From Cinnamomum chago (lineage: Eukaryota > Streptophyta > Magnoliopsida > Laurales > Lauraceae): 64,000 nt of DNA. A model generated the notes under the pieces. It made no database searches, was not told the origin of the DNA, and saw only the letters and a list, made by a program, of their open reading frames with translations. Location: assembly GCA_038049695.1 (NCBI GenBank), contig CP142460.1, positions 40,222,501-40,286,500 of the forward strand, given 5' to 3'. Made by a program: the position numbers and the translations under genes. Positions 1 through 64,000 of the stretch are shown here, piece after piece; the stretch's first letter is position 1; every line of letters starts with the position of its first letter.

Positions 1-1464
1 GTTCCTAGCTTGCATATGCATTTGATTTTCAAAAGATTCAATCATGCATGTTTTAGAACTTTAAATGCACTTTCGAAAATCTAGTTCTTCATGCATGCTT
101 TTGGAAAATCAAGTTAGGCATCTAGGTTTGTAATTTGCATACATTCCTCATCTTTAGAATCTTGTTGTTATGCATAAATCATACTGGCCATGAGTTCCAA
201 GTTTTATCTTTTAGAAAATTGAAAATTCAGTAGGAACTCTTTCTAGGCTAGTATACCCGGCCGATCGAGCCCTATACCCGGTTGACCGAGTCAACTAGCT
301 GTTGGGAAATTCAGCCAGTGTACCCGGTCGACCGGGAAAACTAGCCATTGGCAAATATAGTCGTTGGGCCAGGTCGACCGGGGTTTCATGGGGTCGACCG
401 AGCCAACTAGTCGTTTGACTGTTTTTTTTTTTAAAATAAAAGTCCATTTCATTCCTCTCTTTCATGGGGCTTGTTTAGTGAATCTTTGAAACCATATTGA
501 AGCCTAAGGAATAGGAATAAGCTAAGAAAGCTAGAGGGCAAATGAAAATCCAAATGTTTGAGATTTAAAGGTATATCTTTCCAAATTAAGATTGATTTCC
601 ATTCCATTTAAAATCCATGCATGTTTAACTCTTTGTAACTTCATATTTGCATGATTTCTAGCTTTAACTGAGTTGTTTTGAAAACACCAAGTCTCTTTAA
701 GCTTATTAGATTGTTTTGCAAACATTCATGTCTCAATCACATTTGTTTTAGTCTTTAAACTTCATACAACTTGTGTATTATGTCTTTCCAAGTTGTTTTG
801 AATATTTCAAGTGATTAGTTCATCACTTCAATCATCAATTTTTGTACTTAGATTTTCAAATGCATCAAGCATTTATTTAAGAGCTTCATTTTAGAAATTG
901 ATTGAAGTAAAACATTCATACACTTTGAGCACACACCTTAGCTAATTGTTTGTGTATGTTTGTATCTTGTTTTAACTTTCATATCAGCCTATTTAAAAGG
1001 CAAATGTATTGAGCTTAAATTGTATCTCTTTGAGTGTTTGCGCAGACACTACTTTGGGAGAAATCTTTCTTATTGTAAAGGTTATTGCTTAGCCTTTGAA
1101 AAGCATATTGTAAAGGTTATTGCTTAGCCTAGAAAAACACATTGATAGGTTGTTGTTTAGCCTAGAAAAACATCATTGTAAAGGTTATTGCTTAGCCTTT
1201 TGAAAAGCATAGATAGTGGAAATCTGGTGGGGTGTTGGATCACAAGCCGGTATTGGATGTAGGCATTGAGGCCGAACCACTATAAATCATTGTGTGATGG
1301 TGCATGCTTTGTGGTGATTGTTTTTGTTAGCTTCCGCATTTAATTTTATAATCATCACTTGTGACTAGTTAATTTTAAAGAAGTTAAAATTTGGCATTAT
1401 TACTCACTAATTCGTAGCTCACCCTATTCACCCCCCCCTCTAGGGTTAGGATCCCGGACTTTCA
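1..1464 (+). repeat. 5' LTR (partial) of copia-derived copy 1
   Basis: It matches 6180-7735 almost base for base and ends in CA at 1464, directly before the primer site. About 100 bases of its start lie outside the window. It contains three distinct parts. A cluster of palindromic CCGGTCGACCGG-like motifs lies at about 255-410. A TATA-like CTATTTAAAAGG lies at 989-1000. Four copies of a roughly 35-bp minisatellite (core GTAAAGGTTATTGCTTAGCC) lie at about 1073-1210. Confidence 0.9.
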
Positions 1465-1466
1465 AT

Positions 1467-1478
1467 TGGTATCGGAGC
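1467..1478 (+). other. Primer binding site (initiator tRNA-Met type)
   Basis: TGGTATCGGAGC starts two bases after the LTR. The usual plant copia site is TGGTATCAGAGC, so there is one mismatch. Copy 2 has the perfect version on the - strand at 26135-26146. Confidence 0.85.
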
Positions 1479-1563
1479 TTTGTGCTCTACTTTAGGATCA
1501 AGTGTTTTGGAACTCTTGATTAGGTGTAAAAACGTAGAGTTAAAACCCTAGTATTGTGTTTGA

Positions 1564-2983
1564 ATGAATATTATTAGAATGGATTCCACTATGTTAGATT
1601 GTTTAGATTCTTGTGTAGATTCCTCTAGACCCCTCTTTCTTCCTTCTATTGGAGATTCAAACCTTCAAATTAATAAATCTCAATTTGATTTAAAAGAAGA
1701 AGAAAATGTTGAAAATGAAGATGACCTTCAACAAGCTTATGATGAATTGTATACATTGTCCTTAGAGCTTGTTAAGAAAAATGATAAATTATGAGAAGAA
1801 TCTAAAACGCTAAACAAAGAATTTGGTTCTTCAAAAGATGAACTTAGAGAGAAAGAAGAAGTTATACATTGTTTAGACTCTAAGTTTATGATCTCTTTAC
1901 ATAACCTATCTAATATTAAGGATGAGCTAAATGAAATTAAGATAAGTTGTGATGAGCTTAATAAAGAAAATTTAAAACTAAGAGATCAATTACAAAGGCA
2001 AGACAAAAACATTAACAACCTAGAATCCAAGTTGACAATTTCTAAAGAAAATTTATCTAATGCTCAAAATAAGATAAAAACTCTAGAACTTGGATCTAAT
2101 GTTATTAATGAACTTAAATTTGATTTAAAACTTGCCCATGAAGAACTAAACAACAATAAGGAAATTGAAAATGAATTACTAAAAGTTAAAAATGAAAATT
2201 CAATCCTTATAAACCAAGTCACTCAACTTGAAAGCTACAAACAAAAGTATGAGTGCAAATTTACCCAAGGTGAAGAGAAATTTGAAAAATCATTTAGATT
2301 GGGTAAATCTCAAAGAGATAGGACGGGTCTTGGATTTGATAGATATACTTCACATGACACTAATTTCACCAACACATTTGTGAAAGGTGAGTCTTCTTTC
2401 TCTAGCACTCATTCTCCTTTGCCCAAAACAAATGTCATTATTGTGGTAATGAAGGGCATTTCAAATTTGAGTGCAAATTAAGAAAAAAAGTCATATGTCT
2501 GAACCCATCTTTGAACCTAAGAAAGCAAAATCTAAATCTATGAAGGGTAAGTATTGAATTCCAAAGAAGACTCTAGGAAGTTCAAACAAGTTAAAACATT
2601 TCAACAAGAGTCATCCAATATAGACTTTAAAAAGACCAATAGTCAAAATAAATCTATCAAAAAGAAACTTCTCACTTTACCTCCTCTAACCTTGGAAATG
2701 AAAGAACTCTTGAAAAAAGGTTGAAAAGTTAAACTTAAAGTTCAAAAGACAAAAAGAGGGAGGAAAAGCTAAAAGAAATGAGAAGAATAAAAAGAAAATG
2801 ATACACTAACTTCCAAAGACTAATCATCAATCTAAATATAAAATGGTCAAACCTCAAAGAGATGATGTCAAGTCTAAAAGAACTCAATCTTTATCTCCTC
2901 TAGTTGGTGGGAATTCAAACATAGACTCCAAAGTTCAAGACCTTAGATGGATACCTAAGGTTAGACCTTTAGACAAATACTAA
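1564..2983 (+). pseudogene. Broken gag-like ORF: coiled coil plus zinc knuckle, no capsid domain
   Basis: It starts with ATG at 1564 (MNIIRMDSTM) and matches the 472-codon ORF of copy 2 along its length. Most of it is acidic/lysine-rich heptad sequence predicted to form a coiled coil. A premature TGA lies at about 1792. A frameshift at about 2430 moves the CX2CX4HX4C knuckle out of frame. More stops and shifts follow before the family's terminal tryptophan-containing WIPK motif at about 2948-2983. There is no N-terminal capsid region in this ORF. Normal Ty1-copia Gag has a capsid part before the knuckle, so this looks like only the C-terminal half of a SIRE-like Gag. It is inactive as it stands. 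Confidence 0.8.
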
Positions 2984-4187
2984 GGCATTTTAGTTAGATA
3001 GGACTAACTTTTTTCTCATTGTTATATGTGTAGTTGGTCTTGTGTCTAGTTCTTTCTACCTTTCTTAGTATCTTCTATAGGTTTCAGATTCATTTGGTTG
3101 AGTCTTGCTTGTTGAAAATGCATTTTGAATTTAAAAGGTATTTTATGATAAATGCATGATTTTGATCAATTTGATTTGAAAAAGGTTTTCTTAAAAGTTA
3201 CACTTTTTTAGTCAATTGATTTGTTTTTCAAATTTGTTTAAATTTGAATGAATTCATAGTCAAACCACTTTTGTCAAAATTAAATATTTTTTGAAAAATG
3301 ATTTTTCTTGGTCTTACAAGTCTTCAATATTACAAATGGAATGATTTAGAATTGATTTCATAAAATCTCTTTTCTAAAGTTTTTTAAGCTTGTAAGATAG
3401 CTGGGTTAGGGGTAGATTGTATCTAGTCTGTCCCTATTTTAATCGGGCCTTTTTTTTTTCTTTGAACCTGATCAGAAAATCAGGTTGTCCTAGTTTGGCA
3501 GGTTGACCGCATGAAGTGGCCGGTCGACCGAGCATGCACACCCAGCAACTTAAAATGTTACGCTGGGCTGGTTCTGTTTCAAACAGAAATGCCCTCCTTG
3601 TGCAGGTTGACAGCAGTGTGCGCTGGGCTGGTCCTCTTCCTCCCTGTTTCCTGAGTTGGTCTCTTCCTTCTTCAACGTGATTCAGCTATTGTGCTTCCTT
3701 CTCCATTCTCCTAGCTGATTACAGATTCCTCTCAGGCAGCCGTTCATCTTCTCCTATCAGCTTCTCTAGGCTCCATCAGATCTCCAAGTCTGTAGCTTAC
3801 TGGTTTCAGCTTCTTGGATATTTTTTTTCTGGCCAGCACATCCAAAGATCAGATTTCTTTCTGTCCACATGTTGTGATACTGTGATCTAGCAGACTGTGC
3901 ATCCAAAGCTCTTTCACTGTCAATTCTCAACCTTGATTTTGATTTCTAATGTCTGTGGCTGATCAATTTCTTGGAGTTGTGTCTTCTACCTTCTTTAAGG
4001 AGTACTTGTAGTCACTTGTATACATCTCTTTGGCATCATTCTTCTGTGAACTACTTAGCTTCAATTTTTACACTCCAAGTGTTTGTCAGATTGCCTAAAC
4101 CACAACCTTTTTTAGTCTGTTATAGCTGTGCTCATATTCAGCTCTTGCCTATTGCCTTGAGCATCCTACGTATTGATATCTTTAAAA
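2984..4187 (+). other. Non-coding interior spacer of copy 1
   Basis: This 1.2-kb stretch lies where pol would be expected. It is T-rich with no ORF of note. One GGTCGACC-type palindrome (GGCCGGTCGACCGAG) lies at about 3521-3535. I see no protease, RT or integrase remnant. Confidence 0.6.
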
Positions 4188-5345
4188 ATGGCACGCACAA
4201 AGCAAACATTTAGGAGGCCAAGAAAAAAGTCTAAAACAGGCCAAGCTTTTTCTTCCCATAGATCTCCCTCATCCTCTCTTGAAGCTGCTCCTCATCCAGA
4301 GATTCGATTCAATCCCATTCGTTCTCCATCCTCAGTTGTCAAATCTTTCCGGAGCAAAGGGATAATTGTTGAGAAGATGTACATAGTCAGAGATCTGGTG
4401 GACTATGATGTCCCTGCTATCCCTGCTATCCTTGAAACCATTGGATGGGGTAGTATCCTAACTTGGAGTGGCAACACCTATGCTTCATCTGTCCATGGCC
4501 TTTATGAGTCTATATGTGCCTCCACTGCTAATATACATTTACTATCAGATTCCTTCATGGTGAAGAGATGGTCACCATAGATATGATTTCCTCCATCTTA
4601 GGCATTCCTAGGTCTGATGGACCAAGGTTTATTTTAGTAGTTCTGCCTCTTGATGAGAGAGAGTCAGTGACTTGAGCTCTATGTGGTAAACCTGAGAACT
4701 GGTCTGTCAAAAACTGTCTTCAAGCCTCCTCTATGATTCCTTCCCTCCGTATCATTCATATCATTTTCACTCATTCCATCTATCCTAGGAAAGGGAACAA
4801 GACAAAAGTAACTTTTTACATGGCAAATCTCCTATACAATGTGATTACAGGTGTTCCAATGTGCCTTCCATCAGTTATCATGCACCATATCATCCGAGTT
4901 ATCACAGGCTCTCAGCCATGTGCTGCTCCTTTCGAGTTTTTGATTACCCAGCTCGCCAGATCATTTGGTGTGATACCTCCTGCTTCAGAGAGACCTGAGT
5001 CTACAACTGTCTTCAGCAAAACGAGCATTCTCTTGATGAAGCTTCCTCCACCACAGCGAGTGAACCCCGTAGCAGAAGGAGATGCATAAATAGAGGCTGT
5101 AGAGACAAAGATTGCAGATCCATTAGCTGATCAGCCTCATCAGCTAGAGCCCCAGCCTCATTAGCAGCAACCCCAGCCCCCTCAGCAGCGTACTTTGGAG
5201 GATCGTATGACTTCTGTAGAGTAAGTTGTTGCTACTATGCGCACAGAGTTTCAGGAGTTTAGGCAAGGGGTTTCAAGGATGATGAAGAAACCTTGAAATA
5301 TCTCTCGAACTTCTCCAGCAGCTGTAGACGTCATGATGATGTGAT
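4188..5345 (+). pseudogene. Envelope-like / 'putative plant transposon protein' ORF, broken
   Basis: The ATG at 4188 opens a lysine/arginine-rich N-terminus (MARTKQTFRRPRKK). A region follows that resembles the ORF found downstream of pol in SIRE-type copia elements, often called envelope-like or putative plant transposon protein. A frameshift at about 4555 and stops at about 4675, 5089, 5162 and 5224 break it. The middle part (4733-5089) keeps the hydrophobic block typical of this family, and the tail is proline/glutamine rich. In full-length relatives this ORF lies between pol and the 3' LTR, as it does here. I infer that pol was lost while this ORF stayed. No clear transmembrane segment or signal peptide is visible. 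Its function is unknown. Confidence 0.6.
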
Positions 5346-6063
5346 GCCCTATTCTCCCACATATTCTTCTTAGACCTTAGGAGGGCTTTTCACTTTTGTG
5401 GGGGGTAGTGATAGACTAACTTTCTTTGAAGTATTTTTTATCTATCAACTGTCTGAAATTTTGATTACTGACCATGATATTTTGATTTTTGTATTCATCA
5501 AGTAATTAGTGAATACTGTACAAAACTTCTATTTTTAAATCAATGAAACTATAGTTTCACTTGTTTATCTCTTATCTTCTTGTTATATTGCTCATGATGA
5601 ATGTTTATGAAGCTTTATATTCTCTCAATTAATGTTTTTTTTTGTCCTAGCTTCATTCAAATAATGCATAGACAAACCAATATACGTGATAACTTGTTCT
5701 GCATTACATTTTCAATCTCATTTGGTAACAGGTGTTGCTAAAAGGTATTTGTTTTCTCATGTATACAGGTTCCTTTGCAATTCGATGACAAAGGAGGAGA
5801 GAAGATCAAACAAAGGGGGAGAGAAGATCAGATCTAACTAAGGGGGCGATCTGTTCAAGGACTAAAAAGGGGAGAACGCTTGAATGCGAAGAGCAAGGGG
5901 AGAGCTCTAATGAAGGGGTAGAAATCTTGAATAGAAAAAGTTAAAGCTCACGACGATTCGGTCGTTCGGACGAAGCTACATTCAAGAGATTTCAAGAACA
6001 AAGCCGTTCAGAAAAGCCGAAGTCCTAGAAGGGTTGTGATCATCTTAGTTGCCATCAAATTGC
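5346..6063 (+). other. Non-coding 3' interior of copy 1
   Basis: T-rich sequence to about 5770, then a purine-rich run with repeated AAGGGGGAGA-like blocks (5805-5925) leading to the polypurine tract. No coding signal is seen. Confidence 0.6.
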
Positions 6064-6075
6064 AAAGGGGGGAGA
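6064..6075 (+). other. Polypurine tract of copy 1
   Basis: AAAGGGGGGAGA lies directly before the 3' LTR start (TGTTAGG at 6077). It is the expected plus-strand primer. Confidence 0.85.
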
Positions 6076-6076
6076 T

Positions 6077-7735
6077 TGTTAGGATTTATGTATGTTGCTA
6101 ATTTGATGGACACACTATCACTTTCACCCTTAATTGATCACACACTCATGTATCTTAGTTTTATCTTTGAAATCTGAGTTCCTAGCTTGCATATGCATTT
6201 AATTTTCAAAAGATTTAATCATGCATGTTTTAGAACTTTAAATGAAGTTTAAAAAATCTAGTTCTTCATGAATGTTTCTGGAAAATCAAGTTAGGCATCT
6301 AGGTTTGTGATTTGCATACATTCCTCATCTTTAGAATCTTGTTGTTATGCATAAATTATACTAGCCATGAGTTCCAAGTTTCATCTTTTAGAAAATTAAA
6401 AATTCAGCAGGAACTCTTTCCAGGCCAGTATACCCGGCCGACTGAGCCTTGTACCCGGTCGACCGAGTCAACTAGCTGTTGGGAAATTCAGCCAGTGTAC
6501 CTAGTCGACCGAAGGGTCATGGGGTCGATCGAGAAAACTAGCCGTTGGCCAATATAGCCGTTGGGCCAGGTCGACCAGGGTTTCATGGGGTCGACCGAGC
6601 CAACTAGCCGTTGGACTGTTTTTTTTTTTTTTTTTTTTATAAAAGTCCATTTCATTCCTCTCTTTCATGGGGCTTGTTTAGTAAATCTTTGATACCATAT
6701 TGAAGCCTAAGGAGGATGAATAAGCTAAGAAAGTTAGAGGGCAAATGGAAATCCAAATGTTTGGGATTTAAAGGTATATCTTTCCAAATTAAGATTGATT
6801 TCCATTCCATTTAAAATCCATGCATGTTTAACTCTTTGTAACTTCATATTTGCATGATTTATAGCTTTAACTGAGTTGTTTTGAAAACACCAAATCTCTT
6901 AAGCCTATTAGATTGTTTTGCAAACACTCATGTCTCGATCACATTTATTTTAGTCTTTAAACTTCATACAACTTGTGTATTATGTCTTTCCAAGTTGTTT
7001 TGAATATTTCAAGTGATTAGTTCATCACTTCAATCATCAATTTTTGTACTTAGATTTTCAAATGCATCAAGCATTCATTTAAGAGCTTTATTTTAGAAAT
7101 TGATTGAAGTAAAACATTCATACACTTTGAGCACACACCTTAGCTAATTGTTTGTGTATTTTTGTATCTTGTTTTAACTTTCATATCAGCCTATTTAAAA
7201 GGCAAATGTATTGAGCTTACATTGTATCGCTTTGAGTGTTTGCGTAGACACTACTTTGGGAGAAATCTTTCTTATTGTAAAGGTTATTGCTTACGCTAAG
7301 AAAAGCATCATTGTAGAGGTTATTGCTTAGCCTTTGAAAAGCATCTTGTAAAGGTTAATGCTTAGCCTTTGAAAAGCATCTTGTAAAGGTTAATGCTTAG
7401 CCTAGAAAAGCACATTGATAGGTTGTTGTTTAGCCTAGAAAAACATCGTTGTAAAGGTTATTGCTTAGCCTTTTGAAAAGCATAGATAGTGAAAATCCGG
7501 TGGGGTGTTGGATCACAAGCCGGTAGTGGATGTAGGCATTGAGGCTTAACCACTATAAATCATTGTGTGATGGTGCATGCTTTGTGGTGATTGTTTTTGT
7601 TAGCTTTCGCATTTAATTTCATAATCATCACTTGTGACTAGTTAATTTTAAAGAAGTTAAAATTTGGCATTATTGGTCACTAATTCGTAGCTCACCCTAT
7701 TCACCTCCCTCTAGGGTTAGGATCCCGGACTTTCA
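6077..7735 (+). repeat. 3' LTR of copia-derived copy 1
   Basis: The 1659-bp LTR runs from TGTTAGG to TTTCA. It has the same landmarks as the 5' LTR: the GGTCGACC palindrome cluster (6430-6600), the TATTTAAAAGG box (about 7191) and the minisatellite. Here the minisatellite has six units (7270-7485) against four in the 5' LTR. Confidence 0.92.
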
Positions 7736-7742
7736 CGTCAAA

Positions 7743-9540
7743 GGCTCAGTCGCTAACCCCAGCACCAGTGCTACCACCAGTGTTGCCAAAGAAGTTGCCA
7801 CCAGCCCCTCGCCAGAGGAGGTCTGGGGGAAGATCTGGTGCAACAAGCGTGGAAGGGCCTGTGACCCAGTCAGGCTCATCATCAAAGGGGGTGACAGTAC
7901 CTCCCAGGCGAAATAACCTTCCGACGGCTCTTCCCCAGCAAAATGCTCCTTTATTGGAGCGCCCCCAGCAAAATGTTCCCCTATTGGAGCCTCTCCCACG
8001 AGACAAAGCTCCAGCAACAACCAGATCTCATCAATCCTCCCACCGGGTGGACAACAATGGTGATGATGACCCATTCCTTACGGACATCAGGGCTCAAAAC
8101 CTTGTTATCCAGGAACAAAATCAGTTGATCCGTCAACTCAAGCAGTAGCTCAAGGAAAAGGCGAAAGTTCCCGTTCCACCCCTCAGACGCGACCGGCCTC
8201 CTTCGGTCGAATAGGACTTGAGGCAAGTCCTGAGCAACAAAAAGGCACGACCGAGCCTATGATGAAGGCTCAAGCAGCAACCACCTGCATGACTACTCAA
8301 AGAGGTCGCGCTAGAAACCGGAGGACAACGACGACCTAAGAGAATGGCTTAACAGTCAAGTCAAGTAAATGGTGTAGCAAAATATGGAGGTAGTCGGTTT
8401 CACCCGAGACCGGCTAAATGCCTACAACACTGAAGACCTTGGCACGTCTCCTTTCTCTTAGGAGATAAGAGATTTTTCTTTCCCCGAGAAGTTCAGCGTC
8501 CCCAGGTTCATTCCTTACGATAGAACCTTGGACCTTGCTGCACATTTTTGACATTTTACTCAGTGAATGTCAGTGTGGAGCGATATCGGTCACCTGAACT
8601 GCAGAGTATTCTCTTCCAGTTTAGGCAACCTCCCCCTAAGGTGGTTTTATGCGCTTCCAGAGGAGTCAATCTCGAGCTGGCGGTAGCACCGAACCTCCTT
8701 CGTAGAGAAGTTTCAAGCACACATGGTCATTCCCAAAATTGACGACGACCTAATGGCTATCAGAATGAGGCGGACCGAAAATATTACTCAGTTTGCCAAG
8801 AGGTTCTGGACTGTCTATAGCCAGGTGGAAGACACCACTGACAAGGTGGCCCTCAAGTCTTTTAAACAAGCTCTACTACCAGGCAACGAGCTCCGAAAAG
8901 ACTTGGTTCGGTTCCCCATGGTCATAATGAAAGCATTGCTGGCCAGGGTGAACCAGTTTGTTGAGCAAGAAGAAGACGAGGCCCAAGCTCATGAGAGCTT
9001 CGGCCTCTGGGAATAAGATAGACCCTCCAAAAGGGACAAAGAATTATCTTGAAGGGAGGAGGCAGACCAGAGCAAGAGTTCGGCAGCGATCTTGGCTCCC
9101 ACCTCTAGGGGCAGCAAGAAGTCCAAGCCAGCAATCGCCTCCTACAAGGCTGTGAACACGATCTTCAAGGAACCAATCTAGAAGCTCCTTGGTAGGATCA
9201 AGTCACAACCGTTCTTCAAATGGCCACAGCCAATGAAGGGTGACTCATCCACCAGGGATTAGAGCAAGTTCTGTGCCTATCACAAGCAAAATGAGCACAG
9301 AACCGAGGACTGTATGGCCCTTAAGTCCCACCTCGAGAAGCTCGTCAAGGACGGGCACTTAGAAGATTACATCAGGGAGGAGGGCAGAGTCAACCGAACT
9401 TATCAACGCCGGCCTGATGATGATTAGGACAGCGACGAGCCAAAAGGCATCATCAATGTCATCCACCTTGCTCCAGCCCCAAAGGGGAGCAACCAAGCTC
9501 GTGCCGAGGCCAGGAGGGCCTCACACAACAACTAGGTGAT
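7743..9540 (+). pseudogene. Decayed Tat-type gag
   Basis: A proline-rich N-terminal part (7768-8148) ends in a coiled-coil-like stretch and a TAG. A retrotransposon gag capsid segment follows (8723-9016; DDDLMAIRMRR, then FAKRFW). Next is a zinc-binding block at about 9275-9345 with CxxHxxxxHxxxxC spacing, as in Tat Gag proteins. Frame changes lie at about 8500-8720 and 9017. Most in-frame stops read TAG where the family has glutamine, which fits C-to-T decay at CAG. It is not functional. Confidence 0.75.
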
Positions 9541-10817
9541 GACGGCCGAGCTAGGACTTGTTGCCAAGAAAGCTCGGAAGGAGAGGCCCAAGATCTAGTT
9601 CTCAGATGAGGATCTAGACGGGGTCCAGCTCCCCTACAATGATCCCCTGATTCTAACCCTGAGGTTAAAGAACTTCAAGGTACGGAGAATTCTTATGGAT
9701 CCTAGGAGTTCGTCAGAGATCTTGTACTTCGATTGCTTCTAGAAGTTGGGTCTCAGAGAAGAAGACTTACAGGAAGCTCACACTCCCCTGGTGGGCTTCA
9801 ACTCAAAGCCAATATTCCCCAAGGGGAAAGTCTCCCTTGAAGTCTAAATTAGAGGCGTCTCTATGATAACCGGCTTTCTTGTGGTGGATGCACCATCCCC
9901 ATACAACGCAATCATGGGGCAAACTTGGCTACATAATATGGAAGCAGTACCTTCCACTCATCACCAAAAACTTAAGTTCCCGTTAGAGAATGGGAATGGC
10001 TGAGTTGAGGTGATCACGGTCAGGGGTGACCAACAGATGGCCAAGTAGTGCTTGATGGCCGTGGTGCCTAGAGAAACAGAGCCGCAACATGTGCACATGG
10101 CTGAACTGGAAGCAGAGCTCAAGGACGTTTGCCGATCCCCGGAGCAGAAGAGCATTGAAGATCTGACCGAGGTTAGGATCGATCCCAACGACACCGAAAG
10201 ATATTTCCTGCTCGGGAGCCAACTCCTCGAGACTAAGAAGTCCGAGCTACTAAACTTCTTGTTACAGAACAAGGAAGTTTTCGCTTAGACGCCCTATGAG
10301 ATGCCTGGCATTGATCTAGAGATCATGTGTCACAAGCTGAATGTGGATCCCAAACACGAACCCATGGTTCAGAAACCTCACAGAACGAGGATCCCGCAAA
10401 CTGAGGCCGTGATCGAGGAGGTCAAGAAACTGCTGGAGGCTAAGGCGATCAGGGAAGTCCACTACCCTAACTGGCTGGCGAACATGGTGGTGGTCAAAAA
10501 GAAGAATGGGAAGTGGAGGGTCTGCGTTGACTTCACTGACCTCACTAGCTTTCCACTACCAAAGATCGATCAAATGATTAATGCCACTGTAGGGCATGAC
10601 AGGATGAGTTTCCTCGACGCTTATCGAGGCTACCATCAGATTCCGATCTTGGGCCTGACAAAGAAAAGACTGCGTTCATAGCACCTAGTGGCATCTGCTG
10701 CTACAAAGTGATGCCCTTTGGGTTAAAAAACGCTGGGGCTACCTACTAGAGGATGGTAACCAAAATATTCCACGCCCACAGTAAAATGATTGAGGTGTAC
10801 ATTGACGATATGGTTGT
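9541..10817 (+). pseudogene. Decayed Tat-type protease and N-terminal RT, cut by the giant element
   Basis: The retropepsin-like segment is at about 9680-9960. Its catalytic motif reads MDPRSS where D[ST]G[AS] or DGGS is expected. A linker follows, then RT from about 10301 (PGIDLEIMCHKLN, then WLANMVVVKKKNGKWRVCVDF). Just after that, several residues usually found before SFPLPKID are missing. RT ends inside the catalytic YIDDMVV motif (10798-10817), where the giant element's LTR begins. Stops at about 9597, 9738, 9846, 10012, 10047, 10287 and 10750 are mostly TAG. Confidence 0.8.
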
Positions 10818-10967
10818 TGTTGACACCAAAAAAGTCACCATGCCTCCTCAACATCAAGAAGCTGCATCCTACTACAAACAGGTAATGCTACTTCAAGCAT
10901 CAGATCTTGTCAGAATCAAACAAAAACTGCAAGATCCTCCAAAACAACCGAAAGATGGGTACAAATG

Positions 10968-11770
10968 AAGTTTCGGGCCATTTTAACATCATTTGGCCTA
11001 ACTTCACTCCTCCAACAGCTGAGCAGGCGCTCCCATGGCGGTGAAGCCAGAGACCCTGACACATAAAACAGAGCACACAGCTAGCCCCAAGATGCCACTA
11101 GGAGGCTCTACATCAAGTTTCAGGCCATCCGACATCATTTGGCTTGACTTCACTCCTCCGGCAGCTGAACAGGAACTCTTGGCGGCGACGGCGTCAAAGA
11201 CATCAAAACTTTGATTAGAGCCCACGGATGGTCTCAAAATACATCCAAAAGGCTGCATATCAAATTTCAAGTCAAACCGACAACGTTTGACCCTCCATTA
11301 ACCCTCAAGCAATAAAATCAAGCCTCTCGGCAGCGAGAACTATTGAGGTCATCACTCATCAAACAGAGCAGATGTGTGGCTTCAACATGCTTCCAAAGGA
11401 TTGCACGTCAAATTTCAGGTCATTCTGACAACGTTTGACCCGACTATGACACTCCGAAATAAAATCAAGGCTACCCGGCAGCGGAGCACCCCGGGACCAT
11501 GACATCCAAATCAGAGCTAATGGATCATCTCAAAATGACTCCAATAGGCTCCCTGTCAAAATTCAAGTCGAACGGACATCGGTTGACCATACATCAAAGC
11601 GCGACATCTTCCCCGCGGCAAAATCAAGTCTACTGGCGATAGGACCCCACACAAACTCAAACAAAAGCCCATGGCTGGTCCTATCCATTGCTCAGGAGGC
11701 TTTACCTCAAATTTTGGGTCATTCTGATATCGTTTGACTTAGTTTTGACTCTTGACGGAAAATCGGCTAC
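10968..11770 (+). repeat. Six diverged 148-bp tandem repeats in U3
   Basis: A shared block (tcaaatttcaggtcattctg followed by a GTTTGACC-like core) recurs. The core lies at 10991, 11138, 11285, 11433, 11581 and 11732, so the spacings are 147, 147, 148, 148 and 151. The 3' LTR repeats the pattern at 63431, 63577, 63725 and 63866. Confidence 0.85.
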
Positions 11771-12687
11771 AAAGTCTTCGGCTTTTCCAAAAAATAGGAA
11801 ACTTTGTGCTCCAATTTGCATGAGTTCTCATCAGGTTTTCTTTAGGGGAATCAAACTAATAAATGAGGAGAAATGTCAAGAAAATTTCAGGAGAAAGAAA
11901 GAATAAAAAAAATCGAAAAACGACCGAGAAACGGCGACTGGAAGGGGAAAAATCCCGCCGGCGACCCCAGCCCATGGTCACCGGCGACCCTGTAAGTTCA
12001 GGTCGCCGGATTTTTCGCCGGATGGCCCGTTTTCCTAACCTTTTCGGTTTCGGGAATTCCAGCCTCTGTGGTTTTTCGAAAATCTAATCTTTTATGCTTG
12101 AAATCGATTGATCTTCATCAACATCTCGGATCCGCCGTCAAGAGCATGAAATCATCATTGATTGCTCCAAGGTCGCCAACCAACTGACCAAGAAAGTACA
12201 CTTTTTGTCCGACCGATCGAGAAATCGACAAGATAGATGTCACCGGCCCACTAGCACGAATCAATGTCTGAAGTTGCATCGCCATTCGACATCAGACAAC
12301 TTGTGGATCCATCGGCGATCGTCACAAGAAGAATTCCAAAAGACGCAGCACGGCTCGTGACTCTTCAAATGCCTTGGCGACCACTTAATGCAGTTAATTG
12401 ACCCGTTTTATGACAACTTAATGCTGTCATTAACCCATTATTTTGGACGGCCCAATCAAAATCAAGCAAATGGGAGTTACAAATCCAAGTAATCATGATA
12501 TTAAAATCATGAAACTCCCCTCATCATGGAGATTAAGGGGGATTAAATGACCATCATTCTCCATCGGCCAATCATATTCAAGGAAAAAGGAGTTACAAAA
12601 TCAAAGAATTAAAGCCTGTAACTCCTCTCATCATGGAGCATCAATGCCATCAATGCTCATAAACCCACCTTATGGCCACCAAAAGCC

Positions 12688-12695
12688 TATAAAAG
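12688..12695 (+). promoter_or_regulatory. TATA box of the giant element LTR
   Basis: TATAAAAG lies in a clean context about 1.87 kb into the LTR. Transcription would be expected at about 12715-12725. It is the only good TATA box on this strand in the LTR. Confidence 0.65.
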
Positions 12696-13689
12696 GGGGG
12701 TCATTCCAAAAAGAAAAGGTTCAGAAAAAAATCCCAAAAAAATCTAAGAAAAATCCTGAAGAATGCTCGAAGTGATCTCTGCACAAACATGCGCTCCTTC
12801 TTTGAAGGAACTCTGCTGCAAGAAACACCACAAGGTAATCGAAGTCCCTTGGGGGGCCACCCTCCCAAGATCCTCTCTCCTTCTATCCAACATGGCCTAA
12901 ATGCGGCTCTTCAGCCCGTTTAATCATTTTTTTTATTAGATATAGGACCTCCCCTTGGTCTTTATCCTCTAAAAATCTGAGGTTAGAGCCAAGCCAAAGA
13001 ATCAAAGCATCACGTATTCTCATTTGAAGGACGATGGCGAAGCCCATACATGACTTGCGACCGTCGAATGAACGAGTCCCCGTAATCTCCGTAGAAGTCA
13101 GATTCCTTTTCTCACTTTTCTATTTATTTTGTATTCTTTGTAAAGAGAGAAAAAAATACATTTCTTGTCTTTCATTATTGATGAGATTTGTAAATCGCCT
13201 TTCACAACAAAAATCGCCTTTCACGGCAAACAAACAAAAATCTCCTTTAATGGCAAACAAAATGAAATTGCCTTTCACGACATTAAAAAAAAATGTGTCT
13301 CTTTCTTAAAATATGTGCAATGGAAAGTTAGAAAGAAGAATTGATTTCCTTTCTACTTGTGAAGGTGAATCCCAATCACCACTTCAAATTCCAAGTAGAA
13401 TAGAAAATCTGGCATACCCGTACAGAAAATGTTGATGACTCGCTTTTGCTCCTCCGCCGGAGCCCGGCAGCCCCTAGGGCGGAAGGAGAGGACGAAAGGT
13501 CGGGGCCCATCAAGTTGGCATACCAAGTGGCACTCATTCATTTGAGAACGCGATGCTTAATTCTTAGGCTCCTTTCTAGTTGGTGGCCTATGTTGGATCT
13601 TGCATCTAAAAAAAAACATGAGATGGGATTTCTGGAAAATTCTATCTTTGAATTTATTTCCACTCTTTATCATTTCAAAAAAAAAAAAA

Positions 13690-14880
13690 AAAGAAATCTG
13701 ATTTTTTTATTTCTTGGATTCAATTTTGAGAAACTTTGATCCTCTCCTCTTCGAATTTGATAGCTCATAGAAATGTTTGCAGCTATTGTTCATATCGGGG
13801 AATGGGCCATCTTTTCTCTTTGATGAGTCCGATAGGGATTTAAAAAAAAATCTCATTTCAAAATCTTCAAAAAATAAAAAATCAGTTTTTTTCTCTTTTG
13901 GATTCAGATTTGAGAAACTTTGGTTTCTTCCTTTTCGGACAATGGCTCGTGGAAATCGTTTGTAGCCAGTGTTTGGATTTGGAGGGGCCATTCCCTCTCT
14001 TTGATGAGTCCATTAGAAATTTAAAAAAAGAAAAAGTTCAAAACGCACTAAGGTTGCACCAATTGCGTTCTTTGACCAAAGTGGATCTAAGAAAAGTCCT
14101 GTCAAGAGTGTGGAGGGAGCTAGACTGTTCAAGGCAAGGGTCCTCCAAACGGGGTTCATTAAGTAATCCTACCCTTACCTGGGGGTTGATCTTTCTACTA
14201 AGGTTTCATAAGACCGAATTGGAAACCTATGTGTACTCTTAAAAAAAAATCTCTTCGAAACAAAAAAAAAACTTCCGTCACTTTTGAGTTCAGATTTTAG
14301 AAATCTTGGTTCTCTCCTTTTCGGATTTAGTTCTCGCAGAAATGTTTGAGCCTATGTTCTGATTGGAACATCATTTGCTCTCTTTGATGAATTCAATCTT
14401 GACCTTTCAAAAAAAAAAAAAAAAAACAGAAAAAAAACTTCCTTCACTTTTGAGAAATCTTGGTTCTCTCCTTTTCGAATTTAGTGCTCGCAGAAATGTT
14501 TGAGCTTATGTTCGGATTGGAACACCATTTGCTCTCTTTGATGAATTCAATCTTGACCTTTAAAAAAAAAAACAACAAAAAAAACTTCCATCACTTTTGA
14601 ATTCAGATTTGAGAAATCTTGGTTCTCCCCTTTTCGGATTTAGTGTTCGCAGAAATGTTTGAGCCCATATTTAGATTGGAACACCATTTGCTCTCTTTGA
14701 TGAATTCAATCTTGACCTTTTAAAAAAAAAAAAAACTTCCGTCACTTTTGGTTTTAGATTCAAAATTTTTTGGCTCCCTCCCTTTCGGACTCAGTGCTCG
14801 TAGAAATGTTTGAGCCTGTGTTCAGATTGGAATACCATTTGCTCTCCTTTATGAATCCAATCTTGACCTTTCAAAAATAA
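13690..14880 (+). repeat. Diverged tandem repeats (about 150-185 bp) in the leader
   Basis: Units of the form 'TTGAGAAATCTTGGTTCTC ... GCAGAAATGTTTGAGCC ... TTTGCTCTCTTTGATGAATTC' end in an A-rich tract. The TTGGTTCTC-like anchor lies at 13736, 13920, 14306, 14460, 14619 and 14770. A non-repeat insert of about 210 bp lies at 14040-14250. No ORF here looks real. Confidence 0.75.
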
Positions 14881-15277
14881 AATCCCATCTCGTGTCCCTT
14901 CCAAGGATGCGATTTACAACATTTGTGCCTAGCGGTGCTAGTACGCCCTTTCGGGTCTACTATATTCGCGACTGACACATTTGTATCTCCAACCTTATAT
15001 CATCTTACCTCGAGTGAGCCTTGCTTCTCAGTAATTTGAATTAAGGTTTACAATTGCTTCTAGCGGTCACTGGAATGCTCACCCTGAGCCTACCATACTT
15101 GCATTTAGAACAATTGTACCCTTTATGGCTTTTTGCCTCCTCATCTTGCTTGGGCTGGGCCATGTCCCCTTGAGTGATTTGAAAAGACAAAACCACAGTT
15201 ATTTTCCATTTATGATCACCATATTCTTGTGATTACTAATGGATCTGGTCTTATTTCAGAAGTTTTCCAAACTAAGA
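14881..15277 (+). other. Leader between repeats and gag
   Basis: Unique sequence with no coding signal. The first plausible gag start is ATG at 15278 (MAASLTITFDEN), 40 bases inside a longer frame that opens at 15239. Confidence 0.5.
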
Positions 15278-17599
15278 ATGGCAGCTTCATTGACCATCAC
15301 TTTCGATGAGAACAAGCACCAACTCCTGCTTCAAGAGAAGCAAAACAAGCGCACTCATAAGCGCCATAGCAGTTGCCGAAGCGTCATCTCCCTCGACAAC
15401 TCTCAAAACATCGGGTCGACCTCTACTCCCTGGACCATCATCTTCGGGTCGTTGGGACCATTCTCACTCCCCGCAGAAGAAATTGTACATGCCAAGAAGC
15501 AGAAAACTACCCCTAAACATGTCGCTGCTCCAACACCAAGGGCAACAATCAAGAAGCTTGAAGCCCGTGGACTCCCACGAAGCCTCAACCTACAAGGAAC
15601 TAGGTCTACCCTAAGACTTGGTCCCCGAGACCCTCCCCAGGGCAAAGGAGGTCCCGAACATCTGCAAAGCCAGCGTACCTGGTCCCCTCTCAAGGAGAAC
15701 ATATTCTACCCTCTCTCTTACATGAAAGAGGAGAAACCTACCCTCCACCAAACAAACAAATCAACTCAGCACGAGCCAACTTGCTCCTACAATCCCAATA
15801 TCAAGTCATGCATCACCAGGCCTTTGCAAGAACCTGTTAAGGCCTACACTCCTGCGAGTCGACCCTTCATCTCAATAGGGGCCGAACTTGCAAAGTTCAA
15901 AGCCTCATTGTGACAGGCAAAGGACTGCATCCGGATCCTATCCATGCCTAGCTTCAAAGAAAACAAGCTCGGCTGCTGCGCATGGGGGACTACCTCCTTC
16001 ATTGTCAGAGCACAGCCAGAGCTGACCGAAGCTCAAATTGCTCGTCGTATACGTTGCCGCAGGACATATCGACAAAAGAGACTAGAGAAGCAAAGAACCC
16101 AACATTCTACCCTTTAGGTCTCTAAAAAATGGGTCGAAAAAGAAAGACCCGATCAAGTTGTTGCTGCCTATATGGTTGGCAAAGCCAAAAGACGCCAGAA
16201 GTCGGCAACCGAAATTCATGTCAGACGACCGGTGACTCGCAGCGTCTCCCGGACATGAAGACATCAGGAGGATTCTCCCGCTCCTTCAAGCCAAGGACAT
16301 CGGAGTAACCACTCCTCTGACTCTTCATCCAAAAGAATGAGCTCCAGCTCAGTCACCAAGACAATATCCTCATTCGATTCTCGAAGGATGAAGTCCTGGT
16401 AACAAATGCTAAGCAGCCTCCATCGCATGATGACATGACAGCACGCATCCAGCAGTTGGAGCAAGGACAACTGAGAATTGAGACTCTGATGGAAAACCTC
16501 CTCCTCACTTTCTAGCGTCTACCGAACAATGAAACTCCTCCGAGTCATCAAGATGACGAGGAAAACAATGAGTCACGTGCCCTTTACAAAAAGGACGTTG
16601 ACGATATCCTCACCAAAGCAAAAGAAGAGGATACACTGAAGGAACATGGGATCAAGCCACCATATCCCTTATGGATGGATTCGGTTCTGTTCCCCGCAAA
16701 ATTCAAACAACCTACTCTCCAAACATATACGGGGAAAGGTTCAGCCAGACAACATGTCATCCACTTCAAGATCCTGACGGGAGCTATTGCGGATCAAGAT
16801 GCCCTCAAGATCCGTCTCTTTGTAAGTACCCTAAAAGGTACGACCTTCGATTGATACTCCACTCTGCCAGAGAACTCTATCCAAAACTGGGCCATGCTGG
16901 AGACACGCTTCCCGACCTGCTTCAAAGGTGAAGATCATCCTGTTACTATGGCACAGCTCTGCAGCCTAAAACTGGGAAAGAATGAGTCAACATATGACTT
17001 CATTCACAAGTGGAAGGCAATAGCGTAGAAGTGATCAGATGTACTGCCACAAGCATCGCTGGTCGACATCTGCCATAACAACATGAGAGCAAGGATCCGC
17101 TCCATGATTATCGGCAACAAATCAAAAAACCTGGGAGAACTCCTAGAAGCAGCTATGGAAGTTGAAATAGTGATCAAAGACTTCAACAATAAGAAATCAT
17201 CAAAGAAAGAGCCGACTGCCATTACGACCTCAAAACTAAAGAAAAAGGAGGTTCTTAATGTGCAAACCAAGTCAGCTCCTCAGCAGCCAAAGAAAGCTGA
17301 AAACAAAACTATAGGTAAGAAACCCGAACTCTCTAAGGCCTTCAAAGAACGAGTAGAAAAGAAATACCCGTTCGATGAAGATGTTGAAGAAATCTTTGAG
17401 GCTCGTAGCAAATGGTAAACTCACCTCACCTGAGCTCAAAAGACCGGGAGATGTTGGCAAAACCAACGATCCTCGATATTGTCCATATCATCGGATGGTC
17501 TCGCATCCTCTCAATCAATGCTTTGTTGTGAGAGAAAAGATCAACGAGAGGTGGAAAAATGGAGTCATGACCTTTGACAAAAATTATGGGTCTGCCTCC
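15278..17599 (+). pseudogene. gag of the giant Tat element, broken and interrupted
   Basis: The N-terminal part (15278 to about 16500) is basic and low in recognisable domains, with several frame changes. The capsid-like retrotransposon gag domain spans about 16640-17160 (YPLWMDSVLFPAKF, then ALKIRLFVSTLKG, then AMLETRFP). It has stops at about 16854, 17027 and 17033. A lysine-rich segment and a frameshift at about 17402 follow. A zinc-binding block CPYHRMVSHPLNQC at about 17481-17522 precedes FVVREKI, as in Tat Gag. The reading continues until the copia-derived copy 2 inserts after 17599 and resumes at 27922. Confidence 0.8.
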
Positions 17600-19377
17600 T
17601 GAAAGTCCTGGATCCTAACCCTAGAGTAGGGGTGAATAGGGTGACCTACAATATGTGACCAATTGACCAATTTTAACTTCTTTAAAATTAAACTAGTCAC
17701 AAGTGATGATAGACAAACAAAATGCGGAAGCTAACAAAGAGAATCACCACAACGCATACACCATCACACAAGGATTTATAGTGGTTCGGCCTCAATGCCT
17801 ACATCCACTACCGCCTGTGATCCAACACCCCACCGGATTTCCACTATCTATGCTTTTCAATAGGATAAGCAATAACCTTTACAACGTTATTTTTCTAGGC
17901 TAAACAACAACCTATCAATGTACTTTTTTAGGTTAAGCAATAACCTTTACAAGATGCTTTTCTAAGGCTAAGCAATAGCCTCTACACTATGCTTTTCTTA
18001 GGCTAAGCAAAAACCTTTACAATAGAAAAGATTTCTCTTAAAGAAGTGTCTACACAAACACTCAAAGAGATACAATTAAAGCTCAAATACAATGCCTCTT
18101 AAATAGGCGGATATGAAAGTGAAAAACTAACTCACACAAACACTAAATGAATGCAAATGTGTATGCTCATGATGTGTGTGTTTGTGATAACTTCAATCAA
18201 GTTAAAAAGTAAGATCTATCAATATATGCTCAAAGCATTTAAAAGTTTAAGGCACATAAAAGGTTTTGATTGAAGTGAAATGCAAATCACATGTATGGAT
18301 ACAAACTTGTTAATGATATGAAAATCAAATGCTCACAAGTTGTTTGAAATTAATTAGCTCTAAACATGTGATGCATGTGCAATCTTGTTTTCAAAACTAA
18401 ACAAGTTTAACTAAAGTTCAAATGAATGAAAAAAACAAATAAAGATTCAAACAAGTAAATGAATCATGCTATAAAAGAAATCAAAGATTTTGGCTAAGCA
18501 TGATTAAAGAAGATTTTAAAACAACTTGGTTTGAAATCAAGGTGAAGAATCCAATCCAACTTAGATCAAAGATTAAATGAAGAATGGATTCAACACATCA
18601 CAGTTAACATGCTAAAAATCATTTACCAAAGATTTAAACAAAGCATCTAACATATGATTAAGAAAGGTAAAGCTTACTTAGAGATTTAACTTCATTAATC
18701 CAAGTTTTAGCTTTCCAAAAGACCCCTTGGTCTCTCTTAGTTCATCCCCTTTGTCTTGTCTCCAAACACCTCAAGGATGGCTTAAAAATTTCTAACTTTG
18801 GCAAAGGAACGAACTTCATTTTATAGCCAAAAACTGCCCAACGGCTAGTCCCCGGTCGACCTGGAACAGGGCCCGGTCGACCTGGCCTTCAATGGTCATA
18901 AAATTGACCGTTTGAAAAGAACAGCAACGGCTCTTTACCCGGTCGACCCGCAGTGGGCTTGGTCGACCGGGTCCCCTGGGCCGGTCGACCGGTCACACTG
19001 CAGGTCGACCCGGGCGTGGGACCAAAATTCCCTAAAATTGCATATTTCAAAGTATTTTCATGTGGGGACTTTTGGGCCATTAAATTAAGCTTGGAATCAT
19101 GATTTAAATCAAACTAAGAGGGTTAAAATCATGAAACATAGAAAGCCTAAAAATATTTGAAAGATTTAAAACATAGGCTAGCTTGATTTGGTAAAACTTC
19201 TTTTCAAAACAAATTGCATCAAAGTTTAAAATCAAAACATGCATAAATCAATATTTCTAACAATGCATGTGAAAATCAAGATTTCAAGATTTTCTAAATC
19301 AATGCATGTGTGAAAATTCAAATGATGCTAAAATGATAATGCATCCATCAAATTGCAATAACTCAAAATCCCTAACA
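17600..19377 (-). repeat. 3' LTR of copy 2
   Basis: 1778 bp, TG...CA, ending (on the - strand) at 17600. It is homologous to the LTRs of copy 1. It contains five units of the 35-bp minisatellite (17860-18020) and the GGTCGACC palindrome cluster (18850-19015). Confidence 0.93.
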
Positions 19378-19378
19378 A

Positions 19379-19390
19379 TGTCCCCCTTTG
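19379..19390 (-). other. Polypurine tract of copy 2
   Basis: On the - strand this reads as a run of A and G (AAAGGGGGACA type) directly before the 3' LTR. It matches copy 1 in position and sequence. Confidence 0.8.
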
Positions 19391-19741
19391 CAATTTGATG
19401 GCAACTTACTCATCCCTGAAATTACACAGTAAGTCTTCAGCTTCCCCTAAGCTGGACAGGTCTTGAAATCTCATGGATGCTCATTCTCTTAGCTTGGGTT
19501 CTAGTTCTTTTTCTTCAATCTTCTTAATGCTTGTAGCTTGATCATTCTTCAAGCTTTCTTTTCATCTTTCTCTCTATGGCGAAGCATCTTCTTTAGCTCC
19601 TAAGCTTTCTCTTCTTTCAGCTCTCCCCTTCTGACCATGCACTCTCTCCCTTTGGCAATATATGCATTCTCTCCCCCTGCAGAAGATCATACAATATCTC
19701 CCCTTAGGAAGCTTGAACATTCTCTCCCCCTTTTGACAACT

Positions 19742-22700
19742 TGTAAGACCCCGACCCGAGTGAACCCGATTAGTGCTAATTAAGTTACGTGTTAGTGCTA
19801 AGCTTGATTAGTGATTTCTGGTTAAGTTGGGTTTGGATTAGCTTTGATTATGGTTTCGGGCTAATTCGATTGTCTTGATTTGCTTTGATAGCTTGTGGGG
19901 CCCTTTGGGGGTTCCCTTTTCGGCTTTGTATTTTCTCGAGGAATTTCCCGATTTATTGTGGATTATGTTTTTGGCCCGTTGCATGCATCTTGTAGATCTC
20001 AACAACTTTCATGTTAATCCCGTATTCATTCGAGATCCCGAAACCCGATTTTCATAGCCTAGAGGGCAAAACAGTCATTGCACACCAAGCCTGTACCCAA
20101 AACTCGATATCCCCGAAACCCGCGAAACATGTACTTTTTGGAAACTAGATATTTCGACGATCATTTCTTCCTTCTTCGTCGAACCCATCCGAGGTCCCGA
20201 AGTAGATGATTTCAGCTAATATAGTTCCTTAAGTTGTGGGACCCAAACTCCCTTTGTTAACAAAAGAGAACCCATCTCTTCTTTCTCATTCACTCTCCAT
20301 TCTTGTTCCAGCACAACTGAGCCTAGGGTTTGCTCTTGTGCTTTTCTTCTTCTTCTTCTTGTTTCTTCATCCCCAAGCCACACCTAGGGCTCATCAATCA
20401 AACATTGGAGATCACCAATCACTCCCTCATCTCTCAAGCTTTCCATTGGTACCATTTGTGAGGAGAACCCTCCATTCCAAGACCTTCATTGAGCTTACCA
20501 TTGCCATTAGAGGACCTTCAAGGTAAGTGATCATTCTCATCTTCTAGATTTGTTGTCTCCTAGGCCATGAGGTACTACATTTGCATTATTGTTGGTTTGT
20601 TCATTGTCATTCCTTGTGTAACCCATTTTAGGGTTGTTTTTGGGATTTTTGATTTGTAGCTTGGCTTTGAGCAATAGAGGTGATAAAAGGCTTGATTTCA
20701 ACTAGCTTGGACTAGAGGCAAGTGGATGTTTTGATCTTTATAAGTTCCATGAATTTTTGGTGTTTTTCACTCATGTTTATTTATTACATTGCTTTGACAT
20801 AAATGTTCATAATGGAGCTTTGGTAGTGCATTCATGGTATTGCATTTATGACTTATAAGTGTAGTAATGAATGGCATTTAATTCTTCTCTTGTTTATACC
20901 CAAAGTACTCTATGGTGAAATGGTTTCCTTCTTTCCTTGTATGGAATGGGATGTTGATGAAGGAAGTGATGCATGAACAATTATGGGAGCCTTGGGAGAA
21001 GTGTAATTAGATGCATTGGAGGAGCTTTTAGCTCAGTTTTGTGTCAAGGATTAAGTAAAAGTGAGGAGGATGGTTTTGAGGAGGAAAGTGACTCAAAATC
21101 TGAACACAGTGGGTGATTCCCGCACTGGCGGTCAGCCTGCGGTCACCCGGCGGTTAGCCGCTTGGTGACTGGCGGCTAACCGCCAGCTAGCCGAAATGTC
21201 ACGGTGGCTTTTCCAGAGAGCACACTTCTTCTCCTCAAAACTCAATCAGCTCCACGGTTGGCCAGCGGCTAACCGCCGAACACATCGGCGGCTAACCGCC
21301 AGCTAACCGCACTTGGCGGTCAGCTTTCCAGTAAGCTGCATTTCTGCAGCCCAGCCGCGGTCAGCTGTGCGGTCAGCTAGCGGCGGCTAACCGCCAGCTG
21401 ACCGTCAGGTAACCGAAACTCCCCAGATTTCGAAAAGCTCCCCGCTCGAATTCGAGCGTTGAGCTTTGTCAATCGAAGGGGATTCATTAGGCATTGTCTG
21501 ATGCCATCCGAGAAAGAAACCATATCACAAATATGTCATTCGAAATTTTGGAAAAATCGTAGGAGTTCATAAGGAGCCCGGAATGTCTCAAAACTCAAAG
21601 AGTACCAAGTAAGGGCTATAATAGACATACGGGACCCCTATTCACTTAATTGGATTTCTAAATTGATATTTTACCCGAATTTCATTATAGTGTATTGTTT
21701 CACCTCATTCCCAGGAATTTCATCGCATGACTTGTTTTCTCGAAAGCTTTGGAGCTACAATAGTAACAGTGAATTGCCCCGAAATGTATTGCCCGATATG
21801 GAAAGACAGTGTGCCCTTGAGCACCCCCGTTTTACCATTTATTTACTATACTTGAATACTTGATATGCCTCGATGGGTTTTATCCTATGAGTCGGCATCA
21901 CTAAGCTTGGATACCTTGTCAGTCTGATCCACTGACTTGGAAATCCCTCTCCCGTCCCGCCAGCTGCAGTTTGGATCCCGATACCCGGTCTAATACCGTG
22001 GTCCCGTCCCGATACCCGGTTCGCTACCGTGGTCCCGTTCCCGTATAATTATATTGTATATATGTATACGTTGTTTCTCCTCACCTTGTGTGACAGAGAT
22101 CAACGTCCCGTGATACTGTTGTCACTTTAGTGACAGAGGACTTAGCTTTATGTGATTGCCACCTTGTTAGTTCCCGAATCCTTGGATACCTGATATGTTT
22201 TATATTGTTTACTTGTTCATTGCAAATGATTTATCTATTTTATGAGAGTTCTTGCTTAACTCAGATTTATACGCTTTGCCAGAGATTTTCTTGTATTAGA
22301 TATTGTTGTATCCTTGCTTTCTCTTGCCAGACCGTCGTGTCTGACCCTTTGCTTTGGTACTCAGGTCCCGTTGTCGGCTTCCTTGAGGAGGAGCCGGAGG
22401 AGGCGGTAGGCGCGCCGCAACCTCTAGTCGAGTGGCGTGCTGACGATGTCATGTAGACATCAGATTGCTTTGAGAAGCGTAACATTTTGAGGGGAACTAT
22501 TTAACCATTCTTTTGGGTTGTTGTTTTGTGTACATTGGCCTTTATTGGCCTCTATTTTTGGGAATGTAATTAAATGATATTTTGTCTAACTTTAACAACT
22601 ATTGGGAAACATGCTATAAATCATTGCTCATTCTGATACAGTATTTTAGTCTGGTGTTATTGTTTTTATGACCAAGGATGGTTTGACTATTTGATTTGCT

Positions 22701-22865
22701 ACATGCTTCCGCATTTAACAGAAATATTCAATTATGGTTATGATATCCTCACCGCGGACACCTGTGGGAAATTAAATAAATCATATGGTATTATTAAGCA
22801 GTTGTGGATCATCCTAATATCAATATCAGTCCTGATCCCGGATCTCTCGGTCCGGGGTCGCGACA
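19742..22865 (+). mobile_element. Solo LTR A (3.1 kb), TSD CAACT
   Basis: It starts TGTAAGACCCCGACCCG and ends GGTCGCGACA, flanked by CAACT at 19737-19741 and 22866-22870. There is no second LTR, primer site or polypurine tract, so it is a solo LTR, the remnant of LTR-LTR recombination. It is the same family as solo LTRs B and C, which point the other way. It contains a GTAAGT splice donor at 20523 conserved with B and C and a dense array of GGCGG-CTAA-CCGCC hairpins at 21119-21420. The 96-codon ORF at 20236-20526 is unlikely to be a gene. It interrupts the 3' interior of copy 2. Confidence 0.88.
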
Positions 22866-22870
22866 CAACT

Positions 22871-24600
22871 TGAATGTTCTCTCCCCGTTTGACATTAAAT
22901 TGCAAAGGTACCTACACACATGAAATAAGGAAAATACCTTTTAGCAGCACCTGTTAACAAAAGAAATCGAAAATGAAATACATAACAGGTTATCATGTAT
23001 GGTTAGCAAGCTAAAAGGGTTCAAAGCCAATACAAGGGTGAATTTGATCAACACTAATACTTCCTATGAAGGTTTACACTCCCCCTCAATCCATTCTCTC
23101 CTTTTGTCAAACTTTTGACAAAGATATAACTATTTGATTCAAGAAGAAGATGATTTAACCAATTGAGGATCAACTTCAAGGAAAGGATTAGACACGTTTA
23201 ACTATAGAGCACAATATGATCAAATTGCCAATATAAAGAGCAAGGCCAATGGGAAAAGCAATCATGGATACCAATTGGAAAAACAAAGAATACCAATTGA
23301 GATTCAAGGATAAGACTATTAAATGAATCACTCTAAAATGGAGTTAAAAAGAATATAACTACTAGGGAAAATCCAAATTAGAGCTATCCATGATGTTTAT
23401 GGGGTTTACTAAACATAGCATCAATCAATTTAACTATGAAAATCATATGCTATGAAAGTTTTGAAATCATTTCATTCAATCATTAAGTATGACTAACATG
23501 TGCAAGATGAGTGAAATGACATTCAAATATGAAGCCAACCTCAGCTAATAACCAACCAAGATTATGAATACATAAACATGGTGGTCATGAGCTTTGCCTA
23601 TATATATGAGCAAGAGAGGTGGCAAACATGAAAATTATGATGCTAATGGAATGTGACATGGAACAAAAATATATTACTATCAAGTTCAATCCAATGTACA
23701 CAAGGTCTATCACATTCTCAAGATAAGACATCAATTGGATATGAAATCAATTGAAAATTATACCAAATGAAACCAATTGAATTTGACAACATGTTAAATA
23801 GCAAGGATGTGACAGACACAAAATTCCATCAAGCATCATAAATGGATATTCATCACTTTTAAAGATATAACTAATAAGCATAGTGATGAACAATGGAAAT
23901 TGCATAAAAGGATATAACTTGGTGATGCATGCAATTTTCAAAGTGTCAAAATCATATGAATTCAACATCTAAGATTTCCATCAAACATATAGATATAACT
24001 ATGAAATATAAGGAATGGATTTGAAAGAGGTTCATATGATCAAGATCACTGCTATGAAGTTGAAACATGTATAAGAATGACATCACTAAGGAAATACACA
24101 TGAATCAACATCATAAGCATCCAAAATAAAAAATAAAAAAATGACTAGAAAGCAAAAAGGATGGATTAGAGCTCTAATATGGTATCTACAAATATAACTA
24201 AGATCACAACCATATATGGAACCAATTGACATTTGCATATAAAAAGAATGCAACCAAAAGAGCAAAGATGCAAATGGCTTAAAACAACAATCGATCATGA
24301 ATAATCTAGCTATGAAAGCTTTTTGTAATCACAATCAATTGATCATCAATAGAAATGCAATGCAAAAGATATAACTCAATGTGAGCAAAAAGCAAATCTA
24401 ACATGATGAAATTATAATCAAATGATTTTGAAAACCATGATATGTAACTAGAGATGTAGATGAAGACAAAATCAATTGATCATAAAGAAACAATGCATTT
24501 TATTACATGTAACTATCAAGGAAGAAAATGCAAATGTAACATGACCAACAATATGATTTAACTATAAAGGATAGGTTGGTCAATGAGGTTCAAGGCCTTA
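22871..24600 (-). other. AT-rich non-coding interior of copy 2
   Basis: There are no ORFs of note on either strand. The motif GATATAACT or close variants recurs roughly ten times (for example about 23123, 23352, 23863, 23912, 23992, 24192, 24367). The interior resumes at 19391-19741 beyond solo LTR A. It has no visible match to the envelope-like region of copy 1. Confidence 0.6.
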
Positions 24601-24630
24601 AGGTTTGCCTAAGTATCTAATTTTAGGAAT

Positions 24631-26049
24631 CTACCTAAGGTCTTGAGAGGGTTGATCTTTGAGGTCTAGTTTAGATGTCCCACCAACTATAGGAGATTTG
24701 AGTTGATAAATTTTTAATTTGAACTTATCACCAAGATATTTAGATTTGACTAAATTTAGCTTAGATTGGTGATTAGTCTTTTGAGGTTGGTGAGTTTGTT
24801 TCTTAGGGGATTGACTCATTTTCCTTTTCTTCTTATTTTCTCCCTTTATTTGACTTTTGAATTTTAAATTTAACTTATTTGCTTTCTTCAAAAGTTCTTT
24901 CATGTGTTGATTTAAGGGAGATAGGTTGAGAAGCTTTTTGTTGATAGATTCTTTTATACTTGATTTAACTTGTTTAACCCTTTTAGAATCTTTCTTAGGA
25001 GACTTCTTTTTAATTGATTTAACTTGTTTGATCTTTTTGGAGTCTTCCTTGATTTTTGGTGTCTTACCCTTCATAGATTTTGATTCTACCTTTTTGGGTT
25101 CATAGATGGGTTTAGACACATGGCTTCTTCTTAGTTTGCACTCAAACCTAAAATGCCCTTTAATGACACAAAAGTTACATTTAGTCATGGGCAAGGAAGA
25201 ATGAGTACTAGAGAATGAGGACTCACTTTTCACAAATGTGTTGGTGAAGCTAGGGTCATGTGAAATATTCGTATCAAATCCAAGACCCGTCCTATCTCTT
25301 TGAGATTTACCCAATTTAAATAACTTTTTAAATCTCTCTTCACCTTGGGTAAATTTGCACTCATACTTTTGTTTGTAGCTTTCAAGTTGAGTGACTTGGT
25401 TTATAAGGATTGAATTTTCATTTTTAACTTTTGATAATTCATATTCAATTTCCTTATAGTTGTTTAGTTCTTCATGGGCAAGTTTTAATTCAAATTTAAG
25501 TTCATTAACAACATTAGATCCAAGTTCTAAGGTTTTTAAATTACTTTGAGCATTAGACAAGTTTTCCTTGGAAATTGTCAACTTGGATTCTAAATTGATA
25601 ATGTCTTTGTCTTGCCTTTGTAATTGATCTCTTAGATTTAAAATTTCTTTATTAAGCTCATCACAACTTATCTTAATTTCATTTAGTTCATCTTTGATAT
25701 TAGATAGGTTATGTAAAGAGATCATAAACTTAGAGTCTAAACAATGTATGACTTCTTCTTTCTCTCTAAGTTCATCTTTTGAAGAAACTAATTCTTTGTT
25801 TAGCCTTTTTGATTCTTCTCTTAATTTTTTATTTTTCTTATCAAGCTCTAAGGACAATGTATATAATTCATTATAAGCTTGTTGAAGGTCATTTTCATTA
25901 TCATCATTTTCTTCTTCTTTTAAGTCAAATTGAGATTCACTAATATGAAGGTTTGAATCTCCAATAGAAGGAAGAAAAAGAGGTCTAGAGGAATCTACAC
26001 AAGAATCAAAACAATCTAACTTAGTGGAATCCATTCTAATAGTTTTCAT
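24631..26049 (-). CDS. Gag-like coiled-coil / zinc-knuckle protein, 472 codons, capsid missing
   Basis: An uninterrupted ORF starts about 100 bases after the 5' LTR. Residues 45-245 are almost continuous coiled coil (many E, K, L and N in heptads). An RDRTGLGF motif lies at 251-258, a CX2CX4HX4C zinc knuckle at C291, C294, H299 and C304, and a long lysine-rich tail follows. Zinc knuckles of retroelement Gag bind genomic RNA; that role here is inference. The N-terminal capsid part of a normal copia Gag is absent. It ends in TAG where copy 1 has the tryptophan of WIPK, so the last dozen or so residues of the family protein are missing. The long open frame, compared with the broken copy 1, suggests recent activity. 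Confidence 0.82.
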   Translation of the reverse strand: MKTIRMDSTKLDCFDSCVDSSRPLFLPSIGDSNLHISESQFDLKEEENDDNENDLQQAYNELYTLSLELDKKNKKLREESKRLNKELVSSKDELREKEEVIHCLDSKFMISLHNLSNIKDELNEIKISCDELNKEILNLRDQLQRQDKDIINLESKLTISKENLSNAQSNLKTLELGSNVVNELKFELKLAHEELNNYKEIEYELSKVKNENSILINQVTQLESYKQKYECKFTQGEERFKKLFKLGKSQRDRTGLGFDTNISHDPSFTNTFVKSESSFSSTHSSLPMTKCNFCVIKGHFRFECKLRRSHVSKPIYEPKKVESKSMKGKTPKIKEDSKKIKQVKSIKKKSPKKDSKRVKQVKSSIKESINKKLLNLSPLNQHMKELLKKANKLNLKFKSQIKGENKKKRKMSQSPKKQTHQPQKTNHQSKLNLVKSKYLGDKFKLKIYQLKSPIVGGTSKLDLKDQPSQDLR

Positions 26050-26134
26050 ACAAACACAAAACTAGGGTTGTTAACTCTAGGTTTTTACACCTGATCAAGC
26101 GTTCCAAACACTAGATCCAAATATAGAGCACGAG

Positions 26135-26146
26135 GCTCTGATACCA
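26135..26146 (-). other. Primer binding site of copy 2 (initiator tRNA-Met)
   Basis: On the - strand this reads TGGTATCAGAGC, the classic plant copia primer site, two bases inside the 5' LTR boundary. Confidence 0.92.
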
Positions 26147-26148
26147 AT

Positions 26149-27916
26149 TGAAAGTCCTGGATCCTAACCCTAGAGGGGGGGGGGGGGGGTGTGAATAGGG
26201 TGTGCTACAACATGTGACCAATTAAGACCAATTTTAACTTCTTTAAAATTAAACTAGTCACAAGTGATGATAGACAAACAAAATGCGGAAGCTAACAAAG
26301 AGAATCACCACAACGCATGCACCATCACACAAGGATTTATAGTGGTTCGGCCTCAATGCCTACATCCACTACCGGCTTGTGATCCAACACCCCACCGGAT
26401 TTCCACTATCTATGCTTTTCAATAGGATAAGCAATAACCTTTACAACGTTGTTTTTCTAGGCTAAACAACAACCTATCAATGTGCTTTTCTAGGCTAAGC
26501 AATAACCTTTACAAGATGCTTTTCTAAGGCTAAGCAATAGCCTCTACACTATGCTTTTCTTAGGCTAAGCAATAACCTTTACAATAGAAAAGATTTCTCT
26601 TAAAGAAGTGTCTACAAAAACACTCAAAGAGATACAATTAAAGCTCAAATACAATGCCTCTTAAATAGGCGGATATGAAAGTGAAAAGCTAACTCACACA
26701 AACACTAAATGAATGCAAAGGTGTATGCTCATGATGTGTGTGTTTGTGATAACTTCAATCAAGTTAAAAAGTAAGATCTATCAATATATGCTCAAAGCAT
26801 TTAAAAGTTTAAGGCACATAAAAGATTTTGATTGAAGTGAAATGCAAATCACATGTATGGATACAAACTTGTTAATGATATGAAAATCAAAGGCTCACAA
26901 GTTGTTTGAAATTAATTAGCTTTAAACATGTGATGCATGTGCAATGTTGTTTTCAAAACTAAACAAGTTTAACTAAAGTTCAAATGAATGAAAACAACAA
27001 ATAAAGATTCAAACAAGTAAATGAATCATGCTATAAAAAAATCAAAGATTTTGGCTAACCATGATTAAAAAAGATTTTAAAACAACTTAATTTGAAATCA
27101 AGGTGAAGAATCCAATCCAACTTAGATCAAAGATTAAATGAAGAATGGATTCAACACATCACAGTTAACATGCTAAAAATCATTTACCAAAGATTTAAAC
27201 AAAGCATCTAACATATGATTAAGAAAGGTAAAGCTTACTTAGAGATTTAACTTCATTAATCCAAGCTTTAGCTTTCCAAAAGACCCCTTGGTCTCTCTTA
27301 GTTCATCCCCTTTGTCTTGTCTCCAAACACCTCAAGGATGGCTTAAAAATTTCTAACTTTGGCAAAGGAACGAACTTAATTTTATAGCCAAAAATTGCCC
27401 AATGGCTAGTCCCCGGTCGACCTGGCCTTCAACAGTCATAAAACTGACCGTTTGAAAAGAGCAGCAACGGCTCTTTACCCGGTCGACCCGCAGTGGGCTC
27501 GGTCGTCCGGGTCCCCTGGACCGGTCGACCGGTCACATTGCAGGTCGACCCGGGCCTGGGACCAAAATCCCCTAAAATTACATATTTCAAAGTATTTTCA
27601 TGTGGGGACTTTTGGGCCATTAAATCAAGCTTGGAATCATGATTTAAATCAAACTAAGAGGGTTAAAATCATGAAACATAAAAAGCCTAAAAAGATTTGA
27701 AAGATTTAAAACATAGGCAAGCTTGATTTGGTAAAACTTCTTTTCAAAACAAATTGCATCCAAGTTTAAAATCAAAACATGCATAAATCAATATTTCTAA
27801 CAATGCATGTGAAAATCAAGATTTCAAGATTTTTGTAAATCAATGCATGCGAAAATTCAAATGATGCTAAAATGATAATGCATCCATCAAATTGTAATAA
27901 CACAAAATCCCTAACA
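26149..27916 (-). repeat. 5' LTR of copy 2
   Basis: 1768 bp, nearly identical to 17600-19377. It carries a poly-G run (about 26176-26190) that is short in the other LTR, five minisatellite units, and one GGTCGACC motif fewer in the palindrome cluster (27415-27550). Confidence 0.93.
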
Positions 27917-27921
27917 CCTCC

Positions 27922-29336
27922 GTTAACATGGTATCATATGGACAAACTTCCAAGTCATCAAAGGAGAAAATCATCACTTCTTTCAAGGTGATAAAAATGA
28001 CTCAGACATCCACAGAGTTGGTTCCTTATCCAACATTAGGCAGACAACCCATATGGGTGCATCCCGATCTCCTAGAAGATGAAAATTGGGAGATCGTCAA
28101 AACAAAGCCTACTGCTCAACAGCGAAGGCAAGCCAAGTAACAGCTCCGCAAGCTCAAACATCAAGAGAAAGTTCAATCAAAGCAAGAAGTCCCTGTAAAG
28201 GCAGAGATCTTTTCCACTGCTTCACGGGGGGCAACAAAAGAGTCCTCTCCCAAAGCTTCAAAGGTGGTAAGAAAATTCACCCTTGGCGATTTTATGTCAC
28301 CTCATTACAGAAATGAAACTAGCAGGGGTCATCATACTCTTGTAACTCGGTAATTGGATTCTCCATGGATGGATACGATTCCATTGATACCGATGAGTGG
28401 GAGGAATCCCTTGAAACAAGAGAATACCTCTCCGATGAGGAATGGATTCCTGAATCTCATCTTGTGCCAGTAATCTAGTATAACCCATTACAGCCACAAG
28501 GATCCTGGTCTGATGATGAAGAAGACTAGGAGGTTGTTCAAGAAAGTGTTGTTGATCCAGCACAAGCAAGCGCTCTAGTGGAACCCGACATTGATGAACC
28601 ACAAGGAGCAGATGACGAAGAAGATTTGGCCCTTATGCCAGATCTCGAAGAATATGCAAGAATCTTGCAACCTCTTTCCATAGAGCAGGAGCAAGATCGC
28701 ATCAATGAGCTTCGTCATAATCAAAATCTAGAACCGGAAATCCCGAAAAATTTACAGACATCTCCTCTGGTAACCCTGGAAAATGAAGAAAACTGCTGGA
28801 TTGATGATCCCCTCACATCTGAAGACGAGTTTGAATCTCAACAGTGTGTTGCTTGCAATGCGATAGTTCGGGATGATCATGCCTCTAAAGCTTCGTCTGC
28901 TGAGGCCTTAGATTCCCAGACTACTTCCGGTAGCATGTCTTCTGGAGCTACGTCTCCTCAGGTGACTTCCACAGAGATATCATCTTCTCAGCCTTCGTCT
29001 CCTGAAACTGTGATGTCGGAACTCAAGCCTCTTCCGACTGATCATCTCGAAGAAGCTTCTGCCAATGAAGTCTTCTTCAAAGAAAATCTGGTCAACTGTC
29101 CCAGATACCCGACCTCATAGGCGATGTCTGGACCAATAAATTACTCAACGAAGAAGAGAAGTTGCTGGATGCTATTTAGGACTTGTTCCCAGAAAATGCT
29201 CCATGTAATGTGATCACTGAAGACAACAATACTGCTATAGAGACATCTTCAACAAATGACAAGAGTCAACCCCTTGATCCCGAGAGTGATCTTCCAAGAG
29301 AAGACCCTTCTCCAAAAGCACTGGAAGTTGGTAGAG
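27922..29336 (+). pseudogene. gag C-terminus / acidic linker of the giant Tat element
   Basis: This continues the frame broken at 17599. It begins with a short basic part (to about 28138), then frame changes, then an acidic, serine/threonine-rich stretch (28578-29118) with no recognisable domain. Such low-complexity linkers between Gag and protease are usual in Tat elements. Stops lie at 28138, 28475, 29118 and 29178. The segment ends at the GTACC target site of solo LTR B; protease follows from 48691. Confidence 0.65.
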
Positions 29337-29969
29337 GTACCTGTCGCGACCCCGGATCGGGCCGCCAAGGTCCTAATCCGGGATCGGGACATTAGTGATG
29401 GTGATAATGTGTGGTGAGTGAATGGTTAATATGTATAGTGTGTTAACAAGGTGCACACACTTATTTAATTTCCCACAGGTGTTCGCGGTGAGGATATCAC
29501 AACCATATATGAACATTTCTATTAAGTGTGGAAGCGTGTAGCAAATCAAATATTCAATTCATCTCAAATCATAAAGATAATAACACGAGTATAGTACCGT
29601 ATCAGAATGAGCAATGATCATTAGCATGTTACCCAAAAGTAAGTTAAGGTTTATACAAAGATCATTTAATTACATTTCCCAAAATTAGAGGCCAACAAAG
29701 GCCGATATCAACAAAATACCAATCCCCAAAAGAATGGTTAAAAGTTCTCCCAAAATGTTATCTCTCTCTAGCAATCTAATGTCTACATGACATCATCGGC
29801 GCGCCACTCAACTAACTGTTGCGGTTCTCCGACCGCCTCCTCGTGCTCCTCCTCGGGATAACCAACAACGGGACCTGAGTACTAAAGAGTGGGTCAAACA
29901 CTACGGTTTTGCAAATGGTAAAATACAATGACAATATGATAATAAATGAATTTACCTTCAAAAGCATTT

Positions 29970-30320
29970 CACTACAACAATCTGCACTTTTGCCCGCGTT
30001 TTTTGCCGGCGCAATCCTTAAATGCCGGGGAAAGTACAACTTTTACCGGCGAAATAGCTTCTTTCGCCGGGAAAAGATAGGGTTTTCCCGGCGATATATT
30101 TCCGCCGGCAAAGGGTATTGCGTTAGCGGCGAATTATTATTTTCACCGGCAAAGGGTAATGTTTTCCCGGCGATAAATCAGTATCGCCGGGAAAGACTAG
30201 ATTTCTTGCCGGCGAGATACCTAAATCGCCGGGATAGTACACCCTCCAAATTTCTCCCCGTTGTTTAAGTTTTGCTGGCGATTGAATTTCGCCGGGAAAG
30301 TGATTTTTTCTCCCGTCACT
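29970..30320 (+). repeat. CACTA left terminus and subterminal repeats
   Basis: A terminal inverted repeat of about 28 bp is followed by at least ten GCCGG/CCGGC motifs in both orientations spaced 15-40 bases apart. In CACTA elements such arrays bind the element's regulatory protein. Confidence 0.85.
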
Positions 30321-31266
30321 TTAAAAAATAAGTGGAGGTTTTCTTCCCTTAAAAACATCCATTTTCATTTCCCGCGCCCGCTCCTGCGCCCGCGCCCTGT
30401 CTATTTCCAGCGCCCCCTCTTTCTCTAAATCGTGTTTGAAGCTCTGCCAACCCCCTTTCCATTTCCAACGGCTGCTCCAAGTGCATCTCTCTCTCTTTCT
30501 TCATCATCAAGTCAAGCATTACCTCCTTACAACTCTCTTTCTCTATTGCATTTGTGTTTGTGTTTCATCCCGTTCTGATGCATTTGATTCCCTCCACCAG
30601 CGTTGAAAGCAAAGCCAAGAAAACCAGTAAAAAACAAAGCCAAAGAAAGCCGATTTGAGTGGGAAAGCCAAGATCCCACAAATGGATATCAATAGAGAAC
30701 CCACTCAAGAAAACCACTCAAAAGCAAAGCCAAGAAAGCCACTCAGGCCTTCTGCAACTCTAGCACAGTTCGATTTCAGAGTGGGATCTTTTCTCCTTGA
30801 AGCAAAAGGTATGTATTCAAATGCCCCTTAGATCACAATCGATTTATAGTGTTTTTTTTTGTTTCTGTTGAGAGAGGTTTGATTTACAGATTTTTTTTCT
30901 GTTATTACTGCTCTGGTTCTGTTGGTTTGGGGTATTTTTGGATTGAGAGTGAGATGGGATGAAAACCTTATTTCTCCTTCTTCTTCTTGTTCGTCTGCTT
31001 CTTTGTCTATTGAGAGATTGAGAAGAGAGAAAAAAAGGAAAAAAGAGAGAGTGGATCGAATCGATGGGGCTCATGTCAGTTGTAGGCAGAGGTTTTTTTT
31101 TAATCCATTTTCCTCTTCACTGCTTGGCAAGAGTCTCCTTTTGAGTATCGACAAGCAAAGCCCTTTTTTAGTTACAAATGAGCATCTGCTTAAGAAGTTT
31201 GGACATGCTCGTGCTTATATACAGATGCAATTTCTATGACTGTACCTCACCGCTGTTATAAACCAA
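30321..31266. other. CACTA body, no recognised coding content
   Basis: The region is pyrimidine-rich with AAAGCCAAG-type short repeats at 30600-30740. Short ORFs here look like chance. Confidence 0.5.
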
Positions 31267-31704
31267 ATGGGGGCTATACAAAAGGTAGGAAAGAGAAATG
31301 GGGTTCTACAAGTTCCCAACAATAGGCACAATCCTTTGAGCCGTCAGTTCACATTTCCAGGTGATTCGTGTGTGGCAGATGGAGGCCTCTCGGCCACCTG
31401 TTGCAAATTTGATCATCTAGGGAGATTCCTTGATGATGGATTTGGAAGGATGCACCTGTCATCCAGTGGACCTTATGATGGTTCAAGGGGTGTTGGCACT
31501 CAGGTCGGTCGGTCGGGTTACATGAATGATGAACAAATGGATGGAATGATTCAGAACCAGTGGCAGACTCATGGCCCTGATCTATCGTTATTTAGGGCGA
31601 GGAATGCAGATGATGATGGGTACCCATTTCCTCTGCCAGATTACACAAATTTGGCATGTGGTGTTAATGGGTATCCTGTATTCAAGCCTGCAAATGGACA
31701 TTGA
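31267..31704 (+). CDS. Unrecognised 145-codon ORF, probable captured exon
   Basis: This open frame has good plant-like composition, balanced and not simple repeat, rich in G, D and N. It ends with FKPANGH and a TGA. I do not recognise the family. It lies among other captured exons in the CACTA element and is the longest undamaged coding-like stretch there. Intron-like T-rich sequence precedes it. It may be the last exon of a host gene or a piece of the transposon's own second gene. Confidence 0.4.
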   Translation: MGAIQKVGKRNGVLQVPNNRHNPLSRQFTFPGDSCVADGGLSATCCKFDHLGRFLDDGFGRMHLSSSGPYDGSRGVGTQVGRSGYMNDEQMDGMIQNQWQTHGPDLSLFRARNADDDGYPFPLPDYTNLACGVNGYPVFKPANGH

Positions 31705-33388
31705 AGTCCCAAGTTGGAATTCCCCTTACAATTAATCATCATCGTGAACCATAATAATGTAATCAAGGAAATTGTCAGTCTCGGCTTTGGAGTGGGGTGT
31801 AATCCTTGACAGAAACATTTTGTAAAAGAGTGATTCTGGTTTCATTTGCATACAAGTTCTTTCCAGCGTCCTTTGTTTGCTTTATATCCATTATAGAAAG
31901 GTGAATGCTCTATTGGATCTCTTGAAATTTCTGGCTTTTGTTTGAATGTTGAGGTTTATGTGCCTCTACTGGACAAAAAGTGCATGATTGCCTGCAACAA
32001 TGTGGCAGATGTAGTGTTAATGGCTTATGTTTACATCTCCATACTTGGTGCCAGGTCAATATGGCAGCTATAAATCTAATATTTCTCATCTGATGCTCTA
32101 CTTGAATGAACATACGAGGGTGTCTTTTCTTTTGTGGAATGTTTCCTCCTATTGTGATCATGCTCAACTCTTTATTGGGAGCTTGCAAAATCAGCTAATT
32201 GTATGCACTGAGGGGTCTTGCAGACCAGTTCATCTTGCGTGTAAACAGGGCTTGTTGAAGGATGTAAATGTTCCAACTTCAAATTCAAATCTTGATGACT
32301 AATCATTGAGTATTCTGATTTTTTTTTCTTCTAATTACCATCATTTTTTAAAAATTAGACGCGCGCAAATGAATGTAGTGCTGAGATCTCCTAATCTGGG
32401 ATATTCTAGGAGGGCACGCTCCATTCCATCCACAGTTGGGACATTATTGACGAACTGGGGTTGGGTCACTTTTCCTGTTACCTTTCAAGTTATAATTTCT
32501 ATTTGTATCATTTTGGAGAAGATGAAATCTCCAGCATTAGATTTATGTATGGTTACATAATGTATGCTTGCTGCATGCATAGCTTCTTTTCTTTCTTTTG
32601 GAGATGGAATGCTTGACAAATGGACTTAAAAGAGTGAGTGTCGGGAAACTGTATATTTAGATTCCAACTTAGTACTTTTTTAATACCTAAAAGCTTACTA
32701 TTCTTGCCATCCTCTTGCCTCTTGGTTACTTCTGTAAAAAAAATCCCAGACAAGCTAGGCCGATGGACATCCATGGGTCTAATGTAGTACTGTTATGTAG
32801 GGTGCCTGTGGTCGGAAGGATCACCTAGAGCCTGAAGGGTCCACTGATGATGTGATTGGATAAACAACATGACGCCACCGAAAGTTTGATTGAAAAAGAA
32901 TAGCCTCTTCTCTTATTCTGTAATATTGCTCTTATATTTTTATTTTGAGTTAGCTTATACATAATACATGGATGATCTAGAGTATGAAGTGAGCTGAATG
33001 AGTGAATGGCTTCTATTAGTTAATAATGGTGCAGCATTTGATAGAAGCTTTAAAAAAAAGCCTGTTTTTCTAGTTCTTTTAAAGGGGTGGCTAATAAAAT
33101 TAGGTTTTTGCCTTAGGTTCAAGCAGGCCTGACTGTAGCTTGCACTTGTGCTGACTACAATGGAACTCAAGCCTATGATAAGAAAACAGGGCAGGACTTG
33201 AACAATTTGGATCTTTGGAATGTTGAGGCCATATGCATCTGTATTTCAAGGTAGCCAAACAGACCAAGGCATAAAAAAGATGCTGAAGAAAACACTGCAT
33301 TTGATGTGTTGGTTTTGTTTTTCTTTTTTGCTTTTTTTGAATAGCCTGTTGATTATCATCTTCTTTTTCTCTTGTATGTCATATATAG
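31705..33388. other. CACTA body, intron- or UTR-like
   Basis: T-rich sequence with weak short ORFs only. I see nothing I can support as a gene. Confidence 0.45.
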
Positions 33389-33395
33389 TTGTCAA

Positions 33396-33623
33396 AAATG
33401 CCCAAGGGAAGTAAAACATATGTCAAGCCTGGGTGGGTGGCCAAACAAGCAAAGTTGACAGAATACGAGAAGGTGAGAAGTAAGAACATCATGGAAATAG
33501 ACGAGAGATGTCGTGCTTTGGGGGTAAAGCACATATTTAATACCGTTTTTAGCTTGGGTCAAACGAGCAAAAGGAAAAATGGAGATGGAAAAAGAAAACT
33601 ATCTCTAATTACTATCTCTAATT
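33396..33623 (+). pseudogene. Short basic ORF fragment (MPKGSKTYVKPGWVAKQAK)
   Basis: A 75-codon open stretch starts at MPKGSK (ATG at 33398) after a T-rich, intron-like run. It contains YEKVRSKNIMEIDERCRALG. That pattern (YExxRxxNIxxxxxRxxALG) occurs in plant B3-domain proteins and in proteins linked to CACTA elements. I cannot choose between them. It may be the residue of the element's own accessory gene. Confidence 0.35.
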
Positions 33624-34448
33624 AAGGATAAATGTAGATAAGAATACAGAAAGCTATACATATATGGTTTATAGATTATGAACCAATTTGGTGGATGTTG
33701 TTTAATTTTTTCACTTAAGTTATTTGACACTTAAAACAGGTCGGGAAGAAGTTTATATTTAACTACTATCAAGAAGCTGTGTATTTATGGAAGAAAATTC
33801 ATACAACAATCGTTTCTTGTGATTTTTTCCCATCTTTTAAAGATCATGTTTTGACAATTTCACTGCAAGCGTCTATATTTCAGCACTCTTGACATTTGGA
33901 AATCACAAGCGTACATTGCTTTCATTCATTTTGATGTATTAAAGATGTCTTATAATCAGCAGTTAACCTTGTTCAACTCCTTGTGGATCTTGTTAAATTG
34001 TGGATCTTGCTCTTTTTTTATTTTTATTTTTATGCAGGATTGAATGAAAATTGAAGAAGATTTTATATTGAAAGATTCCATGCAGAAAAGATGCAGCAAA
34101 GAAAAAATCAGAGTTTGAATGTTTTGAATGTTGGTACAGAGTAGAATGTTAGAATGTTGGCTGTCCAGGTGGTGGAAGAGGAGGCAGTGGGTGTGTGCAC
34201 TGTGGCGCAGCAGGTGTGTGCGTGCAGGTGGTGGAAGAGGAGGAATTTTTTAGAACCCTTATGGTGTCTGTTTAATGGCTCAGTTGCTATAAACTCTTTT
34301 AGTTTTTATCTTTTCACTATGCTTTGCAAAAGTACTTTATGGTAAGTTGAGCATTATTGAGATTGAGGATTTAATGATACACCATTATTGATTACAAGAC
34401 TCATTACTGCTTTAGAATTATCTTTTGGCTGCTTTAGAATTATCTTTT
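33624..34448. other. CACTA body between fragments
   Basis: AT-rich. A GAATGTTGG/GTAGAATGTTAG phrase at about 34117-34160 recurs near the right end (45355-45380), which suggests rearrangement or joining of two CACTA-derived segments. Confidence 0.4.
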
Positions 34449-34908
34449 ATGGAGGTGGCACTGGGCCATCTCCTGCCTGGGCTGGATATGATGCGCCAAG
34501 AGGCCCTGGCTATGATGCTCAAAGAGCACCCAGCTATGATGCAGCTAGAGGTCATGGCTATGATACTGCTAGAGGTGTTGGTTATATGCAGCTAGAGGCA
34601 CTGGTTACGAAGCTCTGCCTAGAGGAGCTACTAGGCCTCAAGCGCAAGTCCCATCCGAAAATGTTGTTCCCTATGGATCGTCGCAGACCTCCCCTCATGC
34701 TGGAGGAAATGCTGTTTCCCATGGAATGTCACAGACCCCCACTTGTGCTGGAGGAGGAAATGCAGTTCCCTATGGATCGTCACAGACCCCCACTCATGCT
34801 GGAGGAAATGCAGTTCCCTATGGATCATCGCAGATCACTGCTTCTCATCCTGGAGGAGGATATGAATTCGCACAGACAGGTGCAAGTGCTGCTCGTAGAG
34901 GTGCTTAA
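34449..34908 (+). pseudogene. Captured C-terminal exon of an FLX-like gene
   Basis: The first part reads as repeats of G-Y-D-A-x-R-G (GYDAPRGPGYDAQRAPSYDA). This is like the tyrosine/aspartate/arginine-rich tail of FLX (FLC EXPRESSOR) and FLX-like proteins, coiled-coil nuclear factors linked to FLC transcription and flowering. A one-base loss at about 34586 shifts frame. In the next frame the tail continues with three repeats of about 17-18 residues (AGGNAVPYGSSQTP type) and a natural TAA at 34908. The N-terminal coiled coil is absent. It is a fragment and not expected to work. The family call is from memory of its tail pattern. Confidence 0.6.
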
Positions 34909-37527
34909 ATTGTTTGCATTTGCTAATTTGAACCACATTGAATAAATATTTCTTTGAGGGCCAGGTTCTCTTCCTATGCAACCTAATTCTCCTGTCTTGT
35001 GTAATATGATGAGATCTCCCATTTGGTTGGTATTATATCCTTAAGATCCTGCAAAATCTTATTTTCTCTTTAATTGAAACTGAAGTGTTGACTTGGTTAA
35101 TGGAGACAATAAAACTGATCAATGGGAGTTCCATTTTATGTTTGTATCCTCCATTTATGACTGGATCCCATTACAAAAAAGAAAAAAAAGAAACAAAAAA
35201 GGTGTTTAGTTGACATGGATCATGGCCTCACTGAGTGTAAATACCGAGTTGTTGGGCCATGTCCTTTCCCTGTTCTATATTATTTCATCATTTGTTCTTA
35301 ATGCAAATGTAGTGAGGTACTAGTTTTTTTAATTGTCAGCCACTGCTGGTAGCTAAGCTTTCCATGTAGTAATGTTGCATCAACAGTTACTCAAGGCCTG
35401 TCCCCAGTTTGCATCAACAGTTACTCAGGTATCTTGCGAAGTTTCAGCTTGCAACCCTGTTTTATATCTTTTACAGGTAGAGTTCTTTGTTTCTTACATT
35501 AACTTTGCTGCACTCATCATCCTCAATGAATTAATCTTAGTACCTCCAACTCTAATCTTCTTTTTCTTCCCAGCATGCCAAAAGATGAGGCTCAACTTTA
35601 TGCTGCTATTGAACTGTAAGTGCTTTTTTCACTCTCTCATATCCGCCATGTCTGTTGACAATGAATTTTGTTTAAAAGTCTATTAGCACTAATGAAAAAT
35701 GCTAAGCAGGTTTCTAAATGCCTGTTAGCTTATTCCCATTTTTGTTTTGTAACCATGTTAAATATGAAGTTGCGGTTATATCATATCATGAGGCCTTTAG
35801 TTTGTTTCAAGTATCAAAATTATCATAAATGGAGACTGAATCATCCGCAGAAGTTAATCTCTGTTATCATAACAGTAATTTAAAACATACATGTAACAGA
35901 GGTAAGAGAATCAAAATCTCTTTATAAATACATATAAGTTACAATATACCTTTCAATACGCACATCTCTCTAGTTCCAAACTTGCTCACAGAGTTAAAGG
36001 AGAGTTAGATATTGTAGTTCCCTGTGGTGGGTTTTGGAGGAAATGTCTCAGACAACCCCAAACCACACTCAGACAGTTGCAGGGTGGGCAGCCCTTGGCT
36101 CTTCTGGAAAGGTTACACCCTTTGTTTTCAAAAGAAGGTATGAATCACTTAAAACTCCAATCAATCATCTCAAGAAACTCTCCTTTACTTTTTCAGACTA
36201 GCACTTTTTATTTTGGAGGATTTAGGCTTAACTTCCTGCCCTTTCCCATTCACATACAACCACATATACTTTCCAGACAATGCCAATTAACTACCTGATT
36301 GATTGGTAGACATGTTTTTCCTCCATTGTTGACCAAATCTAATTTACATTTTTTTAAGGAAAACATCATCTTTACTTTACACTAGTTTTTAGTGAAATTA
36401 GTTTTTGACCCTTTTTCTATTCATTTAAATTAAAACATCAAACTACCATCTTCTCCTGATCTAACTCAACTTATTTTATTTTATTAAACAAAAAACTAGG
36501 TCTAAATTTTACTTTTGTTTAACAGTGTAAAACCTTAAAGATTGAAAACAACCTGTCAATTATCATGATGTTTGTGACAATAGTCTCAGGGACTACAATA
36601 ATTAGGGCCCCACAAGACTTTCATAGCTTGAAAATGGAGACAGGTGGGGCCGATGGATTTAACAACGGTTTCCCGGTCTATGTTTAGTGCTGAAAATGAA
36701 ATTCAGTTGAATTTATGGCCTCCCATTTTCTCAAATCTCAACTCCTCTCCAGGCAATGTTAGTCTACAGTCTGTGGACTAGAGAGCTCCTTGATCACACC
36801 TGTCTCTTTATTGAGCTTGCCACCAAATTTTGATCTTGATGTAACACCTCAAAAATCCTGCTAATAATTAAGCTGGCATGATCAATTACATGGGTTCTTG
36901 GAGTTGATTGAAATTGACACTCATTTCATGCCAATTCCTTGTCTTTCCAGTCAAATTGTGACTGAGTTGTTTTTGACTTACTACCACCTTCTGTTGCTTT
37001 TTCACACCTGCCACATATTTCAATTACCAATGAATGATGTTAGAATTTCATGAGATTTGGCACTGCCCAGCTAAACAGGGAATTCTATTCTGGGGATGGG
37101 TGTTGGAGGTTTGCTTTTTGGTGTGGAGGCTAGACAATTATTCTATGAATTGGTGGTGAGTTAAAGGGAGAATTCTCCATGATAGAGGCTCACAGTTAGG
37201 GAGAAAGAATAAGGTTAGAGATGAAGTTTATGAAGCTTGGAACAAGGCTTGATACTTTCTGCACTTTGGAGTCTGTAAGGTAACATGATTGGTTTCAGTT
37301 TCAGTTTCTTTCATTCCTTTTTTTTTTTTGGGTGATTAGTTTTAGTTGTTTGGTCTATGGAATTAGTACCTGTTACTTGATCTTTTGTTTGAGATCTGTG
37401 TTTTTTTTTTCTATTTATTCATCAGTCCTGAGTAGCTGGTTTTAATCTGATCTGATACCTCTCTACATCTTAGTTTATTACAGTACCTCTGTTTTAGTCT
37501 CAGTCCTACCAAATGAATTCTTCCTCT

Positions 37528-37529
<2 letters not shown>
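34909..37529. other. CACTA body, mostly intron-like
   Basis: T-rich, with two small coding-like islands that I cannot name: about 35574-35617 (ends in a GTAAG donor) and about 36012-36130. There is no ORF worth calling. Confidence 0.4.

Positions 37530-37563
<34 letters not shown>
37530..37563 (+). repeat. (TC)17 microsatellite
   Basis: An uninterrupted TC dinucleotide run inside the CACTA body. Confidence 0.95.
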
Positions 37564-37565
<2 letters not shown>

Positions 37566-38024
37566 TCTGTTTAGGATGTGGCTTGACATCTGGGCCTGGA
37601 ATCTGTTATCATCTGAGAGGACAGGGAATTCTCTTAATTCCAAGCATTGTAAAACCATCAAAGGAAGCAACTTTGGGATCCAAAATGGTAGAAATCTATG
37701 GCCCACTTTGTTTTATTTGGGCTGATTTTTATCCCCATAAGAGCAATTGTCACTGTCGATTGATCATATCGAAGAAAGCATCAGCACACATGAAAGCAGG
37801 AGGAATCCAGGCCTTGTAATTTTATGCAAGCTTACTTGATAATTTGTGAACAGGTTGCCTGCGGTGTTTTAATGTCCAATAGCATTAAAATATACATGTA
37901 TTGATAAGTTCATAGGTTCTCTGATTTACAATCAGAGGCCAATTGTGGTTTTTTCTTCAAAATGTCAACAATTAAATTGTTAGCTTTCTCCATTGTCTCC
38001 TTCAATTCATCTTCTGACGTTTGA

Positions 38025-38140
38025 TACTTGTTGCAAAAAGATACAATATGGATCAACTTGCAAATACCACCATCCAAAAGAGAGGCATGTGACACTGGCT
38101 GCTGGCACTCTCAGCTCACAAGGACTTCCTCTTAGACTGG
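38025..38140 (+). pseudogene. Captured exon piece of a CCCH zinc-finger gene
   Basis: The frame reads [18 protein letters not shown] and then, after a short gap, SSQGLPLRL followed by a GTAAAT donor-like site at 38141. The [10 protein letters not shown] block is the second half of a CX8CX5CX3H finger. The GLPLRP-like phrase follows such fingers in plant ZFN-type CCCH RNA-binding proteins. One expected cysteine of the finger appears changed, and no other finger is visible nearby. A possible companion exon at 37580-37720 could not be named. Confidence 0.55.
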
Positions 38141-39325
38141 TAAATTTGATACTCATCCTTTTCTATTCTTTGTCCACTTGATGTGCTTATCTATAGTCCC
38201 ATTGGGTGGCCCATCATAACTTCCTGCATGGGACAATGGAGATGAGGTAGTTAGTCCCATTGGGTCCATGGGCAGTTTTAATTAATACTCACCAGGGTGT
38301 GGTGTCTGCCCTTCTCTTCATAATGTAGAGATTAATGGTAAATAACATCGCTAATAATGGTAAATACCAGGGTGTGGTGTCTGCCCTTCTCTCCGTGGAC
38401 AGGTCTTTTATTTTTCTTGATTTTGATCCTTTTACTTCTCATTCTTACAATATCCGCTGTTTTATTTGCACTTTTTTTTATACTAAGTTTTGTCATCAAC
38501 TTGTGTTTTTTTTTTCATTGGAGTCGACAGATTTGAGGATTTGTTTGGGAATGGCGCGGATCATTTCCATTTTCGATGTGTGGATTAGTTTTATTTTTAT
38601 CCATTTTAGTTCTTGTGCATTGAAATTCTCAGAGATCGTCTTCACACTTCGTTTGGGCTATGCGTAATCTAATTATTGAAGACTTGTTCGTGTTGTCACC
38701 AGAACAAGTTTGCTACAGTTGAACGCACAGAATTCAGTACCTAATGCCATAACTGAAGGTAAAGGTGGTCTTCTTGTTCTAGTGGATAACCTAGTTGGTG
38801 CTCATTTAACTGAACTGCCTCCTAGCTTCTCAGATTGACTGGCACTGTGGGTTGGTTCAGTAATGGCACTTACCATGATAAGCTTCATAATATGTTTTGG
38901 GAAATTGTGGTTGCATCAAGCAATCGATAGCGATTAATGCATTCCATGTGGTTTGTTTGATGGCTTTCCTAACCGTTGTACATTTTCTTTTAATGCATGT
39001 TTGGCCTAAATGATTGACAGACTAGCATAAGTTTTGACCAAGTGGGTTGGCCTGCCAAAACTTGATAAAGGTTTCCTCACCCTGGGACCAGTTCATAGGC
39101 AACACTATTTGTGGCCCTTATTGACAAGAGGGCACTAGGTGCATTCATAACTTTCAGGGATCTTTACACTGCCTATTTGAGTTTTTGAATGAATGTAGAG
39201 GGGGGGGGGGGGGGGGTGGTGGTTTGAAATTATCTCAAAATCTTGACAATGGTGCATGTCCATGTCATCATTAAAAGTTCTCAACTTGTTAATAGGTCAC
39301 AGCATACCAAGTCAGATTTTGATAT
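38141..39325. other. CACTA body with a tandem duplication and a poly-G run
   Basis: A CCAGGGTGTGGTGTCTGCCC block occurs twice (about 38292 and 38367), about 75 bases apart. A G17 run lies at 39200-39216. A weak coding-like island at 38700-38840 is not recognised. Confidence 0.5.
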
Positions 39326-42300
39326 TGTCACGCCCCCGAAACAGAACCTCGGGGGCGGGAGATGGGATTAAGGAATAATTGTATTTTACTTCTCCGAGGA
39401 TCCGCGTGTGTGAAGACAACACATCCCAACACATTCTGAATATTTTGCGGAAGCATTTGTGGCGTTGCGACCCGAAGTCCGTGGCCATCGGATTCCGCGT
39501 CGCACTCAACCTTTAGCATATAGCTAATATATCAAGAATCATATCAGACTGGAGTAACCAACACAATAAATTACAGAGCTGACAGTCACAGGATATTACA
39601 TTCCCAAATATGTTCAAGTTACAATTATCAATGTACATTAATTAAGAATCCCAAGGAAAAAGGCTAACAAAAGCCATACAACAAGAAGCTATAAACTACT
39701 ACCCAAATGTGACGTAGCTCCGATGTCGAGCTCAATGTCTACATGACATAGCCGACAAAACAACCTGCAAGGCATGGCTCCACAGCCAACAAAACACTCA
39801 ACTCGGGGCGAAGAAATCTGAACCTGAGTACCAAAAGTAGTGGGTCAGACACGACGGTCTGGCAGGTGGATGAAAAGAACACAATATAGCGAATAATAAT
39901 ACAAATGATAAATCATGCTATTTGCTCAAAATGCTGCATATAATTAAACGGGTGCAAAGTCGGGAATCTCGGGGAAAACTTGTATTCATTTCAAGCACGG
40001 GCAAAACATGAACATCTAATAAAACATGTGTTCGTTTGCATCATCTATAATCATAGATGTTTGACAATCGGGTGTTCGTCTAAAACATGTATAAATATAG
40101 CAATCTGGCAAAACCAAAGTCCATTTGAAAGATATGTGAAAATACAGATATTTAATAAAACTGGGTGTTCATTTAAAACATATCTCAAAGCAGGGATATT
40201 TAACAAATCGGATATTCATTTGAAACCGGTATAAACACAGTGATCTGGCACAACAAGTGTCATTTGAAACATATTTCAAAGCATGGGTATTTGACAATTC
40301 GGGTGTTCATTTAAAACATGTGTAATCACATAAATCTAGTAAAACAATCGATCATTTGAAACATATGTAAAAGCATGGGTATTTAACGAATCGGGTAATC
40401 ATTTAAAAACATGTGCGGGTACAAAGAACAGAAAACAATATAATAATAACTGAATTTACATTGGAGAATATTAGCACTTGTTTAAATAACAACTTTCATA
40501 AAGGAAACGAATCATTTATCGGAAAGCAAGTAAGCAATATAAAACATATCGGGTATCCAAGGAATCGGGAACTGGCAAGGTGGCAATCACAAGAAGCTAA
40601 GTCCTCTATCACCGAAGTGACAAGAGCGGGACGTTGGTCTCAGTCACACAAGGTGAGGAGACTCAACGTAAATCATATATACAATATAAATATACGGGAA
40701 CGGGAACGGGACCACGGTAGCGAACCGGGTATCGGGACGGGACCACGGCAATAACCGGGTATCGGGATCCAAACTGCAGCTGGCGGGACGGGAGAGGGAT
40801 TTCCAAGTCAGTGGATCAGACTGGCAAGGTATCCAAGCTTAGTGATGCCGACTCATAGGATAAAACCAATCGAGACATATCAAGTAATCAAGTACAGTAA
40901 ATAAACGGGTAAACGGGGGTGCTCAAGGGCACGTAAATAAACGGGTAAACGGGGGTGCTCAAGGGCACGCTGTCATATCATATCGGGCAATACATTTAGG
41001 GACAATAACTGTTACTAGAGTAACTTCAATGCTTTCGGGAAAACGGGTCATGTAATGCAAATCTTGGAAAAAGAGGTGAAACAATGAACTATAACAATTG
41101 CGGGTAAACATATCGGTTTCAAGATCTATTTAAGTGAATAGGGGTCCCGTATGTCGATTATAACAATTACTTGGTACTCCTTGAGTTTAAAGACATTCCG
41201 GCCTCCTTATGCACTTTTACGATTTCCCAAAATTTCGAATGACATATTTGTGATATGGTTTCTTTCTCGAATGGCCTCAAGCAATGCCTAATGAATCCCC
41301 TTCGATTGACAAAGCTCAACGCTCGAACGAACCGGAGAGTTCGTTCGAGTGGGGAGCTTTTCGAGATCTGAAGAATTTCGGTTACCTTGCGGTTAGCTGG
41401 CGGTTAGCCGCCGATGCATTCGGCGGTTAGCCGCTGGGTAACCGTGGAGCTGACCGAATTTCAGGTGAGAATTCTGATGCTCTCGGGAAAAGGAACCGTG
41501 ATTGTGCGGTTGTCTGGCGGTTAGCCGCCGATGGGTTCGGCGGTTAGCCGCTGGCTAACCGTGAGGCTGACCGCGTTTTCAGGTGGAAAATGATGCTCTC
41601 TGGAAAAGTCACCGCGGTGCGCGGTTAGCCGCCGATGCATTCGGCGGTTAGCCGCTGGCTAACCGTGAGCTGACCGCCAGTTACGAAAATGCTCACTGAG
41701 TTCAGTTTTGGGTCATTTTCCTCCTCAAAACCATCTTCCTCACATCCACAAAGTCCTTACAATAACATTGAGCTAATAGTTCCTCCAATGCAACTATCTA
41801 CACTTCTCCACAACTCCAATATGGGTTTATTCCATCACCTCATCCATCAATATCAAGTCCAATGCAATTAAAGAAAGAAGGAAACCATTTCACAATAGGG
41901 TACATTTGATATAAGCAAGAAGAAATTAAATGACATTCACCAATACACTTATAAGACATAAATGCACTACCATGAGTGCACTACCAAAGCTCTATCATGG
42001 GCATTTATTTCAAACCAATGTAATAAATAGACATGAGTGAAAAGCACCAAAATCATTGAAAGCTTATAAAGATCAAAACATCCACTTGCATTTCTCTTCC
42101 AAAATCACTTCAAATCCTCATTAAACTCCAATGAACAATTAAATTCAAACACCTCTTTAAATGAGTATCAATTCAAGTCAATGTGACTTATAACATAACC
42201 ATGAATAGCCAATCCAACCTCATTCCTTATAAAACCATATGAACAAACTTGACTAAATAAAATGCATACATTCCCAAGAGTTCCAAGAGATTTAACAAGA

Positions 42301-43408
42301 GAGAAAAACCAATTCATATGCATTTCGAAATCAATAGAAATGTGACAAGAAGCATATGTACAAACATGTATCCAATGATCAAGAACAAGTAATAAAACTT
42401 AAGATTTTCTCATAAAACTTAATAACATTCAAACCATCCATTCATCCACTTGCCTTTGACTCTAATCAAGCAAATCAAGCTCCTAATCCCTTCTCAAGCT
42501 CAAGATCCACAACCACTACAAAAACCCCCAAAACAAACCCAAAAATGGGTTAAACAATGAATTGACAATGAAACTTCTCAATAATCAAGGTGGAGCTTCT
42601 CTAAGGCTAGTAGATTACAAATCTAGAAGATGGGAAGAATCACTTACTTGGATGACTTTCAAATGAGAAGAACAAGCTCAAGGAAGGTCTCAATGTTGAT
42701 GGATTTCTCCAAAAATGCTATCAAGATGAAGCTTGCAAGGAGAGGAAGAAGAAGACGGTCTCCATTTCGAGTTTGGTGAACTATTGGTGTGGCTTGGAGA
42801 TGAAGAAGCAAGAAGAAGAAGAAGTTGCACAAGGGGAAAACCCTAGGTTCAGCTGGAACAAGAAAATGGAGAAGGAAGGGGAAGGGTCTCCTTTTATAAA
42901 CAAGTGAGAATGGGTCCCACAACTTAAAGAACTTGGGTGGCTGAAATCATCTAATTCGGGACCTCGGATGGATTCGACGAAGAAGGAAGAAATGATCGTC
43001 GAAATATCTAGTTTCCAAAAAGTGTATGTTTCATGGATTTCGAGAATATCGAGTTTTGGGTACAGATTTGGTGTGAAAAGACTGTTTTGCCCTCAAGGCC
43101 AAGAAATCGGTTTTCGGGTTCTCAAATGGATATGGGATCAACATGAAAGTTGTAGGATTCCTCAAGATGAATGCAACGGGCCAAAAACACAATACGAAGC
43201 AAATCGGGAAAATCTCACAAGTAAATGCAAAGCCGAAAAAGGAACCCCCAAAGGGCCCCACAAGCTACCAAAGTACTCAAAAGCCCAAAACTAGAAGAAA
43301 ACTCATTCTAGCTCACAAACTCAACCCAACAACTACTAATCCCACTAAAAGAACTAATCCACAATTAAAACAACACTAATCCAAGAGATTAGGGGTCGGG
43401 TTCTCACA
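39326..43408 (-). mobile_element. Solo LTR C (4.1 kb), TSD GATAT, inside the CACTA element
   Basis: On the + strand it begins TGTCACGCCCCCG and ends GGGTTCTCACA, flanked by GATAT at 39321-39325 and 43409-43413. It is a diverged relative of solo LTRs A and B and reads on the - strand. It has a TATAAAAG box at 42898-42891, a GTAAGT donor at 42647 and a hairpin array at 41390-41685. It is about 1 kb longer than A and B, partly because of a repeat array at 39960-40430. There is no internal region, primer site or second LTR. Confidence 0.88.
39960..40430 (+). repeat. Tandem repeats (about 115 bp, two half-units) unique to solo LTR C
   Basis: Phrases TCATTTAAAACATGT and TCATTTGAAACATAT alternate with AAGCATGGGTATTTGACAA across 470 bases. 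The array is absent from A and B. A separate 35-bp direct duplication (AACGGGTAAACGGGGGTGCT) lies at about 40900-40970. Confidence 0.75.
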
Positions 43409-43413
43409 GATAT

Positions 43414-43844
43414 AGATTAGTTTACCGCAAACTAAGGTTGCAGTTGCAGGGCCCATATCAGCTGATCATGTCTGGTATAACCCATCCATATGCGTGTCTA
43501 GGTTAAACATTCTGGCCCTGTTAGAAATAGAAAAAGATTGTTATTCCTTGAGTAGCATTGGGTTTTGTCCTTTTAGGATTCTAAGGACAATGGTTTTTTT
43601 TCCCTTTGCTTTTATGATTCTGTATTTATCATGAAGCTAATGGATATGGGTTTTGGTTTTCTTTTTGAAATTGTAGTGATGGATGTGGTCATCAAGAAGA
43701 CAGAACAATTTTTTAGTTTTTGAACTTAGAGAAGCCTTTGTTATTCTTTTGTATGAGAGTAATGCCTGACAGAATCATGCATCTGCTCTATGACTACTTG
43801 TAGTTTGTGTCTTTCTTCTGAATTGTTCATGTAATTGTCACCAG
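43414..43844. other. CACTA body, intron-like
   Basis: T-rich, without an ORF, ending in a CACCAG acceptor before the next exon piece. Confidence 0.5.
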
Positions 43845-43946
43845 GAACATGTTATACAGACTAGACATGGTTATGTTTCTGTTGCTGTGTTTGGCGACCA
43901 AGACAAACCGGCACTTGTGACTTATCCTGATCTAGCTCTAAATCAT
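43845..43946 (+). pseudogene. Captured exon of an NDRG/NDL-like gene
   Basis: A CACCAG acceptor is followed by an open stretch reading [18 protein letters not shown], then [14 protein letters not shown]. This is the start of the NDR domain (alpha/beta-hydrolase-like fold without known catalysis) in plant N-MYC DOWNREGULATED-LIKE proteins. The block ends where the real gene has an exon boundary, and the following sequence does not continue the family. A single exon of about 100 bases remains. Confidence 0.78.
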
Positions 43947-44183
43947 AAGTGCTTTGCAGCTTGTTCAATCAGGCAATTGCATTGAATTGGGTATTGTTTA
44001 CTTTTTTTAGTGAGACATTTTTTAGTCTGAATTGCTGATGGGAAGAAGTTATGGGTCTGAATGCTGCTGGCTGTAGTTAGAGATACAAAGTTTTGCTGAT
44101 GAAAATTGTGCTACTGATATGACAATAGCTATGGAAGGACCTAATGTTTTTCTAATTGCTTCAATTCCATTTGATGTTTTTCA

Positions 44184-44234
44184 GGTTGATCTAGTAGGAG
44201 GGTAATATGATGCAGGGGACAATGTGAAATTTGG
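44184..44234 (+). pseudogene. Captured exon of a GH9 endo-1,4-beta-glucanase
   Basis: After a TTTTTCAG acceptor the frame reads VDLVGG, a TAA stop, then YDAGDNVKFG, followed by a GGTTAG donor-like end. VDLVGGYYDAGDNVKFG is the hallmark N-terminal motif of plant GH9 cellulases and includes the catalytic-base aspartates of the DAGD motif. The stop replaces the first tyrosine. Only this roughly 50-base exon is present. Confidence 0.85.
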
Positions 44235-44912
44235 GTTAGTTTTCTTATGAACTTGTCCAAGTGGACACAAGTCAGTGGAATGTTGTGTGATCATCTTTAG
44301 GCCTGTCTGCTGCATGTTTTGGTTATCTGAGATTCAAGGAATTTTTAGACCATTTGTTATTTAGCATAAATGGTAATGGATGGCAGCTTTCCATCTGGAA
44401 AGTAGTTGCTAGTTGGCTTCATATTTTGTGACAACAGTTCATTTTGTTCTTTTTGTGGAAGATGAACTGGATAGATTCATTTATTCCATCCTTATTTATT
44501 TTGATTTTTCGTTGTCCTGTCCAAAGATAGAAATACCTAATTCGTCTCTGAAAAATATTACCTGCAAGAGACCTTCCTAATTCCCATTCAGACCATTACC
44601 TATGGCGAACATTCTCGTAGTTTGTGCATTTCATTTTCAGGAAAATTTTGTGTCTTGAGTTAAACATGATGAGTGTACAGCCTGGTCATCAACATTAAAA
44701 AAATAAAAAAAGTTGCTGATCTGGTGGTACTGTGTTAAGTACCAAGAAAAAACAAAGCAGTTCCTGTTTGCCTTAATTACTCCCTAGATGCAGTGAATCT
44801 TCCTTATAAAGTTGTTCATTCTAATTTAGCAATCATCTGAAAAATGTAATTCTATTGGGTGGTATGATATTCTTTAATCTTTTATAATCATTTTCTTCTT
44901 TCCGAAATGTAG

Positions 44913-45260
44913 GTTCTATTTGGATTGGAATATGCACATGCTGTTCAGAGTATCAAAGAAAAACTGGTAGTTGAATCTTCAATGTTTGGCAGTTCCAAGT
45001 ATCCAGTACTTCATTATGCAGATGTCATGTGTTTAGTTATGAATCCATCAGATTATGACAAAGCACTGAAGGGGGAATTGGAGTCCTCCAATGGCTACAC
45101 TTCTAATGGCAATCTGCTCAAGTGTGTGAACAACAACAATATTCTGAGTCCAGACAATTGCAAGCAAAATACTCTAACTATCACAAGCTATAACCTTGGA
45201 GGTCTGACATGGAGCTTACCTCAAGAGCATAACATAACAGATTGCCATATGTTAAAATAG
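44913..45260 (+). pseudogene. Captured exon resembling diphthamide synthesis protein DPH2
   Basis: A TGTAG acceptor leads into an open frame of 115 codons (VLFGLEYAHAVQSIKEKL, then VLHYADVMCLVMNPS, then YNLGGLTWSLPQEHNITDC), ending in TAG at 45260. The LEYAHA block, the LHxADVxC block and the GGLxWxLPxxxxxxDC block in this order recall plant DPH2, the partner of DPH1 in the first step of diphthamide formation on elongation factor 2. The downstream iron-sulfur part is absent. The family call is from memory and moderately sure. The frame itself is intact. Confidence 0.55.
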
Positions 45261-45609
45261 GATGTATGAAGTTTTTTTGAACAATGTTGCAAGTGTTGGA
45301 TTGGTGCAACAATGAGATGATTGTATATGAAGATGTAATTTTTCATTGGCATTTGAATGTTGGCAAATAGTAGAATGTTAGCATGGATTTTTTTTTTTGT
45401 AATGGTAATGGTAAAGTACTTTTACTATTGTAAGGATATTTGAATATTAATATGAAGTGGAATGAATATTTGGAATAGATAGATGTTGGGTGTGTAGGAG
45501 ATTTGGTCTTAGATACTAGAATAGTAGTTTCATACGATACAGGTTGGAAGTTGTAATGATGCATATACAGGAAAAAAAATTAAAAAATCAAATGAATACA
45601 ATAAATGAA
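45261..45609. other. CACTA body before the right terminus
   Basis: AT-rich, 3'UTR-like sequence with GAATGTTGG phrases shared with about 34117. Confidence 0.5.
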
Positions 45610-46134
45610 TATTGATTGCCGGCGCAACATTTTCGCCGGCAAAACACCTTCAAAATAATTACTTAAAAAAAAAAAAAATTTCCCGGTGACAAAATACACT
45701 GGCAAAAAATTTTGGAAAATTAATTTTCATAAAATATAAATGTTTTGCCGGCGCAAAAAAAAAACACCGGCAATAAATTTTGAAAAAAAATTCCATAAAA
45801 TAAAAATGTTTTGCCGGCGCAAAAAAAACGCCGGCAATAAATTTTGAAAAAAAAAATCCATAAAATATAAATGTTTTGCGCCGGCAAATTTTTTTAATCA
45901 ATTTATTATTGAAAAATAAAGGCCTTTTCGCGGCGTTTTATACCTCTTTTCCCGGCGAATAAAAACGCCGTTAATGTATTATTTTGCCCGGCGCTAACCT
46001 TTTTCGCCGGCAAAAGCTATTGCTGGCAAGCTTTTACCAGCGTATTGCCGGCACAAGGGAAATCGCCGGCAAAGGTGTTCACCGGCGTTTTATAGACTTA
46101 ATAAGCGCCGGCAAAAGTGCAATTTCTTGTAGTG
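45610..46134 (-). repeat. CACTA right terminus and subterminal repeats
   Basis: About twenty GCCGGC/CGCCGG motifs lie here, including three near-identical units of about 62 bases (TTTTGCCGGCGCAAAAAAAA at about 45743 and 45809, and a variant at about 45870). The terminal inverted repeat closes the element. Confidence 0.85.
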
Positions 46135-48690
46135 TTTAAACCTGTTTAAATAACAATTTCTATAAACGAGATAAAACATTTATTCAAATACGAGTGTGCA
46201 TTATAAAACATGTAAGGTAACCAAGGAAACGGGAAACAAGCAAGATGACAACCACACGAAGCTAAGTCCTCTATCACTAAAGTGACAGAGCAATAACTAG
46301 GCACTGATCTCAGTCACTCGAGGTGAGGAGAAACAATGGATCTTATAAATACATATACATATACTATACATGACCATGGTAGCGAGCCGGGCATCGGGAA
46401 CCACAGTAGCAATCTGCGGCAACGGGACAAAACCACGGTAATAACCAGGTAGCGGGATCCAAACTACAGCTGGCGGGACAAGAGGGGGATCTCCAAGTCG
46501 GTGGATCAGACCAACAAGGTTATCCAAGCTTAGTGGTGCTGACTAATAGGTCAAATAACAAATCGAGACATGTGCAAGTAAATCAAGTATAAATAAATAA
46601 ACGGGCAAGACGGGGGTGCTCAAGGGCACACTGCCGTTTCATGTCGTGCAATGCACTTCAAGACAAGTAACTATTATAAGTGTAGTTCAATGCTTTTGGG
46701 AAAACAAGACATGTAGGATAAATCTCGGGATCAATAAAGTACAATAAACAATTGAAATCTCGGGTAAAGTATCTGGTTCAAAATTTATTTGAAGTGAATT
46801 GTGATCCCGTATGTCGATCTAATAATGATTTGGTACTCTTTGAGTTTGGGGACATTCCGGGCTCCTTATACACTTTGAATTTTCAAAACTTCGAGTGACA
46901 TCTTCGTGATATGGTTTCTTTCTCGGATGGCCTCATACAATGCCTAGTGAATCTCCTCTCCGGAATGGTTGTCTGGGTAATTTCGGTTACCTTGCGGTCA
47001 GATGGCGGCTAGCCGCCATTGGATTCGGCGGTTAGCCGCTGGCTGACCGCGGTTGGCCTGACAGAAAGACAGGTTACTGGAATTGTAATCGAAATGGTTC
47101 GGTTGGCTGGCGGTTAGCCGCCGATATGTTCAGCGGTTAGCCGCTAGCTAACCTTGTTCTCAGGAGAAAATGTTGCTCTCTAGAAAAGCAACCGAATGGG
47201 TCGGTTGGCTGGCGGTTAGCCACCGATGGTTTCGGCGGTTAGCCGCTGGCTAACCGTGTTTTCAGGTGGAAAATGGTGCTCTCTGGAAAAGTAACTGCGA
47301 CTGTTCGGCTAGATGGCGGTTAGCCGCCAGTCACCAGACGGCTAGCTGACAGGTGACCGCTGGCTGACCGCCAGGTGCGGGAAACACCCACTGTGTTCAG
47401 ATTTGAGTCCATTTCCCTCCTCAAAACCACTCTCCTCACTTCCACTTACTCCTTGCCATAAAGCTGAGCTAAAAGCTCCTTCAATGCAACTATCTACATT
47501 TCTCCACAACTCCAATATGGGTTCATTCCATCACCTCCTCCATTAACATCAAATCCAATACAAATAAAGAATGAAGGAAACCATTTCACAATAGAGCACA
47601 TTTGGTACAAACAAGAAGAAAATAAATGCCATTCACCAATATACTTATAAGTCATAAATGCACTACAAACTCTATCATGAACATTTATTTCAAACTAATG
47701 CAATAAATAGGCATGAGTGGAAAATACCAAAATCATTGAAAGCTTATAAAAATCAAATCATCCACTTGCCTTGGGTCTTCTAATGAGCAAGTCAAACTCT
47801 TATACTCTTCCAAGCCAAAGATTCAAGCTATGGATAGAATCCCCAAAACAAACAAACCCTAAAATGGTCAAACGATGAAATAGAAAGGGAAACCTTACAA
47901 TAATGAAGATGAAGCTTCTCTAAGGCTAGAAGAATACAAATCTAGAAGAAGGAAAGGATTACTTACTTGTAAGGTCCTTTAATGGCAAGAGTAAGCTCTA
48001 TGAAGATCATGGAATGGAGGGTTTTCTTCACAAATTGTATCAATAGAGAGCTATGGTGATGAGGAAGAGAATGATAACCTTCATTTTGATGTTGGTGCAA
48101 GATTGGTGTGGATTGGAGATGGAGAGAACAAGAAGGAGAAGAAAAGTTGCCAAAGAAACCCTAGGCTGCCTTTTGTGCTGGAAAAAGAAAAATGAGGAAG
48201 ATGGGTCTCCTTATATAAGCAAATGGAGATGGGTCCCACTACTTAAGACACTCAAGGGTTGAAATCTTGGCTTTCAGGGCTTCTATTGAATTCGACGAAG
48301 TAGAGAAAAGTAATCGTCGAAATATCTAGTTTCCAAAAAGTATATGTTTCGCAGGTTTCAGGAATATCAAGTTTTGGGTACAGATTTTGTGTGCAATGAC
48401 TGTTTTGCCCTCAAGGCTATGAAATCGGGTTTCGGGATCTCGAACGGGGATGAGATCAACATGAAAGTTGTAGGGATTAACAATACAAATAAAACGGGAT
48501 TAAAACGATGAATGTAAAAATCTCCGATAAATCCTCAAGCGATTGCAAGGTCATAAAGAAGGAACCCCCAAAGGCTTATCAAAAGTTATTTCAAGCCCAA
48601 CCTAACCAAAATCCACTAAACACGCTTAGAACTAAAACACAACTTAATCAATACTAATCGAGTTCACTCGGGTCGGGGTCTTACAGTACC

Positions 48691-49895
48691 CGCTCTGGCC
48701 AGGATTACCAAAAAAATTACAACCAGGCTTCTTCTTCTTATGTAAATCCTTCGGGAAAACAAGTCGAAAACGCCCCCAAGTGGCAACAATAATGAAAATG
48801 CAAGCCTGAAGGAGGCTTTCAAATACGACTTGATTGAGCACTTCAAGCACATATCTGCACGACTGCACATCCTTGACTTATTACGAATGTCTCCACAAAC
48901 TCGTGATAGTCTCATTTCAGAACTGCAAATGCTGAATGCGGATGTCTACAAACATGCCCCACAAGTCCTACAAATTGAAATGGACTACAGGGTAAAAAAA
49001 TCAAATACTTCCTCAATGGGAGAAAAGAAGAAAACTGAGGGATCAAGCATCGAATGCCTCTTGGATAAAAAAGCAGCAAGTGCAACAATTGCCTTCGATA
49101 AGGATGACCTCCTGTTAGGCGAGACAAAATACAACTGACCCTTGTACTTCACAGGGTACGTCAAAGAAATGCCAGTACACAGAGTCCAGATTGACCTCTA
49201 TTCTGCACTCAATCTCATTTCTACTTCGGCACTCGAAGAATTGGGCATCCTACCTAGGAAGCTGAGTCACATGTTTGTATCTATCTTTGGATACGATGGG
49301 AGCGCTCAAAGGCCTATCGGCAAAATCAGGTTCAAATTACAAATCGGTGATCTTATTTCTGAAGTCACTGTATATGCTGTAAGAACCCCTTCATGCTACA
49401 ATATCCTTCTTGGACGCCCCTGGATACACGAGAATGGTGTCGCCCCTTCAACTCTACATCAATGCATCAAGTTTGTCGGCAACGATGGCTCGATACATCG
49501 AGTGTTTGTCGATAAAAAGCCCTTCAAAGGCAAGGATGTTCATTTTGCAGACGCTCAGATGTATAAAGATGAAAAAGAAGAAAAGGAGGAAGAAACAACA
49601 CCCTTTGCCGAAAATCTCCAGAAAGATAAGGGCAAGGCTCTTCAAGAATCATCGGAAGAAAGCAAATCTTCCAGTAAAACCGAAGAGAGCATTCATTCTC
49701 CCTTTGTTGTCTCTCTCAAACCTTCAAAGCCTTTGGTAATCACCACCAAAGCAAAAAAGACAATAAAAAACTGGGGGCAAGTTCGCTATTTCGTTCGTGT
49801 CTATTATGCATGACACAGATTCAGATTTAGGGCCAGAAGATGACACATTGTCAAGCCAAGCTGATACTTAGCAAGTTCGGCCTGCTCTCACTCCG
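48691..49895 (+). pseudogene. Protease region of the giant Tat element
   Basis: After a linker (48830-49137) that ends in a TGA, a 660-base open stretch (49142-49813) carries the retropepsin-like fold. It reads VQIDLYSALNLISTSALEEL, then YNILLGRPWIHENGVAPST and LHQCIKF. The catalytic loop reads D-L-Y-S where active enzymes have D-[ST]-G-[AS] or DPGS. The aspartate remains, but the glycine is lost, so activity is unlikely. A lysine/glutamate-rich stretch follows. Confidence 0.78.
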
Positions 49896-50545
49896 TTGGA
49901 GACACCTGCTAACTTAGAAGACCCTACGTCTGCTTCCTTCATCGTTCCGGTAACTTTGGCAGAAGAAAAGACAATCTTCTTCCACAGATCAGAAGCCTCT
50001 TCACTAAATTCTTCGCTTGAACCATTCCAAAATGAAGCTATCATGAAGAGAATGGGCTATGATGCTCAGAATCCAATCGGTTTGGGAGGAGGCCGTGGTA
50101 TTCTCACACCATTGGAACCCACCCTGACCAAAAGTCAACTGGAGGATTGGAAACTCCATCGTAATATAGACAAGTCTTCATACAGGTTGGGGTATGATCC
50201 TGACACTCCCATGAGACAGTTGGCACAAAGGCTGCAAAGTCGTTTTGCCGACCAAGCCTCAACATCTCGTGTCCATGAAGACATTGATCTCCCTGGATAT
50301 CTCTTTGAGGAGTCACCCGTCAACGATCCAGGAAGCTCTTCCAATTGGTATGATTTCTCTGTCGATGAAGAGGAATTGTCTAATGACACAAACGCGCGGT
50401 TTTCTGGCCCAGGAGAACCATCGTTTACAAAAGAAGTACCCTACTTCGACCCAGTTTCAATAGGTGATTGGGATCATCTCGTTGCAAGTCTTGAGAAGAT
50501 ACCGATCAAGAAGACCCATGGACAAAAGCAAAGCCTTGGTTTGTA
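49896..50545 (+). pseudogene. G-patch-like linker of the giant Tat element
   Basis: An open frame of 216 codons carries MKRMGYDAQNPIGLGGGRG at about residues 50-68, then TPLEPTLTKSQLEDWKLHR. Glycine-rich G-patch-like blocks between protease and RT are common in plant Ty3 elements and may bind RNA. The rest is acidic and low complexity. The frame ends at a TAA at 50543-50545, shortly before RT. Confidence 0.7.
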
Positions 50546-51360
50546 AATGCCTTTGGGACTGCAGAAGGTCTTGTTGAGTTGGAAGCCTCCAAAAACAATG
50601 TGGAGGAACCACTTTCAAACCTTCCAACAAAAGATCCTGTTGAAAAGATAGACCCGAAAATAGCAATCCACAAACTCAATCTGCAAAAAGATATCAAGCA
50701 TGTCAAACAAGGCCAAAGAAGATTCTGTCCTGATGTGATGGAAAAAATTAAACAAGAAGTTCAGAAACTCAAAAGTGTTAGCTTCGTCTGCGAGGAACAA
50801 CATCCTGAATGGTTGGCCAACATCGTCCCCGTGACAAAGAAAAATGGGCAGATCAGGGTCTGTATTGCCTATAAAGACTTGAATAATGCATGCCCTAAAG
50901 ATAAATTCCTGCTCCCCATACTAGAGGTGATGATCGACAATACCTGCGGATTCGAGCGAATGACATTCATGGATGGATTCTCTAGCTACAATCAGATAAA
51001 GATGCATCCTGAAGATGAAAGACACACATCATTTCGGACTCCATTGGGCGTGTATTGCTACACAGTCACGCCATTTGGTCTGAAAAATGTGGGTGCAACA
51101 TATCAGAGGGCTATGATGAAAATATCCTAAGATATGCAGCACAAGACGGTCGAATGTTATGTCGATGACCTCACCGTCAAAAGCAGAAGAAAAGACCATC
51201 TCAAAGATGTTCGAGAAGTCTTCCTCTGACTTCGCAAACACAAACTGCGGATGAATCCACTAAAGTGTTTCTTCGGTGTCTCATCGGGTAAGTTTCTCTG
51301 ATTCATAGTTTGGAAAGGCAGAATAGAACTTGACCCCACCAAAGTCAAGGCTATCCTAGA
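50546..51360 (+). pseudogene. Reverse transcriptase of the giant Tat element
   Basis: RT motifs appear in order: WLANIVPVTKKNGQIRVCIA, then KDLNNACPKDKF, MTFMDGFSSYNQIKMHPED, TPFGLKNVGATYQRAM and the catalytic YVDD at 51158-51169. Stops at about 51128, 51228 and 51300 and one frame change break it. The LPKI/DDL region reads LLPILEVMID, a small departure from the family. All three catalytic aspartates are still encoded. Confidence 0.88.
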
Positions 51361-51997
51361 AATGCCATCTCCAAGAACCCTAAGAGAACTAAAAGGGCTT
51401 CAAGGAAGGTTGGCATACATTCTACGGTTCATCTCCAATTTGTCAGGGAAGTGTCGTCCATTCTCTCACCTAACGAAGAGAGGTGTGGACTTTATTTGGG
51501 ATGCTGAATGTGAAGCCGCATTTCAAGATATCAAGACATACGTGACTAAACCTCCAGTGTTGCCTGCCCCAACAGCTGGAAAACCATTCATCTTGTACAC
51601 AAGAGTTCTCGATTACTGCTGGCACAAGAAAACGACGAGGGAAAAGAAGCTGCTCTATATTACCTTAGCCGCATGTTGATAGGTGCAGAGCATCACTACT
51701 CTTCAGTCGAAAAAGAATGCCTTGCAGTGATGTTCGCCGTACAAAAGCTGCGTCACTAACTGCTGTCCAACACAGTATACTTGATTTCGAGGATCAATCT
51801 TTTAAAGGTCCTTGTCACGAAAGTAGGTTCTCTTAATACACGATTGGTAAAATGGTCTATCCTTCTGTCGTAATTCGATATTTGGTATGTACCATAAAAG
51901 GCAATCAAAGGGCAAGCTCTAGCAGACTTTCTTGCAGAGCATCCATTACCTAAGGATTCTCCACTGAGGGATGATCTCCCAGACGAATCTATCTACA
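51361..51997 (+). pseudogene. First RNase H (connection plus RNase H1) of the giant Tat element
   Basis: It begins with the thumb/connection phrase FSHLTKRGVDFIWDAECE. After a frame change at about 51610, blocks like YYLSRMLIGAEHHYSSVEK and ECLAVMFAVQKLRHY follow, then GQALADFLAEHPLP. Stops at about 51758, 51871 and 51894 break it. In Tat elements this domain is usually degenerate because the second RNase H took over. Confidence 0.75.
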
Positions 51998-52785
51998 ATG
52001 TGGAAACTTCCTTACCAAATTCTTCTTGGGACATGTACTTAGACGGCGTAACCAGGACAAATGAAAAAGGAAAGCCAATATTGGAATTTGGCATCCTCTT
52101 TGTCAGTCCCAACAAAGACATGATTCCACACGCTTTCTCGCTACTGGAACCATGTTCAAACAATGCAACTGAATATCAAGCCCTGATTGTGGGATTGGAA
52201 CTCGCCCTCGAATTTGGCATCACCACGCTGGAAGCTTTTGGGGACTCTCAACTGATCGTTAACCAGATGAATTAGAAATTTCAAGTCAGGAAGCCTGATC
52301 TGTTGCCTTACTACAGCTAGGTACAATCACTTCGGCAAAAGTTTGACATCTGTCACATCACCCACATCCTCAGAGGTGAAAACATCCATGCAGAAGCCTT
52401 GGCCGGACTCGCCGCATCTGTGGCAATCCAAGAAGGAGAAAACATGCAAATTACAGTGTGTCAAAGAAGGATTCTCCTTCCTCTTAACACACACCAAGCA
52501 GTTGCTGAATGCCACCAAGTAGTTGGAAGTCGGATGTCCATCCTCAAACCTCCGATAGGTGACTGGAGGGCTCTGTTCATTGATTACATTATGTTTGGAA
52601 TCCTACCTGAAGATCCAAAAGAGTGGGTAAGCATTCAAAGACGAGCCCTAAAATCTCATTTGGATATTCCTTCAAAAATGCTTTACAGAAAATCCTTCAA
52701 CAGAGTACTTCTATGCTGCTTGTCACAACAAGAATCCGAGGAAACTCTCAAAGAAGTACATGCTGGTCTTTGTGGATCTCATTAG
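51998..52785 (+). pseudogene. Second, archaeal-type RNase H (aRNH) of the giant Tat element
   Basis: WDMYLDGVTR, then CSNNATEYQALIVGLELALE and FGDSQLIVNQMN give three catalytic acids (D, E, D) in the expected order. After a TAG at 52273 the domain continues to NIHAEALAGLA, where the fourth acid is normally aspartate (ADALA) and here is glutamate. This extra RNase H is a Tat-clade trait. The tail leads into the integrase zinc-finger region. Confidence 0.8.
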
Positions 52786-53798
52786 GTTGGTCCTAAGCTC
52801 TACGATTAGATAAAAAGGTTGGTAGCAGATAATATGCAATTTGCTAAACGCTGCCGATAGTGCCAAGTTCACGGAGATTATGTCCACAAGCCTCCAGAAT
52901 GGCTACATCCGACAACGATCTCATGGCCTTTCGAAGCCTGGGGTATGGACATCATAGGTCCTATCTCTCCCCCATCAAGGAAAGATCATCGCTTCATCTT
53001 CGCCACTACGGATTATTTCTCTAAGTGGTCAGAAGTATTTGCGCTCAGCAAAATGAAGACCTCATCAGTCCTTCAATTCTTGCGCACCAACATTATCTGT
53101 CGCTTCGGCATACCTAAAAGATTCATCCATGATAACGGACCACAATTCAGGGATCACAGATTCTATAAGTTTTGTGACAAGTATAAAATCCAAAGTTGTC
53201 CTTCGACTCGATATAATCTAGTAGTGAACGGACTAGCAGAAGCCTTTAATAAGGCACTCTGCAAAATTCTCAAGAAAATGGTCTCTAGTCACAAAAGAGA
53301 CTGGGGCGACAAACTACCTAAAGCTTTGTGGGTTTATCGAACCACCGTTCGAGGACCAACCCATAGCACACCATTCTTTTTCGTCTATGGATGCAAAGCT
53401 GTTGTCCCTTTAGAAGTACAAATTCCTTCCTTAAGGGTATCTTTGCAAAATGACATGATGCAAGAAAGCAATGTCAAATTGAGACTACAAGAGCTGGATA
53501 ATCTCGATGAAAGACGGCTTGAAGCTCTACAAAGCATTGAGCGTACCAAGCACGTATGGCAGGATCTTTCGACACGAAGGTTAGGCAACGCACCTATAAA
53601 ATGGGTGACATGGTTCTTGCAGTAAAAAGGCCAATGGTTTTCGCCCACAAATCCAAAGGCAAATTTGAGCCAAAATGGGGGGGACCATTCGTCATCGACA
53701 AAGTCTTCTCCAATGGCGCATATGCTCTCCTAAACATGGAGGGTGACAGATGTATGTTGCCCATCAACGACAAATTCTTGAAGCGGTACTACCCTTGA
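52741..53798 (+). pseudogene. Integrase of the giant Tat element
   Basis: The HHCC finger starts at EVHAGLCGSH (about 52755) and continues through RCR-stop-CQVHG, with stops at about 52783, 52807 and 52858. The DDE core is open from 52945: the first Asp in MDIIGP, the second in HDNGPQF, the Glu in NGLAEAFN, with D-x35-E spacing. A frameshift at about 53560 separates the C-terminal part (GDMVLAVKRP, then KWGGPFVIDKVFSNGAYAL, to KRYYP and stop TGA at 53798). The catalytic triad is intact although the protein is broken. Confidence 0.88.
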
Positions 53799-53939
53799 AT
53801 ACTTACGCCACTGGGTTAGAGCAATGCTTGCACGGTCAAAGCCCATTCCCAGGTACTTGCTCGTCAAACCCACTCCTTTTGGAATTTTCATCCTTATGTT
53901 GAAATTTCTATAAAAAATTCTCAAAACAATGCTTACTTT

Positions 53940-54550
53940 CATAGTTTCATTGTTAAAAAAAAATCCAAAAATCCAAGTTTAGAAGCCTCTTCTCGGACTT
54001 GACCAAAACTTTTGATCCTTGAACCCAAAATTCATGGTTTGAAAAAAAAATCAGGACTCGGGAATTTCCACCCTAGTCCACCCCAACTTTTACAACCAAA
54101 AATGGTTTTGAGTGAAAATTCATGACCCTCGTGTCTTTAAACAAAAAATGGTTTTTTAGAAACCGTGGGGAAGCGACGCGCAGTCGATACTCTCAAAGTC
54201 CAAAAAATTGAAAGGATGCGAACCCTGTTCGATACTTCCAAAATTTCAAAATCGCAAGGAAGCGACACCTTGTCGTTGCTTGCAAAATTTCAAAAAATCA
54301 TGGAGACGCAACATTCCAGTTGATATCCATAACCCAAGTTTTCAAAAAAAAAAACAACCTCAAATTTCAAAAATCGTGGGGAAGTGACATTTAGTCGATA
54401 CCCGCAAAACCAAATTTTTTGAAAAGGCAAGGAAGTGATGTTCAGTCGATACTTGCACCTCAATTCACGAGGAGGCGACATTCCATCGAGACTCGCAACC
54501 AAATGAACAAGGAGGTGACATTCCATTGATACTTGCAAGACCATTCAGCA
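53940..54550 (+). repeat. Tandem array 1 downstream of pol (about 45-65 bp)
   Basis: Units like GGAAGCGACATTCAGTCGAT followed by ACTTGCAAAA recur about eight times with A-rich spacers. No coding function. Such hypervariable arrays between pol and the 3' LTR are known in Tat/Ogre elements. Confidence 0.75.
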
Positions 54551-55280
54551 AGGAGGCGACTTTTAGTCGGTACTTGCATTCTTGAAAACCAAAACCTGGC
54601 TTTTCGCCAAAAACAAAAACCAGCTTTCAAGCCAAAAACAAAACCTGGTTTTTCCGCTAAAAATCAAAATCTCAGCTTTTACACAAAAAAAAAACCCAGC
54701 TTTTACGCCAAAAATCTAAAATTTGGCTTTCACGCCAACAAAACAAAACTTGGTTTTCAAAAATCTGGCTCCTATGGCACAAAATTTCAACTTCCATGCG
54801 AAAAACAAACTTCGGCTTCCATGCAAAAAAAAAACAAATCTCGGCTTCCATGCCAAAAACAAATTTGGCTTCCATGCCACAAACAACAAAATCGGCTTCA
54901 TGCCCTCCCAAATTTTGGCTCTCATGCCATAAATCCATTTTTTGGCTTTTACGTCACAAAATTCGACTTTTATGCCACAAAATTTCGGCTCTCATGCCAT
55001 CCCAAAATTTCGGCTTTTATGCCAGCCAATAAAATCGGCTCCTATTCCACAAAACCTGGCTCTCATGCTAATACAAAATTCGGCTTTCATGCCATCTCCA
55101 AAAACTCGAGTTTCATGCCATCTCAAAAACTTTGGCTCCATGCCACAAACAAAATTTGGCTCTTATGCCACAAAATTTGGCTCCCATGCCATCTCAAAAT
55201 CCAGCTTTCAAGCTATAAAAAAAACAAACTTTCGCCACAAAATCTAGCTTTCATGCCCAAAACAACCGTTTGACAAAAGA
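54551..55280 (+). repeat. Tandem array 2 downstream of pol (about 30-40 bp)
   Basis: The phrase GGCTTTYATGCCA followed by CAAAATTT recurs more than twenty times. It keeps all three forward frames open for long stretches (the longest is 246 codons at 54533-55273), but the repeat causes this and I see no gene. Confidence 0.8.
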
Positions 55281-56382
55281 TTTTTCACAAAATGACAACC
55301 TTTTGGTCAAATTCTCAAACAAACATTCTCATTCTACTTTTGCTTATTTTCATAAAAAAGAATTTGAGTAAAAGGTATATAAAGTACCAAAAATGTTTTT
55401 ACATGGAGGTACCAAAAAAAGAAAAGAGAAGAAAAAGAGTTTGTTACAAAAACCAGGAGCTTAGTCTAACATGGTATTCAACTCCTCAAGCAGACTCTTG
55501 GCCTTAGCCTCCAAGGCTTCCAGGCCACGTTTCTTCAAAATCTTTCCATAAAATGCTGCAGAATGAGGCGATCCATCTGCAACACGGGGAAGTTCTTCCC
55601 AAAGGATCTGCCATTGCTCGTACTCCTGATCTTCTTCCAGAGATTGTTGTCAACCTCCTCTACCTGGCGAATCAGAGTCCCCTCTCTAGCACGAGCTTTC
55701 ACAACGGCGGTCCATTTGGCAGTAGCTTGTTCCTCCAATAACTCAAGACGCTGCTTGGCTTTAACGACCTCCCTATCAAGACGACGCAGGTCTTCTGTTA
55801 GCTCAATGATGGCCAACTCGGTGACATTCCTCTTTCGAACTAATTGCTTCCGAGTCCGCGAGATCTCGTTCAGTTTAGACTTGACCTTGCCAGAAGGCTT
55901 AAAAAATATGTCATTGAAAAAGTCACCGCTTGGGAAACTCTTAGTCTCATTCCACTTGTTGCCTAGAGTAATGACTTCATCAACAAAAGCCTTCGCACTT
56001 GCAATGTCCAAACCGACCTCTTTGCTATCAACAAGGATGTCCTGTACATGCTTGATCATGCCAAAGCAAGCTTCCAAATGGTCAGAAGAAAGAGTTTCGA
56101 CCCATGAACTCAAAACGCTCTTCAACACTTTCTTCGCATACTTAAGAGATGGCCCGGATGAAGGCTCGCCCCTCTCCATTGGTCGACTGCCCGTGTCATG
56201 CCCTGTTGGAGGAGTGATCATCAGACTCTTTCTAATCGGAGACACTGGCGAAGGAATCTCCTCAAAAGATGTCATCTCTGCCGCATTGAAACTGTAAGAA
56301 GTCCCTTCTTTTGGTTCGACTACAGGCTTCCCCTGCTCTGGCCCTGAGAAAGATGAGGGAACTTCTCTTGTTACCTTACAAC

Positions 56383-56857
56383 CTACCAGCAAAACAAAAA
56401 AAAAGGTATGAACATGATCTTGTTGAAAAATCATTATCATTAGGGTTATTGCTACAAATACCTTCTTCAATGATCGGTGAAATACTTTCTGCCTCCATGA
56501 GTTCATCCGAAGCATCGTCAAAGGTCACATCCAGAGATGGTTCGAAATCATCGAAATCCTGTGGTAAGTCAGCTGACAAGAAAACAAGCAACATGTTAAC
56601 AAATGATAGCGCAGACAAAAAAAAAAAAAAAACAAAAGAAACAAAATATAAAGAGATCATACCAGGTGAAGATTCTGGAATCACTCCAGAATCCCTCAGT
56701 TCTTCTTCAGATGCCGTAATCGGATCCTTCATTGCCTCATCGGCAGGAACCTCAAGCATCACCAAACCATCATCTCCCACTGAAAAAGGGAGAGAAGGCA
56801 AATCAAAACAATAAATCTCAATGAAAGAAACAGAAAAAGGAAGAGGAGGAATCATAC
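56383..56857 (-). other. Three short GT-AG introns of the antisense PMD gene
   Basis: The introns are 78 bp (56857-56780, GTATGA...TTTCAG), 90 bp (56662-56573, GTATGA...TGTCAG) and 79 bp (56461-56383, GTATTT...GGTAG). Each is T-rich with plant-like borders. Removing each keeps the acidic exon frames in phase: exon ends at phase 1 join on to the next exon in frame. Confidence 0.72.
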
Positions 56858-57275
56858 CTTCATTAACGATCTCTTCCTCTCGGCTCCTCTTTTCCGGAGG
56901 CTCATCAGCTTCCCATGAAATCTCTTCAGCAATGGTGGGAGGGACTTTTGAATCAGGAGAGTCATTGTGTCGTCTCTTATTACGGCGTTGCCCTCTCTTC
57001 CTCTTGCTTCTATGGGTCAGTTTGCTTGAAGTACCCATCCCATCACCAAAGTCAGGACGTTCGCTTGACTCCTCGCCGGATGGTCTGCTCCTCCCAGTGG
57101 ACTCCAAGGAAGCCTTCGTTCGTTCCGCTTGCATCCAAGCGTCGATCTCGGCCTCCTCCTCCTCTAGCTGTTTCAAGACCTCACTGGGTATCTCTTGTAC
57201 AGTTCCTGATTTGGTGACGTCCTGTTCACTGAGAAAGTCTATCTTGTGTTTCTCTCCAGAAAGGAAAGCCAGAAC

Positions 57276-58980
57276 TGTTAGTTTTATGGTCTCAATACCA
57301 GTATATGATAAATAAATTGATTAATTTCTTTATTTATCAATATATATTATTGCTTTCCTTTCATGAGATGAATGGTGTTTTATTACTTGTTTGCACATAA
57401 CTAATATGAATGACATAATGGTTCATGAGATGAACCGGAGTCCACAAGTATACTAAATGTAATACATGTGTATGGATGAGATCCACATATAGGAGACATG
57501 TATTACAAATCTTATACTTAAATATCTTCACAACCAGTGATGAGATTGGGCATCTCATATGACAAGGTTGCAACACTTTGATCACTATGAGATAGTGTGA
57601 TTTGTCTCGATCATCGGAATGTAAGATTATGGATCATGGTGCTGATACATTTGATGTATTGAAGGACCATGAGAAGCACCTTATATACATTGTCTTAACT
57701 TTAAGGCTTGCTCTCATAATTCCCTAGCAATAGGCTTATAATCCTGAGACATTAATGAACTCAAGTTTCTATCTATTCATTTGCTTTGAGTCACCAATGA
57801 GTGAGGCCAATTGTAGGTCAACACCTCGGTGATTTGGGTACGTGGTAGTAGAGCTGTGGGAACATTCAAAGGTCAAGATGGAATCTATCTTTAATATCCC
57901 CTTGTGCCAATTAATGGATTTATCATTGGTAAGTGCGCACCCATTCCAATTAAGAGTTAATTGGAACGGTACCAAATGATCATTATAATTGATTGGGGCT
58001 CAAGGATAATAAGATATGGATCTAATTTGGTGGACATGTCCAATTGATCCATGGATATAGATGGAGGGGCCTACTTGTGGTAATGTGGAAGTTTAGGGTC
58101 TTCATTGTAATTTATTCCTAAGACTAGAGTGCAATTGCATTTATATAGTGGAGTTATTTGCAATTGACTATGGGCCCGGATTACACATGAGATGTGAGGT
58201 CGCGTGTCCCGGTTGGAGCCAGCTTTCTAAGGAATCCCTAGTGGTCCCCACGCTAGCCCAAGTTATTAGAAAGATACTAATTCTACTTGAACTCTAAAAG
58301 GAAGGTTACTATTTCTATTTGAAGTAAGACTTCTAATAGTGGTAATAGTAAGTTACTAATTATTAATGGAAGTAGGACTTCTATTTTAATTAGTAAAAGA
58401 GGAGGTTACTAATCATATTTGAAGTAAGACTTCTAATTGTGATTTAGTAAGAAACTAATTGTAGTGGAAGTAAGACTTCTATTTCAATTAGTAAGAGGAG
58501 GTGGCTCCATATAGGGATTCACGCCCAGCCCATTTAAGTGTGCAAGAGTTGCACTCCTCTCTTCCTCTCCATCTTCTAGTTCTCTTCTAGTTTCCTTTAG
58601 GGTTTTTCTCTTGGAGATCCCACCATCTTCTTGAGAAAAGAGAATCTGATACGGGACATAGCGTGGAAGATCAAAGGGTGTTGGAGATCTTAATTTGATT
58701 AGTGAAGGTGTTCATCATCAAAGAAAGAGATCAACTTCTCCATTAGAGCACTACAAAGCTCCAAAGGTATAATCCACATCCTTGTATGTTGTGGATTTCA
58801 TGGTTGCTTGTTTAGATGCTATTTTCTATTTTCTAGATAGGTTATGTTGCTGTACATGGTTTATGAGTTTGAGGGATTGCATCCTGCATTGGGTTTGTTG
58901 CCTTCTAGATAGTTGATCCCTGCATCAAGTGGGTCAAAAGTTTTTGAAACCTATCTGAATGGCCCACCTAGTTTCCAACA
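57276..58980 (+). mobile_element. Solo LTR D (1.7 kb), TSD AGAAC
   Basis: It starts TGTTAGTTTTATGG, ends TAGTTTCCAACA, and is flanked by AGAAC at 57271-57275 and 58981-58985. There is no internal region. A CTCTCTTCCTCTCCATC leader-like run near 58556 suggests + orientation. It contains four tandem units of about 50 bp with GAAGTAAGACTTCTA at 58320-58480. The family is unrelated to A-C. It splits the antisense PMD gene. Confidence 0.88.
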
Positions 58981-61073
58981 AGAACTTCCTCTCGCCAGAC
59001 TCCGTCTGATCTGCCAAGACCCTTTTCAGAAGATTGGTTGACATCGAGCTCCTTTTTGGAAAGCCCCCGGTACACGAAAAAGCTCTCTACGAACCATTTC
59101 GTAAAGCTAACAATCCAAAAAGTGGGCAACTCAGGATAGGAAATCATGGCGGTAGTGTCCTCCGCACTGTAAAAGGCCCATGCATTCCTTCCATCCTGCA
59201 AATGTCCAAAATACTTCACCATGCTCAAAGGCACTCCAACAATGCCTTGAGAGAAGCCCAACTACAACGCAAAACGCGAGGGGACATACAGCTGGATGTC
59301 GACAAAAAGATGTCTACGGTACACCATCGTACCAATGCGTATGTTGAAAGGCCACCTCTTTTCTGCGTTTGTCAAAGAATAGTGCCTTCCCGACCCTGCC
59401 CTAGTGGAATCACAGGAGACACCAAAATCAAAAGCCTTCTTCCGCAAACTTGGAGAAAGCTTCACTAAAGATTGCCTAATCTCGACGTCCTTGAACCGTC
59501 GGATCCTCAAACGGGCAAACAAAAGTGATTCGGAAACTGCTGTCCCTCTAGCTAATCGAATCATAAAAGAATCATTATCGTGTGCAACTCCTAATCGATG
59601 GAAGCTGGGACAGTGGTACACATACCACGAATAGAAAATATGGACTGAAAATACTCTGTTCATAAGGAGCCCAAGTCGAACAAGAAAAGCAGTAGCCTGC
59701 AGTTCAGTACACATATAGGCGTAAAGAGTAGGTACCAAAGCAAGCCACTCTCCAAATGCAATTTGACAAGCTGGAAAGATACAAACGGCCTAATGTGCGT
59801 TCCATCTCCTCCAACAAAAACAGCCTCACTCAGCTAGTAAGTGAGGTAAACAACGAGATCCCTCCGCAGCACAATGTCAGAATAAATAACATCTGTGCTC
59901 ATGAAGAAGTCCTTCAAGTCTCCTCACGCGACAGAAGTCTTCTTCGAACTTGGAGTCTTAGCTCTGGCTTCCCGAGTCATGCTATCAGAAGACTCTCTGC
60001 TGTCAAAGAAGTTGGGGAACAAGGAGCCAAAACTCCTCCAATCGCTAGACCTGACTTTTGAGCCCTCATTCTCCTTAAAAAAAGAATAGAAGGCGACGAG
60101 CTGAAAGTACAAAAGCCTGAACTCCTCAAACTGCTCCTCAAGGACGCTGTCAATAGGTATGAACTCCTCATAAAGTTTGCCGAGGACGGGCAGCCCGGTG
60201 ATGGCGCTCAATTCATTCAAAGAAAAACCAATCTCACCATTCGTGACAATGAAGGTGTTGGTTTATGGAAGGAATGACTCCAACATGGCCATAAAGGCTT
60301 CATCGGAGAAAACCACGGTTTGTCGAAAAGCGCGAACCGCATTAAAGATCTCGGCCTCCTTCAGAATGGTCCCGCCAACCTGCAGGATGTGATCAGTCCA
60401 TGACTCCCAGCTTGAGTCAGAGCTGAAACGACCACGAAGTCGAAAGGGTTTCACCCAATTGCTGTTGTCACCCTGAAAAATGCCAAGGCCCATCGGTCTC
60501 AAATCGACCGATGGATGATCAGAACCTTGGTAGCCGCTGGCTGGGATCAACATGTCCATACGGACAGGCGACCTCTCTGGATAACTGGAAGGGCCGCCAA
60601 CAAAAACCCCGGTCTTGATCACATTAGTTTTCTTCACCCAGCTCGGAGGATCTTCCCTCTTAGGGCATGTGGGAGAAAGGCTCATGATCGAGATAGTGTG
60701 ATCAAAGGTTGACCGGGTAGAAATAGTTCTCTCCTCACCATTTGCCATGTAAGAGGATTGAAAACATCTCCTTTGGTATGTCAAGTTGTCAGGGACTACG
60801 TCACCAAAGAAGAAGGTAGGCTTGGGCAAGATGCTCTGATCGTCCACGACCTTAGGATGACTGCTTACCATAATTTTGTAAAACTCCTCATCCTTGAGAG
60901 CGATTAATCGCTGTCTCATCTCATCACGTTGAGGGAGTCACACTCTTCCAAGTCTCTCTCCACAAGCTGGACCTTCTCCTAGGCCTGTTGTACGACCACA
61001 TTAGGAGACCTGGTAGACTAGCGAGGTGCATCAGTAACAGGCTCTTTGTTCTTGTTCGTTCTGGAGGAACTAC

Positions 61074-62017
61074 CTGCAAAGGATGGAAAAGAAAAGATCA
61101 ATCATCACCAACATGACATAATTCTGCTAAAAATATTTTTGGCATGGTTTTGGGGCAATTTCGAAGAAAAGGGAAACACCCCAAAAAAGATAGGAAGCTT
61201 GAAGATGAGCTCAACACCACTGCAAGCTCATAGTCAATGAAGCATCCTCAAAGAAGGTTTGAACTCAAACATTGCTGCGAGATCAAACCAGTCTTATCAA
61301 ATCTCCATAAGCTTAAAGGAGGGCTCAACATTGCTGCGAGCTCCAAACTCCAAAACTTGCGAAGCTCCTCAAAATCCCGCAAGACTAAGAAAGGGCTCAA
61401 CATTGCTGCGAGCTCCAAATCCCAAAACTTGCAAAAGATTTCTAGGTATACATCATCATGCTTCCAAATCAATTTACTAAAAATCATGCATCAAAGAAAA
61501 TCATCATGCATTAGATGCTAGGAAAACTTTAACCAACGTTTTTGACCAATTCCAACCCAACTTGGTCAAAATCAAATTTTGTCTAAGTCAAAAATCATGT
61601 TGACTTGACCTAGAGACTCTAGCCTTCTATCTTGATGCATAAAAAAAAATGCATGAACATCTTGGATTGCATAAACCTCATTATCATGGTGAGCCAAAAA
61701 GAAAGAAGAAGAGAGAAAAAGAGAAATCTCTTTAAAAAAAAAATTTGGGCTGGCCCACTGGCTGTGGCCCACTACCACGTGGCAGTACGGCCAGGTCCGT
61801 ACAGCTAGAGAAGAAAAAAAAAAGAAAAAAAAAACGTGAGAAAAATAAAATAAAATAGCACGTGTAAAAAAAAGGAGAAGAAAACACGTGGGAAAAAAAG
61901 AAGAAAGAAAGAGAAAAAGTAAAGAAAAAGAAAAAGAAAAAGAAAAAGAAAAGAAAAGAAGAGAAAGAAACTTTTTCTACTTCTGTATGGAGTTTCTTGT
62001 GAAGGAAGAAAACTTAC
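61074..62017 (-). other. First intron of the antisense PMD gene (944 bp)
   Basis: The donor GTAAGT is at 62017 and the acceptor TTTGCAG ends at 61074. Inside lie about 2.5 copies of a 75-bp repeat (GGGCTCAACATTGCTGCGAG; 61255-61440) and a long pyrimidine tract on the - strand (61800-61970). No coding signal. Confidence 0.65.
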
Positions 62018-62146
62018 TTGAAGCCATGGATGAAGAAGAAAGAACTTGAAAAGTCTTGAAGAAGAAGAGAAGTTCTTGATCTTGGAGCACTCTTGAAAAC
62101 TTTTGCAAAAAGAAAGCAATATGGGAAAGAGATCCAACCTCCCTTG

Positions 62147-62154
62147 CTTTTATA
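62147..62154 (-). promoter_or_regulatory. TATA box of the antisense PMD gene
   Basis: On the - strand this reads TATAAAAG. Transcription would start near 62120, about 95 bases before the ATG at 62027. The context around the ATG (CATCCATGGCT) is a good plant start. Confidence 0.65.
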
Positions 62155-62159
62155 GATCG

Positions 62160-63248
62160 GAGAGCAAACCAAAAGAGGAAACAATGAGAAAACCAAGGAG
62201 GTAAGTGCTAAAAACTAGCAACTTTCCCAAAAGAAAGGAGATTTGAGTTATTCTCTCCTAAAGAAAAGATTCTTTGAGAAATTCTCTCCAAAAAGAAAGG
62301 GAATGAGAAATATTCCCCCCCAACGAAAGATACTTTGAGAAAATCTCTCTCAAAATCAAGGAAACAAGAGAGATTCTCTCCAAGTAATGATAGTTTTAGA
62401 TATTGTCTACCCACAGGAGATATTTTTAGATATTCTTAAAAAAATGAAACCATATGAAATCTAAGCCATCTCTAAAGGTTAAGATCCCATGGGTTAGCCC
62501 ACATGAGCCACATTTGACCACCTAGGCACTAAAAGGGGCTTCCTATCAAAAATCTCATTTACCAAGAGCATACAAAATGGTTCCACGCCTCTTTTGAGTT
62601 GATTGAACCATTCAAAAAAAAAAAAAAAAAAGCCTCATGAGTTTCCAAAAAATCCAAACCATCCAACCTCATGAACCAAATTAAGCCAAAATCTTGAAAT
62701 TGACATTCCACAAAAAACCAAACTCTGGTCCCCTAACTTGCCACATACAGCTTGTTAGGTCACAAGGCCGAAACCAAGAAAAAAAAAACAAATCCTGACC
62801 CCCTAGCTCGCCATATACAGCTTGTTAGGTCACAAGGTCAAAACCAAATCTGACCCCCCAATTTGCCACGTACAGCTTGTTGGGCCACAAGGTTAAAATA
62901 AAAAAATAAACCCCGACCCCCCTAACCTGCCACATACAGCTTGCTAGGTCACAAGGTCAAAAACAAAAAACCAAAAAAACCTCTCGACCACCTAATGCAC
63001 CACATACAACCTTTAGGTTCACAAGGTCAAAAGGAAAACCCAAAATCCAACTCCCTTATGTCATTTTCAAAACTTTGCTTTGAGATGGTACGTGATCCCT
63101 CCCACTTCCATAGAATCCCCATGGAAACTCAAAAGGCTATACAAAAAAAAAAGAATGCTCAAAGACTCTTGGTCAAATCAGAAGCCCTCCTTTAAGTTTC
63201 TCTTGGAGGCACAATGACTCCGAAAGCTACTCGTCATTGTACCTCGAC
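62160..63248. repeat. Spacer before 3' LTR with a 57-70 bp tandem array
   Basis: From about 62700 to 63030 the phrase CCACATACAGCTTGTTAGGT plus CACAAGGTC occurs five times (anchors at about 62744, 62813, 62869, 62933 and 63003). The part 62160-62690 is A-rich with TTCTCTCC/GAGAGA repeats. There is no gene on the + strand. Confidence 0.7.
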
Positions 63249-63252
63249 GGGG
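63249..63252 (+). other. Possible polypurine tract of the giant element
   Basis: A short GGGG within GACGGGGCATT lies directly before the 3' LTR. It is weak as a tract, but its position is right. Confidence 0.4.
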
Positions 63253-63256
63253 CATT

Positions 63257-64000
63257 TGTTGACACCAAAAAAGTCACCTTGCTTCCTCAACATCAAGAAG
63301 GTGTATCCTACTACAAACAAACAATGCTACTTCAAGCATCAGATCTTGTCATAATCAAACAAAACTGCAAGATCTTTCAAAACAGCCAAAAGATGAGTAC
63401 AAATGAAGTTTCGGGCCATTTTAACATCATTTGGCCTAACTTCACTCCTCCAACAGCTGAGCAGGCGCTCCCGTCGGTGGTGAAGCCAGAGACCCTAACA
63501 CATAAAACAGAGCACACAACTGGCCCCAAGATGCCACTAGGAGGCTCTACACCAAGTTTTAGGCCATTCCAACATCATTTGGCCTGACTTCACTCCTCCA
63601 ACAGCTAAATAGGTGCTCCCAGCGGCGACAATGTTGGAGACATCAAAGCTTCGATCAGAGCCCACAGATGGTCTCAAAATACCTCCAAAAGGCTGCATGT
63701 CAAATTTCAAGTCAAACCGACAATGTTTGACCCTCCATTAACCCTTAAAATCAAGTCTCTCGACGGTGAGAACTATCGAGGCCATCACTCATCAAACAGA
63801 GCACATGAGTGGCTTCAACATGCTTCCAAAGGGCTACACGTCAAATTTCAGGTCATTCTGACAACGTTTGACCCGACTTTGACGCTCCGAAAATAAAATC
63901 AAGGCTACCGGCGGCGGAGCACCCCAGGACCATGACATCCAAATTGGAGCTAATGAATCGTCTCAAAATGACTCCAATAGGCTCCCTGTCAAAATTCAAG
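63257..64000 (+). repeat. 3' LTR of the giant Tat element (start only)
   Basis: It begins TGTTGACACCAAAAAAGTCA and aligns with 10818-11574 to the end of the window, including four of the 148-bp repeat units. A 7-base loss shortens one spacing to 141. The rest of the LTR is outside the window. Confidence 0.92.

Follow-up and report, generated by a model that had tools for sequence, protein, structure and literature searches.

A predicted antisense plant mobile domain gene with introns in a probable Tat-type retrotransposon of Cinnamomum chago

Antisense and mobile domain genes of described retroelements

Published precedents exist for antisense extra ORFs, for plant mobile domains (PMDs) encoded by Ogre elements and, in maize Grande, for a promoter that acts in antisense. 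The Ogre and Ty3/gypsy elements with PMD extra ORFs (Steinbauerova 2011; Neumann 2019; Ikeda 2017) resemble the locus described here in that a gypsy element of an angiosperm encodes a PMD. According to the accessible parts of these papers, PMD is present in 57% of Ogre elements (PMC6317226, Neumann 2019) and the PMD-A clades (PMD-A1/A2) are confined to gypsy elements (PMC5418596, Ikeda 2017); however, the ORFs reported there, of at least 250 codons, come from a plain ORF finder, and those parts describe no multi-exon antisense gene. In maize Grande, gene23 (Gomez-Orte 2013, via PMC7264820) is likewise antisense and located between pol and the 3' LTR, is transcribed from a promoter upstream of gene23 and encodes a nuclear protein, but the accessible sections of the review (PMC7264820) mention neither a PMD or mobile domain nor an intron. 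The TRP28 antisense ORFs of Retand (PMC11963269, accessible in part) resemble the present gene in place, orientation and the tandem repeats of the region; they contain PF04195, in contrast to the PMD of the C. chago gene and its relatives, and Pfam searches gave no PF04195 match in the C. chago copy or the searched relatives.

The mechanistic precedent is provided by HTLV HBZ and APH (PMC10186651, from the portion available), spliced antisense retroelement genes that encode mostly nuclear regulators, a layout that is predicted here as well. The HTLV genes differ in that the promoter is in the 3' LTR, the proteins are others and the carrier is a vertebrate virus, whereas the present gene has a PMD and four introns, a TATA box (62147) that is not part of the LTR (start at 63257), and no bZIP match in Pfam. 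Finally, the host proteins MAIN and MAIL1 have a PMD in common with the element protein but, in the accessible parts of PMC5418596 and PMC7156037, are encoded by the host and contribute to transposon silencing. No report of a multi-intron antisense PMD gene was found in the literature searched; an earlier description is possible.

The carrier element and the antisense gene

The window, that is, the whole stretch of C. chago DNA analysed here, is 64 kb long. The carrier is represented in it by the following features.

10818..11567, + strand, start of the 5' LTR, which begins TGTTGACACC
50495..53625, + strand, pol remnants from the domain search: RT, RNase H, RVT_3 (a second RNase H-like domain) and integrase
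54204..55225, + strand, tandem repeats that separate pol from the 3' end of the PMD gene
62712..63045, + strand, tandem repeats that separate the promoter region of the PMD gene from the 3' LTR
63257..64000, + strand, start of the 3' LTR, which runs off the window; GACGGGGCATT lies immediately before it

The start of the 5' LTR is 90% identical over 754 bp to positions 63256-64000. Within pol, RT_RNaseH_2 (51302-51679) scores 29.2 bits against a cut-off of 29.8, and is followed by RVT_3 (51898-52275), which we take to be the aRH (second RNase H) of the Tat lineage, and by rve (52861-53625). Thus, two RNase H-type domains lie ahead of the integrase, the arrangement that marks Tat elements, and antisense coding sequence is located between pol and the 3' LTR, as in accessory ORFs of the aORF-3R type. 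The domain searches and the LTR comparison therefore bear out the position and orientation that an earlier note had given for the PMD gene. The end of the 5' LTR and the primer site for tRNA-Arg, an Ogre trait, were not located; PMD, the other Ogre trait, is present. No gag was identified, as neither 10 ORFs elsewhere in the window nor three ORFs directly upstream of RT had any Pfam match. Taken jointly with the explanation proposed below as a whole, the carrier is probably a decayed Tat-type (Ogre/Retand) Ty3/gypsy element. The giant size claimed for it is not supported as stated: the 52 kb between the LTRs look like largely nested insertions, with many repeat pairs.

The letters of the gene were read directly on the - strand of the window, with the following result.

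62147..62155, - strand, TATA box CTATAAAAG, which precedes the ATG by 128 bp and lies ~1.1 kb outside the 3' LTR
62018..62027, - strand, exon 1, ATGGCTTCAA, 10 bp, starting with the ATG at 62027 and followed by GTAAGT
61074..62017, - strand, intron 0, 944 bp, GTAAGT...TTTGCAG, phase 1
56858..61073, - strand, exon 2 with the PMD, here a pseudogene with 6 stops, 2 frame changes and 1 insert
57276..58980, - strand, 1,705-bp insert in exon 2, TGTTGG...CTAACA (TG..CA), with the 5-bp target duplication GTTCT
56780..56857, - strand, intron 1, 78 bp, GT-AG, phase 1
56663..56779, - strand, exon 3, 117 bp
56573..56662, - strand, intron 2, 90 bp, GT-AG, phase 1
56462..56572, - strand, exon 4, 111 bp
56383..56461, - strand, intron 3, 79 bp, GT-AG, phase 1
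55461..56382, - strand, exon 5, C-terminal part, stop TAA at 55463-55461, one frame change near 55626

All the sites claimed previously, namely the TATA box, the ATG, the 10-base first exon with GTAAGT and the four GT-AG introns, are present, and the introns share phase 1. It had also been argued that removal of the short introns keeps phase. The frames do hold, and intron 3 must be removed for the frame of exon 5 to be reached, but in this copy introns 1 and 2 contain no stop and have lengths divisible by three, so that for these two the preservation of phase alone is no evidence. The T content of introns 1 and 2 (55% and 62%) exceeds the maximum among exon 2 windows of intron size (42-45%; mean 28%), whereas that of intron 3 (44%) only equals it.

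The C. chago copy is a pseudogene incapable of making the PMD protein. Its lesions are six stops, all within exon 2, three frame changes (near 60930 and 59700 in exon 2, the third in exon 5) and the insert, probably a solo LTR, the site of which is uninterrupted in avocado P0037, P0062 and others. The picture of a complete gene is, as stated earlier, not supported for this copy.

The predicted product is nevertheless identified as a PMD protein by profile search, and here the earlier note was right: PF10536 is weak in the C. chago copy (E 2.4e-6, 27.4 bits, under the Pfam gathering cut-off of 34.9) but clear in the relatives P0085 (E 1.2e-16, 61.3 bits), P0086 (E 3.2e-15, 56.6 bits, profile positions 1-346 of 347) and P0084 (50.3 bits). 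It is below the cut-off in P0087 (23.7 bits) and P0094 (33.8 bits) and gave no match in P0062 and P0075, both C-terminal parts. Exon 2 is mostly open in P0085 and P0086. A rough pattern detects a basic cluster in 20 of 28 proteins; of the 8 without it, P0085 at least was missed through a misplaced match of the pattern. The structure predicted for P0085 from a 41-row alignment is too poor to use (mean pLDDT 43.2, pTM 0.26), and the search for similar solved structures yielded best matches of only E 0.91 and 0.84.

Avocado relatives and alternative readings

We examined 113 relatives and counted an intron only where both flanking exon peptides match. Those that span introns 1-3 are avocado gene models throughout, from two annotations (AAC387 and MRB53 names), so that for some the same locus may be present twice. 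Intron 1 is absent in 22/22 spanning relatives, intron 2 in 27/28 (P0068 retains it) and intron 3 in 21/21, three of which also lack neighbouring residues. This agrees with the three short introns proposed before and establishes the predicted exon-intron layout at these positions. The best avocado protein matches show 79% identity across 90% of the query, with identities of as much as 90% in shorter segments; none of the protein search matches is a near-identical avocado counterpart of the C. chago copy. The models carry the prefixes Pa01-Pa08 and Pa10-Pa12, and the PMD gene is therefore multicopy in avocado, where the copies are presumably likewise antisense within Tat elements. Several scans of viral and genome contigs for sibling DNA found no relatives of the gene. 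Avocado gene models are predictions, to which false introns are often added, perhaps to dodge lesions.

The relatives also point to selection on the protein. P0085 and P0086 align over 736 residues with 80.6% identity and one gap; their replacements are more conservative than missense changes drawn at random (mean BLOSUM62 0.28 vs -0.42, z 5.2) and unevenly placed (identity per 50 residues from 0.56 to 1.00, p 9e-11), and four further, overlapping pairs show the same tendency towards conservative replacements (z 2.0-3.0). No stops are present vs 7.8 expected under neutrality, a biased count given that the database holds open frames. On this indirect evidence, the PMD protein looks preserved by selection in the relatives. 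These observations weigh against a reading as a passenger, that is, a PMD gene captured together with introns and promoter that brings no benefit and whose layout has persisted only owing to the youth of the copies. Such a passenger would be in keeping with the broken C. chago copy, with the absence of domain stretches from many avocado models, which suggests lesions, with the frequency of gene capture in plant elements (PMC13317346, accessible in part) and with a product whose function is inferred; but the two frames, both without interruption across the 736 codons they share, and the recurrence of PMD in Ogre elements noted above (PMC6317226, accessible part) speak against it, and we regard carriage without benefit as unlikely, if far from negligible.

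The start of the gene is less certain. The claim that it has its own promoter stands as far as the TATA box is present, but the box is a sequence match only: CTATAAAAG occurs 3 times in the 64-kb window vs 0.77 expected, and 3 or more occurrences were reached in 5/100 shuffles. Its use by the PMD gene can be proposed; a sigma-70 promoter scan, a model irrelevant to plant promoters, gave no match. Eighteen relatives extend to the beginning of exon 2. Of these, five, drawn from both annotations, have exon 1 as predicted, with an M[A/T]SSSSSR start (P0006, P0009, P0035, P0043, P0095), and six start just inside intron 0 (P0003, P0011, P0044, P0061, P0085, P0098). In the remaining seven (P0012, P0034, P0041, P0088, P0091, P0106, P0109), another stretch of intron 0 is modelled as coding, so that exon 2 is preceded by ELAAMLSPF... 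or a similar peptide, and the matching DNA is present in C. chago intron 0. The true first exon might accordingly lie within intron 0, the 10-bp exon and the TATA box at 62147 not being the gene start. This stretch, however, coincides in part with a short repeat (61297-61435), which gene prediction could wrongly call as an exon, whereas the TATA box, ATG and GTAAGT are all in place in the C. chago copy and the 10-bp exon is used by five relatives; we consider an alternative first exon doubtful. The predicted intron 0 and exon 1 are thus more weakly supported than the short introns.

It is improbable that a separate PMD-bearing element or a host gene, foreign to the family, was inserted in this one copy. 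Repeat pairs resembling nested insertions abound in the window, PMDs are found also in MULE transposons (PMC5418596, accessible part) and the carrier is known here from a single copy; against this, there are no convincing terminal inverted repeats around the gene (7 pairs, the gene-spanning one being 22 nt at 82%), the PMD relatives are multicopy, and the location between pol and the 3' LTR is that of the published Retand antisense ORFs (PMC11963269, accessible part).

Still less probable, indeed very unlikely, is that some copies use introns 1 and 2 as coding sequence, read as an open frame. Both are open in the C. chago copy, and the stretch retained by P0068 is partly similar in sequence to C. 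chago intron 2, but their T-richness (0.55, 0.62) and their absence in nearly all spanning relatives argue otherwise. Furthermore, P0086 (803 aa) and P0065 (short contigs) continue beyond exon 2 and stop within intron 1, apparently at a stop codon rather than at a contig end, the P0086 record not being marked partial. The earlier note would have given up the spliced gene if siblings carried the introns as open sequence under selection; what the relatives show, P0068 apart, is absence of the introns or termination in intron 1. Lastly, the sense ORFs opposite exons 2-5 (55470-56297, 56290-56814 and 56815-57315) are open and could pass for an env-like gene, but it is the antisense frames, which the searches queried, that have many relatives, and a sense gene is hardly credible.

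Proposed role of the antisense gene and its implications

We favor as the likely explanation a Tat-type family with an intron-bearing antisense accessory PMD gene that is functional in intact copies and regulates the element. In this family the gene would occupy the strand opposite to that of the element, in the interval from pol to the 3' LTR; in intact copies, a promoter upstream of the 3' LTR would drive transcription against the element, and the transcript, with some four introns and a first exon that is most likely the 10-bp one, would be spliced. The putative product, of ~1,200 residues by our estimate, would comprise the PMD, a basic stretch resembling a nuclear signal, segments from the small acidic exons and a C-terminal part that is conserved. 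Retrotransposition normally removes introns. The splice signals of antisense introns, however, are reversed in the sense genomic RNA, and such introns would therefore persist through reverse transcription, while the accessory mRNA would remain spliceable. This part of the earlier proposal follows from the rules of splicing and is consistent with the junctions shared by some two dozen avocado models. A regulatory role in the nucleus is ascribed to other antisense proteins of retroelements, and by analogy the PMD protein most likely regulates its element in the same way. Transcription of the gene, its splicing in cells and the nuclear action of its product are all expected under this model, and by analogy with the host proteins MAIN and MAIL1 the protein might act on the silencing of its carrier. 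A bolder version, which we put forward only tentatively and consider unlikely, is that the family spreads a complete antisense gene with promoter and phase-1 introns, the PMD of which counters or hijacks MAIN/MAIL1-PP7L silencing; if true, the protein would be to a retrotransposon what the anti-silencing VANC proteins are to Vandal transposons.

A family in which several introns persist through many copies would show how orientation shelters introns, and may serve as a natural test bed in which the sense genomic RNA cannot splice these introns but the antisense mRNA can. The element protein and host proteins that silence transposons have the PMD in common. The accessible part of Ikeda 2017 (PMC5418596) leaves open whether hosts tamed an element PMD or elements took a host PMD; intron positions in element vs host PMD genes would bear directly on the direction of this capture or taming.

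Layout of the antisense gene and its carrier

The PMD (plant mobile domain, PF10536) gene lies between pol and the 3' LTR of a Tat-type Ty3/gypsy retrotransposon. The parts that the earlier note had described for it, namely a TATA box, an ATG, a 10-bp exon, a 944-bp intron and short GT-AG introns, are all present on the minus strand on direct reading.

Features of the PMD gene and its carrier
10818 and 63257: LTR starts (TGTTGACACC), 90% identical over 754 bp
62155-62147, minus strand: TATA box, read in the sequence
62027, minus strand: ATG of the PMD gene, read in the sequence
From 62027, minus strand: exon 1, 10 bp, read in the sequence
62017-61074, minus strand: intron 0, 944 bp, GT-AG, phase 1
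After the 944-bp intron, minus strand: exon 2, long, read in the sequence
58980-57276, minus strand: 1,705-bp insert, TG..CA ends, GTTCT duplication
56857-56780, 56662-56573 and 56461-56383, minus strand: introns 1, 2 and 3 (78, 90 and 79 bp), GT-AG, phase 1, setting off three further exons
55463-55461, minus strand: stop codon TAA of the PMD gene

All four introns are in phase 1 and exons 3 and 4 each have a length divisible by three (62018-55461, minus strand), so skipping them would preserve the frame; one or both, wholly or in part, are missing from some avocado models (P0063, P0077, P0094, P0104). In base composition, introns 1-3 are T-rich compared with exon 2, although intron 3 (0.44) does no more than equal the richest exon 2 window. 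The CTATAAAAG motif occurs three times in the window: at 12687 (past the start of the 5' LTR and probably still inside it), at 18469 (inside a repeat block, probably a nested LTR) and at 62155, as the antisense TATA box.

The LTR starts are 52.4 kb apart, and much of this size looks like nesting since other repeat pairs (e.g. 17665-19171 with 26226-27711) lie between them. In pol, RT and RNase H are followed by a further RNase H-like domain and then by integrase, the order given for Ogre and Retand (Neumann 2019; PMC6317226). The PMD gene has tandem repeats on either side, a feature also described between pol and the 3' LTR in Retand (PMC11963269). The flank of the 5' LTR (10758-10817) resembles, by eye, a YIDDMVV motif, which suggests that this LTR landed in the reverse transcriptase of another element. 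Two diverged direct-repeat blocks with GGCGGTTAGCCGCC motifs (40476-43188 and 46140-48506) lie about 5.3-5.7 kb apart; a related block in inverted orientation is found near 19742-22215.

Introns and gene start among the relatives

Single-exon peptides of the window were matched in 113 relatives, and the residues between matches were counted in proteins with a good peptide match on both sides. The three short introns proposed earlier are borne out in these predicted avocado models: intron 1 is absent from 22/22 spanning proteins (-7 to 3 residues between peptides, where read-through would add ~26), intron 2 from 27 of 28 (P0068 retains it) and intron 3 from 21/21, with adjacent residues missing as well in three. 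Some of these proteins may represent one locus twice because two avocado annotations were used; all are gene models rather than transcripts, and many seem to add introns to dodge lesions. The weight of the evidence lies in the recurrence of one junction across many loci. Independently of these models, two proteins called from short contigs, P0065 and P0086, continue beyond exon 2 and end inside intron 1, presumably at a stop codon there; P0086 does so after an open stretch of some 780 codons. Other short-contig proteins are uninformative on intron 1, P0067 ending near the boundary and P0076 and P0085 short of it.

The start of exon 2 is reached by 18 relatives. Five, from both annotations, open with M[A/T]SSSSSR, the residues expected from the 10-bp exon, six begin just within intron 0, as expected of unspliced readings, and seven are gene models whose first coding sequence comes from elsewhere in intron 0; the proposed exon 1 is thus the likely, though not settled, start. 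A short duplication in intron 0 (61297-61435) resembles the first coding stretch (ELAAMLSPF... or similar) of the seven models, so an alternative 5' exon may lie there.

PMD identity, indirect signs of selection and state of this copy

In this copy every stop-free piece falls short of the Pfam cut-off for PMD (34.9 bits): one scores 16.4 bits, and the frame read with X at three stops gives 27.4 bits (E 2.4e-6). Part of exon 2, used as a query, yielded 61 relatives; where an organism is named it is avocado, save for three bacterial labels, apparently contaminants. Exon 2 is almost complete in two relatives, P0085 (805 aa) and P0086 (803 aa), whose PF10536 matches have E-values of 1.2e-16 and 3.2e-15, respectively, which on profile evidence makes the earlier PMD call right. 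Besides the PMD, the protein has a basic stretch in 20 of the 28 relatives covering that stretch (rough pattern) and a conserved C-terminal part with no Pfam match. Family proteins in bacterial records (P0004, P0040, P0057, P0076, P0086), under the names Cysteiniphilum litorale, Streptomyces clavifer, Modestobacter lapidis and Yersinia pestis, look like plant DNA contaminating those assemblies.

Indirect evidence on selection comes from comparing P0085 with P0086: of 736 aligned positions, 143 differ, and the alignment has one gap. These substitutions are on average more conservative than random missense changes with transitions weighted fourfold (mean BLOSUM62 0.28 vs -0.42, z 5.2), and conservation is uneven along the protein (p 9e-11); four other pairs, sharing members, show the same direction more weakly (z 2.0 to 3.0). 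No nonsense change is seen where ~7.8 are expected under neutrality, a count biased by the storage of open frames in the database. Judged from its sequence, the present copy cannot make the protein: exon 2 contains six stops (61020, 60981, 60265, 59926, 59836, 59264), frame changes lie near 60930 and 59700 (exon 2) and near 55626 (exon 5), and avocado proteins continue uninterrupted across the site of the 1,705-bp insert.

Antisense genes and a possible link to silencing

PMD is carried by 57% of Ogre elements (PMC6317226), and PMD-A clades are confined to gypsy elements (PMC5418596). Antisense ORFs ahead of the 3' LTR have been published (PMC7264820; PMC11963269), as have a promoter upstream of the antisense gene23 of maize Grande (PMC7264820) and spliced antisense genes in HTLV (PMC10186651); a 2020 review asks that antisense and spliced transcripts be examined (PMC7264820). 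In the literature searched, which did not cover a key 2011 survey, we found no plant retrotransposon described as carrying an antisense PMD gene with several introns.

By the rules of splicing, the introns would be reversed in the sense genomic RNA and, because splice signals do not function in reverse, would be copied intact through it; the antisense mRNA could still be spliced. Antisense retroelement genes are usually read as nuclear regulators (PMC7264820), as is HBZ (PMC10186651). That the PMD protein may act on silencing is suggested only by analogy, with the host PMD proteins MAIN and MAIL1, which hint at such a role (PMC5418596; PMC7156037), and with VANC, a precedent for an element protein acting on silencing (PMC13317346).
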